Shown: one piece after another, positions 1 through 64,000 of the stretch
Layout of the letters: each line of letters starts with the position of its first letter
How positions within the stretch are numbered: the stretch's first letter is position 1
Assembly: GCA_023512255.1 (NCBI GenBank)
Contig: JAILZY010000009.1
Location: 1-64,000, forward strand
Direction: 5' to 3'
DNA from: a bacterium
GTDB taxonomy: Bacteria; SZUA-182; DTGQ01
Length of the DNA: 64,000 bases
The notes under the pieces: generated by a model
Told to the model about the DNA's origin: nothing
Database searches by the model: none
The model's input: the letters and a program-made list of their open reading frames with translations, nothing else
Translations under genes and position numbers: made by a program

Positions 1-73
1 TACTATTGTCTTTTACCTCAATACCCTTACCCTGCGGCTTATCTCCTCCTCCTAATTTAAACATGGGGAACAT
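1..73 (-). CDS. Possible divergent gene, N-terminus only (cut by window edge)
   Basis: On the minus strand an ATG at 73-71 opens a frame that remains open to the window edge, about 24 codons (starting MFPMFKLGGGDKPQGK). An AGGA box lies 6 nt before the ATG, which supports a real start, and a second ATG follows three codons later. The fragment is glycine- and lysine-rich and too short to assign to a family. If real, it is transcribed divergently from the pilus operon and shares the gap at 74-157 with it. Confidence 0.35.
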   Translation of the reverse strand, partial: MFPMFKLGGGDKPQGKGIEVKDNS

Positions 74-157
74 CTGTTATCCTAGTTTTCGCATTGATTT
101 TTTCAACCTTTAATGATACAATTTGTTGTAAATTAGTCATAATTTATGCAGGAACCT

Positions 158-1072
158 ATGGAATACTATTCATTGCTTGGTCTTCAAAAAGAGCCTTTTT
201 CCAACTCCCCCGATCCGGGATTTTTTTACTATTCTCCTGAATACCAAGAATGCTTGCAGCGGCTTGAAATATCAATTCGGCTTCGAAGAGGGCTGAACAT
301 TATCCTGGGTCATATCGGCACTGGCAAGACCACGATCAGCAGGATCCTGGTAAATATGTTCAAAAAGGAAAAAGATCGGTTCCTGTTTCATCTGATTCTT
401 GACCCATCTTTCCGCTCGGAGTTTCAGTTTTTGTCTTGTCTGAATGATACCTTTGGTATTACGGCCAAGGTCAGATCAACGATCGGGTATAAGGAAGCCT
501 TGCAGGACTACCTTTTCCAAAAAGGGGTTCATGAGGGGAAGATTGTGGTCCTGCTCATTGATGAAGGGCAAAAGCTGACCTCACCATATATTGAAATCTT
601 ACGAAATCTCTTGAATTTTGAGACCAATGAATATAAACTGCTTCAGTTGATCATTCTCGCTCAAATGGAGTTTTTGGATGTTGTGGCCAATCATAAGAAT
701 TTCATGGATAGGGTAAATATCAGCTATACCATTAATCCCCTGTCGGTTGAAGAAACTCGGGATCTGATTCAGTTTCGCCTCCAGAAAGCAGGATTGCCTC
801 CCGGGCAGACTCTATTCGATGATGAAGCCATTGAGTATATTCATTTGCAGACTCGCGGCTATCCTCGAAAGATTATTCAGTTCTGCCATCATGCTTTGGT
901 TATGACCTTGATTCGTGAAAAGCGGATGGTTGATTTGGAAATTGTGCAGGCTGTTCAGGAAAAGAGCCTCTTTATGGATGATGAGCTTATACGGTTTAAG
1001 AAAAATCTTCAAGGGCTGTCCCAGAGTTATGCCCAACTGCAATCGCATCTGCATGCCATCAATAAGGATTAA
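158..1072 (+). CDS. ExeA/MshM-type AAA ATPase of the secretion/pilus cluster
   Basis: This is a cytoplasmic AAA ATPase of the GspA/ExeA/MshM family, which helps to assemble secretins or pili. The protein begins MEYYSLLGLQKEPF, the usual opening of the family. The Walker A motif is GHIGTGKTT near residue 50 and the Walker B motif is VVLLIDEGQKL near residue 134. There is no obvious C-terminal membrane anchor or peptidoglycan-binding domain, so it resembles the shorter MshM form rather than full-length ExeA. An upstream ATG at 146 has no ribosome-binding site, whereas AGGA lies just before 158, so 158 is preferred. It is the first gene of a plus-strand run that continues with pilM. Its stop codon lies inside a 15-bp tandem duplication. 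Confidence 0.85.
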   Translation: MEYYSLLGLQKEPFSNSPDPGFFYYSPEYQECLQRLEISIRLRRGLNIILGHIGTGKTTISRILVNMFKKEKDRFLFHLILDPSFRSEFQFLSCLNDTFGITAKVRSTIGYKEALQDYLFQKGVHEGKIVVLLIDEGQKLTSPYIEILRNLLNFETNEYKLLQLIILAQMEFLDVVANHKNFMDRVNISYTINPLSVEETRDLIQFRLQKAGLPPGQTLFDDEAIEYIHLQTRGYPRKIIQFCHHALVMTLIREKRMVDLEIVQAVQEKSLFMDDELIRFKKNLQGLSQSYAQLQSHLHAINKD

Positions 1073-1091
1073 TGCTATAAGGATTAATGCT
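1062..1091 (+). repeat. 15-bp perfect tandem duplication across a stop codon
   Basis: The unit ATAAGGATTAATGCT occurs at 1062-1076 and again at 1077-1091. The first copy contains the last codons and TAA stop of the ExeA-like gene, and the second repeats them downstream. A partial third copy (AATTAAGGATTAA) lies at 1101-1113. Confidence 0.95.
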
Positions 1092-1118
1092 ATTTAAGTT
1101 AATTAAGGATTAAATATA

Positions 1119-2540
1119 GTGAAGAAAGAAGACGAAATTGCAGCAACGAATAAACTCTTGCGGCTGATCCGGGGAGAAAAGGATTTGTCGGATGAGCAAA
1201 CTGGCCGAGGTTTCCTTGAGGCCGGGGAGGAGAAGGCCAAGGCGCCGGCAGAGCCCGCCGAGGGCGGGGAGATTTATCCTTTCGGCAGCCAGCTGAATAA
1301 ATCGGATTTGCCGCCAGAGTCATCATCTGATTTAGATTTTTCGGATGAGGCGGAGCGGAAGGAATATCCGTCAGATGAGCCGAGAGCCTTCAATTCTGCT
1401 TCTACTCAGGGAGCTTCGCCGGGGAGCCGCTCTGAGGAACAGGAGAGGGGGCGAGAGGAACATTTTTCGTCTCAGCGGTTTTTATCTGCCGCGACCTTGG
1501 ACGGTGAAGAGATTTACCGCAGGCAGGGGGAAATCAAGGGAAATATTAAATCAACCCTTGGGATTGACATTGGCTCCCGCTATATCAAGTATGTCCAGAT
1601 CCAGCGCAGGATGAATAAATATCACCTCATTTCCTGGGGGATCATTAAAAATGCTAATCATAAGCCGAGCGATTGGTCTTCGGCCATTGGGACGCTCAGA
1701 GGGCTTTTCAGTGCAGCTCCTTTGGCTCATACTAGGGTTATCAGCGCGGTTGGCGGATCATCGGTAATTGTACGGCACATTAAATTTCCTCCTCTTTCGA
1801 ATAAAGAGATTGAAGAGTCGATCCGCTGGGAGGCAAAAAGTTACGTTCCTTTTCCGCTACGGGATGTCAATATTGATTATCAGATCTTGGGCAGGTCAGC
1901 GAAAAATAAACAAATGGATGTGCTGCTAGTGGCAGTGACTAAAAAACTTTTGCAAGAGCATCTTGATATGTTGCAGAGTATTCAGCTCAAGGCGAGTGTG
2001 GTAGATATAAATTCCTTGGCTCTGGTCAATGCCTTCTCGGCTAATAATCCGCTAAAGGATGAGCGGGCAGTGGTGCTTTTGGATATCGGCGCGTCAACTA
2101 CGATCTTAAATATCTACAAAAAGGATGATCTCTACCTAACAAGAGACATCCCGATCGCTGGAGATGCTTTTACTAATGCTATCCAAAAGGAAAAACAAAT
2201 TAGCTTCCAAGAGGCGGAAAGTATCAAACATGATAAAAATTTTGACCTAAACATCATTCGGCCTACCCTGGATAACTTGACCAAGGAAATAAGACGATCT
2301 CTTATCTATTATGATAATCAGACTTCTCGCCGGGGATTCAGCCGTCTTGTTCTCACCGGCGGCAGTTGTCGGATGGCTGGGCTAGTCAGCTATTTTTCAG
2401 AAGAGCTTGGCTTGGCCGTAGAAATTGCGAATCCTTTTCAGGCTGTTCAGATCGATCCTAGGAAGTTTGCGCAGGATGAGTTGCAGTTTTTTTCCCCGCA
2501 GATGGCGCTCGCTTTTGGGCTAGCCAGCAGGGTGAGTTAA
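1119..2540 (+). CDS. pilM: PilM-like actin-fold pilus assembly protein with long N-terminal extension
   Basis: PilM/MshI proteins are actin-like cytoplasmic ATPases that bind the N-terminal tail of PilN and link the inner-membrane platform to the motor. The actin-fold part begins near residue 147 with the phosphate-1 motif GIDIGSRYIKYVQ. The adenosine-type motif LVLTGGSCRMAGL lies near the C-terminus. Residues 1 to about 140 form a charged, low-complexity region rich in E, S, P and G that usual PilM proteins (about 350 residues) lack. The start is GTG at 1119. The pilN gene follows within 20 nt. The extension could be a regulatory linker or could partly reflect an upstream misassigned start, although no better internal start with a strong ribosome-binding site was seen. 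Confidence 0.88.
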   Translation: MKKEDEIAATNKLLRLIRGEKDLSDEQTGRGFLEAGEEKAKAPAEPAEGGEIYPFGSQLNKSDLPPESSSDLDFSDEAERKEYPSDEPRAFNSASTQGASPGSRSEEQERGREEHFSSQRFLSAATLDGEEIYRRQGEIKGNIKSTLGIDIGSRYIKYVQIQRRMNKYHLISWGIIKNANHKPSDWSSAIGTLRGLFSAAPLAHTRVISAVGGSSVIVRHIKFPPLSNKEIEESIRWEAKSYVPFPLRDVNIDYQILGRSAKNKQMDVLLVAVTKKLLQEHLDMLQSIQLKASVVDINSLALVNAFSANNPLKDERAVVLLDIGASTTILNIYKKDDLYLTRDIPIAGDAFTNAIQKEKQISFQEAESIKHDKNFDLNIIRPTLDNLTKEIRRSLIYYDNQTSRRGFSRLVLTGGSCRMAGLVSYFSEELGLAVEIANPFQAVQIDPRKFAQDELQFFSPQMALAFGLASRVS

Positions 2541-2560
2541 CCTATTAGGTGGTGCCAGCT

Positions 2561-3166
2561 ATGAATAATACCTTTACCATAAATGTGTTGACGCCGGGGC
2601 AGAGGAAGGCTCGGTACGGAGAAGCGAATAAGGCGATCTTTTTTCTTCTGCCGTTAATTATCTGGGGAGGGCTGGCTTACAGCCTCTATGCTGGCGTTTA
2701 TGTACCAACCTGCCAGCAGATTATACGGCAGCAGGACACCCTTAGGGAGCTCGACCTGGAATTGACTCAGATCAGTGCCTTGCAGACGAAGCTTGAAAAT
2801 CAGCAGGCGCTCTGTCTGGCTGCATCGGCAGAGCGGATTGATTGGAGCTCAAAACTTATCTCTATAAGTCTTCTAATTCCAGAGGATATCTGGATCACGA
2901 AAATCCTTTTTGCTGAAGAAAAATCTACCGATAAGCCGCCTGTGCTTGAGATTTATGGGCAAACGGTTTCCCGGTCCAATCGAGAGTCTTTGGACAAGAT
3001 CGCTATCTTTATTGAAGAAATGAACCGGAATGATTCTTTCTGTCAAGATTTTTCTCCGCTAGAATTCGTTTACTCTCAATTGCAGAGTGAGCACAAGAAT
3101 ATCGTAGATTTTAAGCTCTCCTCTCTAGCCAGGACAGATCGAGCAGATGGAGGAAATAAGCAGTAA
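2561..3166 (+). CDS. pilN: PilN-like inner-membrane pilus assembly protein
   Basis: This is a bitopic inner-membrane protein of the PilN/MshJ type that forms the alignment complex with PilM and PilO. The short cytoplasmic N-terminus NTFTINVLTPGQRKARY is followed by one membrane helix (about residues 28-47), a periplasmic coiled coil and a ferredoxin-like C-terminal part. The ATG at 2561 is chosen over the GTG at 2549 because AGGTGG (2547-2552) lies 8 nt before it. The 3' end overlaps the next gene by 20 nt, which implies translational coupling. The PilM-binding motif at the very N-terminus (INxLP-type) is not exact here; INVLTP is the closest match. Confidence 0.82.
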   Translation: MNNTFTINVLTPGQRKARYGEANKAIFFLLPLIIWGGLAYSLYAGVYVPTCQQIIRQQDTLRELDLELTQISALQTKLENQQALCLAASAERIDWSSKLISISLLIPEDIWITKILFAEEKSTDKPPVLEIYGQTVSRSNRESLDKIAIFIEEMNRNDSFCQDFSPLEFVYSQLQSEHKNIVDFKLSSLARTDRADGGNKQ

Positions 3167-4226
3167 TATGGCCTATTCAGCACCGAAAACATCTATGGTC
3201 ATTACCCTCGGGGGGTGTCTGTTAGTCAGCAGTCTCTTTTTTTACTTTATTTATATGCCCAATCGAAGGGTTTTGGATCAGAACCTCTCCCAAATAAGAG
3301 AGCTTGAGCAGAAAATTCAGGTTCAAACAATAGCGGTTAAGAAACTGCGGGAGAAAATCGCCTCTTTCAATACCCGACGCACCCATCTGAATTATTTTAA
3401 CCGCTTGCATCTTGAGGAATCAGATCGTGTCCCCTATTTGCTGAAAAGTTTGACTAAGGAAGCCAATGCTCTGGGTATTAAATTTCTGTCCGTCGATCCC
3501 CAGCAGCCTGAGAACAAGAATTCCTACCGCAAATATATCTTTAAGGTTGAGGTGCGGGCCACATATCCACAAATGCTACGCTTTTTAAATTGTATTGAAA
3601 ACAAACTGAAACTAAACATTGATAGGTTCAATCTAAGCCAGACAGAGCCATTGGAGAGGCTGCAGGAAGTTCAGGACAGCCAGAGTGAGAGTTACAAGCA
3701 GGTAACGGCTAAAATTTATCTTAATACCCTAGAGATGGAAGATGATAAGTTAAAGGATTTTGACAGTCTGGCCCAGGTACGGGATTTCTACCTTAATCCC
3801 AATTCAGCGGCTGGTACCTCCCCTCAATTTGAGGAGGAAGAGCAGGAGAGTTTGATTGCCCAGGCTACAGAGACAGACCCCTTTCATCCGCAGGAGTATA
3901 TTTTGGCTTCTCTTGCACCTTCTCTATTTTCCTCTTCATCATCAGGAAGTGCTGGCCGGCGGCGGATAGAGGAGAAGCCGCCGGTGCTGGTTAAAAAGGA
4001 TGATCAGGAGCTGGTGCTAAAAGCCATTATTGATTTTGAAAAAGAGCGCCGGGCTATTCTTGGCCAGGATGTAGTCAAGAGCGGAGATATTTTGGAAAAT
4101 ACACAAATAGGTAACCGGCTAGTAAATATGAAGGTTCTAAGCATTGGAGAAAATACCGTAACTTTGGGAGACGGACAAGAGCGCTATACCCTGAAGCTGT
4201 CTCCTAATCCGGTTCAATTTAAATAG
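3147..4226 (+). CDS. pilO: PilO-like protein with a C-terminal PilP/GspC-like region
   Basis: This protein has one N-terminal membrane helix (about residues 17-37), then a coiled coil (about 40-75) and a PilO-type periplasmic domain to about residue 200. The remaining residues hold an acidic, serine-rich linker and a C-terminal segment (ILGQDVVKSGDILENT, then VNMKVLSIGENTVTLGDGQ). That segment resembles the small beta-domain of PilP/GspC proteins that contacts the secretin. At 359 residues it is much longer than a usual PilO (about 200), and no separate pilP gene follows, so a PilO-PilP fusion is inferred. It overlaps pilN by 20 nt and is followed closely by the secretin gene. The fusion assignment rests on pattern and gene order only. 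Confidence 0.75.
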   Translation: MEEISSNMAYSAPKTSMVITLGGCLLVSSLFFYFIYMPNRRVLDQNLSQIRELEQKIQVQTIAVKKLREKIASFNTRRTHLNYFNRLHLEESDRVPYLLKSLTKEANALGIKFLSVDPQQPENKNSYRKYIFKVEVRATYPQMLRFLNCIENKLKLNIDRFNLSQTEPLERLQEVQDSQSESYKQVTAKIYLNTLEMEDDKLKDFDSLAQVRDFYLNPNSAAGTSPQFEEEEQESLIAQATETDPFHPQEYILASLAPSLFSSSSSGSAGRRRIEEKPPVLVKKDDQELVLKAIIDFEKERRAILGQDVVKSGDILENTQIGNRLVNMKVLSIGENTVTLGDGQERYTLKLSPNPVQFK

Positions 4227-4236
4227 GGAGATGTGT

Positions 4237-5859
4237 ATGAAACCTCAGAGGAGAAAATGTTGGCTTTGGATGCCATCCCTCTTGATTCTTTCGTTGAGCA
4301 GTCTTGTATCTGTGTTTGCCGTGAGCCCCTGTTGTCAGGCCGGGAGAAGAAAACCGTATGCTTCTGATATTTCCGATCATGATTTCCCTTATGAAAACTG
4401 TTCTCTTAAAGCCGTTGACGCTGATGTCAGGAATGTGTTGCGGGCCTTTGCTGACAAGTATAAACTGAGCATCATCATGAGCGATGATGTTCAGGGAAAG
4501 GTCAGCATTATTGTTAATAATATCCCTGTCAAGGAGGCTTTTGAAAGCATCTTAAACTATGCAGACCTTGGTTATATAAAAGAAGGAGCCATTTATCGGA
4601 TCAGGCCGCTCGAAAAGCTGCTTAACCAGGAGAGTATGAATCAGCGTATTGAGGAGCTTCGGACCGAGGTTATCCCTTTAAAGTATGCCAATGCAGAGCG
4701 GCTGATACCCAATTTGACCAAGTTTAAATCAAACCTGCCTGAGGCTGTAGTTGATGCTGATAAATGGACTAATTCAGTGGTCATCAAAGATACTGTGCAG
4801 AAGATTGAAGAGATGAAAGCCTTGATTAGTCGGTTGGATGTGGCCGAGCCGGCTAAAGAGGTCAAGGAACTGACCCAATCGAGCAAGATTATTAAGCTTC
4901 ACTACCTCAAGTGCCAGGATGTGGCCAAGCTGAAGGCTCTTGAGGGGAAAGTCAGCGCTCATGAGCAAACTAACTCGGTGATCATTACTGATTTGCCGGA
5001 AAACATTGGTCGGCTGGCCTCAATTATAAGTGACTTGGATAAGCCGATACGCCAGATTCTGATTGACGCCAAGATTGTCGAGACAACGAAAAACTACAGC
5101 AACAGCTTAGGCATTCAGTGGGGAGGCCGCTATCATGCCAACCCACCATCAGGGAAAATCATGCCGACCATATCGGTCGGAGGTGCCATGGGAGGGATCA
5201 ATTACGATAATAGCTTAGCCAACTATGCGGTCAATTTGCCTGGATCAGTGGCCCCCTATGGTAGTGTCGATTTCCTACTTGGCCACCTCAAGGATAAAGT
5301 GGCTCTGAATCTTCGTCTCTCAGCCATGGAAGACAGTGGAAATGGGCGGATTATTTCTCAGCCCCGGATTATGGCTATGGATAATACCCGGGCTACGATC
5401 AGCAGCGGTGAGGTCATTCAACTGCCACCTGTGGCTAATAGTGGATCTACGGTCACGGTGGTGAGTGGTGGCACCACCAGTCAGGAAAACACTACTGCCA
5501 CTGAGAAGGAGGCTAAGACTAAGCTGGTTGTAACCCCTCACATCATTTCTGACAACCAGGTTAAGCTTACTATTAACATCAGCCGTGATACTCCAGACTT
5601 TAGCCGCACGATCAATAATGTTCCGGTTATTATCACCCGTGAGGCAGAAACTGAGCTTATTCTCGAGAATGGGGAAACCGCGGTTATCGGAGGATTAGCG
5701 ATTAGCGATGTGTCTCAGACACAGTCTGGCATCCCCTGGCTCAGTAAGATTCCTTTCTTGGGATGGCTATTTAAAGGGAAAGCAAATAGGTCTGAATATG
5801 GAGAGTTGCTCGTTTTTATTACCCCTCATATTATTGAGGGTCAGCAGGCTAAAAATTAG
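4237..5859 (+). CDS. pilQ: Secretin (PilQ/MshL/GspD family)
   Basis: This is the outer-membrane secretin channel of the pilus/secretion machine. An N-terminal signal peptide (MKPQRRKCWLWMPSLLILSL and on to about residue 30) is followed by an STN-type N0 domain (VDADVRNVLRAFADKY). Two N1-type ring domains come next (VIPLKYANAERLIPNL and IIKLHYLKCQDVAKL), then the beta-barrel secretin domain with the signature GIPWLSKIPFLGWLFKG near the C-terminus. The ATG at 4237 is preferred to 4231 because GGGAG (4226-4230) would be too close to the latter. The mature N-terminus contains cysteines but no clear lipobox. Its position after the PilO-like gene agrees with the PilP-like tail of that protein acting as secretin partner. 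Confidence 0.9.
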   Translation: MKPQRRKCWLWMPSLLILSLSSLVSVFAVSPCCQAGRRKPYASDISDHDFPYENCSLKAVDADVRNVLRAFADKYKLSIIMSDDVQGKVSIIVNNIPVKEAFESILNYADLGYIKEGAIYRIRPLEKLLNQESMNQRIEELRTEVIPLKYANAERLIPNLTKFKSNLPEAVVDADKWTNSVVIKDTVQKIEEMKALISRLDVAEPAKEVKELTQSSKIIKLHYLKCQDVAKLKALEGKVSAHEQTNSVIITDLPENIGRLASIISDLDKPIRQILIDAKIVETTKNYSNSLGIQWGGRYHANPPSGKIMPTISVGGAMGGINYDNSLANYAVNLPGSVAPYGSVDFLLGHLKDKVALNLRLSAMEDSGNGRIISQPRIMAMDNTRATISSGEVIQLPPVANSGSTVTVVSGGTTSQENTTATEKEAKTKLVVTPHIISDNQVKLTINISRDTPDFSRTINNVPVIITREAETELILENGETAVIGGLAISDVSQTQSGIPWLSKIPFLGWLFKGKANRSEYGELLVFITPHIIEGQQAKN

Positions 5860-5923
5860 CTCAAAAATTCATGATTGCAGAAAAAAATGAGCATTTAAAA
5901 TAAAAAAGCTAGGGAAAATTCAC

Positions 5924-7654
5924 ATGTCGAAGGGATATCGACAAGAATATGATCTTCTTGGCAATCTTCTGATCAAGGATAACCTGATCACCAAAGGGCA
6001 ACTGGAAGAGGCCTATCGGAAACACAAGCATACTGGTGAGCGGCTGGGCGACATTTTGCTGAACATGGGCTTGATTTCCGAACAGGACCTTTTGAAAACC
6101 TTGGCTAAACAGCTCCATATCGAGTATATTGATCGTGAGGGGCTTAGCCATGTAAATCAGGCTCTTGCTCAGATGATTCCAGAATCAATGGCCAGAAAGT
6201 ACCTAGCCCTTCCCTTTTCTGTTAATGACAACACCTTGACGGTGGTCATGTCAGACCCCTTTGACCTTCTGGCCATTGATAACATTCAAAAAGTTACTCA
6301 ACGGGAAATCAGACCAGCTATTGCCGCTAAACGAGATATCGAAGATTCGATCAATCTCCTGTATAAAAAGCGGGAGGAGGCTCAACTTCTGGAGGTTCTC
6401 GAAGACCTCCACGCTCAGCACCTCGAAATCCAGGAACGTAAGGAAGAGGAAAAGGTTGATCTTGAGTCTTTAAAGCAGCAGGTTGAGGATGCTCCAGTGG
6501 TTAAGCTGGTTGATTATATCATCAGCAACGCCATTTCTAAAAGGGCTAGTGATATCCATATTGAGCCCACAGAAAAGGAACTGCTGATTCGCTACCGGAT
6601 AGATGGGGTTTTGCATAAGATTCTCTCCCCATCCAAACAACTGCAATCAGCTATTATCTGCCGGATCAAGATCTTGTCCAATTTGGACATTGCCGAGCGA
6701 AGGCTTCCCCAGGATGGAAGGTTTACGGTCAAGTTCGGCAGTCGAGAGATTGATCTTCGAGTCTCTAGCGTGCCAACGATTTTTGGTGAGAAGATCGTTT
6801 TACGGCTCCTGGAGAAAAGCTCTTTCAACTTCCGCTTGGAAGAGCTGGGTATGGACAATCATCAGCTGAAGATCTTCAGGCATCATATGTATCTGCCCTA
6901 CGGCATGATTCTCCTGACTGGCCCTACGGGAAGCGGAAAATCAACCACCCTCTATTCCATCCTCTCCCGGATACGATCACCGGAGAAAAATATCATCACC
7001 ATTGAAGATCCGGTAGAGTACCAGATAGAGGGAATAAACCAGATCCAGGCGAATTTCAAGATCGGCCTTTCCTTTGCTCAGGGCCTGCGGTCAATCCTGC
7101 GGCAGGATCCCGACGTCATTATGGTTGGCGAGATCAGGGATCAGGAAACTGCTGAGATTTCGATCCGCTCTGCTCTGACCGGGCATCTTGTTTTCAGCAC
7201 GCTGCATACTAACGATGCGGTCGGAACCCTTATCCGCCTAATTAATATGGGCATTGAACCCTTTCTGGTTTGTAACTCCCTGACCTTGGCTGTGGCTCAG
7301 CGGCTGGTGCGTCGCATCTGCGTCCATTGCAAGGAGGCCTATACTCCTAGCGAAACCCTGATCGAACACTTTGGTCTACAGCCTGACCGGAATGAAAGTG
7401 TAGTTTTCTATCGTGGTCGGGGCTGTGAGAAATGTAACTATACCGGATATTTTGGCCGGATTGGCATATTCGAGCTCCTGGTAGTGAATCAATCTATTCG
7501 GAATCTAGTTCTCCAGAACGCTTTGCCTGATATCATCAAGAGAAAGGCTATTGAAAATGGAATGACTACCTTGCTGGAGAGCGGCCTGCACAAAGTGATT
7601 CAGGGGATTACCTCTATTGAGGAAATTTTCAGAACATGCATGGAGGAAGATTAG
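5924..7654 (+). CDS. pilB: PilB/GspE-type assembly ATPase
   Basis: This hexameric ATPase powers extension of the pilus or pseudopilus. The N-terminal GspE domain (about residues 5-150, DLLGNLLIKDNLITKGQLE) precedes the motor domain. The motor contains Walker A GPTGSGKSTT near residue 333, an Asp box TIEDPVEYQIEG, Walker B DPDVIMVGEIRDQET and a His box TGHLVFSTLHTND. A zinc-type tetracysteine motif (CVHC and CEKC) follows, as in GspE and PilB. Its length of 576 residues is typical. It is followed after 6 nt by the platform protein. The order ATPase-platform after the secretin matches MSHA-type clusters (MshE, MshG), so MshE is an equally good name. Confidence 0.93.
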   Translation: MSKGYRQEYDLLGNLLIKDNLITKGQLEEAYRKHKHTGERLGDILLNMGLISEQDLLKTLAKQLHIEYIDREGLSHVNQALAQMIPESMARKYLALPFSVNDNTLTVVMSDPFDLLAIDNIQKVTQREIRPAIAAKRDIEDSINLLYKKREEAQLLEVLEDLHAQHLEIQERKEEEKVDLESLKQQVEDAPVVKLVDYIISNAISKRASDIHIEPTEKELLIRYRIDGVLHKILSPSKQLQSAIICRIKILSNLDIAERRLPQDGRFTVKFGSREIDLRVSSVPTIFGEKIVLRLLEKSSFNFRLEELGMDNHQLKIFRHHMYLPYGMILLTGPTGSGKSTTLYSILSRIRSPEKNIITIEDPVEYQIEGINQIQANFKIGLSFAQGLRSILRQDPDVIMVGEIRDQETAEISIRSALTGHLVFSTLHTNDAVGTLIRLINMGIEPFLVCNSLTLAVAQRLVRRICVHCKEAYTPSETLIEHFGLQPDRNESVVFYRGRGCEKCNYTGYFGRIGIFELLVVNQSIRNLVLQNALPDIIKRKAIENGMTTLLESGLHKVIQGITSIEEIFRTCMEED

Positions 7655-7660
7655 TCACCT

Positions 7661-8908
7661 ATGCCTGTTTTTCAATATAAAGCTAAGCGGTTTGATGGAA
7701 AAACCATAGCCGGCGTCATCGAGCTCGATAGTGAAATGACGCTTATCGACCGTCTCCACCGCAAGAATGCTGTTCTCTTGTCAGCCAGTCAGATTGAGGA
7801 TGGCAGACAGGCTAAAATTACCAAGGCTGGCTTTGGAGAAAAACTGCGGACCAGATTTAACAAAATCTTCAATTCCATATCTTCTAATGAAATTTTACTC
7901 TTTACTCATCAGATGGCCGCCATGTTCGGAGCTGGAGTCCCCCTCTCCCGCTGTCTTGAATCATTAGGCAAGGATTTAAAAAACAAAAAATTCCGCGATA
8001 TTGTTTCCGAAATTCACCGCGATATTGAAAGTGGGGACGATCTATCCGAGGCTATGGCCAAGCATCCTCATGTTTTCAGCAAACTCTACATTAACATGAT
8101 CCATGCCGGTGAATCGAGCGGGACACTAGCAACCATTCTCAGCCAGTTATCCTTTTATCAGGAAACAGCCACAGAGGTACGGGGCAAGCTCAAGGCTGCT
8201 TTGGCTTACCCCATCGCTCTGATCTCATTCACTCTGGTGGTCATGTTAATCTTGCTTTTGGTCATTATCCCCCAGTTCAATCAGATCTATAGCCGGCTAA
8301 ATACTCCTCTGCCGCTGCCAACAAAAATTTTGATGAAAATCAGCACAACCATCAGGTATGGGTATTACTGGTACCTGATAGGTTTCTTCAGCCTGTGGGT
8401 CTTGTGGGGGCTTATCTTGCAAACTTCATGGGGAAGATATACCTGGGATAGACTCAAATTGCGAATTCCTATTATCGGTCCTATTATACTTAAAGGGATT
8501 TTCACTCAATTTTCAAGAACCCTTTCCATTCTCTTGAAAAGCGGCTTGCCTGTTATCCAGTCACTGCGAATTATCAGTGAGTCAACTCCTAATGCGTATA
8601 TCAAGAAAAAGGTTGAGGAGTGTGCAATCAAGATACAAAAAGGAGCTACGATCTCCGAGGCCTTCGCCGAAGGGGAGGTTTTCCCTGAACTCATGCTCCA
8701 GATGATTTCTTCAGGTGAGGAGTCAGGGACCCTATTTGCCATGCTGGCCAAAGTGGCTGACTTTTATCAGCAACAGGTAAGTACCACTGTAGCTACGCTG
8801 ACTTCCATTATAGAGCCTGTATTAATTGTCATTATGGGTCTGATTATTGGCTCAATCGCCATCTCGGTCTTCCTGCCGATTTTCAAGATGGGAGGAGCAT
8901 TTCACTAG
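7661..8908 (+). CDS. pilC: PilC/GspF-type inner-membrane platform protein
   Basis: This polytopic inner-membrane protein works with the assembly ATPase. It has the family start MPVFQYKAKRFDGKTIAG and two homologous T2SF domains, one around residues 75-195 (MAAMFGAGVPLSRCLESL) and one around 280-400 (LSILLKSGLPVIQSLRII). Membrane helices lie near residues 180-205 and 225-250 and at the C-terminus. Its length of 415 residues is normal for the family. It ends the core machine. No gene with a type III (prepilin-type) signal peptide is present in the window, so the pilins or pseudopilins must be encoded elsewhere. Confidence 0.93.
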   Translation: MPVFQYKAKRFDGKTIAGVIELDSEMTLIDRLHRKNAVLLSASQIEDGRQAKITKAGFGEKLRTRFNKIFNSISSNEILLFTHQMAAMFGAGVPLSRCLESLGKDLKNKKFRDIVSEIHRDIESGDDLSEAMAKHPHVFSKLYINMIHAGESSGTLATILSQLSFYQETATEVRGKLKAALAYPIALISFTLVVMLILLLVIIPQFNQIYSRLNTPLPLPTKILMKISTTIRYGYYWYLIGFFSLWVLWGLILQTSWGRYTWDRLKLRIPIIGPIILKGIFTQFSRTLSILLKSGLPVIQSLRIISESTPNAYIKKKVEECAIKIQKGATISEAFAEGEVFPELMLQMISSGEESGTLFAMLAKVADFYQQQVSTTVATLTSIIEPVLIVIMGLIIGSIAISVFLPIFKMGGAFH

Positions 8909-9377
8909 GGAGAGCAGCCGCTAAGGGAAGAGGACAGCCAATAAAGTAAGAGGGCAGCCACTTAAGGAAGAGTAGCTACTATAAGAAGGAAGAGGGTAGC
9001 TGCTAATTATAAGCCATTAATTAATGGTGGGGAGCAAAGGGAGGCCTTACCAAACAGGGCACGATTACCAAACTATGGAGAAATTATCGAGCAGCCGCTA
9101 ATTGCAGCCCTAGAAGTTTCCCTCATACAGAGGGGAGCCATGCTATCATCATCAATCAACTCAAAATCAATCAACTCAAACCCTATGCGAAGTTTCCCTC
9201 ACACAGAAGGGATGTATGGTGGCCTGTGCAGTCTTATCCTGCTCGAAGGGAGAAGCTACCCTCATACATAGGGGAGCCTTCCTTACATTAAGAGAGCCAT
9301 CCTCCATTAAATAAAAAAGGCAGGGGAAAGGGGATGAGAGGTTGGGTATTCATTGAGGGGGGAGTATATACCAGTCC
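8909..9377. repeat. Gene-free stretch with two families of degenerate direct repeats
   Basis: From 8909 to about 9010 a unit close to AAGAGGGCAGCCNCTAA recurs about five times with a period near 25 bp and increasing divergence. From about 9112 to 9275 a second unit, close to AGTTTCCCTCATACAGAGG followed by GGAGCC, occurs three times (near 9114, 9192 and 9253), the last in the variant AGCTACCCTCATACATAGG. No frame of useful length or recognisable RNA was seen. The repeats separate pilC from the downstream envelope genes. Confidence 0.7.
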
Positions 9378-9674
9378 ATGGTCGAAATTCGTAAGTATCC
9401 TATCAAATCTAAGAAAGTAAATTTAAAGGTAGTTATCTTCACTTCCGATACAAAAATTATCGGTACTATTCATATTCCGGGTGGAAGGCTTACTGATTTT
9501 CTAAACAGTAAGGGTTCATCAGAGGTTGAATTATTTATTCCGATAACTGATGCTTCAATATATGAAAAAAATTCTGATAATATGCTATATTTTACAAAAT
9601 TTTTGAGCATCAACAGGGAGCAGATCATGTTTATTTTCCCCCTGGATGATGACTCCGAAGTAGCTGTTGAATGA
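9378..9674 (+). CDS. Small protein of unknown function (98 aa)
   Basis: This is a 98-residue, beta-rich soluble protein without signal peptide or membrane segment. The pattern TKIIGTIHIPGGRLTDFLN followed by EVELFIPITDASIY resembles small uncharacterised beta-barrel proteins in which a GxIHxP-type strand and a DFLN turn are conserved. I cannot name the family with certainty. A G-rich run (9356-9363) lies about 14 nt before the ATG. It sits between the pilus core and the CpoB-like gene, all in one direction. Such proteins are often found beside pilus or chemosensory genes, but no function is claimed. Confidence 0.7.
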   Translation: MVEIRKYPIKSKKVNLKVVIFTSDTKIIGTIHIPGGRLTDFLNSKGSSEVELFIPITDASIYEKNSDNMLYFTKFLSINREQIMFIFPLDDDSEVAVE

Positions 9675-9744
9675 GTCAAAGCTCATAAGAGTCAAAAATT
9701 TTCCATGAGAAATAAACAGATCATGGGAGGGGGGATAAAGAAAG

Positions 9745-10560
9745 ATGCCCAGAGGAAAGCAGGTGCTTAAAACCTCTCCATTATGCCTGCTTCTCCTGTT
9801 GCTGTTTTTGGTCTCCTGTGCCAATACTAAAGCCTGTGACCAAATGAAGCTTGATCTTGCCGAGGTGAAAGAGCAGATGCAGGCCTGTAGAAAGAAGCAG
9901 AATCAGATAGCTGCCTCAGCCGAGCAGATGCAGCGAAGCTTTTCGCGGCTAGAGGAGAAGGTCGCTCATCTTGAAGAGCGGCTGCGGAATTTAGAGCGAA
10001 GCGAGTTAGAGTCGATCTCAAGCCAAAGTCAAGAAGGCACTGATACTGATCAAGACCAGAAGCTAAAGCCGTCGAGGGCTGATCAGCTTGGTGGTGGGGT
10101 ATCTAAACAACAGGCTTCTGTCAAGGAGACTGCCTCCAGCAGAGAGACTGAAAGCTATTCTACTGGTGGAGATGATTTATACAACCAGGCCTTGGCAAAG
10201 CTTCGTCAAGGGGATGTTGATGAGGCCTCGGAGATGTTTCAGGAGTATCTCGAATCCTTCCCTAATACCCCTCTTACTGATAACGCTGCTTACTGGTTAG
10301 CTGAGTGTTTTTACCATCAGCGAAAATTCACTCTGGCCGCTGACTATTTTCAAAGGGTCATCGATCGTTATCCTAATGGCGATAAGGTAGCCGCGGCTAC
10401 CCTAAAGTTAGGATATTCCTATTTTAATCTTGGTGACTTGCGCACCGCAAGATCCATTTTACAAGATCTTATGGCCGAATACCCCAAAAGTGAGGAGGCG
10501 CTGTTGGCTCAAAAAATGGTGGATAGAATTAATTCCCCACACATCAATCTCACCCATTAA
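9745..10560 (+). CDS. cpoB: CpoB/YbgF-like lipoprotein with coiled coil and TPR repeats
   Basis: This periplasmic lipoprotein resembles CpoB (YbgF), which coordinates the Tol-Pal system with cell-wall synthesis during division. The signal peptide ends in a lipobox (FLVSC, Cys near residue 27). A coiled coil spans about residues 35-85, and a polar linker leads to about 150. Three TPR-type repeats follow (DDLYNQALAKLRQGDVDEA, AAYWLAECFYHQRKFTLAA, ATLKLGYSYFNLGDLRTA). The domain order matches CpoB except for the lipobox, since E. coli CpoB is soluble. No tolA, tolB or pal gene is nearby, so the protein could instead serve the pilus machine as a PilF-like pilotin. It is 17 nt from the LysM gene. 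Confidence 0.78.
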   Translation: MPRGKQVLKTSPLCLLLLLLFLVSCANTKACDQMKLDLAEVKEQMQACRKKQNQIAASAEQMQRSFSRLEEKVAHLEERLRNLERSELESISSQSQEGTDTDQDQKLKPSRADQLGGGVSKQQASVKETASSRETESYSTGGDDLYNQALAKLRQGDVDEASEMFQEYLESFPNTPLTDNAAYWLAECFYHQRKFTLAADYFQRVIDRYPNGDKVAAATLKLGYSYFNLGDLRTARSILQDLMAEYPKSEEALLAQKMVDRINSPHINLTH

Positions 10561-10577
10561 TCAAGGAGGTTGCACCG

Positions 10578-11690
10578 ATGGCCAGGCAAAGGAAAAATTG
10601 GTTATTCATTAGCTTGTTCTCTGTTTTTGGCGCCATAGGGATGTTGCTATACTCACTTCCGCTTGAGGCAGAACAGGCCCCATCAGTATATATCGTCCAG
10701 GAGGGTGATACTTTGTGGGATATTTCAAAACGCTTTTTCAACAGTCCCTTCATTTGGCCTACTCTCTGGGAAAAGAACAAGCATATTAAAGATCCGCAAT
10801 GGATTTATTCAGGACAGCCCTTGCTGCTCGGAGAAAAAAGACCGGTTGATGACAGCTTTGATCGTTCCGCTGATCATCCGTCGGCCCGCATAGTCAAGGC
10901 CTCTCCTCCTAAATCTGCTGATAGCTCAGCCGCCGCCTTAGTGCAATCAGGAGTGCAATCAGCAGATACCTCTGCCCCAGAGGCTTCAGAATATCTGATT
11001 ACCCGTGAGCAGGTAGACTCCTGTGGCTATATCCTCTCTAGGCAGCAGATGCTGGCCAGAGAGAAGGAGGAGCAGTGGGGTGCGGTGATCGATGCTAGGG
11101 AAAACAAGATTAGCTACAGCTATCCAGACCTAATTTACATCAACAAGGGCAAGGGGCAGGTTTCGCCAGGCGCTCGATTTACTGTGTTTCGGCCCTATGA
11201 TCTGGTTATTCACCCTGAATCTGGCCAGGAAATCGGCTATAAGATTCAGATCCTTGGAATCATTGAGGTGCGGGAAGTCTTTGAGCAGATCGCCCTGGCT
11301 CAGATTATCAAATCGTTTTCAGAGATTCATCTAAACGACAGAATCAGACCTTATGAGCAAATTCCTATCCCTGTACGAAGCAAGCCCAAGACAAAGCTGC
11401 AAGGGATGGTCATTGCCAGTGAGGATGGACGGATAAATTTATCCTTTCACAATATTGTTTTTCTTGATCAGGGCAAAAAGCAGAAAATCCAGGCTGGAAA
11501 TTGTTTTTCCATCTACCGCCAGGATATTGTTGATAGTTTGCAGGAAAGAGATCAACAGTCTGAAACTGTGAACGAAGTAATTGGAGAATTAATGGTTCTC
11601 AAGGCAGAAGATGATACCAGTGCAGCCCTGATCACCAAGAGCAAAGATGCCATTGCTGTCGGCTATAGGTTTTCAGCCCAGCCGGAATAA
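10578..11690 (+). CDS. LysM-domain cell-wall-binding protein
   Basis: This exported protein has a signal peptide or N-terminal anchor (about residues 8-32) and a single LysM domain (YIVQEGDTLWDISKRFF, then IKDPQWIYSGQPLLL) at about residues 38-85. LysM domains bind peptidoglycan glycan strands. After a low-complexity linker (about 95-135), the remaining 230 residues form a beta-rich region of unknown type. Similar LysM proteins with long C-terminal regions often accompany pilus or envelope genes. AAGGAGG lies 8 nt before the ATG. It is the last gene of this plus-strand run and is followed by a hairpin at 11778-11799. Confidence 0.83.
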   Translation: MARQRKNWLFISLFSVFGAIGMLLYSLPLEAEQAPSVYIVQEGDTLWDISKRFFNSPFIWPTLWEKNKHIKDPQWIYSGQPLLLGEKRPVDDSFDRSADHPSARIVKASPPKSADSSAAALVQSGVQSADTSAPEASEYLITREQVDSCGYILSRQQMLAREKEEQWGAVIDARENKISYSYPDLIYINKGKGQVSPGARFTVFRPYDLVIHPESGQEIGYKIQILGIIEVREVFEQIALAQIIKSFSEIHLNDRIRPYEQIPIPVRSKPKTKLQGMVIASEDGRINLSFHNIVFLDQGKKQKIQAGNCFSIYRQDIVDSLQERDQQSETVNEVIGELMVLKAEDDTSAALITKSKDAIAVGYRFSAQPE

Positions 11691-11777
11691 GGCAGAAAGG
11701 CCAAAAGTGCTAAAAGTGAGTTTGAATAAAAACACCACACCATCAGTGCGTAACAGACACAGATACAATTAAACAGA

Positions 11778-11799
11778 GGCGGCCCCTTTTTGGGCCGCC
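11778..11799. terminator. Hairpin between convergent genes
   Basis: The arms GGCGGCCC (11778-11785) and GGGCCGCC (11792-11799) form a perfect 8-bp stem with a 6-nt loop. No long T run follows on either strand, so it is a weaker candidate than a canonical intrinsic terminator. Its position, between the ends of the plus-strand LysM gene and the minus-strand gene ending at 11848, fits a shared terminator. Confidence 0.6.
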
Positions 11800-11847
11800 C
11801 CCAAATGTCATTTTGTTAGGCGAGAGGAGTAAGAGGACTAATATAAG

Positions 11848-12570
11848 TTAGTTGAGTGTAAATTTAATCCATGTTACGCCTTGTCCTACCCTCACTCCAT
11901 ATGGGTCGCAGATAACTCTGTTTACCCCTATCCACCATTTCTTGTCATTCATTCCTCCTGGTCTTTCGAGATCAACATTTTCAAGCCGAAGAAGATATGC
12001 AGATTGCAAGGTTGCATTTTGGCTATTGTTGGTGCTATTTACATACTTAGCTTTGATGATAAACTTAGCCGATGTCTTTCCTTGCGGCTTGAGAAAATTA
12101 TCTACCTGAAGCATGGGACGAGGATGCTCGGGATAAGAAAAATCATTAGGAAATACCCTTAGAGGGATATTAAGAAGATATGCCGGAAGTACTTTAGTTT
12201 CATCATCAAAATCTGGGTATGGTGGCGCAATGATAGGCGCAATGATATCCAATTCTGCGTCATTAGAGGTCGTTCCTGCGTCTCCTCCATGTCCATTGTT
12301 TGTTTCGGAATCCCCTATATTCAGGACATAGCCCTGGGGAGTCTTAAATTCCACATCTACCGTTAAGGTTGTGTAATTTGTCATGTCCACTTCAACTACT
12401 CCCCTTTGTGGTCCCGGCCCTGGGACTATATTTACCGGCCCGCTACAGTTACAGCTACTATTTATAACATCCCAATAACACGTATAACTTATTGCTGCTT
12501 GTGCCTGAACGGAAAAAAGCATTAGACATACTATTGATAATCCAAAAAAAACCCCCCACTTTTTTAACAT
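11848..12570 (-). CDS. Secreted protein of unknown function (240 aa)
   Basis: The protein has a classical signal peptide (MLKKWGVFFGLSIVCLMLFS, cleavage likely after AQA near residue 26). A mature part of about 215 residues is rich in beta-forming residues, Asn, Thr and Pro. A cluster of cysteines near the new N-terminus (TCYWDVINSSCNCSG) could form disulfides. No domain was recognised. The gene has an unusually long AT-rich leader, and a paired palindromic motif lies 230-266 bp upstream of the start (12800-12836). It converges with the LysM gene and sits downstream of the HD-GYP gene. Confidence 0.72.
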   Translation of the reverse strand: MLKKWGVFFGLSIVCLMLFSVQAQAAISYTCYWDVINSSCNCSGPVNIVPGPGPQRGVVEVDMTNYTTLTVDVEFKTPQGYVLNIGDSETNNGHGGDAGTTSNDAELDIIAPIIAPPYPDFDDETKVLPAYLLNIPLRVFPNDFSYPEHPRPMLQVDNFLKPQGKTSAKFIIKAKYVNSTNNSQNATLQSAYLLRLENVDLERPGGMNDKKWWIGVNRVICDPYGVRVGQGVTWIKFTLN

Positions 12571-12799
12571 ATTATCTCTCCTTACTTAATATTTAGTTTT
12601 TAGTTAGGAGGCCTCCATTTATTTATGTTTAATATGCAATTTCTATACCAATTATTTAATATAATATATTAATAGTATAATAAATATATTATATTAAATA
12701 TAATAAAAAATATAATTAATATTAAAATAAATATTTTATTATTAATTATTATTATTTAAATAAAAATTTTTTTAAATATAAATTGTAAATCAATAAATT
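12571..12799. other. AT-rich leader without genes
   Basis: The stretch from about 12630 to 12799 is almost pure A and T with many short direct and inverted repeats (TATTAAATATAATA-like). No frame or RNA could be recognised. It separates the secreted protein gene from the palindrome pair and resembles the AT-rich leader at 33410-33913. Such DNA could hold a promoter or bind a nucleoid protein, but nothing specific is visible. Confidence 0.6.
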
Positions 12800-12836
12800 A
12801 TGAAAATCATTTCATATAATATGAAAACATTTTCAT
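12800..12836. promoter_or_regulatory. Paired palindromes ATGAAA-N4-TTTCAT, 21 bp apart (copy 1)
   Basis: Two 16-bp palindromes, ATGAAAATCATTTCAT (12800-12815) and ATGAAAACATTTTCAT (12821-12836), have starts exactly 21 bp apart, two helical turns. The same architecture is found at 33914-33950. The pair lies upstream of the minus-strand secreted protein gene and just beyond the end of the HD-GYP gene. Twin half-site symmetry with helical spacing suggests an operator bound by two dimers of one regulator. The regulator is unknown. Confidence 0.6.
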
Positions 12837-12928
12837 ACAATAAAATTGCTTTTCCTGGTAATTAATTTCCCAAATAAGGTTAGAGCGTTATGGATGGTGT
12901 GTATTTATGTAGCGTTATATGATGGTGC

Positions 12929-14953
12929 TTATTCAAAATTCTGCTGGCTCTCGATTTCTATTTTCGCCCGATTGGTGCAATCTTCATCTGGGACATCTTT
13001 GAGAGAGCCGGAAAGTTTACTCACCTTTTTCCAAACCCTGATAAATACATTGACAATAGCTGGGTCAAACTGGGTTCCAGCACACCTTCGAAGCTCTTGG
13101 AGTGCCTCTTCCGGCCTCTGAGCCTGTCGGTAGGGTCGATCAGAGGTCATGGCATCAAAAGCGTCGGCTACAGCCAATATACGGGTTTCTATCGAAACCT
13201 GGCTAGGTCCAAGGCCATCAGGATATCCTCTCCCATCATACCTCTCATGGTGATGCTTGATTCCCTCTCTGACCTCTTTCAGAAAGCTGATGTGATCGAT
13301 AATCTTACTGCCAATCAAGGAGTGTTCTCGAACCATAGCCACCTCATCGGGAGACAGAGTCATTTCTTTGTGAAGGATGTTGAGGCTTACTCCGATCTTG
13401 CCGACATCATGCAGGATACTAGCATGTCGCAGTATCTCCAGACTTTTTTCCGGCAGTCCAAGCTCTCTGGCAATTAGCAGGCTAAGTTCCGTAACTCGCT
13501 CTGAATGGCCGTAGGTATAGGGGTCTTTAGCCTCAATGGCATTGACCAGAGCACGGATAGTATCGAAATAGCTTTTCTTCAGATCATTATATAGGTTAAA
13601 GTTTTCAACTGCTACCGCAGCCTCACTAGCAATGGTGGTCAGAAGTTCAAAGTCATCGAGGGTAAATGGGGTATTCGATTGCTTATCAATCATGCCGATA
13701 ACTCCCATAATTCGATCCTTGGTGTATAGAGGAACGTACAGGACAGAGCGGGGCATGTGGTTTTTGATCTCTTCGATATGGAATCTGCCATCTTGGGAGA
13801 AATGAGGGATTAATACAGACTTTCCGGTATCGAAAACATGCTGGGCAATTTTCTGATTTAGCAGATCTTCTCCTGGGTTTAAGCCACTACGCAGGATATG
13901 GCTTACCTTCAATTGATTCAGATCGCGATCAAAGATTGACAGGTAGCCTGAGGCTCCATTCAGGATGTTAGTCGTCATCTTGAGCACAGAGCTCAGCAAT
14001 TGGTCAAGATCGGCTACTGAGCCGATCTCCTTGGCAATATTATTTAAGGTGGTAAGAATGTCAATCGTTCGCTCAAGCTGGATATTCTTTTCCTCAATTT
14101 GCCGTTTATATTTTAGTTCCTCCTCTGCTCTGACCAGAGCCTGCTCCCGTCGAAGGTCCCGCTCGTGAAGTTCGCTGATCTCCGAGATCATGTAATTGAA
14201 GGTATTCCCCAGTTTCCCAAGCTCATCCGTAGTGTTTAAAAGCACGCGGGCATCCCAGTTGCCCCGGCGGACAATGTTCATCACCTCCATCAGGGAGTGA
14301 ATCGGCTTGGCGACCAGCTTCGAAAGCAGGAAATATATGGAGATACCGATCAGAAAAAGAGTTACCACTGCCGAGAGGATAATGAAAAACCGGCTCTCCA
14401 TAAGAGGAACCCTCATCCAGGCGATTGATATCCGAACCTGGAGTATCCCCATAAACTTATCTTCATTGCTATGGCAAGCATAACAGTTACTTTTGCCAAT
14501 AATCGGCTTCAGTATGGAAATACTAGTATAATCAGGGGTGAGCTCGATTAGCTCATTTTTCCCTTGATTTATAAAGGATAAATCCACCTTGTCCAAAACA
14601 GTGCCTACTTCATTGATATCGCCAGAGGCAATGATCTTTTTCTGGTCATCAATGATCCTGACATCCTCCATATCGACCTCATTGGCGATATTGTTAAGCA
14701 AATCCTTTACATCTTCATGTTTCCCGATCAGCATTGAGTGGTTAATACTTGTTTCAAGGGTTTGAGCAATCTCCAAAATACGTTTTTTGGCCCCTTCCAC
14801 AAAGTATCCTGTCTGCATGAGTAGGCTGATATAGGTCGATATGCTGATCCAGACAGCAACCACCATAATAGTGGACAGAATAATCTTAGATTGAAGTCGC
14901 TGACGAGGGCGGTGGATAAGATAATCGGCTAAGAATCTCGAGACCTTGAGCAT
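12929..14953 (-). CDS. HD-GYP c-di-GMP phosphodiesterase with haem-type CxxCH sensor, HAMP and GAF
   Basis: This is a membrane sensor that probably degrades cyclic di-GMP. A first membrane helix near residues 24-46 and a second near 190-210 enclose a periplasmic domain. That domain contains the c-type haem motif CYACH near residue 157. HAMP (LVAKPIHSLMEVMNIVRRG), a coiled coil, a GAF domain (about 315-465) and a C-terminal HD-GYP domain follow. The HD-GYP motifs are complete: HSERV, HDVGKIG, HHERYDGRGYPDGL and DAFDAMTSDRPYR. The haem site suggests redox or gas sensing. The gene starts 46 nt after the ABC transporter operon and may be co-transcribed with it. Confidence 0.9.
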   Translation of the reverse strand: MLKVSRFLADYLIHRPRQRLQSKIILSTIMVVAVWISISTYISLLMQTGYFVEGAKKRILEIAQTLETSINHSMLIGKHEDVKDLLNNIANEVDMEDVRIIDDQKKIIASGDINEVGTVLDKVDLSFINQGKNELIELTPDYTSISILKPIIGKSNCYACHSNEDKFMGILQVRISIAWMRVPLMESRFFIILSAVVTLFLIGISIYFLLSKLVAKPIHSLMEVMNIVRRGNWDARVLLNTTDELGKLGNTFNYMISEISELHERDLRREQALVRAEEELKYKRQIEEKNIQLERTIDILTTLNNIAKEIGSVADLDQLLSSVLKMTTNILNGASGYLSIFDRDLNQLKVSHILRSGLNPGEDLLNQKIAQHVFDTGKSVLIPHFSQDGRFHIEEIKNHMPRSVLYVPLYTKDRIMGVIGMIDKQSNTPFTLDDFELLTTIASEAAVAVENFNLYNDLKKSYFDTIRALVNAIEAKDPYTYGHSERVTELSLLIARELGLPEKSLEILRHASILHDVGKIGVSLNILHKEMTLSPDEVAMVREHSLIGSKIIDHISFLKEVREGIKHHHERYDGRGYPDGLGPSQVSIETRILAVADAFDAMTSDRPYRQAQRPEEALQELRRCAGTQFDPAIVNVFIRVWKKVSKLSGSLKDVPDEDCTNRAKIEIESQQNFE

Positions 14954-14998
14954 AAAATCATTACCACCTGATTTGAGAGTATATTTTACTACCCAGAA

Positions 14999-17137
14999 TC
15001 AACATAACCAGCATCTCACCCAGTGATCCTTTTCCCTCTCCAGCAATTCAGGGTTTTCCTCTCGGCACCGCTTCTCTGCCCGTGGGCAGCGAGGATAGAA
15101 TCGACATCCCGGTGGCAAATTGATCGGCGAGGGCACATCTCCGCTCAAGGGGGGCTGTCTGCCCCGAAGTGAGGGATCGGTTACCGGATTGGAAGAGAGC
15201 AGGGCCAAAGTGTATGGATGGGCGGCTATTTTTACCAGCTTGTCAGCCGGCATCTGTTCCACGATCTGCCCTAGATACATAATGGCGATTTTATGGGAAA
15301 TATGCTCTACTACAGCAAGATTATGAGCAATAAAAAGATAGGAAAGATTCATCTCTTCCTGTAATTTTTGCAGCAGGTTGATAATCTGGGCCTGGATGGA
15401 AACATCAAGAGCCGACACTGCCTCGTCGCAGACGATAAATTCAGGGCTCAAGGCCAAAGCCCGAGCAATGCCGATCCGCTGACGCTGTCCGCCGGAAAAT
15501 TCATGGGGATAGCGGTTGATATAAGAAGGTGATAATCCGACCTTAGCAAAGAGATTTTCAACCAATGCCCGACGCTCGCGGCCGCGGGCGATTCCATGAG
15601 CAGTCAGGGCCTCTCCAACAATATTGCCTACGGTCAACCGCGGATTGAGCGAAGAGTAGGGATCTTGGAAAATGATCTGCATTTTTTGTCGTATCTTCCG
15701 TAAAGCTTCTCCCTTGAGAGAATACAGAGAGGTCCCCTTAAACAAAACATCTCCCGAGGTTGGCTCCATAAGCCTCAGTATCAGCCGGCCAACCGTGGTT
15801 TTCCCACAGCCCGACTCACCCACAAGCCCCAGGGTCTGCCCATGATTAATGCTCAATGACAAGCCATCGACAGCCTTGACCACAGCCTTGGTTCTTCTCC
15901 AAAATCCACGCCTTATGGGAAAGAACTTCCGTAGGTTCCTGACCTCTATGATTTTCTCAAAAGATCTGGCTGGCGAATATGGTCCACTTCCTATAAGTGC
16001 TGATCCTCTATCATCTAAACGCTCACCCTCCACTAGTGCCAGTTGCCCATCCTTCTGCTGCCCCTGGCTATCTTCCTGTAGGGAGATAATAACCTTACCC
16101 TCCTTGCCATCATCCCTTGATGATGAGCAAGGGAGGCCTTTGATCCTGTCGCCACCAGCTTTGCTGACTCTCCAGCAGGCTACCCAGCGGTTTGAGTCAA
16201 TCTGGACAAGATCTGGCTCCTCTTGTCGGCATCTTTGATCAGCCAAGGAACAGCGGGGCCAGAATTTACATCCTGGGGGAAAGTTCAAGGGATTTGGCAC
16301 CTGTCCCTGAATAGCCTCAAGGCGCCGCCCCCGTCCCCCAAGACAAGGCAGTGAATGGAACAAGCCGATAGTATAAGGGTGCAGAGGCTGTCTGAACAGC
16401 TCTTCGACAGTAGCCTGCTCAACTACCCGTGAGGCATACATTACCGCCACCTGATGGGCCATCTCGGCAATAACACCAAGGTCATGGGTGATCAGCAGAA
16501 TAGACATTCCCATCTCCTGCTGCAATTGATAGAGGAGGTTGATGATCTGAGCCTGCATGGTTACATCTAGGGCTGTGGTAGGCTCATCGGCAATCAGCAC
16601 CTGCGGGTTGCAGGCAATAGCCATGCCGATCATGGCTCGCTGTTTCATCCCTCCAGACATCTGATGAGGATATTCATCAATTCGAATCTGCGGTGAAGGG
16701 ATACCGACCTTGGACATAATGTCGAGGGTACGCTCTCTGGCTTCGGCCCGGCTAAGCATTCGGTGGGTAATAAGGGTTTCCATGATCTGCTCTCCGATCC
16801 GAAAAACTGGATTCAAGGAGGTCATAGGCTCCTGGAAAATCATCCCGATATTGTTACCCCGCACCTTTTGCATCGCCTGCTCAGGCAGATCAAGGAGGTT
16901 CTTCCCCTGGAATATTACCTGGCCGCCGGCAATTCTCCCGGACGGCGGCTTGATTAGGCGCATGATCGAAAGCGAGGTAACGGTTTTTCCGCAGCCTGAT
17001 TCCCCGATAATGCCAAGGGTTTCCCCGCGGGACAGGGTTAGATTGATCCCATCTACCGCCCTAATTTCACCTTGGGAAGTGCGAAAGTAGGTTTTAAGAT
17101 TTTTGATTTCTAGTAAGATTTCCTTATCTTGGGACAT
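14999..17137 (-). CDS. Fused double ATPase of a dipeptide/oligopeptide ABC importer (DppD-DppF type)
   Basis: One 712-residue protein carries both ATPase subunits that are usually separate. Each half has a Walker A (GESGCGKT near residues 43 and 436), a signature loop (MSGGMKQR and FSGGQRQR) and a Walker B ([11 protein letters not shown] and [11 protein letters not shown]). Each half ends in the oligopeptide-type C-terminal extension with clustered cysteines ([12 protein letters not shown] and [12 protein letters not shown]). A linker of about 75 residues (roughly 325-400) joins them. Tandem fusions of this kind are known (GsiA, YejF). It is the last gene of an operon with a binding protein and two permeases, and the pathway is peptide or nickel/peptide uptake. 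Confidence 0.92.
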
Positions 17138-17166
17138 ATTCTCTTGCTTTAGCTATTTAATGCTCA

Positions 17167-18141
17167 TTATCGCTCTCGCAGCCTTGGGTTTAGTGCCTCG
17201 CGCAATCCTTCCCCGAACAGATTAAAGGCTAGTACCGTAAGCAGAATGGCTGTGCCAGAGGCAATAAACAGCCAGGGAGCATCAAAGATAAATTCCTTAC
17301 CGTCAGATAGGATATTGCCCCAGGAGGCTGCCGGTGGAGGAACCCCAAAGCCGAGGAAGCTTAAGCTTGACTCGGTCAGGATGGCGCTAGCCACTTCAAT
17401 GGTCGCTGTAACCAAAACTGGCGCGATGGCATTTGGGACCATATGAACAAACATAATTTTCAGCTTCGAGAGGCCAAGGGCCTCGGCCGCGACTACAAAA
17501 TCCTGTTTTTTCAAAGCCAGAAATTCAGCCCGCACAAATCGGGCAATAGGTGGCCAACTGGTTAGCCCAATGACTATCATGATGTTCCAGATACTAGGGG
17601 GCAGCAGAGCAACTACAGTCAGAATCAGAAAGAATGAGGGGAAGCAGAGCATAATGTCAACCACGCGCATGATGATCGAATCAACATAGTAGCCTGAGTA
17701 GCCAGCCAGGGCCCCCAGAACGATACCCAGCACAACCGAAATGCCTACCGAGATAAACCCTACCAACAGGGATACATGAGCCCCCTGAAGCATCCTGGCT
17801 AGGACATCCCGACCTAGCTTGTCAGTGCCCAAAAGGTAGATGCCAAATAGTGGGCGATCCTCTGGTGCCAGAACAGACTCATTGGCTTTGGTTAGGGGAG
17901 GCTTTAGGGTATCGACCAGCCGGACCTTCTCTGGATCCATGATCGGCTGGCGGCCTTCAGTCAAAATAAGGCCAGCAGCAGCAATAAAGAAAAAAATGGA
18001 CAAAAGGCCTAGTCCCCAAAGAGCCAGGGAATTGGTCCTAAGTTGCCTCCACAGGTCCCTCAGGCCACTAACCTGGGGAAGCAGCAACTCTTGCTCTGGC
18101 TGCGGAGCGGAAAGATTAACTGATGATCCATTTTTTTCCAT
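17167..18141 (-). CDS. DppC-type ABC importer permease
   Basis: This inner-membrane permease belongs to the oligopeptide/dipeptide ABC importer. A cytoplasmic N-terminus is followed by an OppC_N-type helix (about residues 38-60). A periplasmic loop ends in the family motif LLGTDKLGRDVLARM, and five further helices follow. The ATPase-contacting EAA loop reads EALGLSKLKIMFVHMVPNA. The periplasmic loop between helix 1 and LGTDKLGRD is somewhat long. It lies 29 nt before the fused ATPase gene and 62 nt after the DppB-type gene. Confidence 0.92.
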   Translation of the reverse strand: MEKNGSSVNLSAPQPEQELLLPQVSGLRDLWRQLRTNSLALWGLGLLSIFFFIAAAGLILTEGRQPIMDPEKVRLVDTLKPPLTKANESVLAPEDRPLFGIYLLGTDKLGRDVLARMLQGAHVSLLVGFISVGISVVLGIVLGALAGYSGYYVDSIIMRVVDIMLCFPSFFLILTVVALLPPSIWNIMIVIGLTSWPPIARFVRAEFLALKKQDFVVAAEALGLSKLKIMFVHMVPNAIAPVLVTATIEVASAILTESSLSFLGFGVPPPAASWGNILSDGKEFIFDAPWLFIASGTAILLTVLAFNLFGEGLREALNPRLRER

Positions 18142-18203
18142 GATTATTAAAACCTATTAATATATTTTATATAATATGTTCTTCATCTAAAGTGCTTATT
18201 TTC

Positions 18204-19181
18204 TTAGCCTTTCGATTCCGAGATTAGGGAAATTCTCGGGTCAACCACCATATATAGGAGGTCAGAAATAAAGGTGCCAACCAGGACCAGACAAGCGGCG
18301 ATAAAGTTTAGACTCAGGATAAGTGGATAGTCTCTGGCCAAGATAGCGTCATAGCCAAGTCTTCCCATACCCGGCCAGGAAAAAATTGATTCGATAATAA
18401 CTGATCCTCCGATCAGACCAGGCAGGGTCAACCCAAACATGGTAACAAAGGGAAGCAGAGCATTGCGCAGAGCGTGCTTGTAGTAAACCGTATCCGGCGG
18501 CAATCCCTTGGCCAGGGCAGTGCGAACATAATCCTGCTCGATGACCTCAAGCATCTGGCTCCTTACATATCGGGACAGAATGGCTATTCCCCCTATGGCG
18601 CTCAAGACCGAGGGCAGTACCAGGTGCCAGATGCGGTCGTTGATCAGATACCACCAGCTTACTGATTCTCGACCGAAGGTCTGCAATCCGATTACCGGCA
18701 CGTTAAAGACTTTGACTATGAAGATGATCAACACATAAGCCAGAAAGAAGGATGGCAGAGAAATGAAAAAATAAGAAAAGAAGGTGGTCGAGCGGTCGAA
18801 AAGAGACTGGCGACGCAGCGCAGCCTGGATTCCAAGAGGGAAAGCCAGACACCAGGTCAGCAGGGTTCCTACCAGAAAGAGTGGCAGGCTGTTGAGAAAT
18901 CGTTCCGTGATTTTTTTCAATACCGGCTGATTATCTTTATATGATCGCAGCTCATTAGTGAATAGCTTTTTATAAAACAGGTAATACTGAACGGGCAAAG
19001 GTTTGTCAAGGTCAAAGGCCTTGCGCAGCCGCTGAATATCCTCTTGGGTAAATTTAGGATTCAGCGGGTCAATTTCTGATGGATCTCCAGGGGCAAGCAT
19101 CACCACACTGAATGAAATTATGGAAATAAAAAATAAGGTGATTAATTTTTCAACCAGACTTTTGGCCCAAAAAGAAAACAT
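18204..19181 (-). CDS. DppB-type ABC importer permease
   Basis: This is the second inner-membrane permease of the same importer. It begins with the N-terminal helix typical of DppB/OppB (about residues 9-30), has a periplasmic segment with the PGDPSEIDPLNP motif, and continues with about five helices. The EAA loop is ALAKGLPPDTVYYKHALRNA. The insertion between residues 60 and 95 (YYLFYKKLFTNEL and following) is slightly longer than in E. coli DppB. It lies 65 nt after the binding-protein gene. Confidence 0.92.
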   Translation of the reverse strand: MFSFWAKSLVEKLITLFFISIISFSVVMLAPGDPSEIDPLNPKFTQEDIQRLRKAFDLDKPLPVQYYLFYKKLFTNELRSYKDNQPVLKKITERFLNSLPLFLVGTLLTWCLAFPLGIQAALRRQSLFDRSTTFFSYFFISLPSFFLAYVLIIFIVKVFNVPVIGLQTFGRESVSWWYLINDRIWHLVLPSVLSAIGGIAILSRYVRSQMLEVIEQDYVRTALAKGLPPDTVYYKHALRNALLPFVTMFGLTLPGLIGGSVIIESIFSWPGMGRLGYDAILARDYPLILSLNFIAACLVLVGTFISDLLYMVVDPRISLISESKG

Positions 19182-19246
19182 GGCTCTTGTCTCTCCTGCC
19201 TCCTTGGTTATTATTTTATGCTTATTATTTTACTAAAATTTTATTT

Positions 19247-21445
19247 TTATTCAAACCCTGTACTAAAGACCGGATCTTGTGGAAATTTGATCCACTTGTT
19301 AAAATAAAAGCTATAGTTACCCGTTTTCGTAGGGGTAATTCTCTTGATGATTTCCCGCCCTTGATCATCCCTTTCCAGGATAGCGATTTTTTTATCTAAC
19401 AGGGCTGTCCAGCGTCCGACATAGAGGAAAGTATAGGGCTGATCATCGTAAATAATTTCATGTAATTTATGACAATATTCAATCTGTTTTTTCTCGTCAT
19501 ACTCTTGGCGAATTTTGAGAATCAAATCATCGGCCTGAGGGTTGTTATAGCCAACGAAATTGAGCTGATAATTTCCCGACTGACTGGAGTGCCAGATCTG
19601 ATATAGATCAGGCTCAATTCCCATGCTCCATCCTAGCACCACAGCATCGAAATTGCCCACATTGATATGCTTTTCCAGAAAGACCGACCATTCCACACGA
19701 TCCGCAGAGACCTTCATCCCAAGCTTTTTCCAAGCATTCTGAGCAATGATCAAAATAGCCTCACGGTAAGGATTCCCATTATTAGTAATAATGCTGAACT
19801 CAAAATATTTCCCGCCCTTGCGCAAAAAGCCCTGCTCGTCACGCTCCCAGCCTGCTTCTCGCAAAAGCTGCAATGCCCCATCAGGATCATAGGGCAGTGG
19901 CTTGACCTCATGGTTATAAAACTCTGTCTGCTTGAGAAAAGGGCCGGTGGTAGCCTCTCCCTCTCCATAGAGCACATATTGGATAATATCTGGAATATTA
20001 ATAGCCATGGTCAAGGCCTTTCTTACCCTTTTATCCTGAAAAAGCTCGCGACGCAGATTATAGCCGATGTAGGTATAGCTGAAGGAGAGGCCGGAAAAAT
20101 TTTGAAACCTGCTGTCTTTCTTTAGCCGATTAACCTGATGGACCCGAGCTTCGTAATGATCGGTTGCTCCGGCATAAAATTCAAGCTCCTGCGTCAGCAT
20201 ATCCGGTATCACTCGCCAGATAAATTCCCGGTAGTGGGGTGCACCTTCCCAATAATTTTCATTTCTGACCAGTTTGATATACTGATCGGAACGCCACTCA
20301 ACAAAGGTAAATGGACCTGTACCTATGGGCCGCAGTTTGTTAAAATCGCTTTGGCGCATAGTAAATTCAGCCGGATCAAGGTTTTTTCCCCGAGCCTCCC
20401 TGGCCAGGCTTTCCTTGTTGAGCAGATGCTCTGGCAATATGCCAATCCCCCAGGCAGTAATTGCCGGCTGAAACAGCCGTTTATAGGTAATTTTCACCCG
20501 GTATTTATCGAGCACTTCCAGTGTCTTGACTGGCTCAAAATCAGGTATCCGGGGTGAGCGGTTAGCAGGATCCATGATTGACTCGTAGGTAAACCGCACA
20601 TCATCGGCATCAAATTCATGCCCATCGGAAAATCTTACCCCACGGCGGAGATTGAAGATAATAACCGGATTATGTTCAACCACTGGTAGATACTGGCTCA
20701 GATAGGCTGTCCGGCGCTCAGGCGTATCGTAGACAGGAGGGTCGATGGCTAAATAAGGTGAAAGCCGTTTCTGATTGAAATACCCACTACCCAGCAGGGG
20801 CTCAAGCTGAGTGAAAAAATCCTGATTCACCTCGCGCAAGGTAGCCTTAATTCGCGCTGGATAGCGAATGCTAACTTTGATCTTGATCTCCTTACCCTCA
20901 CCCCCCTGTTCATTTGCTTCCTGCTCGGATACGACCCTCTCTTCGGTGCATGGGGGCAGAATATCAAGATGATCTATGTTTCTTAGGAAGGAATTCTCCG
21001 GCTGAGGAGATGAGGCCGCTCTTTCAATAGCTTCCTTTACCGCCTCAGGGGTTGAAAGCCCTTTGCTGATCCAAACAGGATCGTCATTAACTACAAAGTA
21101 AACCTCTTCATAAATTTTCCAATCCGTAGCTAGACGGCCTCGCAGTTTAAGATTCTCATCTCGATCGATCAAGCCATCGAATATCTTTTCGCAGATTTCG
21201 CTACTGGCTGAGTCAGCATTCAAGATAGGATTGATTATGGCCACATCGCCAATCGAAGCAGAAATATATTGGGTAAGCCGTTGTGGATTGCCTCTAGTCT
21301 GATGATCATAATTTGGAACCCAGAAATATGACTGGACCAGAATGGCCAAAACCACTGCTGGCAGAATGATTAATATCCGTTTGGCAATTGCACCACTCAT
21401 CGACTTTTGAGAATTTTTCCCCCTCTTCAGCCCAGGGCTTACCAT
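19247..21445 (-). CDS. Extracellular solute-binding protein of the peptide importer (family 5)
   Basis: This is the substrate-binding subunit (SBP_bac_5 type) that delivers peptides to the DppB/C permeases. An N-terminal hydrophobic helix (about residues 24-46) anchors or exports it, and no lipobox cysteine is seen. The family core is recognisable in the segments IINPILNADSASSEICEKI, FNLRRGVRFSDGHEFDADD and ALTMAINIPDIIQ. At 732 residues it is longer than usual (about 530-600) because of an insertion of roughly 120 residues after the first lobe (about residues 112-235). That insertion may alter ligand specificity. It is the first gene of the operon. Confidence 0.88.
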   Translation of the reverse strand: MVSPGLKRGKNSQKSMSGAIAKRILIILPAVVLAILVQSYFWVPNYDHQTRGNPQRLTQYISASIGDVAIINPILNADSASSEICEKIFDGLIDRDENLKLRGRLATDWKIYEEVYFVVNDDPVWISKGLSTPEAVKEAIERAASSPQPENSFLRNIDHLDILPPCTEERVVSEQEANEQGGEGKEIKIKVSIRYPARIKATLREVNQDFFTQLEPLLGSGYFNQKRLSPYLAIDPPVYDTPERRTAYLSQYLPVVEHNPVIIFNLRRGVRFSDGHEFDADDVRFTYESIMDPANRSPRIPDFEPVKTLEVLDKYRVKITYKRLFQPAITAWGIGILPEHLLNKESLAREARGKNLDPAEFTMRQSDFNKLRPIGTGPFTFVEWRSDQYIKLVRNENYWEGAPHYREFIWRVIPDMLTQELEFYAGATDHYEARVHQVNRLKKDSRFQNFSGLSFSYTYIGYNLRRELFQDKRVRKALTMAINIPDIIQYVLYGEGEATTGPFLKQTEFYNHEVKPLPYDPDGALQLLREAGWERDEQGFLRKGGKYFEFSIITNNGNPYREAILIIAQNAWKKLGMKVSADRVEWSVFLEKHINVGNFDAVVLGWSMGIEPDLYQIWHSSQSGNYQLNFVGYNNPQADDLILKIRQEYDEKKQIEYCHKLHEIIYDDQPYTFLYVGRWTALLDKKIAILERDDQGREIIKRITPTKTGNYSFYFNKWIKFPQDPVFSTGFE

Positions 21446-21994
21446 GTTGTTGGTTCACCAGAGCTGAAAGGACCAATGTTCACTGATAATAAATAACTCT
21501 ATTGTAGATAACTTATTCCCAAAAGTCAAAATAATTCCAGCAATTATCTTGACAGTGTCAGATTTTCTTCTAGGTTCCGGCGCTTCAAGATCTTCTAACC
21601 AGGCTCTTCTTCCCACTCCAAAAAAGTTAATTCGCCTATCCCCCCTACTGGCTGGAGCTTGCTAGAATTTAGGCCGGCCGCTGCCGGAAGATAATAGCGC
21701 TCAGATATTCGCGCTGCGCGCCGTGGGGGGGCTAACCCTGCCTGATGTGCTTAATCAGTGAGATACCAGCCCTGTGCGCCCGAGGGTAGGACCCTGACAA
21801 GGTGGCCACTGTGGGGCACTCTATCACCAGCGCTGCGCCCGAGGGTAGAAACCTGATGCTGCGGCGGCAAAGCTACTTTCCCTGCTGCTTTGGTGCAGTT
21901 TGGTTTTAGCTAGTCGCCAATACCTTGGCAGGATGCTTTCCCTGAGGTGCAGTCTACAAGACAGCTCAAGCCGCGATGAGGCCCCGCAGCTTTC
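21446..21994. repeat. Gene-free stretch with repeats, including a copy of the secG 3' end
   Basis: A 28-bp segment at 21873-21900 matches the last codons and stop of secG (21995-22022) with one mismatch. A shorter derivative (CTTTCCCTGAGGTGCAG) lies near 21937. A second pair of about 30 bp sits at 21767-21798 and 21827-21856 (CGCCCGAGGGTAG core). No tRNA, ORF or RNA gene was recognised. The promoter of the peptide-importer operon should lie in the lower part of this stretch, which turns AT-rich near 21480-21550. Confidence 0.75.
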
Positions 21995-22459
21995 CTACTT
22001 TCCCTGCTGCTGTGGTGCAGTTGCTGGAGTTTGCTGGATCGGTGCTGCCGGCTGCTGTGCAGATGGAGCCGGAATCTGCACCGGGGCGGATGATTGTTTT
22101 GGTGATGGAGCCGCAGGCTGCCCTGGCTGAGACTCAGGTTTAGCCGAAGGTGAGGGCTGCGCTGGCATTTTTGGAGACGCGGCCTGCTCTCCAGACTGAG
22201 GAGTAACATCTTGAATCAGAGACCTTTGCCTGTTCGATGACAGAACAGCCAGAGAAAGGGAGGTTAACATAAAAATCACCGCGCAGACCACGGTTGTTTT
22301 TTCCAAAAATCCTGCCGCACCCTGGCTTCCAAAAGCCGTTTGACTTGATCCGCCGCCAAACACAGCTCCCATTTCACTTCCCTTGCCGGACTGTAAAATA
22401 ATTACCAGAATCATGATCACACTGACAATCAGATGAATAGCAATAAGGACACTATACAT
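21995..22459 (-). CDS. secG: SecG preprotein translocase subunit with long Pro/Gln/Ala tail
   Basis: SecG is the small auxiliary subunit of the SecYEG channel. Two membrane helices (about residues 3-23 and 55-75) flank the conserved loop LQSGKGSEMGAVFGGGSSQT, followed by FGSQGAAGFLEK. Residues from about 85 to 154 form a low-complexity tail rich in Pro, Gln, Ala and Ser, which is absent from E. coli SecG (110 residues) but common in related long forms. The extreme 3' end is repeated about 120 bp downstream, so the tail may be growing or shrinking by repeat slippage. Confidence 0.93.
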   Translation of the reverse strand: MYSVLIAIHLIVSVIMILVIILQSGKGSEMGAVFGGGSSQTAFGSQGAAGFLEKTTVVCAVIFMLTSLSLAVLSSNRQRSLIQDVTPQSGEQAASPKMPAQPSPSAKPESQPGQPAAPSPKQSSAPVQIPAPSAQQPAAPIQQTPATAPQQQGK

Positions 22460-22653
22460 ATTTTTATCCTTCCATTGAATGTAACGTTAATCAGCTTTGA
22501 ATTATATTGTATTATTGACCATTCAATCCCCAAAAAGCACTCTTCATAATACCAGATTTTAACTTGTTTTTCCAGCAGAATTTTTTTGGCTTGCCGAAAG
22601 AGATTATCCCCGCATTTTCTACTACATTTTCTGCACCAGCCAGGCCAAATAAG

Positions 22654-22729
22654 GTAGTGCCCAGTCATATCGTAGGGGTAGTGCCCAGTTATATCGAAGG
22701 GTATGGCCTAGTCATATCGAAGGGTATGG
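22654..22729 (-). repeat. Three tandem copies of the 3' end of the MacB-like permease gene
   Basis: A unit close to AGTCATATCGAAGGGTATGG occurs three times in succession: near 22662-22680 (diverged), 22686-22706 and 22709-22729. The last contains the final codons of the permease gene (minus-strand reading THTLRYD and stop). The two downstream copies are non-coding echoes of that gene end. Confidence 0.85.
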
Positions 22730-23895
22730 GTTGGATCCTGCTTCGCAGCCAGGATAGCAGGATACGTTCCAAAGACAATGCCGATAAAGGAGGCGATAAC
22801 CAAAGAGATGAGAAGTAATTTGAAAGAAAAAACAGGAGCAAATTGGGATAAATAACTAATCAATTTTGATCCAAAAAATCCTAGAATAGCACCGCCAAAG
22901 GCGCCAAATATGCATAAAAGTATAGACTCAACCATAAACTGGAGCATAATCGATTTTTGGGTTGCTCCTAAGGCTCTGCGGATCCCTACCTCTTTTAGCC
23001 TTTCCGTAACTGAGACCAGCATAATATTCAGAATGCCGATCCCGCCAACTAGTAGTGAAATACTGCTGATTGCCCAAAGGACGTATTCGAATATTTTGAC
23101 AAATTTTTCCTGGGTTTTAAGAAGCTGCCGCTGGCTTTCTATTTCAAAGGAGGCTTCATCTCCGTATCGGGTTTGAAAGAATTGGCGAAGCTCAGCTATG
23201 GCCTTATTAGTATCCTGGGCATGGATATAGAGTGCGCTGAGCTCATCAGCATGAAAAAGACGCTGGACAAAAGGTAAGGGGACGAGGATTTCTCGCTCTA
23301 TATTAATCATTCCAATTATTAGTCTTTTAGGTTTGCTCAAGGTGCCAATGACCTTAAATTGATACCCCTGAATGGGAAGAGATTGGCCCAGCGGGGATTG
23401 GTCGTCAAAAATAAAGTCGGCTACCTCGCTTCCAACCAGACAATATTGATTTTGAGACTCAAGATCGAAATTGGAAATAAGCCTTCCGCTGTTAACTTTA
23501 ACCTTGAACATCTCCTGGTATGATGGGGTAATTCCCACTACGGCGAAGCTTTCCGAATCTCCCTTGCGGTAGAACGAGGCTTGCTCCTTAACCACAGGGG
23601 AGACGATTGAAATCGAAGGGCACTCTTGCCTGATGGCTTCAACATCCTTAAGTGACAGCTTGGCACTTTTAAGCCTTGCCCCCCTTGGGGAGGTAGCCTT
23701 TGGCTGGACACTAAGAATATCCGCCCCGAGCTCTTGAATACTCTCTATAGTTGCCCGTCTGGCCCCCTCGCCTATCGAATACATGAGAGAAAAGGATCCA
23801 ATACCAATGACAATACCTAAAATTGAAAGGATAGAACGCAAGCGATGGCTCCAGAGGCTATGCCAGGCAGTATCAATAAGGTCATAGGTCAGCAC
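22708..23895 (-). CDS. MacB-type ABC exporter permease
   Basis: This is an FtsX/MacB-family permease with four membrane helices. One helix lies near residues 20-42, a periplasmic MacB_PCD domain spans about 50-245, and three helices lie at about 270-390 (ISLLVGGIGILNIMLVSV, with RLKEVGIRRALGATQ after it). Unlike MacB itself, the ATPase is a separate gene. The start is GTG at 23895 with GGAGGG about 9 nt upstream. It follows the ATPase gene after 157 nt and completes a MacA-ATPase-permease set with a TolC-like channel. Substrates of such systems include macrolides, peptides and lipids, and nothing here decides between them. Confidence 0.9.
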   Translation of the reverse strand: MLTYDLIDTAWHSLWSHRLRSILSILGIVIGIGSFSLMYSIGEGARRATIESIQELGADILSVQPKATSPRGARLKSAKLSLKDVEAIRQECPSISIVSPVVKEQASFYRKGDSESFAVVGITPSYQEMFKVKVNSGRLISNFDLESQNQYCLVGSEVADFIFDDQSPLGQSLPIQGYQFKVIGTLSKPKRLIIGMINIEREILVPLPFVQRLFHADELSALYIHAQDTNKAIAELRQFFQTRYGDEASFEIESQRQLLKTQEKFVKIFEYVLWAISSISLLVGGIGILNIMLVSVTERLKEVGIRRALGATQKSIMLQFMVESILLCIFGAFGGAILGFFGSKLISYLSQFAPVFSFKLLLISLVIASFIGIVFGTYPAILAAKQDPTHTLRYD

Positions 23896-24052
23896 ACCTC
23901 AAAACCCTCCAGTAAATAAGGCTTCTCTGCCTCCCCACCTTGCGCTTTCCTCATCTGGTGCTTATCTCTCTTCGGTGTTTCCCTCTCTGGTAAATTTTCT
24001 ATAATTTTTTTATAATTCGCCTCATCAGCTGTAATTTGCCTCATCAATTTGA

Positions 24053-24748
24053 TTATGACTCCTTTAAGATTTGGCCATCTTTTATATAAATTGTGCGATC
24101 TGCATAAGTAGCTAATTTTTGATCATGAGTAACCATGATAATGGTCATACCACGCTTATGGAGTTCTTTCATAATGTTCATGATCTCAAAACCAGTTTTG
24201 CTATCCAGGTTTCCGGTCGGCTCATCGGCCAGGAGCAGAGAGGGTTGAGCAGCCAAGGCGCGAGCAATAGCCACCCGCTGCTGTTCGCCTCCAGAGAGTT
24301 CAGCCGGACGCCGATGCCCTTTGCCGGTCAGGCCAACCTGATCGAGCATCTGGTTAACAATCGCTTTGCGTTCTGAGGGCTGAATTTGTTGATATACTAG
24401 GGGCAGCTCCACATTACGCCAGGCTGAAAATCGAGGCAAGAGATTGAAGGATTGAAAGATAAAGCCGAATTCTCGATTGCGAAGATGGGAAAGCTGGTTA
24501 TCATTGAGCTGGTTTACATTTTTGCCCCGAAAATAGTAGGTGCCCGATACCCCTGATCGATCAAGGCATCCGATAAGGTTAAGGAGGGTTGTTTTCCCTG
24601 AACCCGAAGCACCCATAATAATCAGAAATTCGCCCTTTGAAACCACAAGATCAATCTCCTTCAGTATAGGGAAGATTATTCCTGCGCTGCGGTAAACTTT
24701 AGAAACTTTTATCATTTTGACAAGCACTTCGCTCTCTTTAGGCACCAT
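24053..24748 (-). CDS. MacB/LolD-type ABC exporter ATPase
   Basis: This 231-residue ATPase partners the downstream permease. It shows Walker A GASGSGKTT near residue 46, a signature loop ELSGGEQQRVAIARAL, Walker B LLLADEPTGNLD and a switch histidine in MVTHDQ. These are the usual LolD/MacB features. Its start overlaps the end of the adaptor gene by 11 nt, which implies translational coupling. Between its stop and the permease start, the sequence TTYGCCTCATCA is repeated twice (near 24016 and 24036). Confidence 0.93.
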   Translation of the reverse strand: MVPKESEVLVKMIKVSKVYRSAGIIFPILKEIDLVVSKGEFLIIMGASGSGKTTLLNLIGCLDRSGVSGTYYFRGKNVNQLNDNQLSHLRNREFGFIFQSFNLLPRFSAWRNVELPLVYQQIQPSERKAIVNQMLDQVGLTGKGHRRPAELSGGEQQRVAIARALAAQPSLLLADEPTGNLDSKTGFEIMNIMKELHKRGMTIIMVTHDQKLATYADRTIYIKDGQILKES

Positions 24749-26024
24749 CGGATTCAGAAGTCAAAAGCTTTGCAGGCACGATGCGGAAAATCTTCTGGCC
24801 GGCTGATAAGCCATTTAAAATCTCTGCTAGCTCGCCATTGTTTAAGCCCACACGCACTGGACAGAAACGGGGAGGATCGGACTCGGCCAAATACACACCG
24901 CTCACTCCTTCTTTTTTCACCAGAGCAGAAGTTGGCACCACTAAAACATTTCTCTTCTCTTCTAGGAAGATATCAACCTGTCCAGTCATCCCTAGCCTAA
25001 GTGGCGGATTGAGCTGATTGATCTGACATCTTACTAGGTAAAAGGCCTGTGAGTTTTCCGAGGCCATTGGTGAAATAGAGGCCACATGCCCGGAGAATTG
25101 CCGGCCTCCAAGGGCTGGAATGCATATCTTGCACGGTTGATTTTCTTTAACCCGATAAACATCAAACTCATCCACCTTGACATCGACCGTAAGGATGCTC
25201 TGATCTGAGATGGTTACAAAGATATCTCCTGCCGACACGGTAGTATTCTTTGAAAATAACTTCTCCAGAGCAGTTCTGGAATCGGAACTAGAACTGCTGC
25301 TCTGCCTGATGGAAACTACGCCTGAGACAGGGGCTAGAATCTCTCGATGGGCCATAGCCTCTTGGGCCTTTCGAAAATCAATATCAGCAACAATGAATTC
25401 CGAGCGAGCCTTTTCCAGGGCTTTTTCATCTCCCTTGGCTGCTGTTTCCGCAAACTGAGCCTTGGCGACCTCAAGGTCTGACCGAGCCCGCTTAAGGTCG
25501 AACTCAGAGCTATTAAGCTCTTGTTTTGATATAGCCTTAGCCTGATAGAGTTCCAGGTTTTCTTTATACTTTTTTTCCGCCTCTTCGCAGCGGGCCATAG
25601 CATAGTCTAGCTGGGATTTTGAAGAGATATAGGTCGATGAATTATGCCAATCTCTGATCTCAGCTAATCTTTCCTTGGCATTTAGGTACTTGATCCGTGC
25701 ATTTTCAAGCTCATACTTAAGATCTTCCTCATTAAGACGAAGGAGCACTTGCCCTTTTTCAACCCAGTCGCCATCTTTGACCAGTCTTTCCTGAACTCGG
25801 GCATTGGCCGTAAAGACAACATCCTCTGAGATTAGGTAGCCGACCTTGCCGGAAAGATGAAGAGTTGAGGAGATGTTTCCAGCGGAAACGGTATAAATAT
25901 CCTGTTGAGCCGCCTGATTCGGATTGAAACCCTTCCCCCGGTTGAGCATAATAGTAAGGATTCCAACCCCAGCCAGGGGCACAAGAATAAAAACGGAAAG
26001 GATAGATTTAGAAATCTTGCGCAT
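24738..26024 (-). CDS. MacA-type periplasmic adaptor (HlyD family)
   Basis: This membrane-fusion protein connects the ABC exporter to the outer-membrane channel. It has an N-terminal anchor helix (about residues 7-27), a first half of the lipoyl domain (VQERLVKDGDWVEKGQVLLR), a long alpha-helical hairpin (about 110-225) and the second half of the lipoyl domain (REILAPVSGVVSIRQ). Beta-barrel and membrane-proximal domains follow (LRLGMTGQVDIFLEEK). A serine-rich insertion sits after the second lipoyl half (about 240-250). The 57-nt leader is followed upstream by a MITE that separates it from the tolC-like gene. Confidence 0.92.
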   Translation of the reverse strand: MRKISKSILSVFILVPLAGVGILTIMLNRGKGFNPNQAAQQDIYTVSAGNISSTLHLSGKVGYLISEDVVFTANARVQERLVKDGDWVEKGQVLLRLNEEDLKYELENARIKYLNAKERLAEIRDWHNSSTYISSKSQLDYAMARCEEAEKKYKENLELYQAKAISKQELNSSEFDLKRARSDLEVAKAQFAETAAKGDEKALEKARSEFIVADIDFRKAQEAMAHREILAPVSGVVSIRQSSSSSSDSRTALEKLFSKNTTVSAGDIFVTISDQSILTVDVKVDEFDVYRVKENQPCKICIPALGGRQFSGHVASISPMASENSQAFYLVRCQINQLNPPLRLGMTGQVDIFLEEKRNVLVVPTSALVKKEGVSGVYLAESDPPRFCPVRVGLNNGELAEILNGLSAGQKIFRIVPAKLLTSESDGA

Positions 26025-26072
26025 ATAATAACCTTCAGTAATTATTGTTTATAATATTTATTATTTATTATT

Positions 26073-26201
26073 TTAATATTCGCTCTTATTTATTAGCTAC
26101 CATTGAGAGACATAACCCTAATAAAGAGCTAAGCCCATTCGAGGGTTTATGGTGTCTTGATATAGGGTTTATGGTGTCTGATATATAAGAGCGTTAATAT
26201 T
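26073..26201. mobile_element. MITE-like element, copy A (113 bp plus 8-bp target duplications)
   Basis: The element proper spans 26081-26193. It begins CGCTCTTATTTATTAG and ends in the matching inverted repeat ATATATAAGAGCG. Comparing the two ends over 23 bp gives about 19 matches. It is flanked on both sides by the perfect 8-bp direct repeat TTAATATT (26073-26080 and 26194-26201), as expected for a target-site duplication. It has no coding capacity. A second copy lies in the opposite orientation at 42789-42930. TIRs starting with GCTCTT and 8-bp duplications recall the ISL3 family, but that parentage is only a guess. It splits the tolC-macA junction. Confidence 0.88.
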
Positions 26202-26230
26202 ATAATTATCCTTAATTGCTATTAATTACC

Positions 26231-27694
26231 CTAATTATCCTTTATTAATTGCCCTGTGATTAATTGCCCTGTGGCCGTAACCATGGATCTGCCCAGCGCC
26301 TTGTGCACCCTGATCTTGGAGAGGGTATGGGCGATCAGTGCATCCAGCAGATTCAGCTCTGCGGTCCGCAGGTTATTTCTGGCATCTACCAGCTCTAGAT
26401 AACTGCTCGACCCTAGCGTGTATCGAAGCTCGGTAATCTTCAAGCTTTCCTTGGCCAGCTTGATGTTGTCCTCGGCAATTTGCACCCGCTCCTGGGCATT
26501 TTCAAAGTTCGTTAGCTCTCTTTTGATTTCAAGCTTAATTGAATCTATAGTTTCCTTGATATCGGCTTCGGCTTGCTCAAGATCAATAATGGCCTGAGTT
26601 TTCGACTCTCGAATAACGCCGCCATCAAAGATAAAAAGCGGCAGATTAAGACTTGTGGTTACTGACCAGCTTGGCTCATCAGGCCGCTGATCTATGGCTT
26701 CTGATACCCGAGTGCCTGAAACCTGATACCCCCATCCTGCCGATAAAGACCAGGTAGGCCGATACGGGTCAGAAGTGGATTTTAAAGCAATCCGGGCAGA
26801 CTCTAGCCTGAGCCGGGCGATTTCCATCTCAACTCGGCTCTTCAGGGCTTCTCTTTCAGCCTCCTCATAGGTAAAGGTTTCAGGAACATATTTTAATTCA
26901 GTTGTGGGCACAATCTCAAGCCCATGATCAAGTACCAGGGTATTCAGCAAGGCAGCTAAAGCATTGAGATAATCCCGCTCATCCCTCTTCAAGCTCTGTT
27001 TGGCATTGTTCAATTGGACGGTAGCAGTCATGACATCAACCTCTGGGGCTCTTCCCTTTTCTACTCTAGCTTTGGCGATCCGAAGCTGCTCTTCGGCCAT
27101 CTTCACCTGGGCCTGATCAATAGTAATGGTCTGCTGAAGCCGGATAAGTTCGTAGTATTGTTCACAGACGCTGACCACCAGATTCTGACAGGTCGTAATA
27201 TAGTTAGCCTTGCTGCTGCTCAGGGAAATTGAAGCCTGCTGGAGAGATCGGTCTATGCTTCCCGACAGATCCAAAGGCAGGCTAAAGTTAACCTCAACCC
27301 CACCCCGATAAGTGTTTTCTACCGAAGGATCCATATTTATTTGATTATATACGCTATAAGAGGTAGAAATATCGCCCGACAGCTTGGGTGAGCAGCCTGC
27401 TTTGGCCATCCGGTAGCTTGATTCGGCACTCAGGAGAGTCCTTTGGGCTGTCTTCAGGTCGCGGTTATTTTTAAAGGCAAGCTTTAGCGCCTCTTCAATC
27501 GACAAATGAATCTGCCGCTTCGGCAAATCCCCTTTCTCTTGTTGACCAAAGCCCATACCAGGGGATACTAAGAGTAGTATACCTACAAAGAAGATAACTA
27601 CGGCAGCTAATATAGACAGCCACAGGCTGAGAGAAAAACCCTCTATAGCCCTGTCTATAGCCCTTATAGCCCTGTCGATCGGTTTAATCTGCAA
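26231..27694 (-). CDS. TolC-like outer-membrane efflux channel
   Basis: This is an outer-membrane factor of the TolC family, the exit duct for the MacA/MacB-type exporter encoded just downstream. It has a signal sequence (hydrophobic stretch about residues 22-48), then two homologous repeats of coiled-coil and beta-strand segments. Typical family motifs include LSIEEALKLAFKNNRDLKT and LRYTLGSSSYLELVDARNN. The start is TTG at 27694 with AGGAGG 7 nt upstream. Both ends carry in-frame duplications: IDRAIRAIDRAIEG at the N-terminus and TGQLITGQLI at the C-terminus. The N-terminal 20 residues precede the hydrophobic region and are unusual for an exported protein. Confidence 0.9.
   Translation of the reverse strand: MQIKPIDRAIRAIDRAIEGFSLSLWLSILAAVVIFFVGILLLVSPGMGFGQQEKGDLPKRQIHLSIEEALKLAFKNNRDLKTAQRTLLSAESSYRMAKAGCSPKLSGDISTSYSVYNQINMDPSVENTYRGGVEVNFSLPLDLSGSIDRSLQQASISLSSSKANYITTCQNLVVSVCEQYYELIRLQQTITIDQAQVKMAEEQLRIAKARVEKGRAPEVDVMTATVQLNNAKQSLKRDERDYLNALAALLNTLVLDHGLEIVPTTELKYVPETFTYEEAEREALKSRVEMEIARLRLESARIALKSTSDPYRPTWSLSAGWGYQVSGTRVSEAIDQRPDEPSWSVTTSLNLPLFIFDGGVIRESKTQAIIDLEQAEADIKETIDSIKLEIKRELTNFENAQERVQIAEDNIKLAKESLKITELRYTLGSSSYLELVDARNNLRTAELNLLDALIAHTLSKIRVHKALGRSMVTATGQLITGQLIKDN
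26244..26273 (-). repeat. 15-bp perfect tandem duplication at the tolC-like 3' end
   Basis: ATTAATTGCCCTGTG occurs at 26244-26258 and 26259-26273. It is in frame and duplicates TGQLI in the protein. Weaker copies of the same sequence continue past the stop codon to about 26204. Confidence 0.95.
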
Positions 27695-28198
27695 GAATTA
27701 CCTCCTTGAGAGGGAGCAAGAATTACCTCTTTCGAGAGACTGCATAGAGAGAATACATAGAGAGACTCTCTAGAGACTGCATAGAAATATACTCTATAGA
27801 ATAAAATCCATAACAGAATAACATCCATAAGGTAGTGAAGTTATTAAGATTAATAAGGTTATATGAATCTAAATTTATTTAGTATTTTACAGTAATTAGT
27901 TAAAAATTTTTATCATTACTATTCTACCAGAAAGAAAATATCAAATCAAGCAAATTGTAATAAATTGCATTAATTTTAATTATGGAGATGAAATCAGGAA
28001 GCTCTTAGAAAAAAAGGCTGGACAAATTGCTCTACACTTCCTCCCCTTTTTTTGGCGAGAGAAGGAAGTGGAGAGAGTGATCTTATCAAGGAGCTTTTCC
28101 CTCAGGGGGAAATTTCAAAATATCCCCATTTTATAGCCTCAATTTTACTCGCCTAATTTCAATGGGTTTTCCAGGAAATCTAAAACTCAATGGTATTT
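27695..28198. other. Gene-free stretch with microduplications
   Basis: GCAAGAATTACCTC, which holds the complement of the tolC-like ribosome-binding site and start, occurs at 27691-27704 and again at 27716-27729. Beyond it, GAGAGACTGCATAGA-like units repeat between about 27734 and 27790. From about 27790 to 27990 the sequence is AT-rich and probably carries the promoter of the exporter operon. An imperfect hairpin (ACACTTCC and GGAAGTG) near 28032-28069 could end transcription of the minus-strand gene at 28199, although no T run follows. No gene was found. Confidence 0.55.
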
Positions 28199-29374
28199 TC
28201 AGCGAGTCGAAAGTTTCTGTAAGGAGGAGTGCCGCTGATTGGGTTTGACAGCCAGATTGGCTTTGATTGGTAAAACCTGCGGACGCTCCAGTGAGGCTTC
28301 TTGAGATGATAGCAGCTCGGTAACCTTTTTGGTCTTCAGGTCAATTAGGCAAATAATCCGTTTTTTGTCTTCCTTTCCTTTTCGCCGAGCGAAAATCAGC
28401 TTGGTTCCATCAGGCCACCAGGCAGGCTGAGCATCATCTGGGCCATCCGTTATCCGCTCAAGCCGCGATCCATCCGGGGTAAAGGTCCAGATGGTTTTAG
28501 TATCGGTGATCGGATCATGGCCGCGAAAAGCGATCCGATCCCCTTGAGGAGACCAGACCGTCTCATTGACAGCAAAGCCGCCGGGCAGTGGTTTGGTTAT
28601 GGTCTTGGTTTTAAGGTCCATGATCTTGGCTGTAGCTATCGGAAAGGCAAGTGGGAAGCCCTCGATCTTGAGCAGTTGGGTTTGGACAAAAGCGATCTTA
28701 GAGCCATCCGGCGACCAGCATGGAGTCAGCTGATCAACGTTGATTTTATCCTGAGTACCTGTGTTGTTTTTATCCTGAGTACCTGTCTGGGTATCTATCT
28801 GGGTATCTAAGATAGAGCGGTTTTGGCCATTTATATCCATAAGGTAAATACGCCAGGACGTATCGGCATTAGGATCTGCCAGCCGGGTACAGAAAGCCAA
28901 ACGCTTTCCATCCGGTGAGCAACTGGGATTACAATCAAGGGCTGAATTGTTTGAGATCTGGGTAACCTTTTTGCTGTCCAAATCCAGTTTGAAGATCTGA
29001 TACAACACTCGGCCTGTCTTGGGATCATCCACCGAATCTTCAAAGAAGACGCTCTTTCCATCAGGAGAAAAGCTGGGATTTTGAGCGAAAAAACTGTAGG
29101 TCAACTGTTGGATCTGCCCATCAGATCTGGCAAGATAAAGATTGATAGCCGCTGCGGTTTCGGCCTGGAATACAACCATGCACTCTGGAATGGTCGCATG
29201 AGAGACAATCTTTACGCTTTCCTTTGGCTTGGTAGGGGGGGCCGACCGAGAGACTATGTTTACACCGCTTTCTGGTTCGGCATGGAGTAGATGAAGCGGG
29301 GCCAGGGTAATTAGCAGGGAGAAAATTATCAGTGAAACGGTCCAACCTATCTTGGAAAATGTATGGCGAAGCAT
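28199..29374 (-). CDS. TolB-like beta-propeller protein (PD40 repeats), exported
   Basis: This exported beta-propeller resembles the C-terminal domain of TolB. A signal sequence (MLRHTFSKIGWTVSLIIFSL and on to about residue 33) is followed by at least five PD40/WD40-like blades. Each blade has the motif SPDGKxxxF or a variant (FSPDGKSVFFED, CSPDGKRLAFCT, WSPDGSKIAFVQ, WSPQGDRIAFRG, WWPDGTKLIFAR). The TolB N-terminal domain is absent, so it is not a standard TolB. The ATG at 29374 is preferred over an upstream one at 29416 because AAGGAGG lies about 11 nt before it. A low-complexity insert (DTQIDTQTGTQDKNNTGTQD) sits between blades three and four. Confidence 0.85.
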   Translation of the reverse strand: MLRHTFSKIGWTVSLIIFSLLITLAPLHLLHAEPESGVNIVSRSAPPTKPKESVKIVSHATIPECMVVFQAETAAAINLYLARSDGQIQQLTYSFFAQNPSFSPDGKSVFFEDSVDDPKTGRVLYQIFKLDLDSKKVTQISNNSALDCNPSCSPDGKRLAFCTRLADPNADTSWRIYLMDINGQNRSILDTQIDTQTGTQDKNNTGTQDKINVDQLTPCWSPDGSKIAFVQTQLLKIEGFPLAFPIATAKIMDLKTKTITKPLPGGFAVNETVWSPQGDRIAFRGHDPITDTKTIWTFTPDGSRLERITDGPDDAQPAWWPDGTKLIFARRKGKEDKKRIICLIDLKTKKVTELLSSQEASLERPQVLPIKANLAVKPNQRHSSLQKLSTR

Positions 29375-29394
29375 GAAAAATTTATCCTCCTTAA

Positions 29395-29434
29395 AATAAT
29401 AGAAGAACAAAGCCAATAATAGAAGAACAAAGCC
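29395..29434. repeat. 20-bp perfect tandem duplication in a 5' leader
   Basis: AATAATAGAAGAACAAAGCC occurs at 29395-29414 and 29415-29434, directly upstream of the ribosome-binding site of the TolB-like gene. A further short echo (GAAAGTATC and GAAAGTATT) follows at about 29435-29458. Confidence 0.95.
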
Positions 29435-29577
29435 GAAAGTATCAAATAGAAAGTATTTGATTATGATAATTATTATCTGTCTAATTGTTATCTGTCCAGA
29501 TTTAAGTTAGCAGTTAGATATTTAATTAGCAATCAATATCTAATTCAACCAGTACTTAATTCAGCCTCAGAATCAAA

Positions 29578-29615
29578 AGGAGGCGGGAAAGCCTTTCTTT
29601 ATCTCCCCGCCTCCT
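29578..29615. terminator. Intrinsic terminator downstream of the beta-helix gene
   Basis: The arms AGGAGGCGGG (29578-29587) and CCCGCCTCCT (29606-29615) pair perfectly over 10 bp with an 18-nt loop. Read on the minus strand, the stem is followed by TTTTGATT, which suits a terminator for the gene ending at 29656. The A-rich flank on the other side could support function in both directions. Confidence 0.8.
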
Positions 29616-29655
29616 AAAAATCAGCCCCTTTAAAAATTTTTTAATATAATCTTAA

Positions 29656-31812
29656 TCAATATGGCCAAACCCAGCTCGGATACAGCAGCCACGGCCACAT
29701 AAGGTTAGAATACAGTCGCCCGGCCACACCCGCCATCAAACCCGCCGGATAGAAGGATGGAATAATAGGAGAATAATAAATTGAGATCGGGGCTGGAATA
29801 GCAGCCGAAACAGGTCCATGGAAGTTGCTTACCCCATGGGTGTCTATATCTTCTAGGCGATAGAAGTAGGTAATCCCAGGTGCGGCTGTGGTATCAACAT
29901 AGGAATACTCTGCCTTCAGGGTAGCCCCACCCTCGGATGGGATAATCGCGGCATTGATCTTGGTGTATTCTCCGCTCTCTTTATTGCTGCGCCAGAGGTT
30001 GAATCCTGCGGTGTCGATCTCGCTCAGTGTGGTCCAGGATAGGATGATTTGTCCGCCTCCTGGGGTGGCAGTGAATTGATCTAGTTTAATCACATTAGGT
30101 CCTTCAGCCTCATAAGCCCCCATATCACTTGCCCACTTACCGTCATTATTTCCATCCATTGGCCTGGGTTGAGAATCTTTATCCTCAGCCACCGGCGGAT
30201 CAAGCCATCTCGCCAGATCAATGCAAGGAGAGCTAGCGCTTAGGCGGTAGTCACCCAAGTCAGGATCAACAAATTGTGGATCTCTATTGATATTGTGGTC
30301 CTCTGGATTACCATAGCCACCCTTGACGTCAGAGTAGGTAACATCAAGACCATTGCCAGATATTTCATCTGGCAAATTAAGCCAGATAATACTGTTTTTG
30401 ACAACTGCATTTGATAAGTAATTATAAATTGCTCCACCACTATTGCTGGAGGCGACATTTCCACTCATAGTACAATGGATCAATTCCAGCGGTGCGCTAT
30501 TATTATAATTGTAGATTCCACCACCTTCTCCTAACTGAGCCAAGTTGACCGCTAATACACAGTTGGTCAGGGTCATCGGAGATGAACTTTGTTGGCGATA
30601 GATCCCGCCGCCTTGCCCGCTTATAGCCTCATTATCTTTAATAGTACATTTGTCTATGGTGATTATCCCCGCCGTGGAACAATAAATTCCACCACCAGAA
30701 TTAAGAGCATGATTACGTTCGATAGCAGAGGCAGTGGCTTTCAATCTGGCGTTAGTCATGCAGGCAACCCCACCGCCATTAGTGGCCGAGTTGTTATTAA
30801 TCGTACATTTGATGAAATGTGGTGCAAAAGAGGAAGCTGCGCAATATATTCCACCACCATAGGATATTAAGGTCCCATTACTATTCTCAGCCGAATTATT
30901 ATTTATTGTTGTATCTTTAACTATAGTGGCTTTTGAGGGGAGATCAAAGAAATATATCCCTCCGCCTCGGCCAGAATTTCCACGATTTATTGTATCTGAA
31001 CTGGCCGTTGATGAATTATTACTAACCGTACAATTTCTGATGATCAGTGAAGATTTATCGCTATAAATTCCCCCACCGTTGCCAGTACTGATGCCAGAAT
31101 CGAATGGATTAAAGGGATCATCCACAGAGGGTATGGCCCTATTATTAGTAATAGTACAGTTTTCAATGGTCGCTACTGCCCGGAAGCAGGAAATTCCGCC
31201 GCCATTGCCAGCACTGGCTTCATTTCTTCCAACAATGCAGCCAGTAATGATTACTGGTGAAGCATTATATGAACAACAAATTCCACCCCCATCACCAGCC
31301 GTAGCTATATTATCGCTAATCGTACAGTTGGTAATTTTTGCTGAGGAGTCATTGCAATAAATCCCACCACCATTGGCAGCGCTATTATTTACAATGATAC
31401 AATTTTTAATCTCTGGCGAACACGACCAGCAACTAATTCCTCCCCCATTATCAACACCGGCATTTCCATTTTGGATAGTAAATCCATTAAGTACAGAATC
31501 TCCATAAAAAGTAACTGTGCTTCCCATATTACTACCATTAATAATTGTGGATGCCACTATCATAGGGTTATCGGGATTGGTACTTTGGACTGTTATAGAC
31601 TTATCGCCCCAGAAATACACATTCTCAAAATATGTCCCACTGCGAACAATAACTACATCCCTATCAGCGGCATTAAAAATGGCTTGGTTAATAGTTGGGT
31701 AGTTATCAGGTACATAGATAGTGTTTGCTTCCAGCCAAGATACATGGACTACCAATATTACCACCATGATCATGAAAACTAAGGCTATGCTGAGCGTTAA
31801 TCCTTTTTTCAT
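29656..31812 (-). CDS. Secreted right-handed beta-helix protein
   Basis: This is a 718-residue exported protein. A signal peptide (about residues 5-29) is followed by a long parallel beta-helix (about 30-520) built from repeats of the type CTISDNIATAGDGGGI and CTINNNSATNGGGV, as in pectate-lyase-like and polymorphic outer-membrane proteins. After it come a DUF1565/choice-of-anchor-like segment with DSQPRPMDGNNDGKWASDMG and a fibronectin-type domain (about 580-680; IILSWTTLSEIDTAGFNLWR). The tail is short and aromatic (LMWPWLLYPSWVWPY). No catalytic residues for a polysaccharide lyase could be assigned, so adhesion or surface binding is as likely. Confidence 0.83.
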   Translation of the reverse strand: MKKGLTLSIALVFMIMVVILVVHVSWLEANTIYVPDNYPTINQAIFNAADRDVVIVRSGTYFENVYFWGDKSITVQSTNPDNPMIVASTIINGSNMGSTVTFYGDSVLNGFTIQNGNAGVDNGGGISCWSCSPEIKNCIIVNNSAANGGGIYCNDSSAKITNCTISDNIATAGDGGGICCSYNASPVIITGCIVGRNEASAGNGGGISCFRAVATIENCTITNNRAIPSVDDPFNPFDSGISTGNGGGIYSDKSSLIIRNCTVSNNSSTASSDTINRGNSGRGGGIYFFDLPSKATIVKDTTINNNSAENSNGTLISYGGGIYCAASSFAPHFIKCTINNNSATNGGGVACMTNARLKATASAIERNHALNSGGGIYCSTAGIITIDKCTIKDNEAISGQGGGIYRQQSSSPMTLTNCVLAVNLAQLGEGGGIYNYNNSAPLELIHCTMSGNVASSNSGGAIYNYLSNAVVKNSIIWLNLPDEISGNGLDVTYSDVKGGYGNPEDHNINRDPQFVDPDLGDYRLSASSPCIDLARWLDPPVAEDKDSQPRPMDGNNDGKWASDMGAYEAEGPNVIKLDQFTATPGGGQIILSWTTLSEIDTAGFNLWRSNKESGEYTKINAAIIPSEGGATLKAEYSYVDTTAAPGITYFYRLEDIDTHGVSNFHGPVSAAIPAPISIYYSPIIPSFYPAGLMAGVAGRLYSNLMWPWLLYPSWVWPY

Positions 31813-32140
31813 GGTCTCTCCTTTTTATTATAATAAATTATATATAAATTAATCCTTATAACAGGTAATTTAACTATAAAAAATATACAAGCAAGCCGGC
31901 TTATATTTTTAAACTCACTCTCATATAGCAGACACCAAAATGGAGAACCGTGAAAGAAAGATTCTGTATTCTCATAACTTCATGAGAGTCTCTCTCTTTT
32001 GTTATTCTTTAAGCATGGCATCTAATAAAATTAAAATGAGAGCGGTTTGAACTTTTTGAACTCTATTTCCGCATATTTTTAACTGGAGTAAAAAATTTTA
32101 CAATTGAAACTACCCACGGGAACTTTATCGACTCAAAAAA
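31813..32140. other. Leader of the beta-helix gene, no gene found
   Basis: This gap is AT-rich next to the beta-helix start (31813-31900). It holds a small palindrome AAGCCGGCTT near 31893 and a short hairpin CTCAT-N6-ATGAG near 31970-31986. No ORF or RNA was recognised. The promoter of the beta-helix gene should lie here. Confidence 0.5.
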
Positions 32141-32195
32141 TGCCCCGGTGTAAGGATAAAAGCGGATTTTATTCTACTTCCTCCCCACCGGGGCA
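32141..32195 (-). terminator. Intrinsic terminator of the small secreted protein gene
   Basis: TGCCCCGGTG (32141-32150) and CACCGGGGCA (32186-32195) form a perfect 10-bp stem. Read on the minus strand, the stem is followed at once by TTTTTTGAG, the expected U tract. It lies 33 bp after the stop of the minus-strand gene ending at 32228. The loop of 35 nt is long for a terminator. Confidence 0.8.
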
Positions 32196-32227
32196 AGTTT
32201 ATGCATATAGCAGATTTATCCTAAAGC

Positions 32228-32641
32228 TTAGAAGGTAACCCAAGCCGAATTAGGATATACTGCAATATTGGCTGTACGGGTCCAAGTTTGACCAGGCCAA
32301 TCTATAGCGGGGAAACTAACAGGAGCTGAGGTTCCCGTAAACCTGATGTTTACTGTTCCAAATATTGTCATGGTCCAGTCAGCCGTAGCTACTACATTAG
32401 TAGCACCTGAGAAATTCTGGACTACCTTTTTTATTTGATAATATCCATTAGAGTTTGTAGTTGTGCTGCCAAAAATCTGGTTAACCTGAATACTCGCCCC
32501 TGGACAGACATAAGTATACTCCATAATATTGACTGTACCATTGATAGTAACCGTTCCCTGGACAGGCTGCTGTGCTGCGGCGATTCCTGTCATTACTACT
32601 ACTGCCAAAACCGAAATAATCAAGCTTGCAAACTTCTTCAT
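32228..32641 (-). CDS. Small secreted beta-sandwich protein (paralogue 1)
   Basis: This is a 137-residue exported protein with signal peptide (MKKFASLIISVLAVVVMTGI, cleavage near AAA at 23). The mature part, about 114 residues, has the pattern CPGASIQVNQIFGSTTTNSN followed by GYYQIKK. That resembles carboxypeptidase-regulatory or CnaB-like folds, in which a surface loop TxTNSxGxY is conserved. It is paralogous to the product of 32876-33400: both share MKKF-SLII, CPG-x-V, TTTNSNG and the GATxVxAxxxW segment. The two genes lie head to tail, which suggests a tandem duplication. Function is unknown. Confidence 0.8.
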   Translation of the reverse strand: MKKFASLIISVLAVVVMTGIAAAQQPVQGTVTINGTVNIMEYTYVCPGASIQVNQIFGSTTTNSNGYYQIKKVVQNFSGATNVVATADWTMTIFGTVNIRFTGTSAPVSFPAIDWPGQTWTRTANIAVYPNSAWVTF

Positions 32642-32875
32642 CGTCTTTCTCCTTAAAAATAGTTAATTAACTTTATATAAATAAAAATTAATAAATAATT
32701 AATAATTAATAATTACATAATACAATGCATGTCCTTACATACTTTAAAAGTTACATCACAACAAAAAGTTACAACGGGCCGTCTCGCTTCAATATTAACA
32801 CCTCCTTTCTTTTTTCTTCATAACAGAGAGAGTCTGTCATGAAGAGAGCTTTAAAGATTTTTTAAAAAAACTGAA

Positions 32876-33400
32876 TTAGTTCGAAATCCCTCTTAAAATC
32901 CCGTTTGTCGAAACAGAAGATGAAACAGTATCTATATCTACTACCGATTCTACTACCGGCTTTATTGAAATAAAATCTCCCGGCAGTGGAATATCCGCTA
33001 TACAGGTATAGATTGGGCTTGGCCATTGACTTATTGGAGGATAGTAAACAGGCGCTGATTCTCCATGAAAGTGAAGATTGATTTGCATATCGCATGGACG
33101 AAAAGGGAATTGAAGTGTAAGATCCCAATTCCCTATAGCTACCACCGTAGCACCTGGGAAATCAGGCCCTACCTTCTTTTTTGCTATATAGTCTCCGTTG
33201 GAGTTCGTAGTTGTGGGTTCAAAAAGCTGAGAAAACTTTACGTTCACCCCTGGGCAGGTGTATGCATACTGGGGATGGTTACCAATATATACCTTACCTT
33301 TTATAATAGCTGTTCCTTCAACTGTTTTTATCTGGGCTGTTGCTATTCTTGCTATAGTCAATATCGAAAATAAAATAATTAAGCTTATAAATTTTTTCAT
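32876..33400 (-). CDS. Small secreted beta-sandwich protein (paralogue 2)
   Basis: This is a 174-residue exported protein with signal peptide (about residues 1-22) and the same CPG-x-V and TTTNSNGDYIAKK core as its neighbour at 32228-32641. It has an extra C-terminal stretch of about 35 residues rich in Val, Ser and Ile. It is the first gene of the pair. A 12-bp hairpin lies in the gap between the two (32816-32844). A long AT-rich leader and the palindrome pair at 33914-33950 lie upstream, as for the secreted protein at 11848-12570. No function is known. Confidence 0.8.
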   Translation of the reverse strand: MKKFISLIILFSILTIARIATAQIKTVEGTAIIKGKVYIGNHPQYAYTCPGVNVKFSQLFEPTTTNSNGDYIAKKKVGPDFPGATVVAIGNWDLTLQFPFRPCDMQINLHFHGESAPVYYPPISQWPSPIYTCIADIPLPGDFISIKPVVESVVDIDTVSSSVSTNGILRGISN

Positions 33401-33913
33401 GGCTTTCTTCTTTCTTATATTATATTAAGTATAATATTAATAAATTTAAGTTACTTCTATATTTTGTAATTTATTTTAAAATTTTTGATTTTATTTGATT
33501 TATATGAAAAATAATTTTTAATAAATTTTTTAAAAATTATAGTTTACCTAAATGTAAGTTATTTTAAATTAATAAATTAACATTAATTTATATAGATTAC
33601 ATTCTCTATGCAAATAATATTTTGCAAAATATATGTCATATATAAATTTTATTTTTTATAAAAATATGATATTTAAAATAATTCATTGTTTTATATTAAA
33701 CTACTCATCATAATTTAGATATCCACTATGTTTTTAAGTAATAATGATAATATTTAATTCTTACTGATATATAGTTTTTTTATTTTTAATAATAAAAAAT
33801 CAATACAAATTTTATATTTACTGATAAAATAATTTAATAGATTTAATTTCAAATAAATTTAAATAATTTATTTATTATATCAATAATAATTAATTAATTT
33901 TAAATATTTAATT
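33401..33913. other. AT-rich leader without genes
   Basis: About 500 bp of extremely AT-rich sequence with many overlapping runs such as TTTTAAAAATT and ATATAAATTTTA. No ORF, RNA or clear promoter could be set apart from the background. It resembles the leader at 12630-12799 in composition and in lying between a secreted protein gene and the palindrome pair. Confidence 0.6.
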
Positions 33914-33950
33914 ATGAAATTTATTTCATATCATATGAAACATATTTCAT
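33914..33950. promoter_or_regulatory. Paired palindromes ATGAAA-N4-TTTCAT, 21 bp apart (copy 2)
   Basis: ATGAAATTTATTTCAT (33914-33929) and ATGAAACATATTTCAT (33935-33950) start exactly 21 bp apart, as at 12800-12836. The four-base spacers differ between all four palindromes while the ATGAAA and TTTCAT arms are invariant, which is the pattern expected of protein-binding half sites. The pair lies about 510 bp upstream of the paralogous secreted protein genes. Confidence 0.6.
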
Positions 33951-34335
33951 AGTGCCTATGGCTACTAAGCTATTCCGTTTTTAAAATTATGAAGATAACT
34001 ACATTAAATGAGAATTCCCAAGGTATGCAATGTAATTCACACTGATATAGTCTATGCCCTGCTAGTCAATATCAGGCGCCATGCTAGTAAATAGCTGGCG
34101 AAAAGAAGACAACGAAAAGAAGGCAAAGGCAAAGTAAGGCAAATAAAATAAAGTCATATATGCCGTCAGACATGCCGCAAGATATAATCCAATAAAAAAG
34201 TATTCATGGATTCAGGGAAGTATTGATTATTGATTTAGGAGTAAGAGTTAGGTATAATAAAAAAATTAAAAAATCTGGCGAACATGAGATGGAATTCTCA
34301 GAGGGATCTAAAAATTCTAGTCAACCCCTTCGCAT

Positions 34336-34772
34336 CCTTACTGACATGGTTGGTTCATACTCGGCGATCTTGACCTGGCTGTCTTTCGCCCCTTGCTTGC
34401 TCCTTCGCTCCTGGCTTGGCTCCTGGCTTTGCTCTTTCGCTCCTGGCTTTGCTATTCGCTCTTTGACTTATGCGGTTTTGCTCGCCATTTCGGCGATCCT
34501 GTGGCCTGCTCGCGGACTTCGCTCTTTACTGATGTGGGTGGCCTGCTGGCGGACTTTACTCCTTACTGACATGGTTGGTTCATGCTCGGCGATCTTGACC
34601 TGGTGTCCTTCGCTCCTGGCTGTCTTTCGCCCCTGGCTTGCTCCTTCGCTCCTGGCTTGGCTCCTGGCTTTGCTCTTTCGCCCCTGGCTTGCTCCTTTGC
34701 TCCTGGCTTGGCTCCTGGCTTTGCTCTTTCGCTCCTGGCTTTGCTATTCGCTCTTTGACTTATGCGGTTTTG
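34336..34772. repeat. Nested direct repeats, probably non-coding
   Basis: A segment at 34336-34482 recurs at 34561-34772. The leading 43 bp match with a single mismatch (34336-34378 and 34561-34603). The second copy has gained an internal duplication of about 46 bp built of GCTCCTGGCTTGGCTCCTGG units. A third layer, a tandem pair of about 37 bp (GGCCTGCTNGCGGACTT), lies at about 34512-34570. The composition is strongly C/T-biased on this strand. Frames through it (for example 34223-34786) translate into Leu/Ser/Trp-rich repeats without a recognisable domain. The remaining flanks (33951-34335 and 34773-34985) show nothing definite. Confidence 0.85.
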
Positions 34773-34985
34773 CTTTTCACCACTGAAAAGCGATCTGCTC
34801 TTCACCGGGAACGCTTCATTTAACGTTTTGGTAAAAATATTTTTTTTCATTAAAAAAATAATATCTTATTATAAATATTGGAATAAAATCGAAAGCTAAG
34901 CCGAATAATCGAGCCCATATTTTTTACCAGCTATTCCGAATAAGCATCGTGAAAGGATTCCCCGAAAGATATTTGGACCAAAGCG

Positions 34986-36005
34986 ATGAAATTTCTAAAA
35001 GGGTATGGAAGAATTCTTGGTAAGGGCGCGATACCATTTATTGGCCTGACGGTTTTGGTACTTTTTATCATTCATATCTATGGTGCTCTGAGAATGCCTC
35101 TCTCCTTTGTCCCACCTGAGGGGAAGATTATTGAGATCAAAAAGGGGATGCCGATCAGCGAGATTTCTCTTCTTCTCAAGAAGGAGAAGATTATTCGTGA
35201 AGCTTGGCTTTTTAAACTGCTGACCAGGATAAAATATGGTACGCTGATCAAAGCTGGAGAATATCGGCTAACTCCGGCCATCAATCTACTCCAGCTTTTT
35301 GATATACTTCAGCATGGCAAATCGATCTGTCATCGGGTAACGATTCCGGAAGGATACACTATCCGGCAGATTGCGGCCATATTGGCTGATCATGGTTTGG
35401 CTGATCGGGAAAAATTTATTAAGGCGGCCAATGATCCCGCTTTGGCCAGAAAGCTAGGTATCCAGGCCGAGAGTCTAGAAGGGTATCTTTTTCCCGATAC
35501 CTATTATTTTACTAAGGGGGTGTCTGAAAAGGTGATCATTGAGGCTATGGTCTTGCGGTTTAACCAGATCATTCCCAAGGAGTGGAAAGTGCGCTCCCGT
35601 GAGATGGGATTTGATTTCCATCAGATCGTTACCTTGGCCTCACTGATTGAGAAAGAGACTTCCCGGCTGGAAGAAAAACCGCTTATTTCGGCTGCCTATC
35701 ACAATCGGCTGCGGGACGGGATGCGCTTGCAGTGTGATCCGACCGTGATCTACTCGCTGGCTAGCTTTAGCGGAAATCTGACCAAGGAGCACCTGTCGAT
35801 TGATTCTCCTTATAATACCTATCGTGTCTATGGTCTGCCCCCTGGTCCGATTGCCAATCCGGGGAAAGACTCAATCCAGGCGGCCTTATATCCTGTCAAG
35901 ATTGGCTATCGCTATTTTGTCTCAAAAAACGATGGGACACATCACTTCTCTTATACCTTGGAAGAACATAATCGAGCTGTAGAAAAATATCAAAAGCGGA
36001 GGTAG
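34986..36005 (+). CDS. mltG: Endolytic murein transglycosylase MltG
   Basis: MltG (YceG family) cleaves nascent glycan strands and sets their length. It is anchored by one N-terminal membrane helix (about residues 16-36). A LysM-like subdomain (about 50-100, [16 protein letters not shown]) precedes the catalytic domain. The catalytic glutamate is in [15 protein letters not shown] near residue 221, and the C-terminal motif [18 protein letters not shown] is characteristic. The length of 339 residues is normal. The hisG gene starts 4 nt after the stop, so the two are probably co-transcribed although functionally unrelated. Confidence 0.95.
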
Positions 36006-36009
36006 TTTC

Positions 36010-36879
36010 ATGAAGTTACGAATTGGCATTCCGAAAGGGAGCTTACAGGAGGCGACCATTGCCCTGTTTCGAAAGGCGGGATATCATATTTCGGTAAGTC
36101 ATAGATCATATTATCCGCTCATCAATGATTATCAGATGGAAGCTATGCTTATCCGAGCCCAGGAGATGGCCATTTATGTTGAAAATGGGGTTCTGGATGC
36201 CGGTTTAACTGGCAAAGATTGGATTTTGGAGCAAGGCGCCGATGTACATGAGGTTGCCGAGTTGGTGTACGGCAAGGAGGGGCTAGCGCCGGTTAAATGG
36301 GTTTTGGCTGTGCCGAATGATTCCCCTATCCAGAGCGTCAAGGATCTTGAAGGCAAGAGAATCTCCACAGAGCTGGTCAATTTTACCAAAAATTATCTTC
36401 GGAAAGCAGGGGTCAGGGCTGAGGTTATGTTTTCCTGGGGAGCTACGGAGATCAAGGCGCCGACTCTGGCTGATGCCATTGTTGAGTTGACCGAGACCGG
36501 CAGCACGCTGCGGGCCAATAATCTTAGGATCGTAGAAACTTTGATGGAATCGACAACACGGCTGATTGCCAATAAAACTGCCTGGAAAAACAACTGGAAA
36601 CGGGAGAAGATTGAAAATCTAGCCTGCTTGCTGAAAGGATCGCTCCTGGCCGAAGAAAAGGTTGGCCTTAAGATGAACATTACTCAGAAAAACTTAGACC
36701 GCATTGTCGCTCTGCTGCCGGCCATGCACACCCCGACCATATCGCCTCTGGTGGACAAGGATTGGGTAGCCCTCGAAGTGGTCATTGATGAAAAGGTTGT
36801 GCGAGACATCATCCCGGAGCTGAAAAAAGCGGGAGCTACTGGAATTGTGGAATATCCTTTAAACAAAGTGATCCCATAA
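36010..36879 (+). CDS. hisG: ATP phosphoribosyltransferase, long form
   Basis: HisG joins ATP and PRPP in the first step of histidine synthesis. The N-terminal motif [16 protein letters not shown] and the PRPP loop segment [15 protein letters not shown] are present. The protein has 289 residues with a C-terminal regulatory domain (about 215-289, [18 protein letters not shown]). It is therefore the long, hexameric, histidine-inhibited form that does not need HisZ. GGAGG lies 8 nt before the ATG. No other histidine genes are in the window. Confidence 0.95.
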
Positions 36880-36893
36880 GATTAGTAAAAGCC

Positions 36894-38825
36894 ATGCGAG
36901 AGAAGATACTTATTGCTGAGAGCAATCCAAGATTTTTGGGGAAACTTTCGACCATTCTAATTCAAAATAATTACCAGGTCATTGCTGCCTCAAAACCAAA
37001 TGAAATACTCGATCGTCTAAAGGAGGATTCTCCCGATCTTCTTATGTGGAGCTATTCTGTTCCCTGTTTGGATAATCCTGATCTGCTCAGAGAGATTCGC
37101 CAGAATCATGAGAATATATCTATTGTTTTTTTGGTCAATCAGGAAAATGAAGCTAGGCTAAGAGACCTCAGCGGCGATGGAGTGGATGACTATCTCGTTG
37201 AGCCATTTGATGATTTACAGGTTCTGACCACGGTCAGCAATGCCCTGAAGTTTCGCCAGATCAAACTTCGGAACAAAATGATCTGTCAGGAATTGGTTAA
37301 TGCCAACCAGAGGCTGTCCATCAAGACTCGGCAGTTTCAGGAACTGGTGGATTTCCACAACAGCATCCTGGAAAATATCAATGTTGGTATCTTTACCATC
37401 GACTCCCGATTTAAGGTAACGAGCTGGAACAAAAAGATTCAGGAGTTGACCGGCATATGTCGCGAGGATGCGGTGGACAAAAATATTTTTTCCCTGATCC
37501 CGGTTTTACGTGAGGATAACCTCCATCAGCGGATATCTCAAGTTGTCCAGCATGGCGGGACCACCGAGCTTGGCCATATTTATAGTCTAAACCCGCAGGG
37601 TGAGCAGGTGTGCTGTGCCTATAAGATTTCACCCATCCGCAAGAGCGGAGAGATTCTGGGAGCAGTTTTCCTGGTGGATGATATTACTCAGAAGATCAAT
37701 CTCCAGCAGGAGCTTAACAAAACTCAGCGGTACTTAAGTCACTTGGTGGAGAACTCCACCGATGCCATCATCAGCTTTGATCTGGACGGGGTAATCGTTA
37801 CCTGGAACCAGGGAGCAGAGGCCATTTATGGATACTCTGATCGAGAAGCTATCGGTAGGAAGTGGGATATTCTTGTCCCTGCGCATCTCCATGATCAGGT
37901 AGCTCACCTTTTCAAATGGGTGAAAGAGAGTGGTTCGGTCAAAAACCTGGAACTTTCGATGATCAACCGCAAGGGGAAAGAAATTCCGGTTACTATGAGC
38001 CTGTCTCTGATCAAGGATCCTCATGGTAACATCTTCGGCTTATCCTGTATTTCCAGGGATCAGTCTGAAAAGCGCGACCTTCAGAATCAGCTCATTCATA
38101 CCCAGAAGATGGCTTCACTTGGAAAGATGGCTGCTGGGATGGCTCATGACATTAATAATCCACTCTCTTCGATCCTTGCCTATGCCGAGCTGCTGGTCAA
38201 TAAGACAGAGAAAATCGGTTTTACCGAGCTTACGGAACATCTGCTGCAGGTTGAAGAGGATGTGGGGCGGATCAGCAGTATGATCAGAAAAATGATCTGG
38301 TACTCCAAGCCTTCTCCTCCACAACTTGGCCAGGCTAATATAAACGAGCTCTTGGACAGAGCCGTAGAATTTGCCAATTTTCAAACCCCTCTGCGGGGCA
38401 TCAAGGTGGTCCGCCAGTATGACCAGAACCTGCCAGAGACCTTAGTTGATGCCAAAGCACTGGTTCAGGCCTTTGTCAATCTCATTACCAATGCCGTAAA
38501 AGCTATGCCGAATAATGAGGGGACCTTGACGCTCACCACCTCTCATCGGACTAAAACGATCCACGGAGTTGATGAAATTCTGATCATGATCGCTGACACG
38601 GGCATTGGTATTCCTGAAGAAAACCTTGGCAAGATATTTCAATACTGCTTCACCACTGGCGAGAGCACCGGTAAGGGAAACGGCCTTGGGCTCTATGTGG
38701 TCAGGGCCATTGTTGAAGAAAGTGGCGGTAAGATCAGTGTCCAAAGTAAGGTACATGAAGGGACTACCTTTACCATAACCCTGCCCATAAAGACTGATGT
38801 TAAACCTAATCCCTTTCTTCAATAG
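36894..38825 (+). CDS. Hybrid sensor kinase: degenerate receiver, two PAS domains, HisKA and HATPase
   Basis: This soluble two-component protein begins with a receiver-like domain (about residues 1-120). Two PAS domains (about 160-285 and 285-400) follow, then the dimerisation/phosphoacceptor domain with His418 in GMAHDINNPLSSILAYAE, and a HATPase_c domain (NLITNAVKAM, ADTGIGIPEENLG, GKGNGLGLYVV). In the receiver the stretch DLLMWSYSVP aligns with the usual DLVLLDxxMP, so the phosphoacceptor Asp is replaced by Ser. The domain may sense ligands or partners rather than accept phosphate. It lacks membrane segments. No cognate response regulator lies next to it, and hisG is 14 nt upstream. Confidence 0.9.
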   Translation: MREKILIAESNPRFLGKLSTILIQNNYQVIAASKPNEILDRLKEDSPDLLMWSYSVPCLDNPDLLREIRQNHENISIVFLVNQENEARLRDLSGDGVDDYLVEPFDDLQVLTTVSNALKFRQIKLRNKMICQELVNANQRLSIKTRQFQELVDFHNSILENINVGIFTIDSRFKVTSWNKKIQELTGICREDAVDKNIFSLIPVLREDNLHQRISQVVQHGGTTELGHIYSLNPQGEQVCCAYKISPIRKSGEILGAVFLVDDITQKINLQQELNKTQRYLSHLVENSTDAIISFDLDGVIVTWNQGAEAIYGYSDREAIGRKWDILVPAHLHDQVAHLFKWVKESGSVKNLELSMINRKGKEIPVTMSLSLIKDPHGNIFGLSCISRDQSEKRDLQNQLIHTQKMASLGKMAAGMAHDINNPLSSILAYAELLVNKTEKIGFTELTEHLLQVEEDVGRISSMIRKMIWYSKPSPPQLGQANINELLDRAVEFANFQTPLRGIKVVRQYDQNLPETLVDAKALVQAFVNLITNAVKAMPNNEGTLTLTTSHRTKTIHGVDEILIMIADTGIGIPEENLGKIFQYCFTTGESTGKGNGLGLYVVRAIVEESGGKISVQSKVHEGTTFTITLPIKTDVKPNPFLQ

Positions 38826-38942
38826 TCGCTTTGTTAGCCGAGGGGGCAGTGGGAAAGAGCAGTAACTATAAACCATGCGGCTACCACAGAGAGCACAGGG
38901 CCAGAGGCAAATCTGGCCACTGCCAGATGAGAAGAGACAAAA

Positions 38943-38970
38943 ATCGAGTATAAATTATCGAGTATAAATT
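38943..38970. repeat. 14-bp perfect tandem duplication upstream of dapL
   Basis: ATCGAGTATAAATT occurs at 38943-38956 and 38957-38970, 18 bp before the dapL start codon. The same gap (38826-38988) holds a perfect 7-bp hairpin ATCTGGC-CACT-GCCAGAT at 38911-38928 without a T run. Confidence 0.95.
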
Positions 38971-38988
38971 TTTGAGGATACCTGCTAT

Positions 38989-40155
38989 ATGAAGATAACC
39001 ATTGCTGAGAGGCTGAATCAGCTTCCCCCTTATCTTTTTGCCAAAATTGATGCTTTAAAAGCTCAAGCTATAAGAGATGGAGTAGATATTATTGATCTTG
39101 GAATTGGAGACCCTGACCAGCCGACCCCTCTCCGTATTAGGGAGAGGATGAGAGAGGCGGTTGAGGATAGAGCTAATCATCGCTATCCATCTTATCAGGG
39201 TCTGCGTGAATTCAGAGAGGCTGTAGCTAGGTGGTATCAGAGGAGATTCGGCGTTAATCTTGATCCTGAAACCGAAGTGCTCTCACTGATTGGGTCCAAG
39301 GAAGGCATTGCCCATATTCCGTTAGCTTTTCTCAATCCTGGCGATATTTGCCTTGTCCCTGACCCCGGCTATCCTGTCTATCAGGCCGGAACTACCCTGG
39401 CTGGCGGTCTGGTTCATCGACTCCCCCTTTTGCCAGAGAAGCGGTTTCTCCCTGATTTAGCCCAAATCTCTGACCCTGCAGTACTGTCAAAGGCTAGGCT
39501 GCTATTCATTAACTATCCAAACAATCCTACCGCAGCCACGGCAGAGCCTGAGTTTTTCCGCCAGGTAGTTGACTTTGCCCGAGAACACAATATCATTGTC
39601 TGCCATGACAATGCTTATTCAGAAATTACTTTCGATGGCTATCAGGCTCCAAGCTTCCTTCAGATAGAGGGAGCCAAGGAGGTAGGAGTTGAGTTTCATT
39701 CTCTCTCTAAGACTTATAACATGACTGGATGGCGGATCGGTTTTGTTGTTGGTAACGCTGAGATCATTGCTGCCTTGGGCAAGGTTAAAACTAATATCGA
39801 TTCGGGCATCTTTCAGGCGGTCCAGAGGGCTGGTATCGAAGCCTTGAATATGGATCAGGAATGTGTCCGCGAAATGTGTAGACTCTATCAGGACCGTCGC
39901 GATGTCCTCTGCCAGGGGCTTGAATCTCTTGGGCTTAGGGTAGAAAGACCAAAAGCGACTTTTTATCTTTGGATTAAGGTCCCAGACGGGATTACCTCGG
40001 AAGCCTTTACCCTGCGGCTTCTCAGGGAGGCTGGGATTATCTGCACCCCAGGCACTGGATTTGGCGCCTGGGGAGAGGGATTTATCCGCATGGCTTTGAC
40101 TATCCCCAAAGAGAGAATGGCCGAGGCTGTAGACCGGATCAGAAAGATTCTGTGA
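38989..40155 (+). CDS. dapL: LL-diaminopimelate aminotransferase
   Basis: DapL converts tetrahydrodipicolinate directly to LL-diaminopimelate with glutamate as amino donor, bypassing the acylated intermediates of the lysine/peptidoglycan pathway. The protein is a class I/II PLP aminotransferase of 388 residues with the DapL signatures LGIGDPDQPTP near residue 38 and HSLSKTYNMTGWRIGF with the PLP lysine at 241. NYPNNPTAA is the PLP-binding Asn region. It may share a message with folK, which begins 79 nt downstream. A close alternative is another aspartate-family aminotransferase, but the GDPDQPT start is distinctive. Confidence 0.88.
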   Translation: MKITIAERLNQLPPYLFAKIDALKAQAIRDGVDIIDLGIGDPDQPTPLRIRERMREAVEDRANHRYPSYQGLREFREAVARWYQRRFGVNLDPETEVLSLIGSKEGIAHIPLAFLNPGDICLVPDPGYPVYQAGTTLAGGLVHRLPLLPEKRFLPDLAQISDPAVLSKARLLFINYPNNPTAATAEPEFFRQVVDFAREHNIIVCHDNAYSEITFDGYQAPSFLQIEGAKEVGVEFHSLSKTYNMTGWRIGFVVGNAEIIAALGKVKTNIDSGIFQAVQRAGIEALNMDQECVREMCRLYQDRRDVLCQGLESLGLRVERPKATFYLWIKVPDGITSEAFTLRLLREAGIICTPGTGFGAWGEGFIRMALTIPKERMAEAVDRIRKIL

Positions 40156-40233
40156 AAATATTCCGCGAGTAGTTTTAGGCGCCTTAAAAAGAGACTACTT
40201 TAACCTTTTGAGTAAAGCCGTGGAGTAAAACTT

Positions 40234-40737
40234 ATGGCCACAGAAGCTTATCTGGGGCTTGGATCAAATCTCGGCTCCCGGATTCTAAACTGCTATCGGG
40301 CCATCTATCAACTTCATCATTCAGGCTCTGTGGCTTTGGTTGAGCGATCCTCGTTCTATGAAACCGAACCCTATGGGTATGAGGAGCAGAACAGGTTCAT
40401 CAACCTGGTTCTGAAAATCAGAACCGATCTCTCCCCGCAGGCATTGCTCTGCCTGACTCAAAGTGTGGAAAAAAGCTTGGGCAGGGAGGTAAGTTTCAGG
40501 TGGGGGCCAAGGGTTATTGATATTGACCTTCTCCTTTTTGGAGATGAGCAGATAGAGGAAGAAGGTCTGGTTATTCCTCATCCTCAGCTGCACCTTCGCC
40601 GGTTTGTTCTCTATCCCCTGGCTGAGATCGCCCCAGATCTTAGACATCCAGCGCTTGGTAAAACCATAAGCGAGCTTCTCCAAACCTGTCCAGACCGAAA
40701 GGAGGTTAGAAACCTTGAGCCTAGAGGAAAGCGCTAA
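40234..40737 (+). CDS. folK: 6-hydroxymethyl-dihydropterin pyrophosphokinase
   Basis: FolK pyrophosphorylates 6-hydroxymethyl-7,8-dihydropterin in folate synthesis. The start AYLGLGSNLGSR and the catalytic segment WGPRVIDIDLLLFG followed by IPHPQLHLRRFVLYPLAEI are the family hallmarks. The length of 167 residues is normal. The last 35 bp, including the stop codon, are part of a 53-bp sequence that occurs again at 41743-41795, where it supplies the ribosome-binding site and first codons of panB. In the inferred ancestral order folK and panB overlapped. Confidence 0.95.
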   Translation: MATEAYLGLGSNLGSRILNCYRAIYQLHHSGSVALVERSSFYETEPYGYEEQNRFINLVLKIRTDLSPQALLCLTQSVEKSLGREVSFRWGPRVIDIDLLLFGDEQIEEEGLVIPHPQLHLRRFVLYPLAEIAPDLRHPALGKTISELLQTCPDRKEVRNLEPRGKR

Positions 40738-40738
40738 G
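40686..40738 (+). repeat. 53-bp direct repeat, copy 1 (folK 3' end)
   Basis: This stretch, from CTGTCC to GCGCTAAG, matches 41743-41795 with one mismatch (A at 40692, C at 41749). Within it AAAGGAGG followed 9 nt later by TTG mimics a panB start that dies after ten codons (MSLEESAKRR and stop). Confidence 0.95.
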
Positions 40739-40842
40739 CGGAGGTAAAGCCACCTTTTGGGGAAGTTTTGCATGTGCTCTCTCTTGCGATACAGTATAAA
40801 ATAGTATAGAATCGATAAATAAGAGGAACGAGTAAGGTCGCT

Positions 40843-41445
40843 ATGGATTTGGTATCAAATGGAATTATAATTGTACTTAAATATCTTCTCCCTGGTTTTG
40901 TATCTGCATGGATTTTTTATGGCCTTACTGCCTGGCAAAAGCCACCTGAATTTGAACGAGTAATTCAAGCTTTTATTTTCAACATGTTTGTTCAGGTTCT
41001 GGTCATCTTTACTTCCTGGACATTTTTTCTATTTGGCAAATATGTCCATAGTTTTGGCTCTTGGACAGCAAATGTTTCTTTATTTTGGTCTCTCATAGTT
41101 GCAATTCTTTTTGGTTTGGCGGTTTCATATTTTGCTAATAATGATACGATACACGCTTTTTTAAGAAGAAAAAATATTACCCAGCAGACATCGTATCCTT
41201 CCGAGTGGTTCGGAGCGTTTCGACAGAATAAAACTTACGTTGTCTTGAACCTCAAGGGCGAACGGAGGCTTTATGGTTGACCCTTGGAGTGGCCAGCTCA
41301 GCCGCATAATGGCTATTTTTCAATTATGGAAGCAGAATGGTTAGATGGAGAAAAAAGAATACCGTTGGAAAATGTTACCAACATTCTTGTTCCAGCAAGT
41401 GAGGTAGTATTTGTTGAATTTGTAGCCTCAAAAGATGATCATTAG
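40843..41445 (+). pseudogene. DUF6338-like membrane protein interrupted by an in-frame TGA
   Basis: The frame from ATG 40843 runs to TAG 41443-41445 (200 codons) with one internal TGA at 41278-41280. The segments LPGFVSAWIFYGLT, FERVIQAFIF, SYPSEWFGAF and YVVLNLKGERRLYG match what I recall of the DUF6338 family, in which the next residue is Trp (YGWP). The TGA thus replaces a TGG codon by one transition. The downstream part (PLEWPAQPHNGYFS, then EAEWLDGEKRIPLENV) is still well conserved, so the mutation is recent or is read through. Three membrane helices precede a soluble C-terminal domain. TGA is used as stop by other genes here. Function is unknown. Confidence 0.82.
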
Positions 41446-41463
41446 AAGCCTATCTTTTGAGAA

Positions 41464-41628
41464 ATGGATAAGGGTAAAAAAATGGGCCGTAAAGAACCGC
41501 AACCACCGCCTGGTAAACCTATACCATATTCCGATTACGGACGGAAGGAAATTATAAGAGAAGGTATTACCCCCAAAGCGATGAATATTGTCAAGCCGCC
41601 GCCGCCACCGCCACCGCCGAAGCGATAA
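41464..41628 (+). CDS. Small proline-rich protein (54 aa)
   Basis: ATG at 41464 opens a 54-codon frame ending TAA at 41626-41628. The product is basic and proline-rich, with PQPPPGKPIPYSDYGRKE in the middle and eight consecutive prolines before the final KR. An alternative start, ATG at 41482, gives 48 residues. It follows the DUF6338-like frame after 18 nt inside the same cassette, so the two probably form a pair. No family was recognised. Proline-rich tails of this type can act as short linear binding motifs, which is only a guess here. Confidence 0.6.
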   Translation: MDKGKKMGRKEPQPPPGKPIPYSDYGRKEIIREGITPKAMNIVKPPPPPPPPKR

Positions 41629-41742
41629 GACGGCAAGCTGAGATCAAGGTGGATATAAGTCTTTACTTGTAGACCTGCCTAGTTGCAGCCAGGCTTGTCT
41701 GGTGCAGAGCTAGGCAGATAGGAAGTTCATCCACAATCACAT

Positions 41743-41795
41743 CTGTCCCGACCGAAAGGAGGTTAGAAACCTTGAGCCTAGAGGAAAGCGCTAAG
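41743..41795 (+). repeat. 53-bp direct repeat, copy 2 (panB 5' end)
   Basis: This copy provides AAAGGAGG (41755-41762) and the TTG start of panB at 41772. The interval between copies (40739-41742, 1004 bp) is the inserted cassette. Just inside its right edge an 8-bp hairpin, CTGCCTAG (41675-41682) and CTAGGCAG (41710-41717), encloses further partial pairing. Confidence 0.95.
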
Positions 41796-42590
41796 GTAAC
41801 CATCCCCGGCTTAAAGCAGATGAAGCAGGATGGGCGGAAGATCACCATGCTCACCGCCTATGACTATCCGACGGCTGTCTTGCTGGACAAAGCTGGGATA
41901 GATATTCTGCTGGTAGGAGATTCCCTTGGCATGGTGGTGCTTGGTTATGAAAATACTCTGCCTGTAACCATGGACGAGATGCTCCATCATACCAAAGCAG
42001 TGAAGAGAGGCTGCAAGCGAGGGCTGATTGTGGGTGATATGCCCTTTTTGTCCTTCAATGTGGATAGCACCCAGACCATTGAAAATGCAGGCCGATTTAT
42101 CAAAGAAGGAGGTGCTGAGGCGGTCAAGCTAGAAGGGGCCACAGAGCCTGTCTTGCGAACTATCCGGTGTCTAGTGGAAGCAGGCATTGCGGTCATGGGG
42201 CATATCGGCTTGACCCCGCAACTGGTGCACCAGATGGGCGGGTTCAAGGTTCAAGGAAGAGAAAAGGAGAGCGCTGAGCTTCTGATCGAGGGAGCTGGAA
42301 AACTCGAAGATGCAGGCGCTTTCGCCCTGGTCCTTGAGGGAATCCCGGCAGACCTTGCCCGAATCATTACCCAAAAGCTCTCTATTCCTACGATAGGTAT
42401 TGGAGCCGGGCCGCACTGCGACGGTCAGGTCCTGGTTACCCATGATCTGCTTGGGCTCTCAGGTGCTCCAAAGCCAAAATTCGTCAAGCAGTACGCTTCC
42501 CTGCACCCCTTGATTCTATCAGCCCTTAGCTCTTTTCGCCAGGAGGTGCTGGAGGGGAAATTCCCCACCGATGAGTATAGCTACCACTGA
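41772..42590 (+). CDS. panB: 3-methyl-2-oxobutanoate hydroxymethyltransferase
   Basis: PanB transfers a hydroxymethyl group to alpha-ketoisovalerate to make ketopantoate, the first step to pantothenate and coenzyme A. Family motifs are ITMLTAYDYPTAVLLDKAG, LVGDSLGMVVLGYENTLPV, GHIGLTPQLVHQMGGFKVQG and IPTIGIGAGPHCDGQVLV. The length of 272 residues is typical. The start is TTG with AAAGGAGG 9 nt upstream, an excellent site that compensates for the weak codon. No panC or panD gene follows. Confidence 0.95.
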   Translation: MSLEESAKVTIPGLKQMKQDGRKITMLTAYDYPTAVLLDKAGIDILLVGDSLGMVVLGYENTLPVTMDEMLHHTKAVKRGCKRGLIVGDMPFLSFNVDSTQTIENAGRFIKEGGAEAVKLEGATEPVLRTIRCLVEAGIAVMGHIGLTPQLVHQMGGFKVQGREKESAELLIEGAGKLEDAGAFALVLEGIPADLARIITQKLSIPTIGIGAGPHCDGQVLVTHDLLGLSGAPKPKFVKQYASLHPLILSALSSFRQEVLEGKFPTDEYSYH

Positions 42591-42780
42591 TTAAGTAATT
42601 CGCCTCATGTCTATCATTCGTGAACACCGACTATCACTCGTGAACACTGAAATCACAATAATCTTATATCTTCTACACTTTTGCAGAAATTTCTTATCGC
42701 CTTGAAATCCTTGAAAGTTACCTCTAATAGCAAATCCAGTAAAATCAAGGCGTTGGAGAAAAAGTGCAAAAGCATAAATA
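42591..42780. repeat. Gene-free stretch: tandem pair and nested inverted repeat
   Basis: Two 20-bp units (CTATCAYTCGTGAACACYGA) lie at 42611-42630 and 42631-42650 with two mismatches. A nested inverted repeat follows: TTTTGCA (42679-42685) pairs with TGCAAAA (42765-42771), and inside it CGCCTTGA (42698-42705) pairs with TCAAGGCG (42745-42752). The latter could fold when transcribed and may end the panB message, although a clear U tract is missing. No gene was found. Confidence 0.7.
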
Positions 42781-42938
42781 TCTTGATTCGCTTTATATAT
42801 CAGATACCATAAACCCTATATCAGAACAACCATAAAATATCAGAACAACCATAAATCCTCGAAGGGGCTTAGAAGGGGCTTAGCTCTTATTAGGGTTATG
42901 TCTCTCAATGGTAGCTAATAAATAAGAGCGTCTTGATT
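42781..42938. mobile_element. MITE-like element, copy B (142 bp plus 8-bp target duplications)
   Basis: The element proper spans 42789-42930 and is the reverse complement of copy A at 26081-26193. It starts CGCTTTATATATCAGA and ends TAATAAATAAGAGCG. Perfect 8-bp direct repeats TCTTGATT flank it (42781-42788 and 42931-42938). Compared with copy A it has gained a 19-bp tandem duplication (42818-42836 and 42837-42855) and an 11-bp one (42861-42871 and 42872-42882). It has no coding capacity. Confidence 0.9.
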
Positions 42939-43284
42939 TCCGCTTTCGCTCAAGAATGATGGCATATTGAAATTACTCGACTTTTCACTAGACCTTATCG
43001 TAATCACATCACAGACACCGCCACTTTTTTCTCATCACGCGTATCCTCATAACGTGTATGAGGAATAGCCATACACGTGGCCTATTGGCTCGTCAAGGCT
43101 ACACTTTTCCCTCATCACGTGGGACAAGTCAACACTCTTTCCTCATCATGTGGAGAGGAATAGATACACTCACCGAATTTCTCATATACAAATAAATTAT
43201 AAATTTATCCGATTATGTATATTGTTTTGATATTCATAAGCATATATCTAAACTTTAAACTTTATATCTAATGGTCTTCTCAGG
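42939..43284. repeat. Gene-free stretch with three imperfect 22-bp repeats
   Basis: A unit close to ACACTTTTCCCTCATCACGT recurs near 43019-43040, 43100-43121 and 43130-43152, and a shorter relative lies at 43046-43058. Between them a perfect hairpin, CGTGTATG (43053-43060) and CATACACG (43070-43077), is seen. The last 100 bp (43180-43275) are AT-rich and are the likely promoter region of the acyltransferase gene. Confidence 0.65.
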
Positions 43285-44085
43285 GTGGGGGAAAATACCA
43301 AACCGTTTGCAGCGACTACAGGCAGGATAAGGGCATGTCTTTGGCTGATAAGTCAGAGAGTGGGGCTTATTATCCAACAACTAAAATTTTCTGTTTCCCA
43401 TCCCTGTCTGGCCTGGTACGAGATTGTCGACGATTTTCTATATCCGACCTGGATAGGCCGCAAGAGAGGGCTATTTATGGAGGGAAAAGTGATCCTTAGG
43501 GGATTGCCCATTATAGATATAACCCAGGGGGCATCGATCAGTATCGGCAAGAATGTAATGCTTAACTCCCGCAACAGAGGATACCATATCAATCTTCATT
43601 CGCCGGTGAAACTCTTTGCTGACAGGCCTGGAGCTGAAATTACCATTGGGGAAAATACCAGGATTCACGGAACCTGCATTCATGCCCACCGCAGAATCAG
43701 CATTGGCCGAGGATGTTTGATAGCGGCCAATAGTCAGATTTTCGATGCCAGTGGACATGAACTTTCTTTTCCCCAGGTCGAAAACAGGATTCATACAACT
43801 GGCCAAGCCAAACCAATTACCATTGAAGATAATGTCTGGATTGGGGCAAACTGCCTTATTCTGCCGGGCGTGCATATTGGCCGCGGAAGTGTAATCGCGG
43901 CCGGGAGCGTCGTGGTGAAAAGTGTACCACCTATGGTGATTGCGGGTGGTAATCCGGCCCGAGTGGTCAGGAGCTATTCTGGCCAAGCTAATCCTGTCCA
44001 TCTGTCTGGAGCCCCCGGCCCGGGTGATCAGGAGATATTCAGCCATGCGGATTCAAATCATTTAAACCCAAAGCAATTCTCATAG
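43285..44085 (+). CDS. Hexapeptide-repeat acyltransferase
   Basis: This left-handed beta-helix enzyme of the O-acetyltransferase type probably modifies a sugar of a surface polysaccharide. About 90 N-terminal residues with weak similarity precede the hexapeptide region (about residues 90-225). Repeats such as ASISIGKNVMLN, AEITIGENTRIHG, ISIGRGCLIAA, ITIEDNVWIGANCLILPGV and IGRGSVIAAGSVV are clear. The motif VIAGGNPARVVR ends the domain. The GTG start at 43285 lacks a strong ribosome-binding site. The next gene starts 84 nt downstream in the same direction, so the enzyme might act on the same envelope or matrix structure. Confidence 0.87.
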   Translation: MGENTKPFAATTGRIRACLWLISQRVGLIIQQLKFSVSHPCLAWYEIVDDFLYPTWIGRKRGLFMEGKVILRGLPIIDITQGASISIGKNVMLNSRNRGYHINLHSPVKLFADRPGAEITIGENTRIHGTCIHAHRRISIGRGCLIAANSQIFDASGHELSFPQVENRIHTTGQAKPITIEDNVWIGANCLILPGVHIGRGSVIAAGSVVVKSVPPMVIAGGNPARVVRSYSGQANPVHLSGAPGPGDQEIFSHADSNHLNPKQFS

Positions 44086-44169
44086 GTCGCAGGGTTAGGT
44101 TTTGGGAGAAAATGGAAGCTTTGGAGGACCTTTTTTGAGGATAATGACAGCCAGGAGGGGAGAAGATTT

Positions 44170-47100
44170 ATGAAGAGATGCTCTTTTTTCATTCGAGAAA
44201 GGAAAGGGGTTGCGGTTTTTGGGGCATTGATCCTCTGTTTTCTTTTGGTCTTAGTCTCAAAAAGGATACTTTGCCCCAAAACCGTGGCTGCTGATGTTCA
44301 TTTTCAGGATGCGGCCACTCATGCCTGGCCGTGCCAGGGGCATGATTCGGGGCATAGTGGCCAGAGCCAGTTTTTGGGAAGCCAAACCGATACCTTGAAG
44401 TGGAGATGGTCAGCAGGGGGGAAGGTTTACTCATCCCCTGCTGTTGGGGCTGATGGCACAGTCTATATCGGCAGCGACCGTGGTTGGGTCGTTGCTCTTC
44501 GAGTCCGTGATGGGTGTCCCATCTGGAGCTTTGAAACCGCAGGCAGTGTGTATTCATCCCCTGCTCTGGGAGCAGACGGCACGGTGTATATCGGCAGCCT
44601 AGATGGTCGGCTCTATGCCCTGCGAGGCCAGGATGGCAGCTTGAAGTGGAGCTACAGATCTGGTGATGAGATTTATGGCTCGCCTGCCATTGGGGCAGAT
44701 GGCACGGTGTATATCGGCAGCCTAGATGGTCGGCTCTATGCCTTGCGAGGCCAGGATGGCAGCTTGAAGTGGAGCTATAGAACAGGATATTGGATTTATG
44801 GCTCGCCTGCCGTTGGAGCAGACGGCACGGTGTATATTGGCGGCCTCGATGGTCGGCTCTATGCCCTGCGAGGCCAGGATGGCAGCTTGAAGTGGAGCTA
44901 TAGAGCTGGGGATGAGATTTATGGCTCGCCTGCCATTGGGGCAGATGGTACAGTATATATTGGCAGCCTCGATGGTCAGCTCTACGCCTTGCGAGGCCAG
45001 GATGGGAGCTTGAAGTGGAGCTACAGAGCTGGGGGCGGCATATCCTCATCACCAGCTATTGGAGCAGATGGCACGGTGTATATCGGCAGTCTCGATGGCT
45101 ATCTCTATGCTTTTGGTTCTCCGGCAGGATTGGGAGCTGATAGCATCTGGCCATGCTGGAGGCTTAATGCTCAGCATACTGGCCAAAGTCTCCTGGTCGG
45201 GCCGAAAACCCCTACCCTGAAATGGAAGTGCCAGATCGGGGGAGAGGTATACTCTTCGCCAATTGTTGCCCTTGATGGCACGATCTATATTGGAAGCTAC
45301 GACTCTAAGATCTATGCCCTCAAACCTGATGGTAGTGGTGTGAAGTGGAGCTATCAAGCTGGGGGGCAGGTGAGGTCAACGCCTGCCATTGCCAGCGATG
45401 GTACCATCTATGCGGCAGCTTTTGATGGCCTGGTTTATGCTCTCAAATCATTGAATGGCAGTCTGAAGTGGAGTTATCAGACCGGCAACCAGATCTATTC
45501 CTCACCATCTGTTGGGCCCGACGGCACGGTCTATATTGCCGGGCTTGACGGCAAGGTTTATGCCCTCAAGCCTGATGGGAGCCTGAAGTGGAGCTATAAA
45601 GCTGATAGCGGTATCTACTCTTCACCGGCTCTTAGTCAAGAAGGGCTGGTTTATGTCGCCAGCGGTGATGGAAAGCTCTATGCCCTAAATTCCCAGGATG
45701 GCAGACTGGTTTGGAGTTATCAGACCAGAGAGCGGATCTACTCATCACCTGCTCTTGATGCTTATGGCACGCTCTATATCGGCGGTCTCAACGGCCGTCT
45801 TTATGCCCTAAGCAGTGCTGACGGGAGCCTGAGATGGAAGTATCAGACTGGCGGTGCGCTTTACTCCTCACCCGCGGTCGGTTCTAACGGCAGTGTGTAT
45901 ATTGGCAGCCTCGATGGTCGGATTTATGCTCTTAACGCTCAGGATGGTGGTCTTGTGTGGAGCTATCAGACCGGCGGAGGAATCTATTCTTCGGCAGCGC
46001 TGGCCGCGGATGGAATAATTTATATTGGCAGCCTCGATGGTCGGATTTATGCTCTTAACGCTCAGGATGGCGGTCTTGTGTGGAGCTATAAGGCCGCAAG
46101 CCGCATTGATTCCTCACCAGCTATAGCTGACGGGGGCATAGTTTATGTCGCAGACTTGAGCGGCACAGTTTATGCCTTCGCTGATCCAGCACTGGATAAG
46201 TCGCCTCAACTGAGCTGTCCAGGCCCGATCGTGGTCTTAGCTACTGGTCCTAAAACTAAGGTATATTTCCCCGAAGCCATAGCTATTGATGATCAGGACC
46301 CTAAGCCGCAGATAACTTACGACCATGTCTCTGGGTCTGAATTTCCGGTTGGGACAACTATAGTTAAGGTTACGGCCAGGGATAATTCGGGTAATGTAAG
46401 CCTTTGTTCCTTTCCGGTAACGGTTAAGGATATCGAGCCGCCTAGGATTCTTTGCCCCTCTGATATTGTTGTCTCAGCCACTGGGCCAAAGACGCGGGTA
46501 AATTTTGTGGCTACAGCTTCTGACAATACAGATCAAAGCCCACAGATAGTCTCCGATTATCAGCCAGACTCTGAGTTTCCCCTTGGAGTTACGAAGGTCA
46601 AAGTAATGGCCAAAGACGCCTCGGGTAATTCCAGCACCTGTTATTTTACAGTAACAGTCAAGGATACAACCCCGCCTCTAATCATCTGCCCATCCGATAT
46701 GATTGTCTCCGCCGCTGGCCCAAAGACCAGGGTGAATTATTCGGCTACCGCGAGTGATGATATTGATCCTAAGCCTCAGATACTTTATGATCCAGCCCCT
46801 GGCTCAGAGTTTCCCCTTGGCACGACTCAGGTTACGGCTACAGCCAAAGACTCATCAGGCAATTCGACTACCTGCTCTTTTAAGGTTACTGTCCGCGATA
46901 GCACCGCGCCCATAATCAGATGTCCTCAGAGTCTGGTTATTCCGGCTGAGGGCCGCATGACTAGGGTAAGTTATACGGTTACAGCTACGGATAATGTAGA
47001 CCAGGAGGTGAAAGTTATCTGTGAGCCTGCCTCTGGTTCCGAGTTCACTCTTGGAACACACACAGTTAGGGCATCGGCTATTGATTCGGCTGGAAATTCT

Positions 47101-48516
47101 ACGGACTGCACATTTGAGGTCCTGGTGAAAGACATCGAGCCGCCTATAATCAGGTGTCCGGCCACGGTTGAAGCTACGGCTTCTGGCTCTCTGACTAAGG
47201 TTAATTTTACGGCTACAGCCGAAGATAAAGTTGATCCAAGCCCCCGGCTGATTTACGACCATGTACCGGGGTCAGAATTTCCTGTTGGCATAACGACGGT
47301 CAAGGTTACTGCCATTGACTCGGCAGGCAACTCAAGCATAAGCTACATTACTGTGAATGTAAAAGACCCTGGCGCTCCTACTCTTATCTGTCCGGCTGAT
47401 ATGATTGTCTCAGCCACTGGGGCAAAGACGAGGGTAGATTTTTCAGCTCAGGCCACAGATGCCACAGACCCTAATCCGACCGTAATCTACAACCCAGCTC
47501 CCGGCTCAGAATTTCCCCTTGGGACAACATGGGTTACAGTTGTGGCCAAAGACTCATCGGGCAATTCGAGCACCTGCTCTTTTAAGGTTACGGTGCGGGA
47601 TAGTGAGCCGCCACGAATCATCTGTCCGGCTGATATGATTGTCTCAGCCACTGGGGCAAAGACTCGGGTAGATTTTTCAGCTCAGGCCACAGATGCCGCA
47701 GACCCAAGACCGCAGATAGTCTACGACCCTGCGCCTGGCTCAGAATTTCCCCTTGGGACAACGAGGGTTACGGTTGTAGCTACTGATGCTTCGGGCAATA
47801 GGGCAACCTGCACCTTTAACGTAGTTGTCCAGGATACTGATTTGCCCTTGGTGGCCCTGACTCTTGGCGAAAAACCTCCATATGATACCAGTCAGGGGAT
47901 GAGAATCTTTTACACAGCCAGCGACATCTGCGATCCTGCCCCCAAGGTCAAGGTGGAACTTTCCAACAACGGCGACCCTGCGGTCGATATTACCGCCTCA
48001 TCACCCATTCTGCTCAGCCTGCAAGAGCTGGCCGGTAAAAATACGGTTACCGTGACCGCAACCGATGCTTGCGGCAATGTAAGAAAAGAGACAGTGAGTT
48101 TTGAGGTGACTCTCAAGCTTATTGGAGATCAGATCGTGGTCAAACCTGAAACCCTGAGAATCTATCCGGGCATATTTACTGTCTCTTTGGCCTTCCCACC
48201 GCCATACGATGTCTCAACTATCCGGGAGGTAGAAGCCGATGGAGCTCGTTATAAAAAGATCACCTACCAGAGTGAAAACAAGAAGACAATTTGTGAATTC
48301 AATAGATCCGACATCAAGACTCTACCTTTGGATAACCAATTCGAGATTAGAGGCTCCTTTGTTTACAAAGGGACAGAATGCACCTTTTTCGGCACTGACA
48401 CTATTCAGTGGGTGCGGCAGATACCAACTCAGCAGAATGGATGGTTGAGTGGTGGTGGGCGGCGGCCAGTTTTTGATGGAACTATATGTCATGGGCTGCT
48501 GTGTGATGAGTGGTGA
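44170..48516 (+). CDS. Giant extracellular protein: two PQQ beta-propellers plus HYR domains
   Basis: This is a 1448-residue exported protein. An N-terminal membrane/signal helix (about residues 14-36) is followed by two BamB-like propellers. Each opens with a WPC-x-HTGQS or similar cap (WPCQGHDSGHSGQS near 52, WPCWRLNAQHTGQS near 330). The first has six and the second eight blades of about 40 residues (SSPAVGADGTVYIGS, then LDGRLYALR and GSLKWSYR). From about residue 675 to 1225 there are seven HYR (Ig-like) domains with CP-x-x-IVVSATGPKT starts and GTTxVxVxAxDxSGN ends. An eighth, diverged Ig-like unit and a C-terminal region follow. Neighbouring blades are almost identical in DNA (44560-45110), indicating recent expansion. 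AGGAGGGG precedes the ATG. Confidence 0.9.
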   Translation: MKRCSFFIRERKGVAVFGALILCFLLVLVSKRILCPKTVAADVHFQDAATHAWPCQGHDSGHSGQSQFLGSQTDTLKWRWSAGGKVYSSPAVGADGTVYIGSDRGWVVALRVRDGCPIWSFETAGSVYSSPALGADGTVYIGSLDGRLYALRGQDGSLKWSYRSGDEIYGSPAIGADGTVYIGSLDGRLYALRGQDGSLKWSYRTGYWIYGSPAVGADGTVYIGGLDGRLYALRGQDGSLKWSYRAGDEIYGSPAIGADGTVYIGSLDGQLYALRGQDGSLKWSYRAGGGISSSPAIGADGTVYIGSLDGYLYAFGSPAGLGADSIWPCWRLNAQHTGQSLLVGPKTPTLKWKCQIGGEVYSSPIVALDGTIYIGSYDSKIYALKPDGSGVKWSYQAGGQVRSTPAIASDGTIYAAAFDGLVYALKSLNGSLKWSYQTGNQIYSSPSVGPDGTVYIAGLDGKVYALKPDGSLKWSYKADSGIYSSPALSQEGLVYVASGDGKLYALNSQDGRLVWSYQTRERIYSSPALDAYGTLYIGGLNGRLYALSSADGSLRWKYQTGGALYSSPAVGSNGSVYIGSLDGRIYALNAQDGGLVWSYQTGGGIYSSAALAADGIIYIGSLDGRIYALNAQDGGLVWSYKAASRIDSSPAIADGGIVYVADLSGTVYAFADPALDKSPQLSCPGPIVVLATGPKTKVYFPEAIAIDDQDPKPQITYDHVSGSEFPVGTTIVKVTARDNSGNVSLCSFPVTVKDIEPPRILCPSDIVVSATGPKTRVNFVATASDNTDQSPQIVSDYQPDSEFPLGVTKVKVMAKDASGNSSTCYFTVTVKDTTPPLIICPSDMIVSAAGPKTRVNYSATASDDIDPKPQILYDPAPGSEFPLGTTQVTATAKDSSGNSTTCSFKVTVRDSTAPIIRCPQSLVIPAEGRMTRVSYTVTATDNVDQEVKVICEPASGSEFTLGTHTVRASAIDSAGNSTDCTFEVLVKDIEPPIIRCPATVEATASGSLTKVNFTATAEDKVDPSPRLIYDHVPGSEFPVGITTVKVTAIDSAGNSSISYITVNVKDPGAPTLICPADMIVSATGAKTRVDFSAQATDATDPNPTVIYNPAPGSEFPLGTTWVTVVAKDSSGNSSTCSFKVTVRDSEPPRIICPADMIVSATGAKTRVDFSAQATDAADPRPQIVYDPAPGSEFPLGTTRVTVVATDASGNRATCTFNVVVQDTDLPLVALTLGEKPPYDTSQGMRIFYTASDICDPAPKVKVELSNNGDPAVDITASSPILLSLQELAGKNTVTVTATDACGNVRKETVSFEVTLKLIGDQIVVKPETLRIYPGIFTVSLAFPPPYDVSTIREVEADGARYKKITYQSENKKTICEFNRSDIKTLPLDNQFEIRGSFVYKGTECTFFGTDTIQWVRQIPTQQNGWLSGGGRRPVFDGTICHGLLCDEW

Positions 48517-48594
48517 GCTTGGTGAGTTTGGGCAGAATATCTTGGTTTTTGGGGAGAAGAGCTTGAACATGGAATTACTCGAGTATGCAATTAA

Positions 48595-49300
48595 ATGATA
48601 AATTTATCTGATAAGTTTATGCTGTCGTGGCAGGGTGATTTTGTTGCTGTCGCGGGCATGTTGATAGAGAATGACTACTTCTGCAAACACGCCGGTGGTA
48701 AGGCAAAAGATCACTATCTGGGGAGGCCGGCGGGTAACTGCTATGGTTGGAAGTGCACGCTTATATGTGGTCTCCCATAAAAGAAAGCTTTTAATCGTAG
48801 CCCTCAAGTATAAGGGGAAGAGGGGAATATCGATATCTCATAGCCTCAGACCTGAGCTGGAGAACAGAGGATGTTTTGCATGGCCATACCTTCAGGTGGC
48901 TCATAGAGGTTTTCAATGATGACTAGAAGCAGTATGAAGGATGATGGCAGTTGACCAAACAGCCCGGCGAAGAAGGATCAAGCAGAAGCCTGATCCTGGG
49001 CCTGCTGCTAGATCACTGCCTCCTTTTTTCATCCTTAGCAATTGGCCCGCTTGCAAAACAAACTGCCCGCTTGTACAGTGGGAAGCCTATGAGTACAGTG
49101 GAAAGCCTACGAGACAAAACCAAGTAGAGTGCCTGCTGGAGTTTATCCAAGATCTGCTCTCAGCTTCAGATCCCCAAGAGAAGCTTACCCTTCTCACTTG
49201 AGGCAGTAGAGAATGTCTTTCAACTGGCATCATCGAAGAAACACATGATAGGCAGGGATCTAGGGAGGCTTGAGCCCCTCATTTAAGTACAAGGCTAAAG
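48595..49300 (+). pseudogene. Decayed DDE transposase (remnant 1)
   Basis: Joining frames gives a chain that matches a common large DDE transposase type: SARLYVVSHKRKLLIVALKY (from about 48750), then RWLIEVFNDD-stop-KQYEG-stop-WQLTKQPGEEGSS (48900-48990), LILGLLLDHCLL (49000), KVECLLEFIQDLLSAS (49125) and a terminal part near KKHMIGRDLGRLEPLI. At least two conserved Trp codons have become stops and several frameshifts are needed, so it is inactive. Exact family (IS701-like or unclassified) is uncertain. No terminal inverted repeats were identified. The unassigned gap before it (48517-48594) shows nothing else. Confidence 0.75.
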
Positions 49301-49399
49301 CTTGTGCCTCTGTTTAGACAACTGTCTTTGAGGAGGGAATGGGTTACCCTAATAAAAGTAAAGATTATTTCACTAACCTATGTTTGCATAAACTAAAAA

Positions 49400-50040
49400 C
49401 TTGAGGATCGAGCAAAAACCTGTTATAATTTACTATAATGCTTCAACTTTGGTTTTTTCAGGCACAATTTTTGTTTATGGTGTTATGAAAAAGCGTTTCA
49501 GCTTAAAGATATCTACAACTACGCCGACAGCTACTTGCGGGAATGGTTTCCCAAATTACCTTCCTATGTAGCCTTTGTCCAGCGTATTAATCGGTTCGAT
49601 AGCCTATTTCCCATGCTTATTGAACTCATTCTCAATTATTTTTCCGAATCTGACCTCACCCCCAAAATCCGGCTTATCGACTCTATGCCCATAATCTTAG
49701 CTAAGGCCAAAAGAAGTGCCAAGGCTAAGGTTGCTAACCAGCTGGCACAATAAAAGATATTGTGCCTCTAAGGATATCTACTATTACGGCGTCAAACTCC
49801 ATATCTTGGGCCTCAAAAGAGAAGGAACCCTTCCTCTGCCACAGTATATTGGCCTCACCTCAGCAAGTGAGCAGACGGGAGTGTTTTTGATCAAATTGCC
49901 CACCTATTGAAAGGAGAAGAAGTCTATGCAGACAAAGCCTACATTGACGATGCCATGAAACAACTTCTTGAGCAAGAACAACAAGTGCAGATCCATACCC
50001 CAATTAAAAAGAAAAAGGTCAAGAAAAAAGAGAGGAAAAT
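49400..50040 (+). pseudogene. Decayed, 3'-truncated transposase (remnant 2, IS982-like DDE type)
   Basis: The frame pieces KAFQLKDIYNYADSYLREWF and PKLPSYVAFVQRINRF (about 49490-49590), IRLIDSMPIILAKAKRS (49670), SKDIYYYGVKLHILGLKREG (49770) and then LLKGEEVYADKAYIDDAMKQ (49905) follow the order of a DDE transposase. Frameshifts near 49743 and 49890 separate them. The sequence breaks off in a lysine-rich stretch at 50040, directly before the protease gene, so the 3' end is missing. IS982 is my best family match but is not certain. An ancient insertion next to remnant 1 made this a transposon graveyard. Confidence 0.78.
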
Positions 50041-52746
50041 ATGAAACGCAGATTAAAGAACATACTGATGATATTGCTTATCTTAACACTGTATGCCGTT
50101 ATCGCTGAAGCCAGCGATCCACTTCCCGTAACCATAAAACCGGTAAGCGTTGTACCGGTTATGAAACAGTTTAAGATTCCTTATGTGCCGGTCGAAAATT
50201 TGACAATTTCCTCACTTACTGCCCAGCAGTCGGTAGCGCTTAAGAACTTTAAGCAGACCTTGCCGGGGATAGCAGCCCTGAAGTCTTATTGTAATCTGGC
50301 GACCTATCAGACCTCCGTCAAAAATCAGCTACCACGTGGGAGCTGTGCAAGTTTTGCCTTTCTCGGGGCAATAGAGGCCTATTATAAAAGACATTACAAC
50401 CTGGAATTAGACCTGTCTGAAGAGTATTTCATCCATATCGTACATTCCACTCAACCCACTTGTAACCCTGACCTTCTTCACGAGAATATCTCCTCCTGGT
50501 GCGGCGCAAGTTGTCTTACCACACCGATGACCTCGGGAGAGGTTTATATGGCTCTTAACGGCATCGCTATTCCAGAAGAAAAATATGCCCCTTACTTTGG
50601 CGATGGGAGTACTTACCCTGACCATAGCCAGGCAGATCTGGATAAAATCGTCTCCGACAGTGGCCTTGTCTGTGACTCTTGTTCCGAGTCTGCTTCTACG
50701 GCGATCCCTCTTCTATCTCAGAAAGCGGTTGATAACTATGAATACGACCCGAGATATATCCCTCTTGAGGCCAGGAAAAACGCCCGCTACGGCGCGACAA
50801 AAGTGCAGCTCTTATCGGTTGCGGATACTCAGGATACAGCCTTCCTGGAACAGTGTCTGTGGGGTGGTCATGAGGTTGATATATTTCTTGATCTCAATAG
50901 ACTGGATATTGGCGATGGTAATTTTTTCAGCAATGGAACTCCCGTAAGCAAGCATCCTGACGGCAACCCCATTGCCGTATGGCCAAAAGATGGAGTTAAC
51001 GAAGGCCACATAGGTCATACCATGCTATTGATAGGCTATGATAAAACCAGACAGTTATTTTTACTCAAAAATTCCTGGGGCAGTTATTTACCTTACTTCT
51101 GGGTGCCGTATAATTACGTTAAGAATTGCAGTACGGGCGGAGTGATCGTCCTCGATGTCAGGGACCCGAACCTCGGCCCATCCCCGGAAGCCATGTGGAT
51201 CGGTAAATGGAATATGGATCATGACGGATGGCTGGGAGAGCTGGTCATTCGAAGGACCAGAAGCAGAGCGCAGAGTAATACCGGAGATATTTACACGGAA
51301 ACTACGCTGGGTACTCCCGCCAGGCTAGGCACCTATTACTCACAGGATGGCACTGCCCATGCTGTAACAGGCTATATTTCCGATAGTGTAGGGTATAAGA
51401 TCAAACTGTTTATCGACTTTGATAACCCCGAAGGCGCTCCGCAAGCGGAGAGCACGCCAATTACCCTGAAAGGACAGGAATTCGATCTCGAAATGTTCGC
51501 TTCACCATCAAATTCGACTACCTTCGGAAACTACGCGGCCGGCACTACGGTCTGGCGCAATTATATGTTTGGTGCCCTCATATCCCGCCCCTCTGCACCC
51601 ATCCGGATCAAGCATATTCCCGGAACCTTCTCTCTCGATGACTGGAAAAAGAGCTTTATGCTGTTCTATAGCGGCGGAAGTACGGCATATTTTAAAATAA
51701 CCGATATAGCCTCTTCAGAGAGCGGTGCCTACTATTCAGTAACTGACACCTATAACGGAACTGTCGGGCATCATTGCGGAATCGACAAGAAGCAGACAAA
51801 CCGCCTGTTCTTCTTCGGAGCCTTCCAGCCCGCTTTATTCTACCACACCCATGAAACCGGTATTGCGAGCGGTTTGGGTGTTTTTGGTATATCCCTCCCT
51901 TCTTCTCTCATCGTCAAAAAACCCACCCTCACCGTCCTCCCCTATCTTAATTCTATGGCAATATTTTCAATCACCTGCGATACCGAGGGAGCTGTGATCC
52001 ACTACACGACGGATGGAAGTGAGCCAACCGAAAACTCGCCAATTTATACCGAACCCCTGGTCCTGCCTCGCGACAGTGTCATCAAGACCAAAACCTTCAT
52101 AGATGACCTGCCAGCCAGTGAGACTGTCACAGGAACTTATAACTGGGCTGGAGTATGCGAAGAAGGTGATATCGGAGAACTGGATATTGAAGGAAGGAAA
52201 GGAATCATAGGAGATAAAGTCAAAATCCCGGTGAAGGTTCAAGTTGCAGGCAAGAAAATCTTCAGCCTTGGCTTTGAAGTTGTTTATGATCCGAGTGTCT
52301 TGAACTATACAGGCTATGAGAGAGGAAACCTGACTGCTGACTTTGATATGTTCGAGGTTAACCCGTTAAATCCGGGGAGAATACTCACAGGCGGATTCTC
52401 CAACAAAGGCACTGATGCCAATGGTTACCTGGTCTGGTTAAACTTCGAGGTTGTGGGAGGCCGGGAAAACGAGTGTTATCCACTGCTCCTGAAAAATGTG
52501 AATGACGATCTAAGCAGCCTTTGCAGAACCGACGGATGCTTTTGCCTCAATAAGGCCTGTAATGGCGATCTCAATGGGGATGGAGCAATTACCCCGTCCG
52601 ATGCACTCGCGGCCTTCAAGTGTTATCTCGGCTCCGGCCCCTGTTCAGATTGTTCTGATGTCAATAGAGATGGTGGGGTAACACCGTTGGATGCCCTTTG
52701 CATTTTTAAAAAGTATCTTGGCCAGAGTTCCTGTTTAGACGACTGA
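50041..52746 (+). CDS. Secreted papain-like cysteine protease with cohesin and dockerin modules
   Basis: This is a 901-residue exported protein. The signal peptide (about residues 1-24) is followed by a propeptide and a C1A-type peptidase domain. Cys102 in PRGSCASFAFLGAIEAYY, His326 in GHIGHTMLLIGYD and Asn344 in LLKNSWGSY form the expected catalytic triad. A middle region of about 270 residues of unknown fold precedes a chitobiase C-terminal-like unit (IHYTTDGSEPTENSPIYTEP, about 645-700). A cohesin domain follows (about 708-830; FSLGFEVVYDPSVLNYTGYE). Last is a type I dockerin with two calcium-loop repeats (GDLNGDGAITPSDALAAFK and SDVNRDGGVTPLDALCIFK, about 839-895). Possessing both partners suggests chain-like assembly or attachment to other dockerin or cohesin proteins. 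The ribosome-binding site AGAGAGGA lies 5 nt upstream. Confidence 0.9.
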   Translation: MKRRLKNILMILLILTLYAVIAEASDPLPVTIKPVSVVPVMKQFKIPYVPVENLTISSLTAQQSVALKNFKQTLPGIAALKSYCNLATYQTSVKNQLPRGSCASFAFLGAIEAYYKRHYNLELDLSEEYFIHIVHSTQPTCNPDLLHENISSWCGASCLTTPMTSGEVYMALNGIAIPEEKYAPYFGDGSTYPDHSQADLDKIVSDSGLVCDSCSESASTAIPLLSQKAVDNYEYDPRYIPLEARKNARYGATKVQLLSVADTQDTAFLEQCLWGGHEVDIFLDLNRLDIGDGNFFSNGTPVSKHPDGNPIAVWPKDGVNEGHIGHTMLLIGYDKTRQLFLLKNSWGSYLPYFWVPYNYVKNCSTGGVIVLDVRDPNLGPSPEAMWIGKWNMDHDGWLGELVIRRTRSRAQSNTGDIYTETTLGTPARLGTYYSQDGTAHAVTGYISDSVGYKIKLFIDFDNPEGAPQAESTPITLKGQEFDLEMFASPSNSTTFGNYAAGTTVWRNYMFGALISRPSAPIRIKHIPGTFSLDDWKKSFMLFYSGGSTAYFKITDIASSESGAYYSVTDTYNGTVGHHCGIDKKQTNRLFFFGAFQPALFYHTHETGIASGLGVFGISLPSSLIVKKPTLTVLPYLNSMAIFSITCDTEGAVIHYTTDGSEPTENSPIYTEPLVLPRDSVIKTKTFIDDLPASETVTGTYNWAGVCEEGDIGELDIEGRKGIIGDKVKIPVKVQVAGKKIFSLGFEVVYDPSVLNYTGYERGNLTADFDMFEVNPLNPGRILTGGFSNKGTDANGYLVWLNFEVVGGRENECYPLLLKNVNDDLSSLCRTDGCFCLNKACNGDLNGDGAITPSDALAAFKCYLGSGPCSDCSDVNRDGGVTPLDALCIFKKYLGQSSCLDD

Positions 52747-52800
52747 GCCGCGAGCGTTTAAGCTCTCAGTCTTCGTCTCCTCATTTTTCCGCCGCCTTAT

Positions 52801-52850
52801 AGGACTGTACATCCTACTTATATCCGACTCACCGTAGGGTGTACAGTCCT
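52801..52850 (+). terminator. Strong intrinsic terminator after the protease gene
   Basis: The arms 52801-52817 and 52834-52850 (outer 11 bp AGGACTGTACA and TGTACAGTCCT perfect, then one wobble and five more pairs) form a 17-bp stem. It is followed by GTTTTTCC. It lies 55 bp after the protease stop codon. Confidence 0.85.
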
Positions 52851-52927
52851 GTTTTTCCGATTATTATTCCGATTATTATATTCAAGTGATCCAAACAGCG
52901 TAAAGATCGAGTAAGGCAAGACCTACT

Positions 52928-53038
52928 GGTTTTTTCGCTAAGTGCGTAACACAATTGCACAGCGGATCAATTACGCTATCAATTGTAGGTGCGGACCTTG
53001 TGCCCGCCTAGCTTGCGTACTTTATTAGCGAAAGAACC
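52928..53038. mobile_element. MITE-like inverted-repeat element (111 bp), single copy
   Basis: GGTTTTTTCGCTAA (52928-52941) and its near-perfect inverse TTAGCGAAAGAACC (53025-53038, 13 of 14 matches) bound a 111-bp stretch without a gene. The trinucleotide ACT flanks both ends and may be a 3-bp target duplication, though three bases are weak evidence. No second copy was seen in the window, so mobility is inferred from structure only. Confidence 0.5.
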
Positions 53039-53040
53039 AC

Positions 53041-53139
53041 TTACGGATGGGCTGGGGAATATATAACCGATGCGCCCGACGAACATGTAAGGGCTATTGT
53101 ACAATATCTTTATGATAGTGTAATAGAAAACAGTTAATA
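53041..53139 (+). pseudogene. C-terminal fragment of an unknown gene
   Basis: One frame reads TYGWAGEYITDAPDEHVRAI followed by VQYLYDSVIENS and stop (TAA at 53137-53139). It has protein-like composition but no start codon or ribosome-binding site. It abuts the right end of the inverted-repeat element at 52928-53038. The remainder of the gene is missing. The family was not recognised. Confidence 0.35.
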
Positions 53140-53218
53140 TGGAATTTACGGGGCGAAGCTCTGCCTGGCTAAAGATACTTGAAAGTAGGGAGCTTAAGAG
53201 AAATAGCCTGAATAGCCG

Positions 53219-54286
53219 ATGATCAAAGAGGTTAATACCCTGTCAGGATTCAACCAGATTGAGCATCTGTGGGATGACCTTTATCGGCGCTCCCAGGTCA
53301 GGAATCTTTTTTTGACTCACGCCTGGCTCAGGCTATGGATCAAGCATTTTGGTGCCGGGCAGACCTTCGCTTTACTATATCTGCCAGATGGGGCCGATAG
53401 GTTAGAAGCTGGCGCTGTTTTGAAGCGGCATGGTAAGGTGATAAGCTTTATTGAAAGTGATTTTTCCGCACACCCTGATTTTTTGGCCACACCAGCCTCA
53501 ACAGGGAGAATTGGTGAGTTTTTGGCTTATCTCAAAGCAACATACTTTCCATCCAAATTCGTTTTTGCCGACACCAGCATTAATTCAATCCTATGCAGAA
53601 GCGTTACTCGGCTGACCAAAGAACGCTGGCTGCCAATCTTCAAATATCCCTTTGCCATGAGGTCAGTAAATGTTGCTGGGACATTTGATTCGTATTTGGC
53701 TGCTCAGGGAGCAAAGGTCAGGTCAGAGATGAGGCGCAAGGTGCGTCGGGCGCAGAGGGATTACCAGCTCAGTCTGAGGCCCTTCGCCCAACAGGGTGAG
53801 CGGGATGAGGTATTTGAGCTTATCAGGAGGGTTGAGCAGGATTCCTGGAAAGCTCAGGTTGGATCGGCCATTATTTATAATGGAGATCAGATGTATTTTT
53901 ATCAGGAGGTCTTTGATTATTATGCTAAGCGGAATGAGGCCAGGGTTTATTGCCTATATTTTAACGATCAACCCGTATCATTTGTTTTCGGCATCCTATC
54001 AGAGCGAAGATACTATGCGCTGAAAACCTCTTACCGGCTCCTCTACCGTGATTATGCTCCGGGACTGGTTTTGTTTTTCAAGGTACTTGAGTCGTTTTTC
54101 CACAACAAGGAAGCAGATAGGCTTGAATTTCTTGGCTCTGATGCTCGATGGAAGGAGGAATTTTCTAATCATCGGGAAGATTTTTGTACCCTTGAACTCT
54201 ATCCGATGGGGTTGAAGTCGATCTCCTACCATGTGCTTTATCGCTATATCCGCCCGATTGTCAAGAGATTAAGAATTCGGTCATGA
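53219..54286 (+). CDS. FemAB/CelD-like GNAT acyltransferase of the exopolysaccharide locus
   Basis: This 355-residue cytoplasmic protein of the CelD/BcsL (acetyltransferase_6) type may acylate a polysaccharide precursor. A first GNAT half contains LFLTHAWLRLWIKHFGAG. A second contains the conserved block YFNDQPVSFVFGILSERRYY, then the acyl-CoA-type segment ALKTSYRLLYRDYAPGLVL and DRLEFLGSDARWKEEF. FemAB-related proteins are regular members of exosortase-associated polysaccharide loci. It is the first gene of the locus, and its stop overlaps the next start (ATGA at 54283). Confidence 0.85.
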   Translation: MIKEVNTLSGFNQIEHLWDDLYRRSQVRNLFLTHAWLRLWIKHFGAGQTFALLYLPDGADRLEAGAVLKRHGKVISFIESDFSAHPDFLATPASTGRIGEFLAYLKATYFPSKFVFADTSINSILCRSVTRLTKERWLPIFKYPFAMRSVNVAGTFDSYLAAQGAKVRSEMRRKVRRAQRDYQLSLRPFAQQGERDEVFELIRRVEQDSWKAQVGSAIIYNGDQMYFYQEVFDYYAKRNEARVYCLYFNDQPVSFVFGILSERRYYALKTSYRLLYRDYAPGLVLFFKVLESFFHNKEADRLEFLGSDARWKEEFSNHREDFCTLELYPMGLKSISYHVLYRYIRPIVKRLRIRS

Positions 54287-55368
54287 ATACCTTTCAAAAA
54301 GTCAAGTCCAGGATTAAGCGGTTTGTTGTGCCTGCCTTGTTTCGCTGTGGCTATTATTCCTGGCTCCTGCACACTAAGGGAAGGAGCAACCGATGTTTGA
54401 TTCTGATGTATCATCGTATTGGTAGCCGGAATGATGCCGGAGGATGCCTTGGCGGTCAGGATGGAATCAGCCGGTCAAGTTTTGAAAAACAGATGCAGTT
54501 TCTGAGAGAGCATATGACCCCGATGCCTCTTTCTGTTTTAGTCAAAAGCCTTAAATTTAGACGCCGTATTCCTCCGAGGGCGGTGGTGGTTACCTTTGAC
54601 GATGGATACGCGGATAATTACCTGAATGCCTATCCGGTGTTAAAAAAGTACCGCATTCCGGCCACCATTTTTTTGGCTACCGGCTATATCAGCACTGGGA
54701 GGCGGTTTTGGTGGGATCAACTGAGGGCCATGATTAGGCAAAACCCTGATCTGCCATTGCTTATGGCTAAAAAGGGCCTTCTACCCCCAGAGATCAAGGA
54801 AGGGTGGTTTTCGGCTGGACCGAGAAACCAGCACGAGCTGGTAGAATCGTTGATCTCCCATATCTGGCAGCATCAGAATATGCGTCCTGATAAATGGATA
54901 GAGCTTCTGGAGCAGGAAATTGAACATAATCTCCTGCCAAGCGATGATTATGCTCCTTTGAGCTGGGAGCATGTTCAGGAGATGAGCCGCCATGATTTTG
55001 ATTTTGGCTCGCATACGGTCAGCCACCCTAATATGGTGCACCTTTCCTCTCGTGAGGTTGAGGAAGAGCTTGGAGTTTCCAAGAGAACTATCGAGCAGCA
55101 TCTTGGCCGGCCAGTGGAAGGTTTTGCCTATCCAATAGGCCGGGGAGAGCACTACGATAGCCGGATAAAAGCGCTAGTGCAGAAAGTAGGCTTTCAGTAT
55201 GCCTGCACAGCTCAATTGGGCTGCATTTGGCCTGAAAAGTGGGATATATTTTCCCTTAATCGGATTTCACCCCCAAGCTCTCTACCCTATTTTGTGCGGG
55301 ACATAAGCTTTTATCTAACCTTTCCCTATCCGGTAACAAGTCATGGCAATCGCATCATAATTGGCTAG
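54283..55368 (+). CDS. NodB-type polysaccharide deacetylase
   Basis: This is a carbohydrate esterase family 4 enzyme, probably removing acetyl groups from the exopolysaccharide. Motif 1 is VVTFDDGYADNYLNAYPVL near residue 107 (the two Asp). Motif 2, with its metal-binding histidines, is GSHTVSHPNMVHLSS near residue 245. A following motif is GFAYPIGRGEHYD. The domain occupies nearly the whole chain, and there is no signal peptide, as in many NodB-like proteins of such loci. An insertion of about 80 residues (about 140-220) sits between motifs 1 and 2. The start overlaps the upstream stop by 4 nt. Confidence 0.9.
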   Translation: MNTFQKVKSRIKRFVVPALFRCGYYSWLLHTKGRSNRCLILMYHRIGSRNDAGGCLGGQDGISRSSFEKQMQFLREHMTPMPLSVLVKSLKFRRRIPPRAVVVTFDDGYADNYLNAYPVLKKYRIPATIFLATGYISTGRRFWWDQLRAMIRQNPDLPLLMAKKGLLPPEIKEGWFSAGPRNQHELVESLISHIWQHQNMRPDKWIELLEQEIEHNLLPSDDYAPLSWEHVQEMSRHDFDFGSHTVSHPNMVHLSSREVEEELGVSKRTIEQHLGRPVEGFAYPIGRGEHYDSRIKALVQKVGFQYACTAQLGCIWPEKWDIFSLNRISPPSSLPYFVRDISFYLTFPYPVTSHGNRIIIG

Positions 55369-55497
55369 TCAATAATATCAATATGTTACATAATAAAGCT
55401 AATTATGTTTAATCCATATAAGTATTTGATATCTTTGGATATTAGCAGAATGTTAGCAGATTTTTTCAGGCCATTGCCCTAGATAAGCGAGCAGGGC

Positions 55498-56793
55498 TTG
55501 TCTACGATGAAGAAGATGAAGCGGGTTTTGATGATCTCTTACTATTATCCCCCCTTGCTGGATGTTGGGGCTTTGAGGGCTCTTGGATTTTCCCGCTATC
55601 TGCCAGAATATGGCTGGCAGCCTTATGTGGTTTCGGTTAAAAACCCTGACCCTGCTTACTGTCTGTTGGGGCAAGAGCCTTGCCCTGAGCAGGTCAAGAT
55701 TATCTATACCCGCTCGCTGGTCAATCTGGCTCGACTCAACGGGTTGATCAACGGCGGTCTGTGTCGGCTGCTCGAATTTTTGGGTTGTGAGAATATTCAG
55801 AATCCGGCTGATATTCTCTTTTTACCCGATATCTTTGTCGGTTGGATTCCGCTCTCTTGCTGGACAGCCTACCGGCTGATTCGCCGATATGGCATTGAGG
55901 TTATCTATGTTTCAGCCAAGCCTTTTAGCTCCACACTGACTGGCGTCGTACTGAAGAGGCTGACTGGGAAATTTCTGATCCTTGATTTTAGAGATCCCAT
56001 CTCCTTGGAAGCCATGGAAGGAGATGAGCCGGGAGAAAGCAACAGACTGTATTGGAAAATTATCCGAAAGCTTGAGCATCTGGTTGTCAAGCAGGCAGAC
56101 TGGCTGCTGGTAACGAGCCAGAAAACCCAGGAAAAATATCTCTCACTTTATCCCTTCCTTAAGGATAGGTGTTCGGTCATCTATAATGGATTTTTTGATG
56201 AGCTTTTGCCCAAAAGCCCGGCATCTGCCTCAAGCTGTCGATTTTCCATTATTTATACCGGCAACTTCTATCCAACCTTGCCGGGATCGGATATCTTTTT
56301 CCAGGGATTGCAGCAGGTTTTAGCCGAAGGTAAAATTCCTCGGCATAAGATTAGCTTTTTATATTTTGGCGATAACCGAGAATGGTTTCAAGGGATGAGA
56401 GAGAAATACGGCCTGTATGACGTAGCTTGGCATTGTGGACACACGAGCCGCAGGAAGGCTCTTCAGTACATTTCAGACTCTTCCCTCTTTCTCCTGCGGT
56501 CCAGGGGGAATATGGTCAGCGCCAAGCTCTATGAGGCCTTGGCTCTTGGGAAGCCTATCCTTTCCCTGGACTCAACTGAGGAGGTAAGTCAACTGATCAG
56601 GAGCTATTCATCGAATTTCTATCTCCTGTTCAGTGGGGACGGCCCAGCGAAGGTAGCCGAAGCTATCCATCATGCTTATACCAGATGGGAGATAGGGGAC
56701 TGGCCAGCCGTCCCAAATCCGGAATATCTAGAAAAATTCAATAAGCGGCAGTTGACCAGACAACTTGCGGCCATTTTGGATAAGGTTAGCTAG
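55498..56793 (+). CDS. Glycosyltransferase family 4-like protein
   Basis: This GT-B type glycosyltransferase carries out chain assembly in the exopolysaccharide locus. The N-terminal nucleotide-fold segment YYYPPLLDVGALRALGFSRY is typical of family 4 members. The C-terminal donor-binding part has SVIYNGFFDELL and KLYEALALGKPILSLDSTEE near residue 330. Donor and acceptor sugars cannot be read from sequence. The TTG at 55498 and the ATG at 55507 (MKKMKRVLM) are both possible starts, and neither has a strong ribosome-binding site. The flippase gene follows after 5 nt. Confidence 0.85.
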   Translation: MSTMKKMKRVLMISYYYPPLLDVGALRALGFSRYLPEYGWQPYVVSVKNPDPAYCLLGQEPCPEQVKIIYTRSLVNLARLNGLINGGLCRLLEFLGCENIQNPADILFLPDIFVGWIPLSCWTAYRLIRRYGIEVIYVSAKPFSSTLTGVVLKRLTGKFLILDFRDPISLEAMEGDEPGESNRLYWKIIRKLEHLVVKQADWLLVTSQKTQEKYLSLYPFLKDRCSVIYNGFFDELLPKSPASASSCRFSIIYTGNFYPTLPGSDIFFQGLQQVLAEGKIPRHKISFLYFGDNREWFQGMREKYGLYDVAWHCGHTSRRKALQYISDSSLFLLRSRGNMVSAKLYEALALGKPILSLDSTEEVSQLIRSYSSNFYLLFSGDGPAKVAEAIHHAYTRWEIGDWPAVPNPEYLEKFNKRQLTRQLAAILDKVS

Positions 56794-56798
56794 AGAAG

Positions 56799-58265
56799 GT
56801 GCTGGAAGAGCACACGGCAGGGGAGATTTCAGTCAGACGAAGGGTCAGATTTGCGGCCACATGGCTTGCCGGAACAAGGCTCCTTGGACAGCTTCTGACC
56901 CTGGGCATGACTGTGCTGATTACCAGGCTCCTTCAGCCGGCTGATTTTGGTCTTTACGGCATGGCCAATCTGGTCATTTCCTTTTTGACCCTGTTTGAGG
57001 GGGTTGGGCTTGATGCCGCTATTATCCAGAAGCAGAATTTAGCGGTCGAGGATGCAGATCGAAGTTTTTGGCTCATGCTATTGATTAATCTTGGGCTGTA
57101 TGGGATAACCTTTGCACTCTCTCCGCTTCTGGCTTGGTTTTTTCGCGAGAGGCAGCTTTCTGGCATGATCAGGATTTTGGGGCTAAATTTGATTTTGGTT
57201 GCTCTGTACGGCGTGCCCTACAATCTTATGACCAGGGAGCTGGCCTTTGATCAGCGATCTAAGGCAGAGCTAGTCTCAGGGGTAGGACATAGCCTGATCT
57301 GTTTGATTATGGTTTTGGCTGGCTGGGGAGTTTGGGCCTTGGTCTACAGCAGCCTGGCCACGCCGCTAATTATGCTTGGCCTGATTTACTATTATCAGCC
57401 CTGGATTCCCAGACTCTGCTCTCCCTTCAGCGGGGAGAGCCGGGGGCTGTTAAACTTTGGCAGCCAAATCATGCTCTCCCGCCTTCTGTGGTACGCCTAT
57501 TCCAACTCCGATTTTCTCATTGCTGGTCGTCTGTTGGGCAAAGAGGCCCTAGGGTACTATACCCTGGCCTTTGAAATGGCCTCTCTTCCTTTAGAAAAGG
57601 TGGTGTCGATGATTCCCCAGATTGCCTATCCCACCTTTGCCCAAGTTCAGCATGAGGAGGAGAGAGTGAGGCATTACTTTTTGAAAACCTGCCGGCTAGT
57701 GGCGCTGATCGTCTTTCCTCTCTTTCTGGGTCTTTTCCTTGTGGCCGAAGACCTTATTAGGCTGGTTTTGACTGGAAAGTGGGCCGCGGCCATCGGCCCG
57801 CTGAAGATTCTCTGTCTTATGTCTATCCTACGCTCTTTGGCTGTCCTGGGTGCGCCGCTGACCAATGCCCTGGGCAGACCCAATATCGCCCTGCTCAATT
57901 CGCTCCTCTGTGCCCTGATTTTGCCGCCGACATTCTGGGTGGGAGCAAGATTTGGCATTCAGGGGATTTCGCTGGCCTGGCTGATCGCCTACCCTTTTTT
58001 ATTTTTGATCATAACCTCAAATTCCATCCACACTATCCGAATTACCCTGAGGGAGTACTGGCTAAACCTTCTGCCTGTGATCGAGGCGAGCCTCTTTATG
58101 CTGCTGGTGATATTCGGATTGCAGAGCTTGTTTTGGTCAGCTCTAACCTTGTGGTTTCGGCTATTTTTGACCTGCTTTCTGGGAGCTGTCTGTTATGTGG
58201 GTATCTTGTGGCTGGCTAACCGCTCTTTGCTTGAAGAACTTTTGGAATTTATCAGGAGAGATTGA
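56799..58265 (+). CDS. MOP-superfamily polysaccharide flippase (Wzx-like)
   Basis: This inner-membrane transporter of the polysaccharide synthesis (MATE/MOP) superfamily has about 12-14 helices across 488 residues. The start segment AATWLAGTRLLGQLLTLGMT and the motif LLQPADFGLYGMANLVISF are typical of lipopolysaccharide/O-unit flippases. It should move lipid-linked repeat units across the membrane for the polymerase encoded at 61469. The start is GTG at 56799 with GAAGGTG overlapping poorly as ribosome-binding site. It ends 4 nt before the asparagine synthase-like gene. Confidence 0.9.
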   Translation: MLEEHTAGEISVRRRVRFAATWLAGTRLLGQLLTLGMTVLITRLLQPADFGLYGMANLVISFLTLFEGVGLDAAIIQKQNLAVEDADRSFWLMLLINLGLYGITFALSPLLAWFFRERQLSGMIRILGLNLILVALYGVPYNLMTRELAFDQRSKAELVSGVGHSLICLIMVLAGWGVWALVYSSLATPLIMLGLIYYYQPWIPRLCSPFSGESRGLLNFGSQIMLSRLLWYAYSNSDFLIAGRLLGKEALGYYTLAFEMASLPLEKVVSMIPQIAYPTFAQVQHEEERVRHYFLKTCRLVALIVFPLFLGLFLVAEDLIRLVLTGKWAAAIGPLKILCLMSILRSLAVLGAPLTNALGRPNIALLNSLLCALILPPTFWVGARFGIQGISLAWLIAYPFLFLIITSNSIHTIRITLREYWLNLLPVIEASLFMLLVIFGLQSLFWSALTLWFRLFLTCFLGAVCYVGILWLANRSLLEELLEFIRRD

Positions 58266-58269
58266 CTAT

Positions 58270-60132
58270 ATGCCAGGATTATTCGGTTTTTATCGAAAGA
58301 AACCCTTTTCACTGGAAAGATCCTCGGCGCTGCTAGCCAAGATGAAGGGACAGATGCAGCACACATCAAGCGGGGTCAGCGATTCGTATAGCCTCGATCG
58401 GTTTGCCGCCGGACGGCTGACCCTCGGCATTTTGGCTCCATCGCCCCAGCCGCTGATCAGCCCCGATGGGCGGTATATTCTCTTTTTTGATGGACAAATT
58501 TACGAATACCACACCCTGGCCAAGGAGCTGAAAGAGCGAGGATATACATTTGCCCAAAACTCAGAGGCTGAGCTGATCATGAATCTTTTTCTCGACCAGG
58601 GCAAGAGGTTTGCTCAATTGATTAAGGGGATATTTACGGTGGTCATCTACGATCAGCTCAGCCATTCGCTTCTTTTGGCCAATGACCGCTACGGCCTTTT
58701 CCCTCTCTACTGCCAGGATAGTGAGGATCAGTTTGCCTTTGCCTCAGAACTTAAGGCCCTTTTGCCAGTGATGGATGGTGAGCGAAAGGTTAACCGCAGT
58801 GCTTTATGCGACTTTTATAATTTTCAATTTATCACCGCAGATGATACCTTTCTGGAAGGGGTCAGTCTCCTTCCCTATGCTACGGTTATGGAGATAAGCG
58901 AAAGCGGCCTGCTCCAGGAACGCTATTGGGATTATCCCTACCAGAATCAGGAGAAGGACCGGGGGCTAGATGAGCTGGCCGAGGAAGGTTATTTGCTGAT
59001 CCGCAAGGCGGTCCAAAATCAGTGGAAGACAGGTTTTAAGATCGGTATCCCTTTGAGCGGTGGGCTTGATTCGCGGCTTTTGGGGACGATAGCCTCAAAG
59101 ATAGCTTCACAGAATAAACAACGGGTAAATTTTTTCCATGCCGGCAGCAATCCGCGGTATCGGGAAACCCAGATTGCACAACGGGTTTGTGGCTCGCTGG
59201 GTGGAGAGTGGCATTTTGTTGATCTTCTGTCCCAGGATATCAGCACCTTGATCCCAGAGGTGCTCAGCTTGAATGATAGCCATTTTTCCTGTCATCAGAG
59301 CTGGCTACTTGGAGTAGCCAAACGAGCCGCCAGAGAGGGTAAGGCTAATATACTCCTTGATGGCTACTGCTTTGATGCCCAATTAGGCTCGACATTTTCC
59401 ATCCTCGGTCCCACCCCCCCTTCTGAAGAGCGGTGTAAGCTGATTCGCACCATCTATTGCGGCCTTCAGCCAGAGCTTGCCCAGCAATTTTTCACCCCTG
59501 AATTTGCCCGCTCTCTGATCCAGGTTACGGATGAAAATATCCGCCGGATGAGCAAGGAGCGGGATGGAGAGCCTGTTGAAAACTGGCTGCAATATTTTTG
59601 CTTTGTCAATCGGGCCCGCCGATACACCATCGGCAATTCCTGGGTAGGCCGCAACTATATTGAAAGCGCCTTCCCATACTTAGACTATGATCTTTTTGAT
59701 TTCTGCCTGCGGCTTCCCTCTCAATACCGTTACCAGAGCAGGCTTTATCGACATATTTTCTTGCGCTATTTTCCCGCTCTGGCCAAGATCCCCTGGAGCA
59801 AAACCGGGCTTGCCCTGGATCGCTACCAGAGCAGTCTAAGCCGCTTATGGGACCTGATCAAAGGATCGGGCTACTATCTCAACCGCCTGAGCTGTGGACA
59901 GCTTGAGTGCGGAAATCTTGATGTAGATGCTAATCGCAGATTTCGCAAAGATCCAGCCTTCAGACGGTTTTTCATGGATATTTTGCGGGATGAGCGGACC
60001 GCAACCCGAGGGACTGTCTCTCGTCGAGGGATTGATAATCTTATTCGCTGCCTCGATTCGGGGAGGAATTATTTCCATCTGATCGAAGCTATTGTTACGG
60101 TGGAATTTTTCTTTCGCTCGTTTGTGGATTAA
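58270..60132 (+). CDS. Asparagine synthase-like amidotransferase without the N-terminal catalytic Cys
   Basis: The protein has the two domains of AsnB-like enzymes. The N-terminal glutaminase fold (about residues 1-205) contains the usual core (ELIMNLFLDQGKRFAQLIKG and then NDRYGLFPLY). The C-terminal synthetase domain has the pyrophosphate motif GIPLSGGLDSRLLG. In AsnB the chain begins with Met-Cys-Gly, the Cys being the glutaminase nucleophile. Here it reads MPGLFGFYRK, so the Cys is replaced by Pro. Such enzymes may use free ammonia or another nucleophile. The ATG at 58270 has AGGAGA 10 nt upstream, and a longer in-frame start at 58195 lies within the flippase gene. Similar amidotransferases occur in exosortase-type loci. 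Confidence 0.85.
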   Translation: MPGLFGFYRKKPFSLERSSALLAKMKGQMQHTSSGVSDSYSLDRFAAGRLTLGILAPSPQPLISPDGRYILFFDGQIYEYHTLAKELKERGYTFAQNSEAELIMNLFLDQGKRFAQLIKGIFTVVIYDQLSHSLLLANDRYGLFPLYCQDSEDQFAFASELKALLPVMDGERKVNRSALCDFYNFQFITADDTFLEGVSLLPYATVMEISESGLLQERYWDYPYQNQEKDRGLDELAEEGYLLIRKAVQNQWKTGFKIGIPLSGGLDSRLLGTIASKIASQNKQRVNFFHAGSNPRYRETQIAQRVCGSLGGEWHFVDLLSQDISTLIPEVLSLNDSHFSCHQSWLLGVAKRAAREGKANILLDGYCFDAQLGSTFSILGPTPPSEERCKLIRTIYCGLQPELAQQFFTPEFARSLIQVTDENIRRMSKERDGEPVENWLQYFCFVNRARRYTIGNSWVGRNYIESAFPYLDYDLFDFCLRLPSQYRYQSRLYRHIFLRYFPALAKIPWSKTGLALDRYQSSLSRLWDLIKGSGYYLNRLSCGQLECGNLDVDANRRFRKDPAFRRFFMDILRDERTATRGTVSRRGIDNLIRCLDSGRNYFHLIEAIVTVEFFFRSFVD

Positions 60133-60205
60133 GGTTTTGTGGATTAAGAAATTTTGTGGATTAAGGGATATTAGGGATTATTAAGGGATTATTCAAGGAG
60201 ATAGT
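60121..60205 (+). repeat. Triplicated 3' end of the asparagine synthase-like gene
   Basis: TTTGTGGATTAAG, the last four codons with the stop, occurs at 60121-60133, 60136-60148 and 60153-60165. Downstream, AGGGATTATTA and AGGGATTATTC form another pair between 60171 and 60195. Confidence 0.95.
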
Positions 60206-60232
60206 TTCTTTCGCTGTCTTTTCGCCTTGCCA

Positions 60233-61462
60233 ATGAGCTCTGGTCCAATTAGCCTGGTGGCAGTAGGAGATATCTGTCTGGGGATGGGGGTTGGGGATTT
60301 GGTCCGGCAGTTTGGTCCTGATTTCCCCTTTGCTCCCTGCAGCCGGATTCTGCATAAGGCAGACCTTGTTTTTGGCAATCTGGAGATGGTTTTCTATAAT
60401 CCCAAAACGCCCCTTATCAAGGAGAGATGTTCCCAATCTTTGATGGAAGCCCCCCATACTTTTCTTCCCCTTGATAGGGGATCGGGTGAGCCGGGGCTAT
60501 TTCAGGATGATGCCATGAGCCACCTTCCCCTTCTTGATTTCAAAGTCCCCTTGGCTTATGGTCAGGGGCTTGCCCGGGCAGGATTTCGCCTGCTTAGTGC
60601 CGCTAATAACCATATCATGGACTTTGGCTTTGCCGTATGCCAGGATACCTTGGACTTTTTAAAAGAGCAGGGGATTATGACCGCAGGATGCGGAAGGAAT
60701 CTGGCTGAGGCGAGAAAACCAGCTATTCTGACGGTGCGGGGAAAGCAGATCGGCCTTCTGGCCTATGCCGATGACAGTGGTCAGTTTGCCCGGCCTGGGC
60801 AAGCTGGGGTAGCTCCGATCAAGAAAAAATATCTACTTGAGGATATCAAGGCTCTGCGTCCACAGGTTGATATTCTGGTTGTGTCTCTTCATGCCGACCT
60901 TGAATTTGTAGCCTATCCCGCGCCCTGGCGGGTTAGGTTGTCTCGGCGGCTCATCGAGGCGGGAGCAGATGTCGTACTCCAGCATCATCCGCATGTGCCC
61001 CAAGGGATTGAGCGCTACCGCGAAGGACTGATTGCCTACAGTCTGGGGAGTTTCGTTTTCCCCATTTGGGGAAACAGCTATGCCCAGCAGCGACCTTATA
61101 CGGATCAAAGTCTTATCCTTAATCTTCACCTTGATAGGCACAGGATTTTAGGGTATGAGATTTGGCCGGTGCGAATCAATACTTACCATCAGCCGCTGCT
61201 CATGGAGGGTGAAGATCGACAGGAATTCCTTCGGTATCTTCGAGCGATTTCCCTACCCCTTGGCTGTCCTGATCTTCTGGATCGGCTATGGGCGAAAAGC
61301 TGTAGGCAGGCGGCAAGTGCCTACTGCTCCTGGCTGAAAGGGATTTACTGGCAGGAGGGATGGCCGGGGGTATTTCGGCAGATCGCTCTTTTAGCCAAGA
61401 GCACGGAAAAGCGGCGCTGGGTGCTTGGTCTTGTATCTGGCCTGGGGCGGTTTGGATTTTAA
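60233..61462 (+). CDS. CapA-like polysaccharide/polyglutamate assembly protein
   Basis: This is a metallophosphatase-fold protein of the PgsA/CapA family, known from poly-gamma-glutamate synthesis and frequent in exopolysaccharide loci. Motifs include VAVGDICLGMGVGDLV near the start, KADLVFGNLEMVF, LLSAANNHIMDFG and the metal-binding VVSLHADLEFVAYP with ADVVLQHHPHVPQGIE. The ATG at 60233 is chosen. A TTG at 60227 is equally possible, and the nearest AAGGAG (60195-60200) is too far upstream to decide. Its 100-nt leader holds the microduplications described above. The downstream polymerase gene starts 6 nt after its stop. Confidence 0.87.
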   Translation: MSSGPISLVAVGDICLGMGVGDLVRQFGPDFPFAPCSRILHKADLVFGNLEMVFYNPKTPLIKERCSQSLMEAPHTFLPLDRGSGEPGLFQDDAMSHLPLLDFKVPLAYGQGLARAGFRLLSAANNHIMDFGFAVCQDTLDFLKEQGIMTAGCGRNLAEARKPAILTVRGKQIGLLAYADDSGQFARPGQAGVAPIKKKYLLEDIKALRPQVDILVVSLHADLEFVAYPAPWRVRLSRRLIEAGADVVLQHHPHVPQGIERYREGLIAYSLGSFVFPIWGNSYAQQRPYTDQSLILNLHLDRHRILGYEIWPVRINTYHQPLLMEGEDRQEFLRYLRAISLPLGCPDLLDRLWAKSCRQAASAYCSWLKGIYWQEGWPGVFRQIALLAKSTEKRRWVLGLVSGLGRFGF

Positions 61463-61468
61463 TCCCCG

Positions 61469-62737
61469 ATGATGCTCTCTTTCTATCTCTGGACCCTGAT
61501 TATAATTGGCCGCCCCCAGGATATCTTTCCCGATCTTCTGTTTCACCTTCATCCGGGTAAGATAGCGGCTTTGCTTACTATCGGGCTCTATGGATTGAAC
61601 ATCAAGAAAAGGGTTAATGAGGATCTGTTCAAAAGCCCTGAGGTTTTGATTTTTCTGCTCTTTGGACTTCTTATGGTCGCCTCTGGTTTATTCGGTGTCT
61701 ATCCACGGCAGAGCCTAGAGTTTTTGAAACAGGATTTTTTAAAACTGGCTATATACTTTCTGATCCTAAGCCGGATTATAATTACCCCCGATGATATCCG
61801 CAAGCTTGCCTGGGTGATTGTCTTAGCTGCGGTTATGATTTCTCTGGCCAGCCTTCGGTTGAAGGCTCAGGGTGAGCGGATCAGTGTCGGCACCATGTAT
61901 GACCCAAATGATCTGGCTATGGTCCTGGTCATATCCTTCCCCTTTCTTCTGCACTTTTTCCTTGAGGGCGGAAGGGTTCAGAAGGCAGCTTTGGCTGGAG
62001 CTGGGGCTATTGTCTTGTCAGCCTTTTTACTCACCAAGTCGCGGGGAGGCTTCTTAGGCCTGGTAGCTGTTATCCTAGCCTTTGCAGCCACAGGCTCCTC
62101 CGGGGAGCCAGATGGGGGGAAAAAGTGGTCCAAGAGGGTGGTTATTCTGCTCCTGACTCTGGCTCTGGCTGGTTTGGCCACCAGCCAGTACTGGCAACGC
62201 ATCCGAACTATTTTCTCTCGCCAGGACCGAGGCTCCATGAGAGAAGTGATCTGGAAGCGAGGGCTGGTTCTATTTGCCGAACACCCTTGGCTGGGGGTTG
62301 GGGTTGACTGCTTTTCCACTGCCTATGGCCGGGCTCTTGAGCAGGGAAAGTTTTATCATCTTGGGAATGTATATGATCGGGCTTGGAAAGCGGCTCACAA
62401 TAGCTTTTTGCAGGTAGGAGCCGAGATGGGCATTTTCGGCTTTCTGATTTTCCTTTTCCTGATCGGCCTATCTTGCTGGAATTTCCAGCAGGCCAAGTAC
62501 CTAGCCCGGGTCGCCTCGGCTCCGGATATCCAGCAGCTGGCCGAGATGTTTTCCCTAGGATTGATCGGCTTTCTAGTCTGCGGCTTTTTTCTCTCTCAGG
62601 CCTATTCAGTCTTTCCATACCTCTTTTTGGCTGTTTCGGGTCTTTTGCGCCGCCAGGCGGCAAGTTGCCAAGTGGCAAGTTGCCAAGTGGAAAGCGGCCA
62701 GAAGGATGGAAGAAGCCAGAAGGATGGAATAAGATGA
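61469..62737 (+). CDS. O-antigen ligase/polymerase-like membrane protein (Wzy/WaaL type)
   Basis: This inner-membrane protein of the O-antigen ligase family has about 10-12 helices and a long periplasmic loop. The region GTMYDPNDLAMVLVISFPF and the Wzy_C-type motif AHNSFLQVGAEMGIFGFLIF near residue 310 are characteristic. A loop containing RIRTIFSRQDRGSMREVIWK, then LFAEHPWLGVG, is also typical of the ligase family. It probably polymerises or ligates the exopolysaccharide units flipped by the product of 56799-58265. Its last 26 residues are made of tandem microduplications (SCQVASCQVESGQKDGRS and then QKDGIR). The stop overlaps the next start (ATGA at 62734). Confidence 0.88.
   Translation: MMLSFYLWTLIIIGRPQDIFPDLLFHLHPGKIAALLTIGLYGLNIKKRVNEDLFKSPEVLIFLLFGLLMVASGLFGVYPRQSLEFLKQDFLKLAIYFLILSRIIITPDDIRKLAWVIVLAAVMISLASLRLKAQGERISVGTMYDPNDLAMVLVISFPFLLHFFLEGGRVQKAALAGAGAIVLSAFLLTKSRGGFLGLVAVILAFAATGSSGEPDGGKKWSKRVVILLLTLALAGLATSQYWQRIRTIFSRQDRGSMREVIWKRGLVLFAEHPWLGVGVDCFSTAYGRALEQGKFYHLGNVYDRAWKAAHNSFLQVGAEMGIFGFLIFLFLIGLSCWNFQQAKYLARVASAPDIQQLAEMFSLGLIGFLVCGFFLSQAYSVFPYLFLAVSGLLRRQAASCQVASCQVESGQKDGRSQKDGIR
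62659..62729 (+). repeat. Two tandem microduplications at the polymerase 3' end
   Basis: GGCAAGTTGCCAAGT occurs at 62659-62673 and 62674-62688. GCCAGAAGGATGGAA occurs at 62697-62711 and 62715-62729. Both are in frame and extend the C-terminus with SCQVA and SGQKD-type repeats. Confidence 0.95.
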
Positions 62738-64000
62738 GTCAAAAGCAGCCAGCAGTGGTGGGCCAGCGAGTCGAAGACTGGGGGCTTGAAAATCGGCAGG
62801 GGCTGCTTATCATTGACGGTGTAAGTTGTCTGGATCTGGTCAGGGAATTTGGCACTCCCCTGCATGTGGTTCACGAGAGGCGGCTTCAGAGCAACATCAG
62901 GCGCTTTAGAGCCGCGTTTTCAGGATATGAGCCTGGGGTGCAGATTTTCTATTCCTACAAATCAAATGGCATCCCTGGAGTATTGAAGCTTCTACACCAG
63001 AGGGGAGAAGAAGAGGGAGAAGAAGGACTTGGGGCCGAGGTCATATCGCCTTATGAATTGTGGCTAGCCATGCGGATGGGAGTGGATCCCCGGCGGATTG
63101 TCTATAATGGCCTGGATAAGCCGCCTGATAGTCTGAGACTGGCTCTTGGGGCCGGAGTGAGAATCAATGCCGACTCCCTTATAGAGCTGAAGCGGCTTGA
63201 AGCTGTGGCCAAAGAGCTTGGCGTTGGCTGTGAAATAGGAATTAGGGTTTGCCCTCAGGTTGGCTGGAATTCCCAGTTCGGCCTGGGACTTGCTAATGGG
63301 CAGGCTGAGCAGGCCATAGACTATATTAGCCGCTCCTCATACCTTACCTGCACCGGCCTGATGTGTCATGTTACTACCCGAGCCACGGAAGCAAAGCCTC
63401 ATATCAGAGCCTGCTTGGAGCTTGTGCGGTTTGCGGCCAAAGTTTGCCGCCGCTACGGCCTCAAGATCAAAACCCTTGATCTTGGGGGAGGCTTTGGGGT
63501 GCCAACCGTCAAGGGGCTCTCTTACTGGGAGAGCCTTTGCTACCGGCTCTTGAACCACCCACCAAAGCCACCAAAGGCTGGAGAGTGCCAGCCGATTGAG
63601 AGCCTGGCCGAGCAAATCCTGAGCGCACTCGGCAGGGAGTGCGAGCGGCTGAAGATCGACCCACCCATCCTCTGCCTTGAGCCGGGCAGAATTATTACTA
63701 GCGATGCTCAACTGCTGCTGTTAACGGTGGCGGGAGTAAAGCCCGGCGACAAAAGATGCCTCTTTGCCATTACCGATGGCGGAAGGTTTACTACTAACTA
63801 CCCCCTGGATCATGAGTACCATGCCGCTTTTGTGGCCAATAGGCTGAATGATCCCCCTGGGCAGGAATATTTCGTGGTCGGAAGGCTGTGCTCCCCTGGT
63901 GATTGGGTTTTTCGAAGCATTCGTCTGCCTTGGCTTCAGGCTGGAGACATATTGGCTATTATGGATTCGGGCGCCTATTTTACCCAGTTTTCGACCAATT
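62734..64000 (+). CDS. PLP-dependent decarboxylase (LysA/ornithine decarboxylase fold), 3' end missing
   Basis: The frame opened by ATG 62734 (overlapping the polymerase stop) stays open to the window edge, at least 422 codons. It is a fold-III alanine-racemase-type PLP decarboxylase. The PLP lysine lies in FYSYKSNGIPGVL near residue 74. The glycine-rich phosphate loop is TLDLGGGFGVPTVKG near 248, and EPGR near 315 and the LCSPGDWVF segment near 386 match the LysA active-site motifs. Enzymes of this type are recurrent in exosortase-A-associated polysaccharide loci. The substrate (diaminopimelate, ornithine or other) cannot be decided. A low-complexity GEEEGEEG insert lies near residue 91. Confidence 0.85.
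   Translation, partial: MSQKQPAVVGQRVEDWGLENRQGLLIIDGVSCLDLVREFGTPLHVVHERRLQSNIRRFRAAFSGYEPGVQIFYSYKSNGIPGVLKLLHQRGEEEGEEGLGAEVISPYELWLAMRMGVDPRRIVYNGLDKPPDSLRLALGAGVRINADSLIELKRLEAVAKELGVGCEIGIRVCPQVGWNSQFGLGLANGQAEQAIDYISRSSYLTCTGLMCHVTTRATEAKPHIRACLELVRFAAKVCRRYGLKIKTLDLGGGFGVPTVKGLSYWESLCYRLLNHPPKPPKAGECQPIESLAEQILSALGRECERLKIDPPILCLEPGRIITSDAQLLLLTVAGVKPGDKRCLFAITDGGRFTTNYPLDHEYHAAFVANRLNDPPGQEYFVVGRLCSPGDWVFRSIRLPWLQAGDILAIMDSGAYFTQFSTN

Follow-up and report, generated by a model that had tools for sequence, protein, structure and literature searches.

The 64,000-nucleotide stretch of DNA analysed here, referred to as the window, carries two short elements, copies A and B, which are non-autonomous transposable elements (MITEs) that were inserted independently of each other. 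They belong to a high-copy MITE family that is very probably moved by an IS1595-family transposase supplied in trans. The elements are short and lack a transposase ORF, and the family has the terminal inverted repeats, target duplications, empty sites, and partner element with matching ends that characterize MITEs. A single genome provides both a MITE burst and its likely partner. More than 100 insertions have target sites that can be read, these sites define a sharp, symmetric motif for a transposase of the IS1595 type, and empty sites are recognizable without a second strain. A family assignment that was based on end sequence alone is also corrected.

Copies A and B and their neighbours

The relevant features of the window are as follows.

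24738–26024, minus strand: HlyD/MacA-like membrane fusion protein (PF16576, PF13437), downstream neighbour of copy A
26073–26080, no strand: left target-site duplication of copy A, TTAATATT (direct reading)
26081–26193, plus strand: copy A, a 113-bp MITE with its left end at 26081–26103 and its right end at 26171–26193
26194–26201, no strand: right target-site duplication of copy A, TTAATATT (direct reading)
26231–27694, minus strand: outer membrane efflux protein (TolC-like; PF02321), upstream neighbour of copy A
31916–32044, minus strand: older relative (second subfamily), with CGCTCTCAT/CACTCTCAT ends and a different interior
41772–42590, plus strand: ketopantoate hydroxymethyltransferase (PanB; PF02548), neighbour of copy B
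42781–42788, no strand: target-site duplication of copy B, TCTTGATT (direct reading)
42789–42930, minus strand: copy B, a 142-bp MITE with an internal duplication, its right end at 42789–42810 and an intact left end at 42908–42930
42931–42938, no strand: target-site duplication of copy B, TCTTGATT (direct reading)

An earlier note on this DNA had described both elements, each between perfect 8-bp duplications and without an ORF; direct reading of the sequence recovers the two elements and both duplications at these positions, and no ORF of 80 aa is present in either copy. Copy A is the full 113-bp unit, diverging by 2.7% from the family consensus, and its 23-bp ends are inverted matches of each other at 19 of 23 positions. 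Copy B consists of the 113-bp unit plus about 29 bp of internal duplications, in which TTTATGGTTGTTCTGATA and CTAAGCCCCTT are each repeated; it is 5.4% divergent from the consensus when the extra bases are excluded, and its right end (from 42789) has a 1-bp deletion near the tip and one substitution. The older relative at 31916–32044 is bordered by the nearly duplicated flanks TTTAAACT and TTTGAACT, and its ends are nearer to those of the IS1595-family insertion sequence described below than the MITE ends are.

Family size and sequence variation

The genome searched is an assembly of 3.83 Mb in 172 contigs (G000). An element search returned at least 40 strong matches. Patterns for the two ends, allowing at most one mismatch, located 97 left ends and 92 right ends, and the reversed patterns used as a control had no match. 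The stretches around every listed end (about 0.5 Mb) were read, yielding 93 complete copies (copy B included) together with approximately 20 ends cut at contig edges, for a genome-wide total of roughly 105–115 copies. The search for further copies that the earlier note proposed was productive, and its description of a two-copy family holds for the window alone and not for the genome. Approximately 20 contig ends stop inside MITE copies, which explains part of the assembly fragmentation.

The copies have a median divergence of 2.7% from the 113-bp consensus and only two pairs are identical. Their lengths range from 70 to 132 bp among those read, with copy B at 142 bp, and a shorter form of 90 bp is present about eight times, flanked by target duplications of its own, indicating that deleted forms have also moved. 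The left end of the MITE is CGCTCTTATTTATTAGCTACCAT and the right end is CGCTCTTATATATCAGACACCAT, and the spacer between them is short and nearly self-complementary.

Target-site duplications and empty sites

The octamers flanking the elements are perfect duplications in 62 of the 93 complete copies and differ at one base in 15 more; when copy B is left out, 61 of 92 copies with both flanks carry identical octamers. Randomly paired flanks give identical octamers in about 1% of cases, so chance is excluded. Only the 8-bp length is enriched, and there are no duplications of 9–12 bp. Insertion sites follow the symmetric motif W-A-N6-T-W: the first base of the duplication is A in 82% and the eighth is T in 85% of cases, and both outer neighbouring positions are A or T in 98–100%.

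Empty sites are available for about nine insertions, where the MITE sits inside another dispersed repeat and a paralogue of that repeat without the insertion has a single octamer. For example, the interrupted locus L133 and the empty locus L048 agree at all 29 bases spanning the junction, and further pairs are formed by L042 and L048, and by L031 with both L082 and L093. Two of the empty sites lie within the window, at 42781–42664 (paired with L078) and at 53050–52949 (paired with L039). Exact 8-bp duplications together with empty sites show that these elements transposed, and the earlier claim that the different duplications around A and B reflect independent transposition is thereby upheld. 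The comparison of empty sites that had been suggested for sister strains was achieved with paralogues within one genome. Homologues of macA in the congener, sought for an interspecies empty-site test, are only about 27% identical, and the exact site of copy A is therefore not comparable between species. We note that L042 and L133 have a MITE at the same TTTTGATT octamer in two copies of one dispersed repeat, which reflects either two parallel insertions or duplication of the repeat with the MITE already in it.

The probable partner insertion sequence

Members of the ISL3 family also generate 8-bp duplications and terminate in GGCTCTT-like sequences, and the GCTCTT-like ends and 8-bp duplications of the MITE had led the earlier note to liken it to that family. 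The DDE_Tnp_ISL3 profile has no match in the genome, although the same model finds matches in four control genomes. Moreover, the genome contains an IS1595-family element with the same ends, and CGCTCTT is also the terminus of the IS1595 member ISH4. We thus regard mobilization by an ISL3-family transposase as extremely improbable, and the ISL3 assignment is replaced by one to IS1595.

The DDE IS1595 profile identifies one gene in the genome (G000:C83:20925-21410), and the end pattern independently located a MITE-like right end at C83:20773, 150 bp from this gene. Gene and end are parts of a 1096-bp insertion sequence of the IS1595 family, G000:C83:20773-21868. Its right end, CGCTCTCATATATCAGACACCA, and the right end of the MITE are the same at 21 of 22 bp, and its left end, CGCTCTCAATTTATTAGACGCCAT, agrees with the MITE left end over CGCTCT-ATTTATTAG. 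The ends correspond in orientation, with the MITE left end having four mismatches to the left and six to the right end of the insertion sequence, and the MITE right end two mismatches to the right and four to the left. The similarity is confined to the ends, and the MITE interior has no match in the insertion sequence; interiors of prokaryotic MITEs usually do not match the partner element, according to PMC3852290. The earlier expectation that a transposase acts from elsewhere, and that a search might reveal an autonomous-type element sharing the MITE ends, is supported by this element, which is of the IS1595 type and has an interrupted gene.

The transposase frame has 343 codons and is split by one in-frame TAG. 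The two frame halves encode a zinc ribbon and a DDE domain, matching the models Zn_ribbon_IS1595 (PF12760, 4e-7), DDE_Tnp_IS1595 (PF12762, 5e-21), and NF033547 (1.7e-20); the NF033547 cut-off is 75 bits and each half alone falls below it. Among named genomes, the relatives of the transposase are only 28–43% identical. Among copies of the insertion sequence, the one complete example is not bordered by identical octamers; the 8-bp duplications are seen at the MITE copies.

The ends, CGCTCT(C/T)AT, and the 1096-bp length fit ISH4, but among plasmid matches ISH4 is not the nearest to the transposase. In annotated plasmid records, ISH4 of Halobacterium has direct repeat flanks and CGCTCTT at both ends, and the IS1595 members ISAba36 and ISEc75 start with GGGGCTG. 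The ends of the insertion sequence therefore appear, from their sequence, to resemble the ISH4 group.

Three other loci were considered and set aside, two of them as candidate partners. Of these two, the IS1595 transposase at L147 in the congener G001 has no CGCTCT end of that genome nearby, and that at L145 in G002 has ends of the GGGGGTAGTCGG type. L139, in which the left end is followed by a different interior, was considered as a longer element, and this interior consists of ordinary genes. L139 also holds a 256-aa ORF (L139:2058-2828) made of tandem 'LDKKIDETAKQ' coiled-coil repeats, adjoining a type II secretion-like gene pair. A further IS1595-type left end, CGCTCTCATTTATTAGACGCCATCG, is present at L160 (G000:C101:12694-12806), where a different interior begins after about 40 bp and is cut by the contig end; this could be a second insertion-sequence variant.

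The similarity of the ends suggests how the family would have spread. The MITE may be viewed as little more than the pair of ends that the transposase of an IS1595-family insertion sequence recognizes, joined by a short spacer, such that a transposase made elsewhere in the genome would bind both ends and move the fragment. Insertion at staggered cuts in AT-rich W-A-N6-T-W sites would then give the 8-bp duplication. That the IS1595 transposase binds the MITE and mobilizes it in trans is inferred from these sequence relationships.

No intact transposase gene was seen in the assembly, and TAG is an ordinary stop in this genome (56 of 231 long ORFs), so the copy on C83 is probably inactive. It is quite possible, if somewhat short of probable, that the family is now dead, in that an intact IS1595 element once dispersed it and has left only a broken transposase gene, and the interrupted frame, the divergence among MITE copies, and the near absence of identical pairs are consistent with this. 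However, the insertion sequence has at least one further copy (on C97), 98.6% identical over 212 bp and cut by the contig edge, and because multi-copy insertion sequences are easily lost from fragmented assemblies, an intact copy may exist.

Positions relative to genes

On a simple ORF map, the coding fraction is 79% and 60% of W-A-N6-T-W sites are within ORFs, yet none of the 85 scorable MITE copies is inside an ORF, indicating that genic insertions have been removed or avoided. Of these, 63 are between genes of the same direction, with element orientation relative to the genes divided 39 to 24. The tolC-like and macA-like genes on the minus strand are 206 bp apart with copy A between them; subtracting the 121 bases that were inserted or duplicated leaves 85 bp.

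This intergenic placement, together with the long hairpin into which copy A folds on either strand (z-scores −5.9 and −5.1), might be taken to indicate a REP/BIME- or RNA-like dispersed hairpin that is kept for a cellular function and has spread by duplication without transposition. We consider this very unlikely: it is at odds with the exact target duplications and the empty sites, and the hairpin itself follows from the inverted ends. The transcript folding proposed in the earlier note gives a good structure for copy A but not for copy B, which folds no better than shuffled sequences (z-scores −1.7 and −0.9). Rfam and tRNA scans of the window gave no match, there is no terminator-like site, and the orientations of the elements follow no fixed rule relative to the genes. 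These observations favour the transposed MITE family. An effect of copy A on the co-transcription of tolC and macA, either polar or stabilising, is possible but unsupported: no terminator-like site was seen, and promoter-like sites are no more numerous than in shuffled sequence. It is also improbable that some of the MITE hairpins now serve as transcript-processing or attenuation elements tuning operons such as tolC-macAB; if this were so, the burst would have seeded more than 100 near-identical hairpins into gaps between co-directional genes, some of them regulatory.

Other dispersed repeats

Several other repeats were noted in the course of reading these loci. Directly adjoining copy B is a second dispersed repeat (42664–42781), intergenic and about 105 bp long, which is present in at least 21 more places in the fetched loci; it has imperfect inverted ends, CTATGCTTTTGCACTTTTTC ... 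GAAATTTCTGCAAAAGTGTAG, and looks like another MITE. A third, of about 95 bp (52949–53050; AAGTGGTCTTTTCGCTAACAAAGTGCGCAAGC ... GCACTTGTGT), is present in approximately 34 more places in the fetched loci. Two smaller families of dispersed repeats themselves host MITE insertions, one at L048, L057, L117, L133, and L042 and the other at L031, L049, L082, L093, and L114, the latter with the ends CCGACCATAA ... TTATGG(C/T)TGGTCG.

Distribution among genomes

The full 113-bp MITE is absent from 59 other genomes, a congener among them. This congener, G001, has nine CGCTCT(C)AT-type ends, which are on other elements, including one of 100-odd bp with nearly duplicated flanks. There are no CGCTCT-type ends in the two other members of the taxonomic family and the one member of the order that were searched, and the end pattern was not found in viral contigs. 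The end type is thus shared within the genus, with the 113-bp burst confined to one species among the genomes searched, and we infer that the burst postdates the split of this species from the sequenced congener.

Comparison with known systems

A MITE with an IS1595 partner is already known in Haloquadratum walsbyi, and the family described here is new and much more abundant. The H. walsbyi MITE is linked to ISHwa6 (IS1595 family) and is 165 bp long with 7 copies and a direct repeat of 8 bp (Kamoun et al. 2013, PMC3852290). Compared by description, the two share an IS1595 partner, 8-bp direct repeats, and the lack of an ORF, with 25-bp inverted ends in H. walsbyi; they differ in that the latter is archaeal, with 7 copies of 165 bp versus more than 100 copies of 113 bp here. 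ISH4 of Halobacterium salinarum resembles the insertion sequence in having CGCTCTT ends, a length of about 1 kb, a direct repeat, and one IS1595-family transposase, but it is autonomous, its transposase is about 35% identical over 89 residues to that of the element here, and the rest of the end sequence differs. The Chunjie MITE of Geobacter and the Correia elements of Neisseria are likewise high-copy, size-variable, and mostly intergenic prokaryotic MITEs (PMC10969869), but have other sequences and are not tied to IS1595 in that review.

Follow-up and report, generated by a model that had tools for sequence, protein, structure and literature searches.

Primary and adaptor scaffoldins routinely carry a cohesin and a dockerin on one chain, and cohesin-dockerin systems outside the cellulosome are known from genome surveys. 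ScaC of Ruminococcus flavefaciens, an adaptor scaffoldin, has one cohesin and one dockerin (PMC2930009). A peptidase is added to this pair in ScaO/ScaP of Acetivibrio cellulolyticus and (Pseudo)Bacteroides cellulosolvens, which combine it with a single cohesin and a dockerin (PMC5590126, PMC3413522). Also from R. flavefaciens, the cysteine-peptidase-like protein RflaF_05439 bears an X-dockerin (PMC3573020), and in the cellulosome-like system of Ca. Stygibacter (Cloacimonadota) C25 and other peptidases possess C-terminal dockerins (PMC8542988). ANME archaea encode dockerin/cohesin proteins as well, in which both modules are united in a single chain (PMC9012536).

Architecture of the papain-like protease

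The window analysed here, a stretch of 64,000 nucleotides from contig JAILZY010000009.1, encodes at positions 50041-52746 of the forward strand, on which the parts of the gene described below are also read, a secreted papain-like protease with a C-terminal cohesin-dockerin module (901 aa plus stop). From the open reading frame and Pfam, the order signal peptide, Peptidase_C1, CHB_HEX_C_1, Cohesin and Dockerin_1 can be deduced. The putative signal peptide, as read from the sequence, comprises residues 1-24 (MKRRLKNILMILLILTLYAVIAEA, 50041-50112) and is devoid of a lipobox. Abutting the gene start is a degraded transposase remnant (49451-50040; DDE_Tnp_1_3 fragment, E 0.002, with stops and frameshifts), and the protease gene may have arrived or moved with it.

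The papain-like catalytic region (residues 88-375, 50302-51165) matches PF00112 at 27 bits against a cut-off of 20.7, split over two stretches. When aligned with bona fide papains of related genera, including those of the congener G001 and of G002 and G003, Gln96, Cys102 (GSCAS, 50344-50346), His326 (GHIGHT, 51016-51018) and Asn344 (KNSWG, 51070-51072) are in register, and the regions around the latter two match 3ois. This alignment and the Pfam score place the protein in peptidase family C1. The sequence-only reading of this DNA had claimed an intact Cys-His-Asn triad, and the alignment bears this out with Gln96 in addition; judged by these residues, the catalytic site is intact and the product a putative protease. 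The C1 domain is divergent in sequence, its Cys-His spacing is longer than in related papains, and a PF00112 scan of the whole own genome (G000) lists neither it nor any other C1 domain. No relative of the protease half was found in the eight other genomes of the class, and an orthologue was sought in G001 without finding one.

Following the protease, a middle region (residues 376-639, 51166-51957) matches no Pfam family and shows about 26% identity with a congener's dockerin protein (G001 C85) over two stretches of the latter. The adjoining CHB_HEX_C_1/Fn3_assoc unit (residues 640-697, 51958-52131) scores 55.1 bits against a cut-off of 22. Hence, the chitobiase-like unit noticed earlier is present, but a chitobiase-specific meaning is not warranted, as this is a common Ig/Fn3-like spacer module that says nothing certain about chitin.

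The cohesin (residues 712-836, 52174-52548), with the covarying pair Cys812 and Cys835, is a member of PF00963 (30.0 bits, cut-off 24.1), and the dockerin (residues 838-901, 52552-52743) belongs to the type I family PF00404 (28.9 bits, cut-off 22.9); both modules are also delimited by tandem and family profiles. From the dockerin alignment, calcium loop 1 (DLNGDGAITPSD, 52567-52602) and loop 2 (DVNRDGGVTPLD, 52657-52692) can be assigned, and the six family cysteines at tandem positions 129, 150, 157, 160, 176 and 187 are all found in the window dockerin. Against the tandem profile, which was partly built from this very module, the cohesin-dockerin module reaches 311 bits (E 4e-93). The 30-row family profile retrieves from PDB solved cohesins (5nrm, E 1.6e-8; 4ums, E 5e-8) as well as solved dockerins (2y3n, E 3e-6; 1ohz_B, E 2e-5), and with all Pfam domains above their cut-offs the initial assignment as a papain-like protease bearing cohesin and dockerin is confirmed. 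AF2 applied to the single sequence without an alignment gave a pLDDT of 34, a value that speaks neither for nor against these folds. The accompanying premise that the two modules normally reside on different proteins is overstated in view of the scaffoldins that routinely carry both.

Tails, partner proteins and gene pairs

A search for other cohesins and dockerins, which had been suggested as a check, yielded 21 cohesins and 19 dockerins by Pfam and 30 matches to the tandem-module profile in the own genome (3.83 Mb, 172 contigs, 96.6% complete). Genus profiles detect 26 genes encoding a cohesin and/or dockerin in G000 and 39 in G001; in 13 and 14 genes, respectively, the cohesin runs directly into the dockerin via a link of few residues. 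What had been presented as a single odd protein therefore shares a tail that is used on about 13 proteins of the genome. This tail is cysteine-rich ("..CYLGxGPCxxC..DALCLFKKYLGQPSCLD"), usually C-terminal and often ends in PSCLD. Its cohesin cysteines at tandem positions 101 and 124 covary, with both present in 18 rows, neither in 10 and only one in 2 (p 2e-6, counting rows uncorrected for relatedness), and this paired presence or absence suggests a disulfide inside the cohesin. A disulfide bridge from cohesin to dockerin was also considered and gained no good support, the pair 101-124 being the only strong one. Contamination as the source of the tails was rejected because they are spread over numerous contigs and found again in the congener. 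Within the genome sample, a large expansion of the cysteine-rich tail is confined to this genus, where two species carry it. Searching viral contigs gave one weak dockerin match for the tail and none for the window protease, and genome contigs searched with the tail returned three weak ordinary dockerins.

The residues at known specificity positions, likewise proposed for checking, show that the calcium loops are kept and that the pattern differs from clostridial type I. Asp is present at loop positions 1 and 12 in all 46 dockerins, and positions 10, 14, 17 and 21 are P, L, F and L in 36-40 of the 46 in both repeats, with mostly A/Q/S at position 11, frequent K/R at 18 and G at 22. The clostridial type I pattern is S(T/S) at 10-11 and K(R/K) at 17-18 (PMC3413522), whereas here P plus mostly A/Q/S and F plus K/R occupy these pairs, placing the dockerins outside that specificity group. 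Judged by these positions, all dockerins are of one class unlike the clostridial ones, and the near symmetry of both repeats would permit dual binding. On the cohesin side, fused and scaffold modules share (S/A)-x-G-x-(E/D) on the strand equivalent to residues 37-41 (beta-3) of the CipA cohesin, in which N37 and D39 contact the dockerin; the N37/D39 register rests on the family-profile alignment to solved cohesins. The motif is compatible with one common specificity for fused and scaffold cohesins, although the shared residues may stem from common descent instead of binding.

A Pfam scan of 25 cohesin/dockerin proteins of G000 reveals C1 and C25 peptidases, VWA, RHS, beta-helix, HYR and MopE units, PQQ-like propellers with Kazal units, and Lcl_C with PKD. 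The suggested search for dockerin-bearing CAZymes came out negative, as no catalytic glycoside hydrolase is found on these 25 proteins. Likewise, they show no CBM over cut-off and at most two cohesins per protein. Dockerin-bearing glycoside hydrolases and a large multi-cohesin scaffoldin with CBM, which characterise a cellulosome, are thus missing from the proteins scanned. A gingipain-type C25 peptidase with propeptide and cohesin-dockerin tail is encoded in both species (L044:4490-7159 and L134:5206-8310). At L128:8608-11607, a CotH kinase-like protein with lamin-tail domain and cohesin-dockerin tail adjoins a protein with cohesin and CHB_HEX; CotH-like proteins have been reported from cellulosomes, too (PMC12484212). 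The window also encodes, at 44170-48516, a secreted 1448-aa protein with PQQ-like propeller repeats and seven HYR units which lacks a dockerin, unlike propeller proteins elsewhere in the genome that are dockerin-tailed.

Cohesin-only proteins occur in both species, among them a two-cohesin protein with lipobox-like N-terminus and no dockerin, probably a lipoprotein, a Gly-Tyr-rich protein and a HYR protein with aromatic-rich tail. Gly-Tyr- or Trp-rich low-complexity tails of about 100-220 aa, the kind of which is conserved between species, terminate the cohesin-only proteins L055:1652-2803, L138 (G001 C13), L045:3219-6494 and L054:396-6296. In the cohesin tree, a moderately supported split (86/79) largely divides fused from scaffold-type modules, and the fused group also takes in some cohesin-only rows. 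Some proteins possess two fused-class cohesins, of which one is not next to the dockerin, and others carry this class without any dockerin.

Cohesin genes adjoin dockerin genes more often than chance. Assuming random order of 3400 and 4700 genes, respectively, about 0.19 same-strand neighbouring pairs are expected in G000 and 0.32 in G001, compared with 4 observed in the former, one of them counting a dockerin fragment at a contig end, and 5 in the latter. All nine pairs are complementary, one gene contributing the cohesin and its neighbour the dockerin, and the order dockerin / two-cohesin / dockerin gene is common to both species. An operon of a small cohesin protein and a papain-cohesin-dockerin protease is kept in three related genera (G001, G002 and G003), with 52-55% identity of the protease between them, and in a sample of 386 genomes the full-length operon protease is restricted to these three. 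Outside the window's class, a beta-helix cohesin-dockerin protein adjoins a cohesin-only gene in G032, and cohesin beside dockerin is found sporadically in other genomes (for example, G066, G216 and G346), often in the order cohesin-dockerin-cohesin. Next to the window gene, no cohesin-only gene is present.

A proposed surface network and its alternatives

As assumed earlier, the organism appears to be diderm: the genome encodes three Omp85 proteins and seven secretins, from which a diderm cell can be deduced that possesses several systems of the type II or type IV pilus kind. One of the seven secretin loci lies within the window at 1119-8905, where PilM, PilO, secretin, T2SSE and T2SSF follow in a row, and is a type IV pilus or type II secretion operon. 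Folded, disulfide-bearing proteins would presumably be exported by a type II or pilus-like system. A search for SprA of type IX export gave no match, and neither did the control.

Docking onto surface cohesins outside the classical cellulosome, as the sequence-only reading had envisaged, can be predicted with good, albeit indirect, support from the cohesin-only proteins, the adjacency of cohesin and dockerin genes, the lack of catalytic glycoside hydrolases on the 25 scanned proteins and the diderm cell. With about an even chance of being correct, the protease is a client of a non-cellulosomal cohesin-dockerin surface network on a diderm cell, docking by its dockerin and accepting another client on its cohesin. 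Exported by means of the signal peptide, it would cross the outer membrane most plausibly via a type II-like system, and its dockerin would engage the cohesins of further proteins that are secreted or held by a lipid anchor, for example the probable lipoprotein with two cohesins. As the window cohesin is of the same apparent specificity class, it could in turn take the dockerin of another client, and a branched or chained surface network of C1 and C25 proteases, VWA, RHS, beta-propeller and beta-helix proteins would result. Self-assembly into chains would be compatible with the sequences: judged by the specificity positions the dockerins form a single class, and the beta-3 motif is common to fused and scaffold cohesins. 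The domains, the tail found throughout the genome, both cohesin classes, the pairing of genes and the uniformity of the dockerin residues are shown, whereas it is inferred what binds, which partners are chosen, by which route export occurs and what the network does.

Against the network count the missing cohesin-only neighbour of the window gene and the failure to find a relative of its protease half in the eight other genomes of the class. Considering the very short link to the dockerin, moreover, the cohesin could be a structural companion and not a free socket. Possibly, though this is rather doubtful, the fused cohesin has lost dockerin binding and become a structural partner like an X-module, leaving a one-plug client that does not form chains. 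The linker of only few residues in all tandems would agree with this, as would the separate grouping of most fused cohesins, their distinct cysteine pair and the X-dockerin of the R. flavefaciens cysteine-peptidase-like protein binding ScaE (PMC3573020); however, the beta-3 motif is the same in fused and scaffold cohesins, and fused-class cohesins are also placed away from the dockerin or on proteins without one. Mutual binding of cohesin and dockerin from one chain, in cis or between copies, by which the tail would be closed, autoinhibited or dimeric, is improbable: constant 1:1 pairing and spacing would suit such an arrangement, but the link seems too short to reach the usual face in cis, and the genome also encodes proteins with a cohesin alone and others with a dockerin alone, their genes being neighbours.

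In 40 of the 51 dockerin proteins of the genus, the dockerin is at most 25 aa from the C-terminus, frequently with the PSCLD end, as might be expected if the cysteine-rich tail were primarily an export or sorting signal for a dedicated secretion machine and cohesin binding secondary. This, too, is quite unlikely, as about one fifth of the genus dockerins are internal or N-terminal, complementary cohesin genes adjoin dockerin genes, and calcium loops as well as recognition positions are conserved. Returning to the network of docked clients, it may tentatively be extended to the whole lineage, which, being diderm, might have made a disulfide-stabilised, linker-poor dyad of single specificity its universal C-terminal connector, by which numerous secreted proteins of unrelated kinds, proteases among them, would polymerise into a single extracellular protein matrix anchored via lipoprotein cohesins.

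Relation to described systems

Among the systems introduced above, ScaO/ScaP come close in having peptidase module, single cohesin and dockerin on one secreted chain. They differ in the S8 peptidase with PPC modules and in belonging to true cellulosomes of Gram-positive bacteria, and the available portions of their description mention no cysteine-rich, linker-poor tail (PMC5590126, PMC3413522). With ScaC, the window protein shares one cohesin and one dockerin per chain, hence the layout of an adaptor scaffoldin. ScaC, however, contains no enzyme, and each of its two modules has a different binding partner; for the present system, a single common specificity is predicted. RflaF_05439 is similar in its cysteine peptidase-like modules and in a dockerin with companion module for delivery to the surface, which is predicted for the window protein, but has an NlpC/P60 fold instead of C1. 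Its companion is an X-module; in the window protein the companion also directly precedes the dockerin, but is a cohesin according to Pfam and PDB matches.

Ca. Stygibacter is likewise an uncultured lineage with dockerins on C25 and other peptidases, but has a 3,755-aa scaffoldin with repeated cohesins, CBMs and CTD as well as dockerins on GH18 and GH57. Such a large scaffoldin, CBMs, CTD and GH18 or GH57 dockerins were not found in the proteins scanned here. The ANME archaea resemble the present case as a non-cellulosic lineage with both modules on one chain, but differ in having up to five cohesins with a dockerin, clients that are often transporter binding proteins, and an archaeal envelope.

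Compared with these systems, the genus represents a compact case, with a uniform cysteine-rich connector, conserved scaffold proteins, conserved cohesin/dockerin gene pairs and no glycoside hydrolase on the scanned proteins, so that a small set of recombinant modules would suffice to test whether a single specificity builds a network. Dockerins with disulfides could, moreover, serve protein engineering as sturdier connectors. Cohesin and dockerin on one chain, even together with a peptidase as in ScaO/ScaP, are already known; new is that a cysteine-rich, linker-poor dyad serves a non-cellulosomal secretome as standard tail and has conserved sockets of its own.
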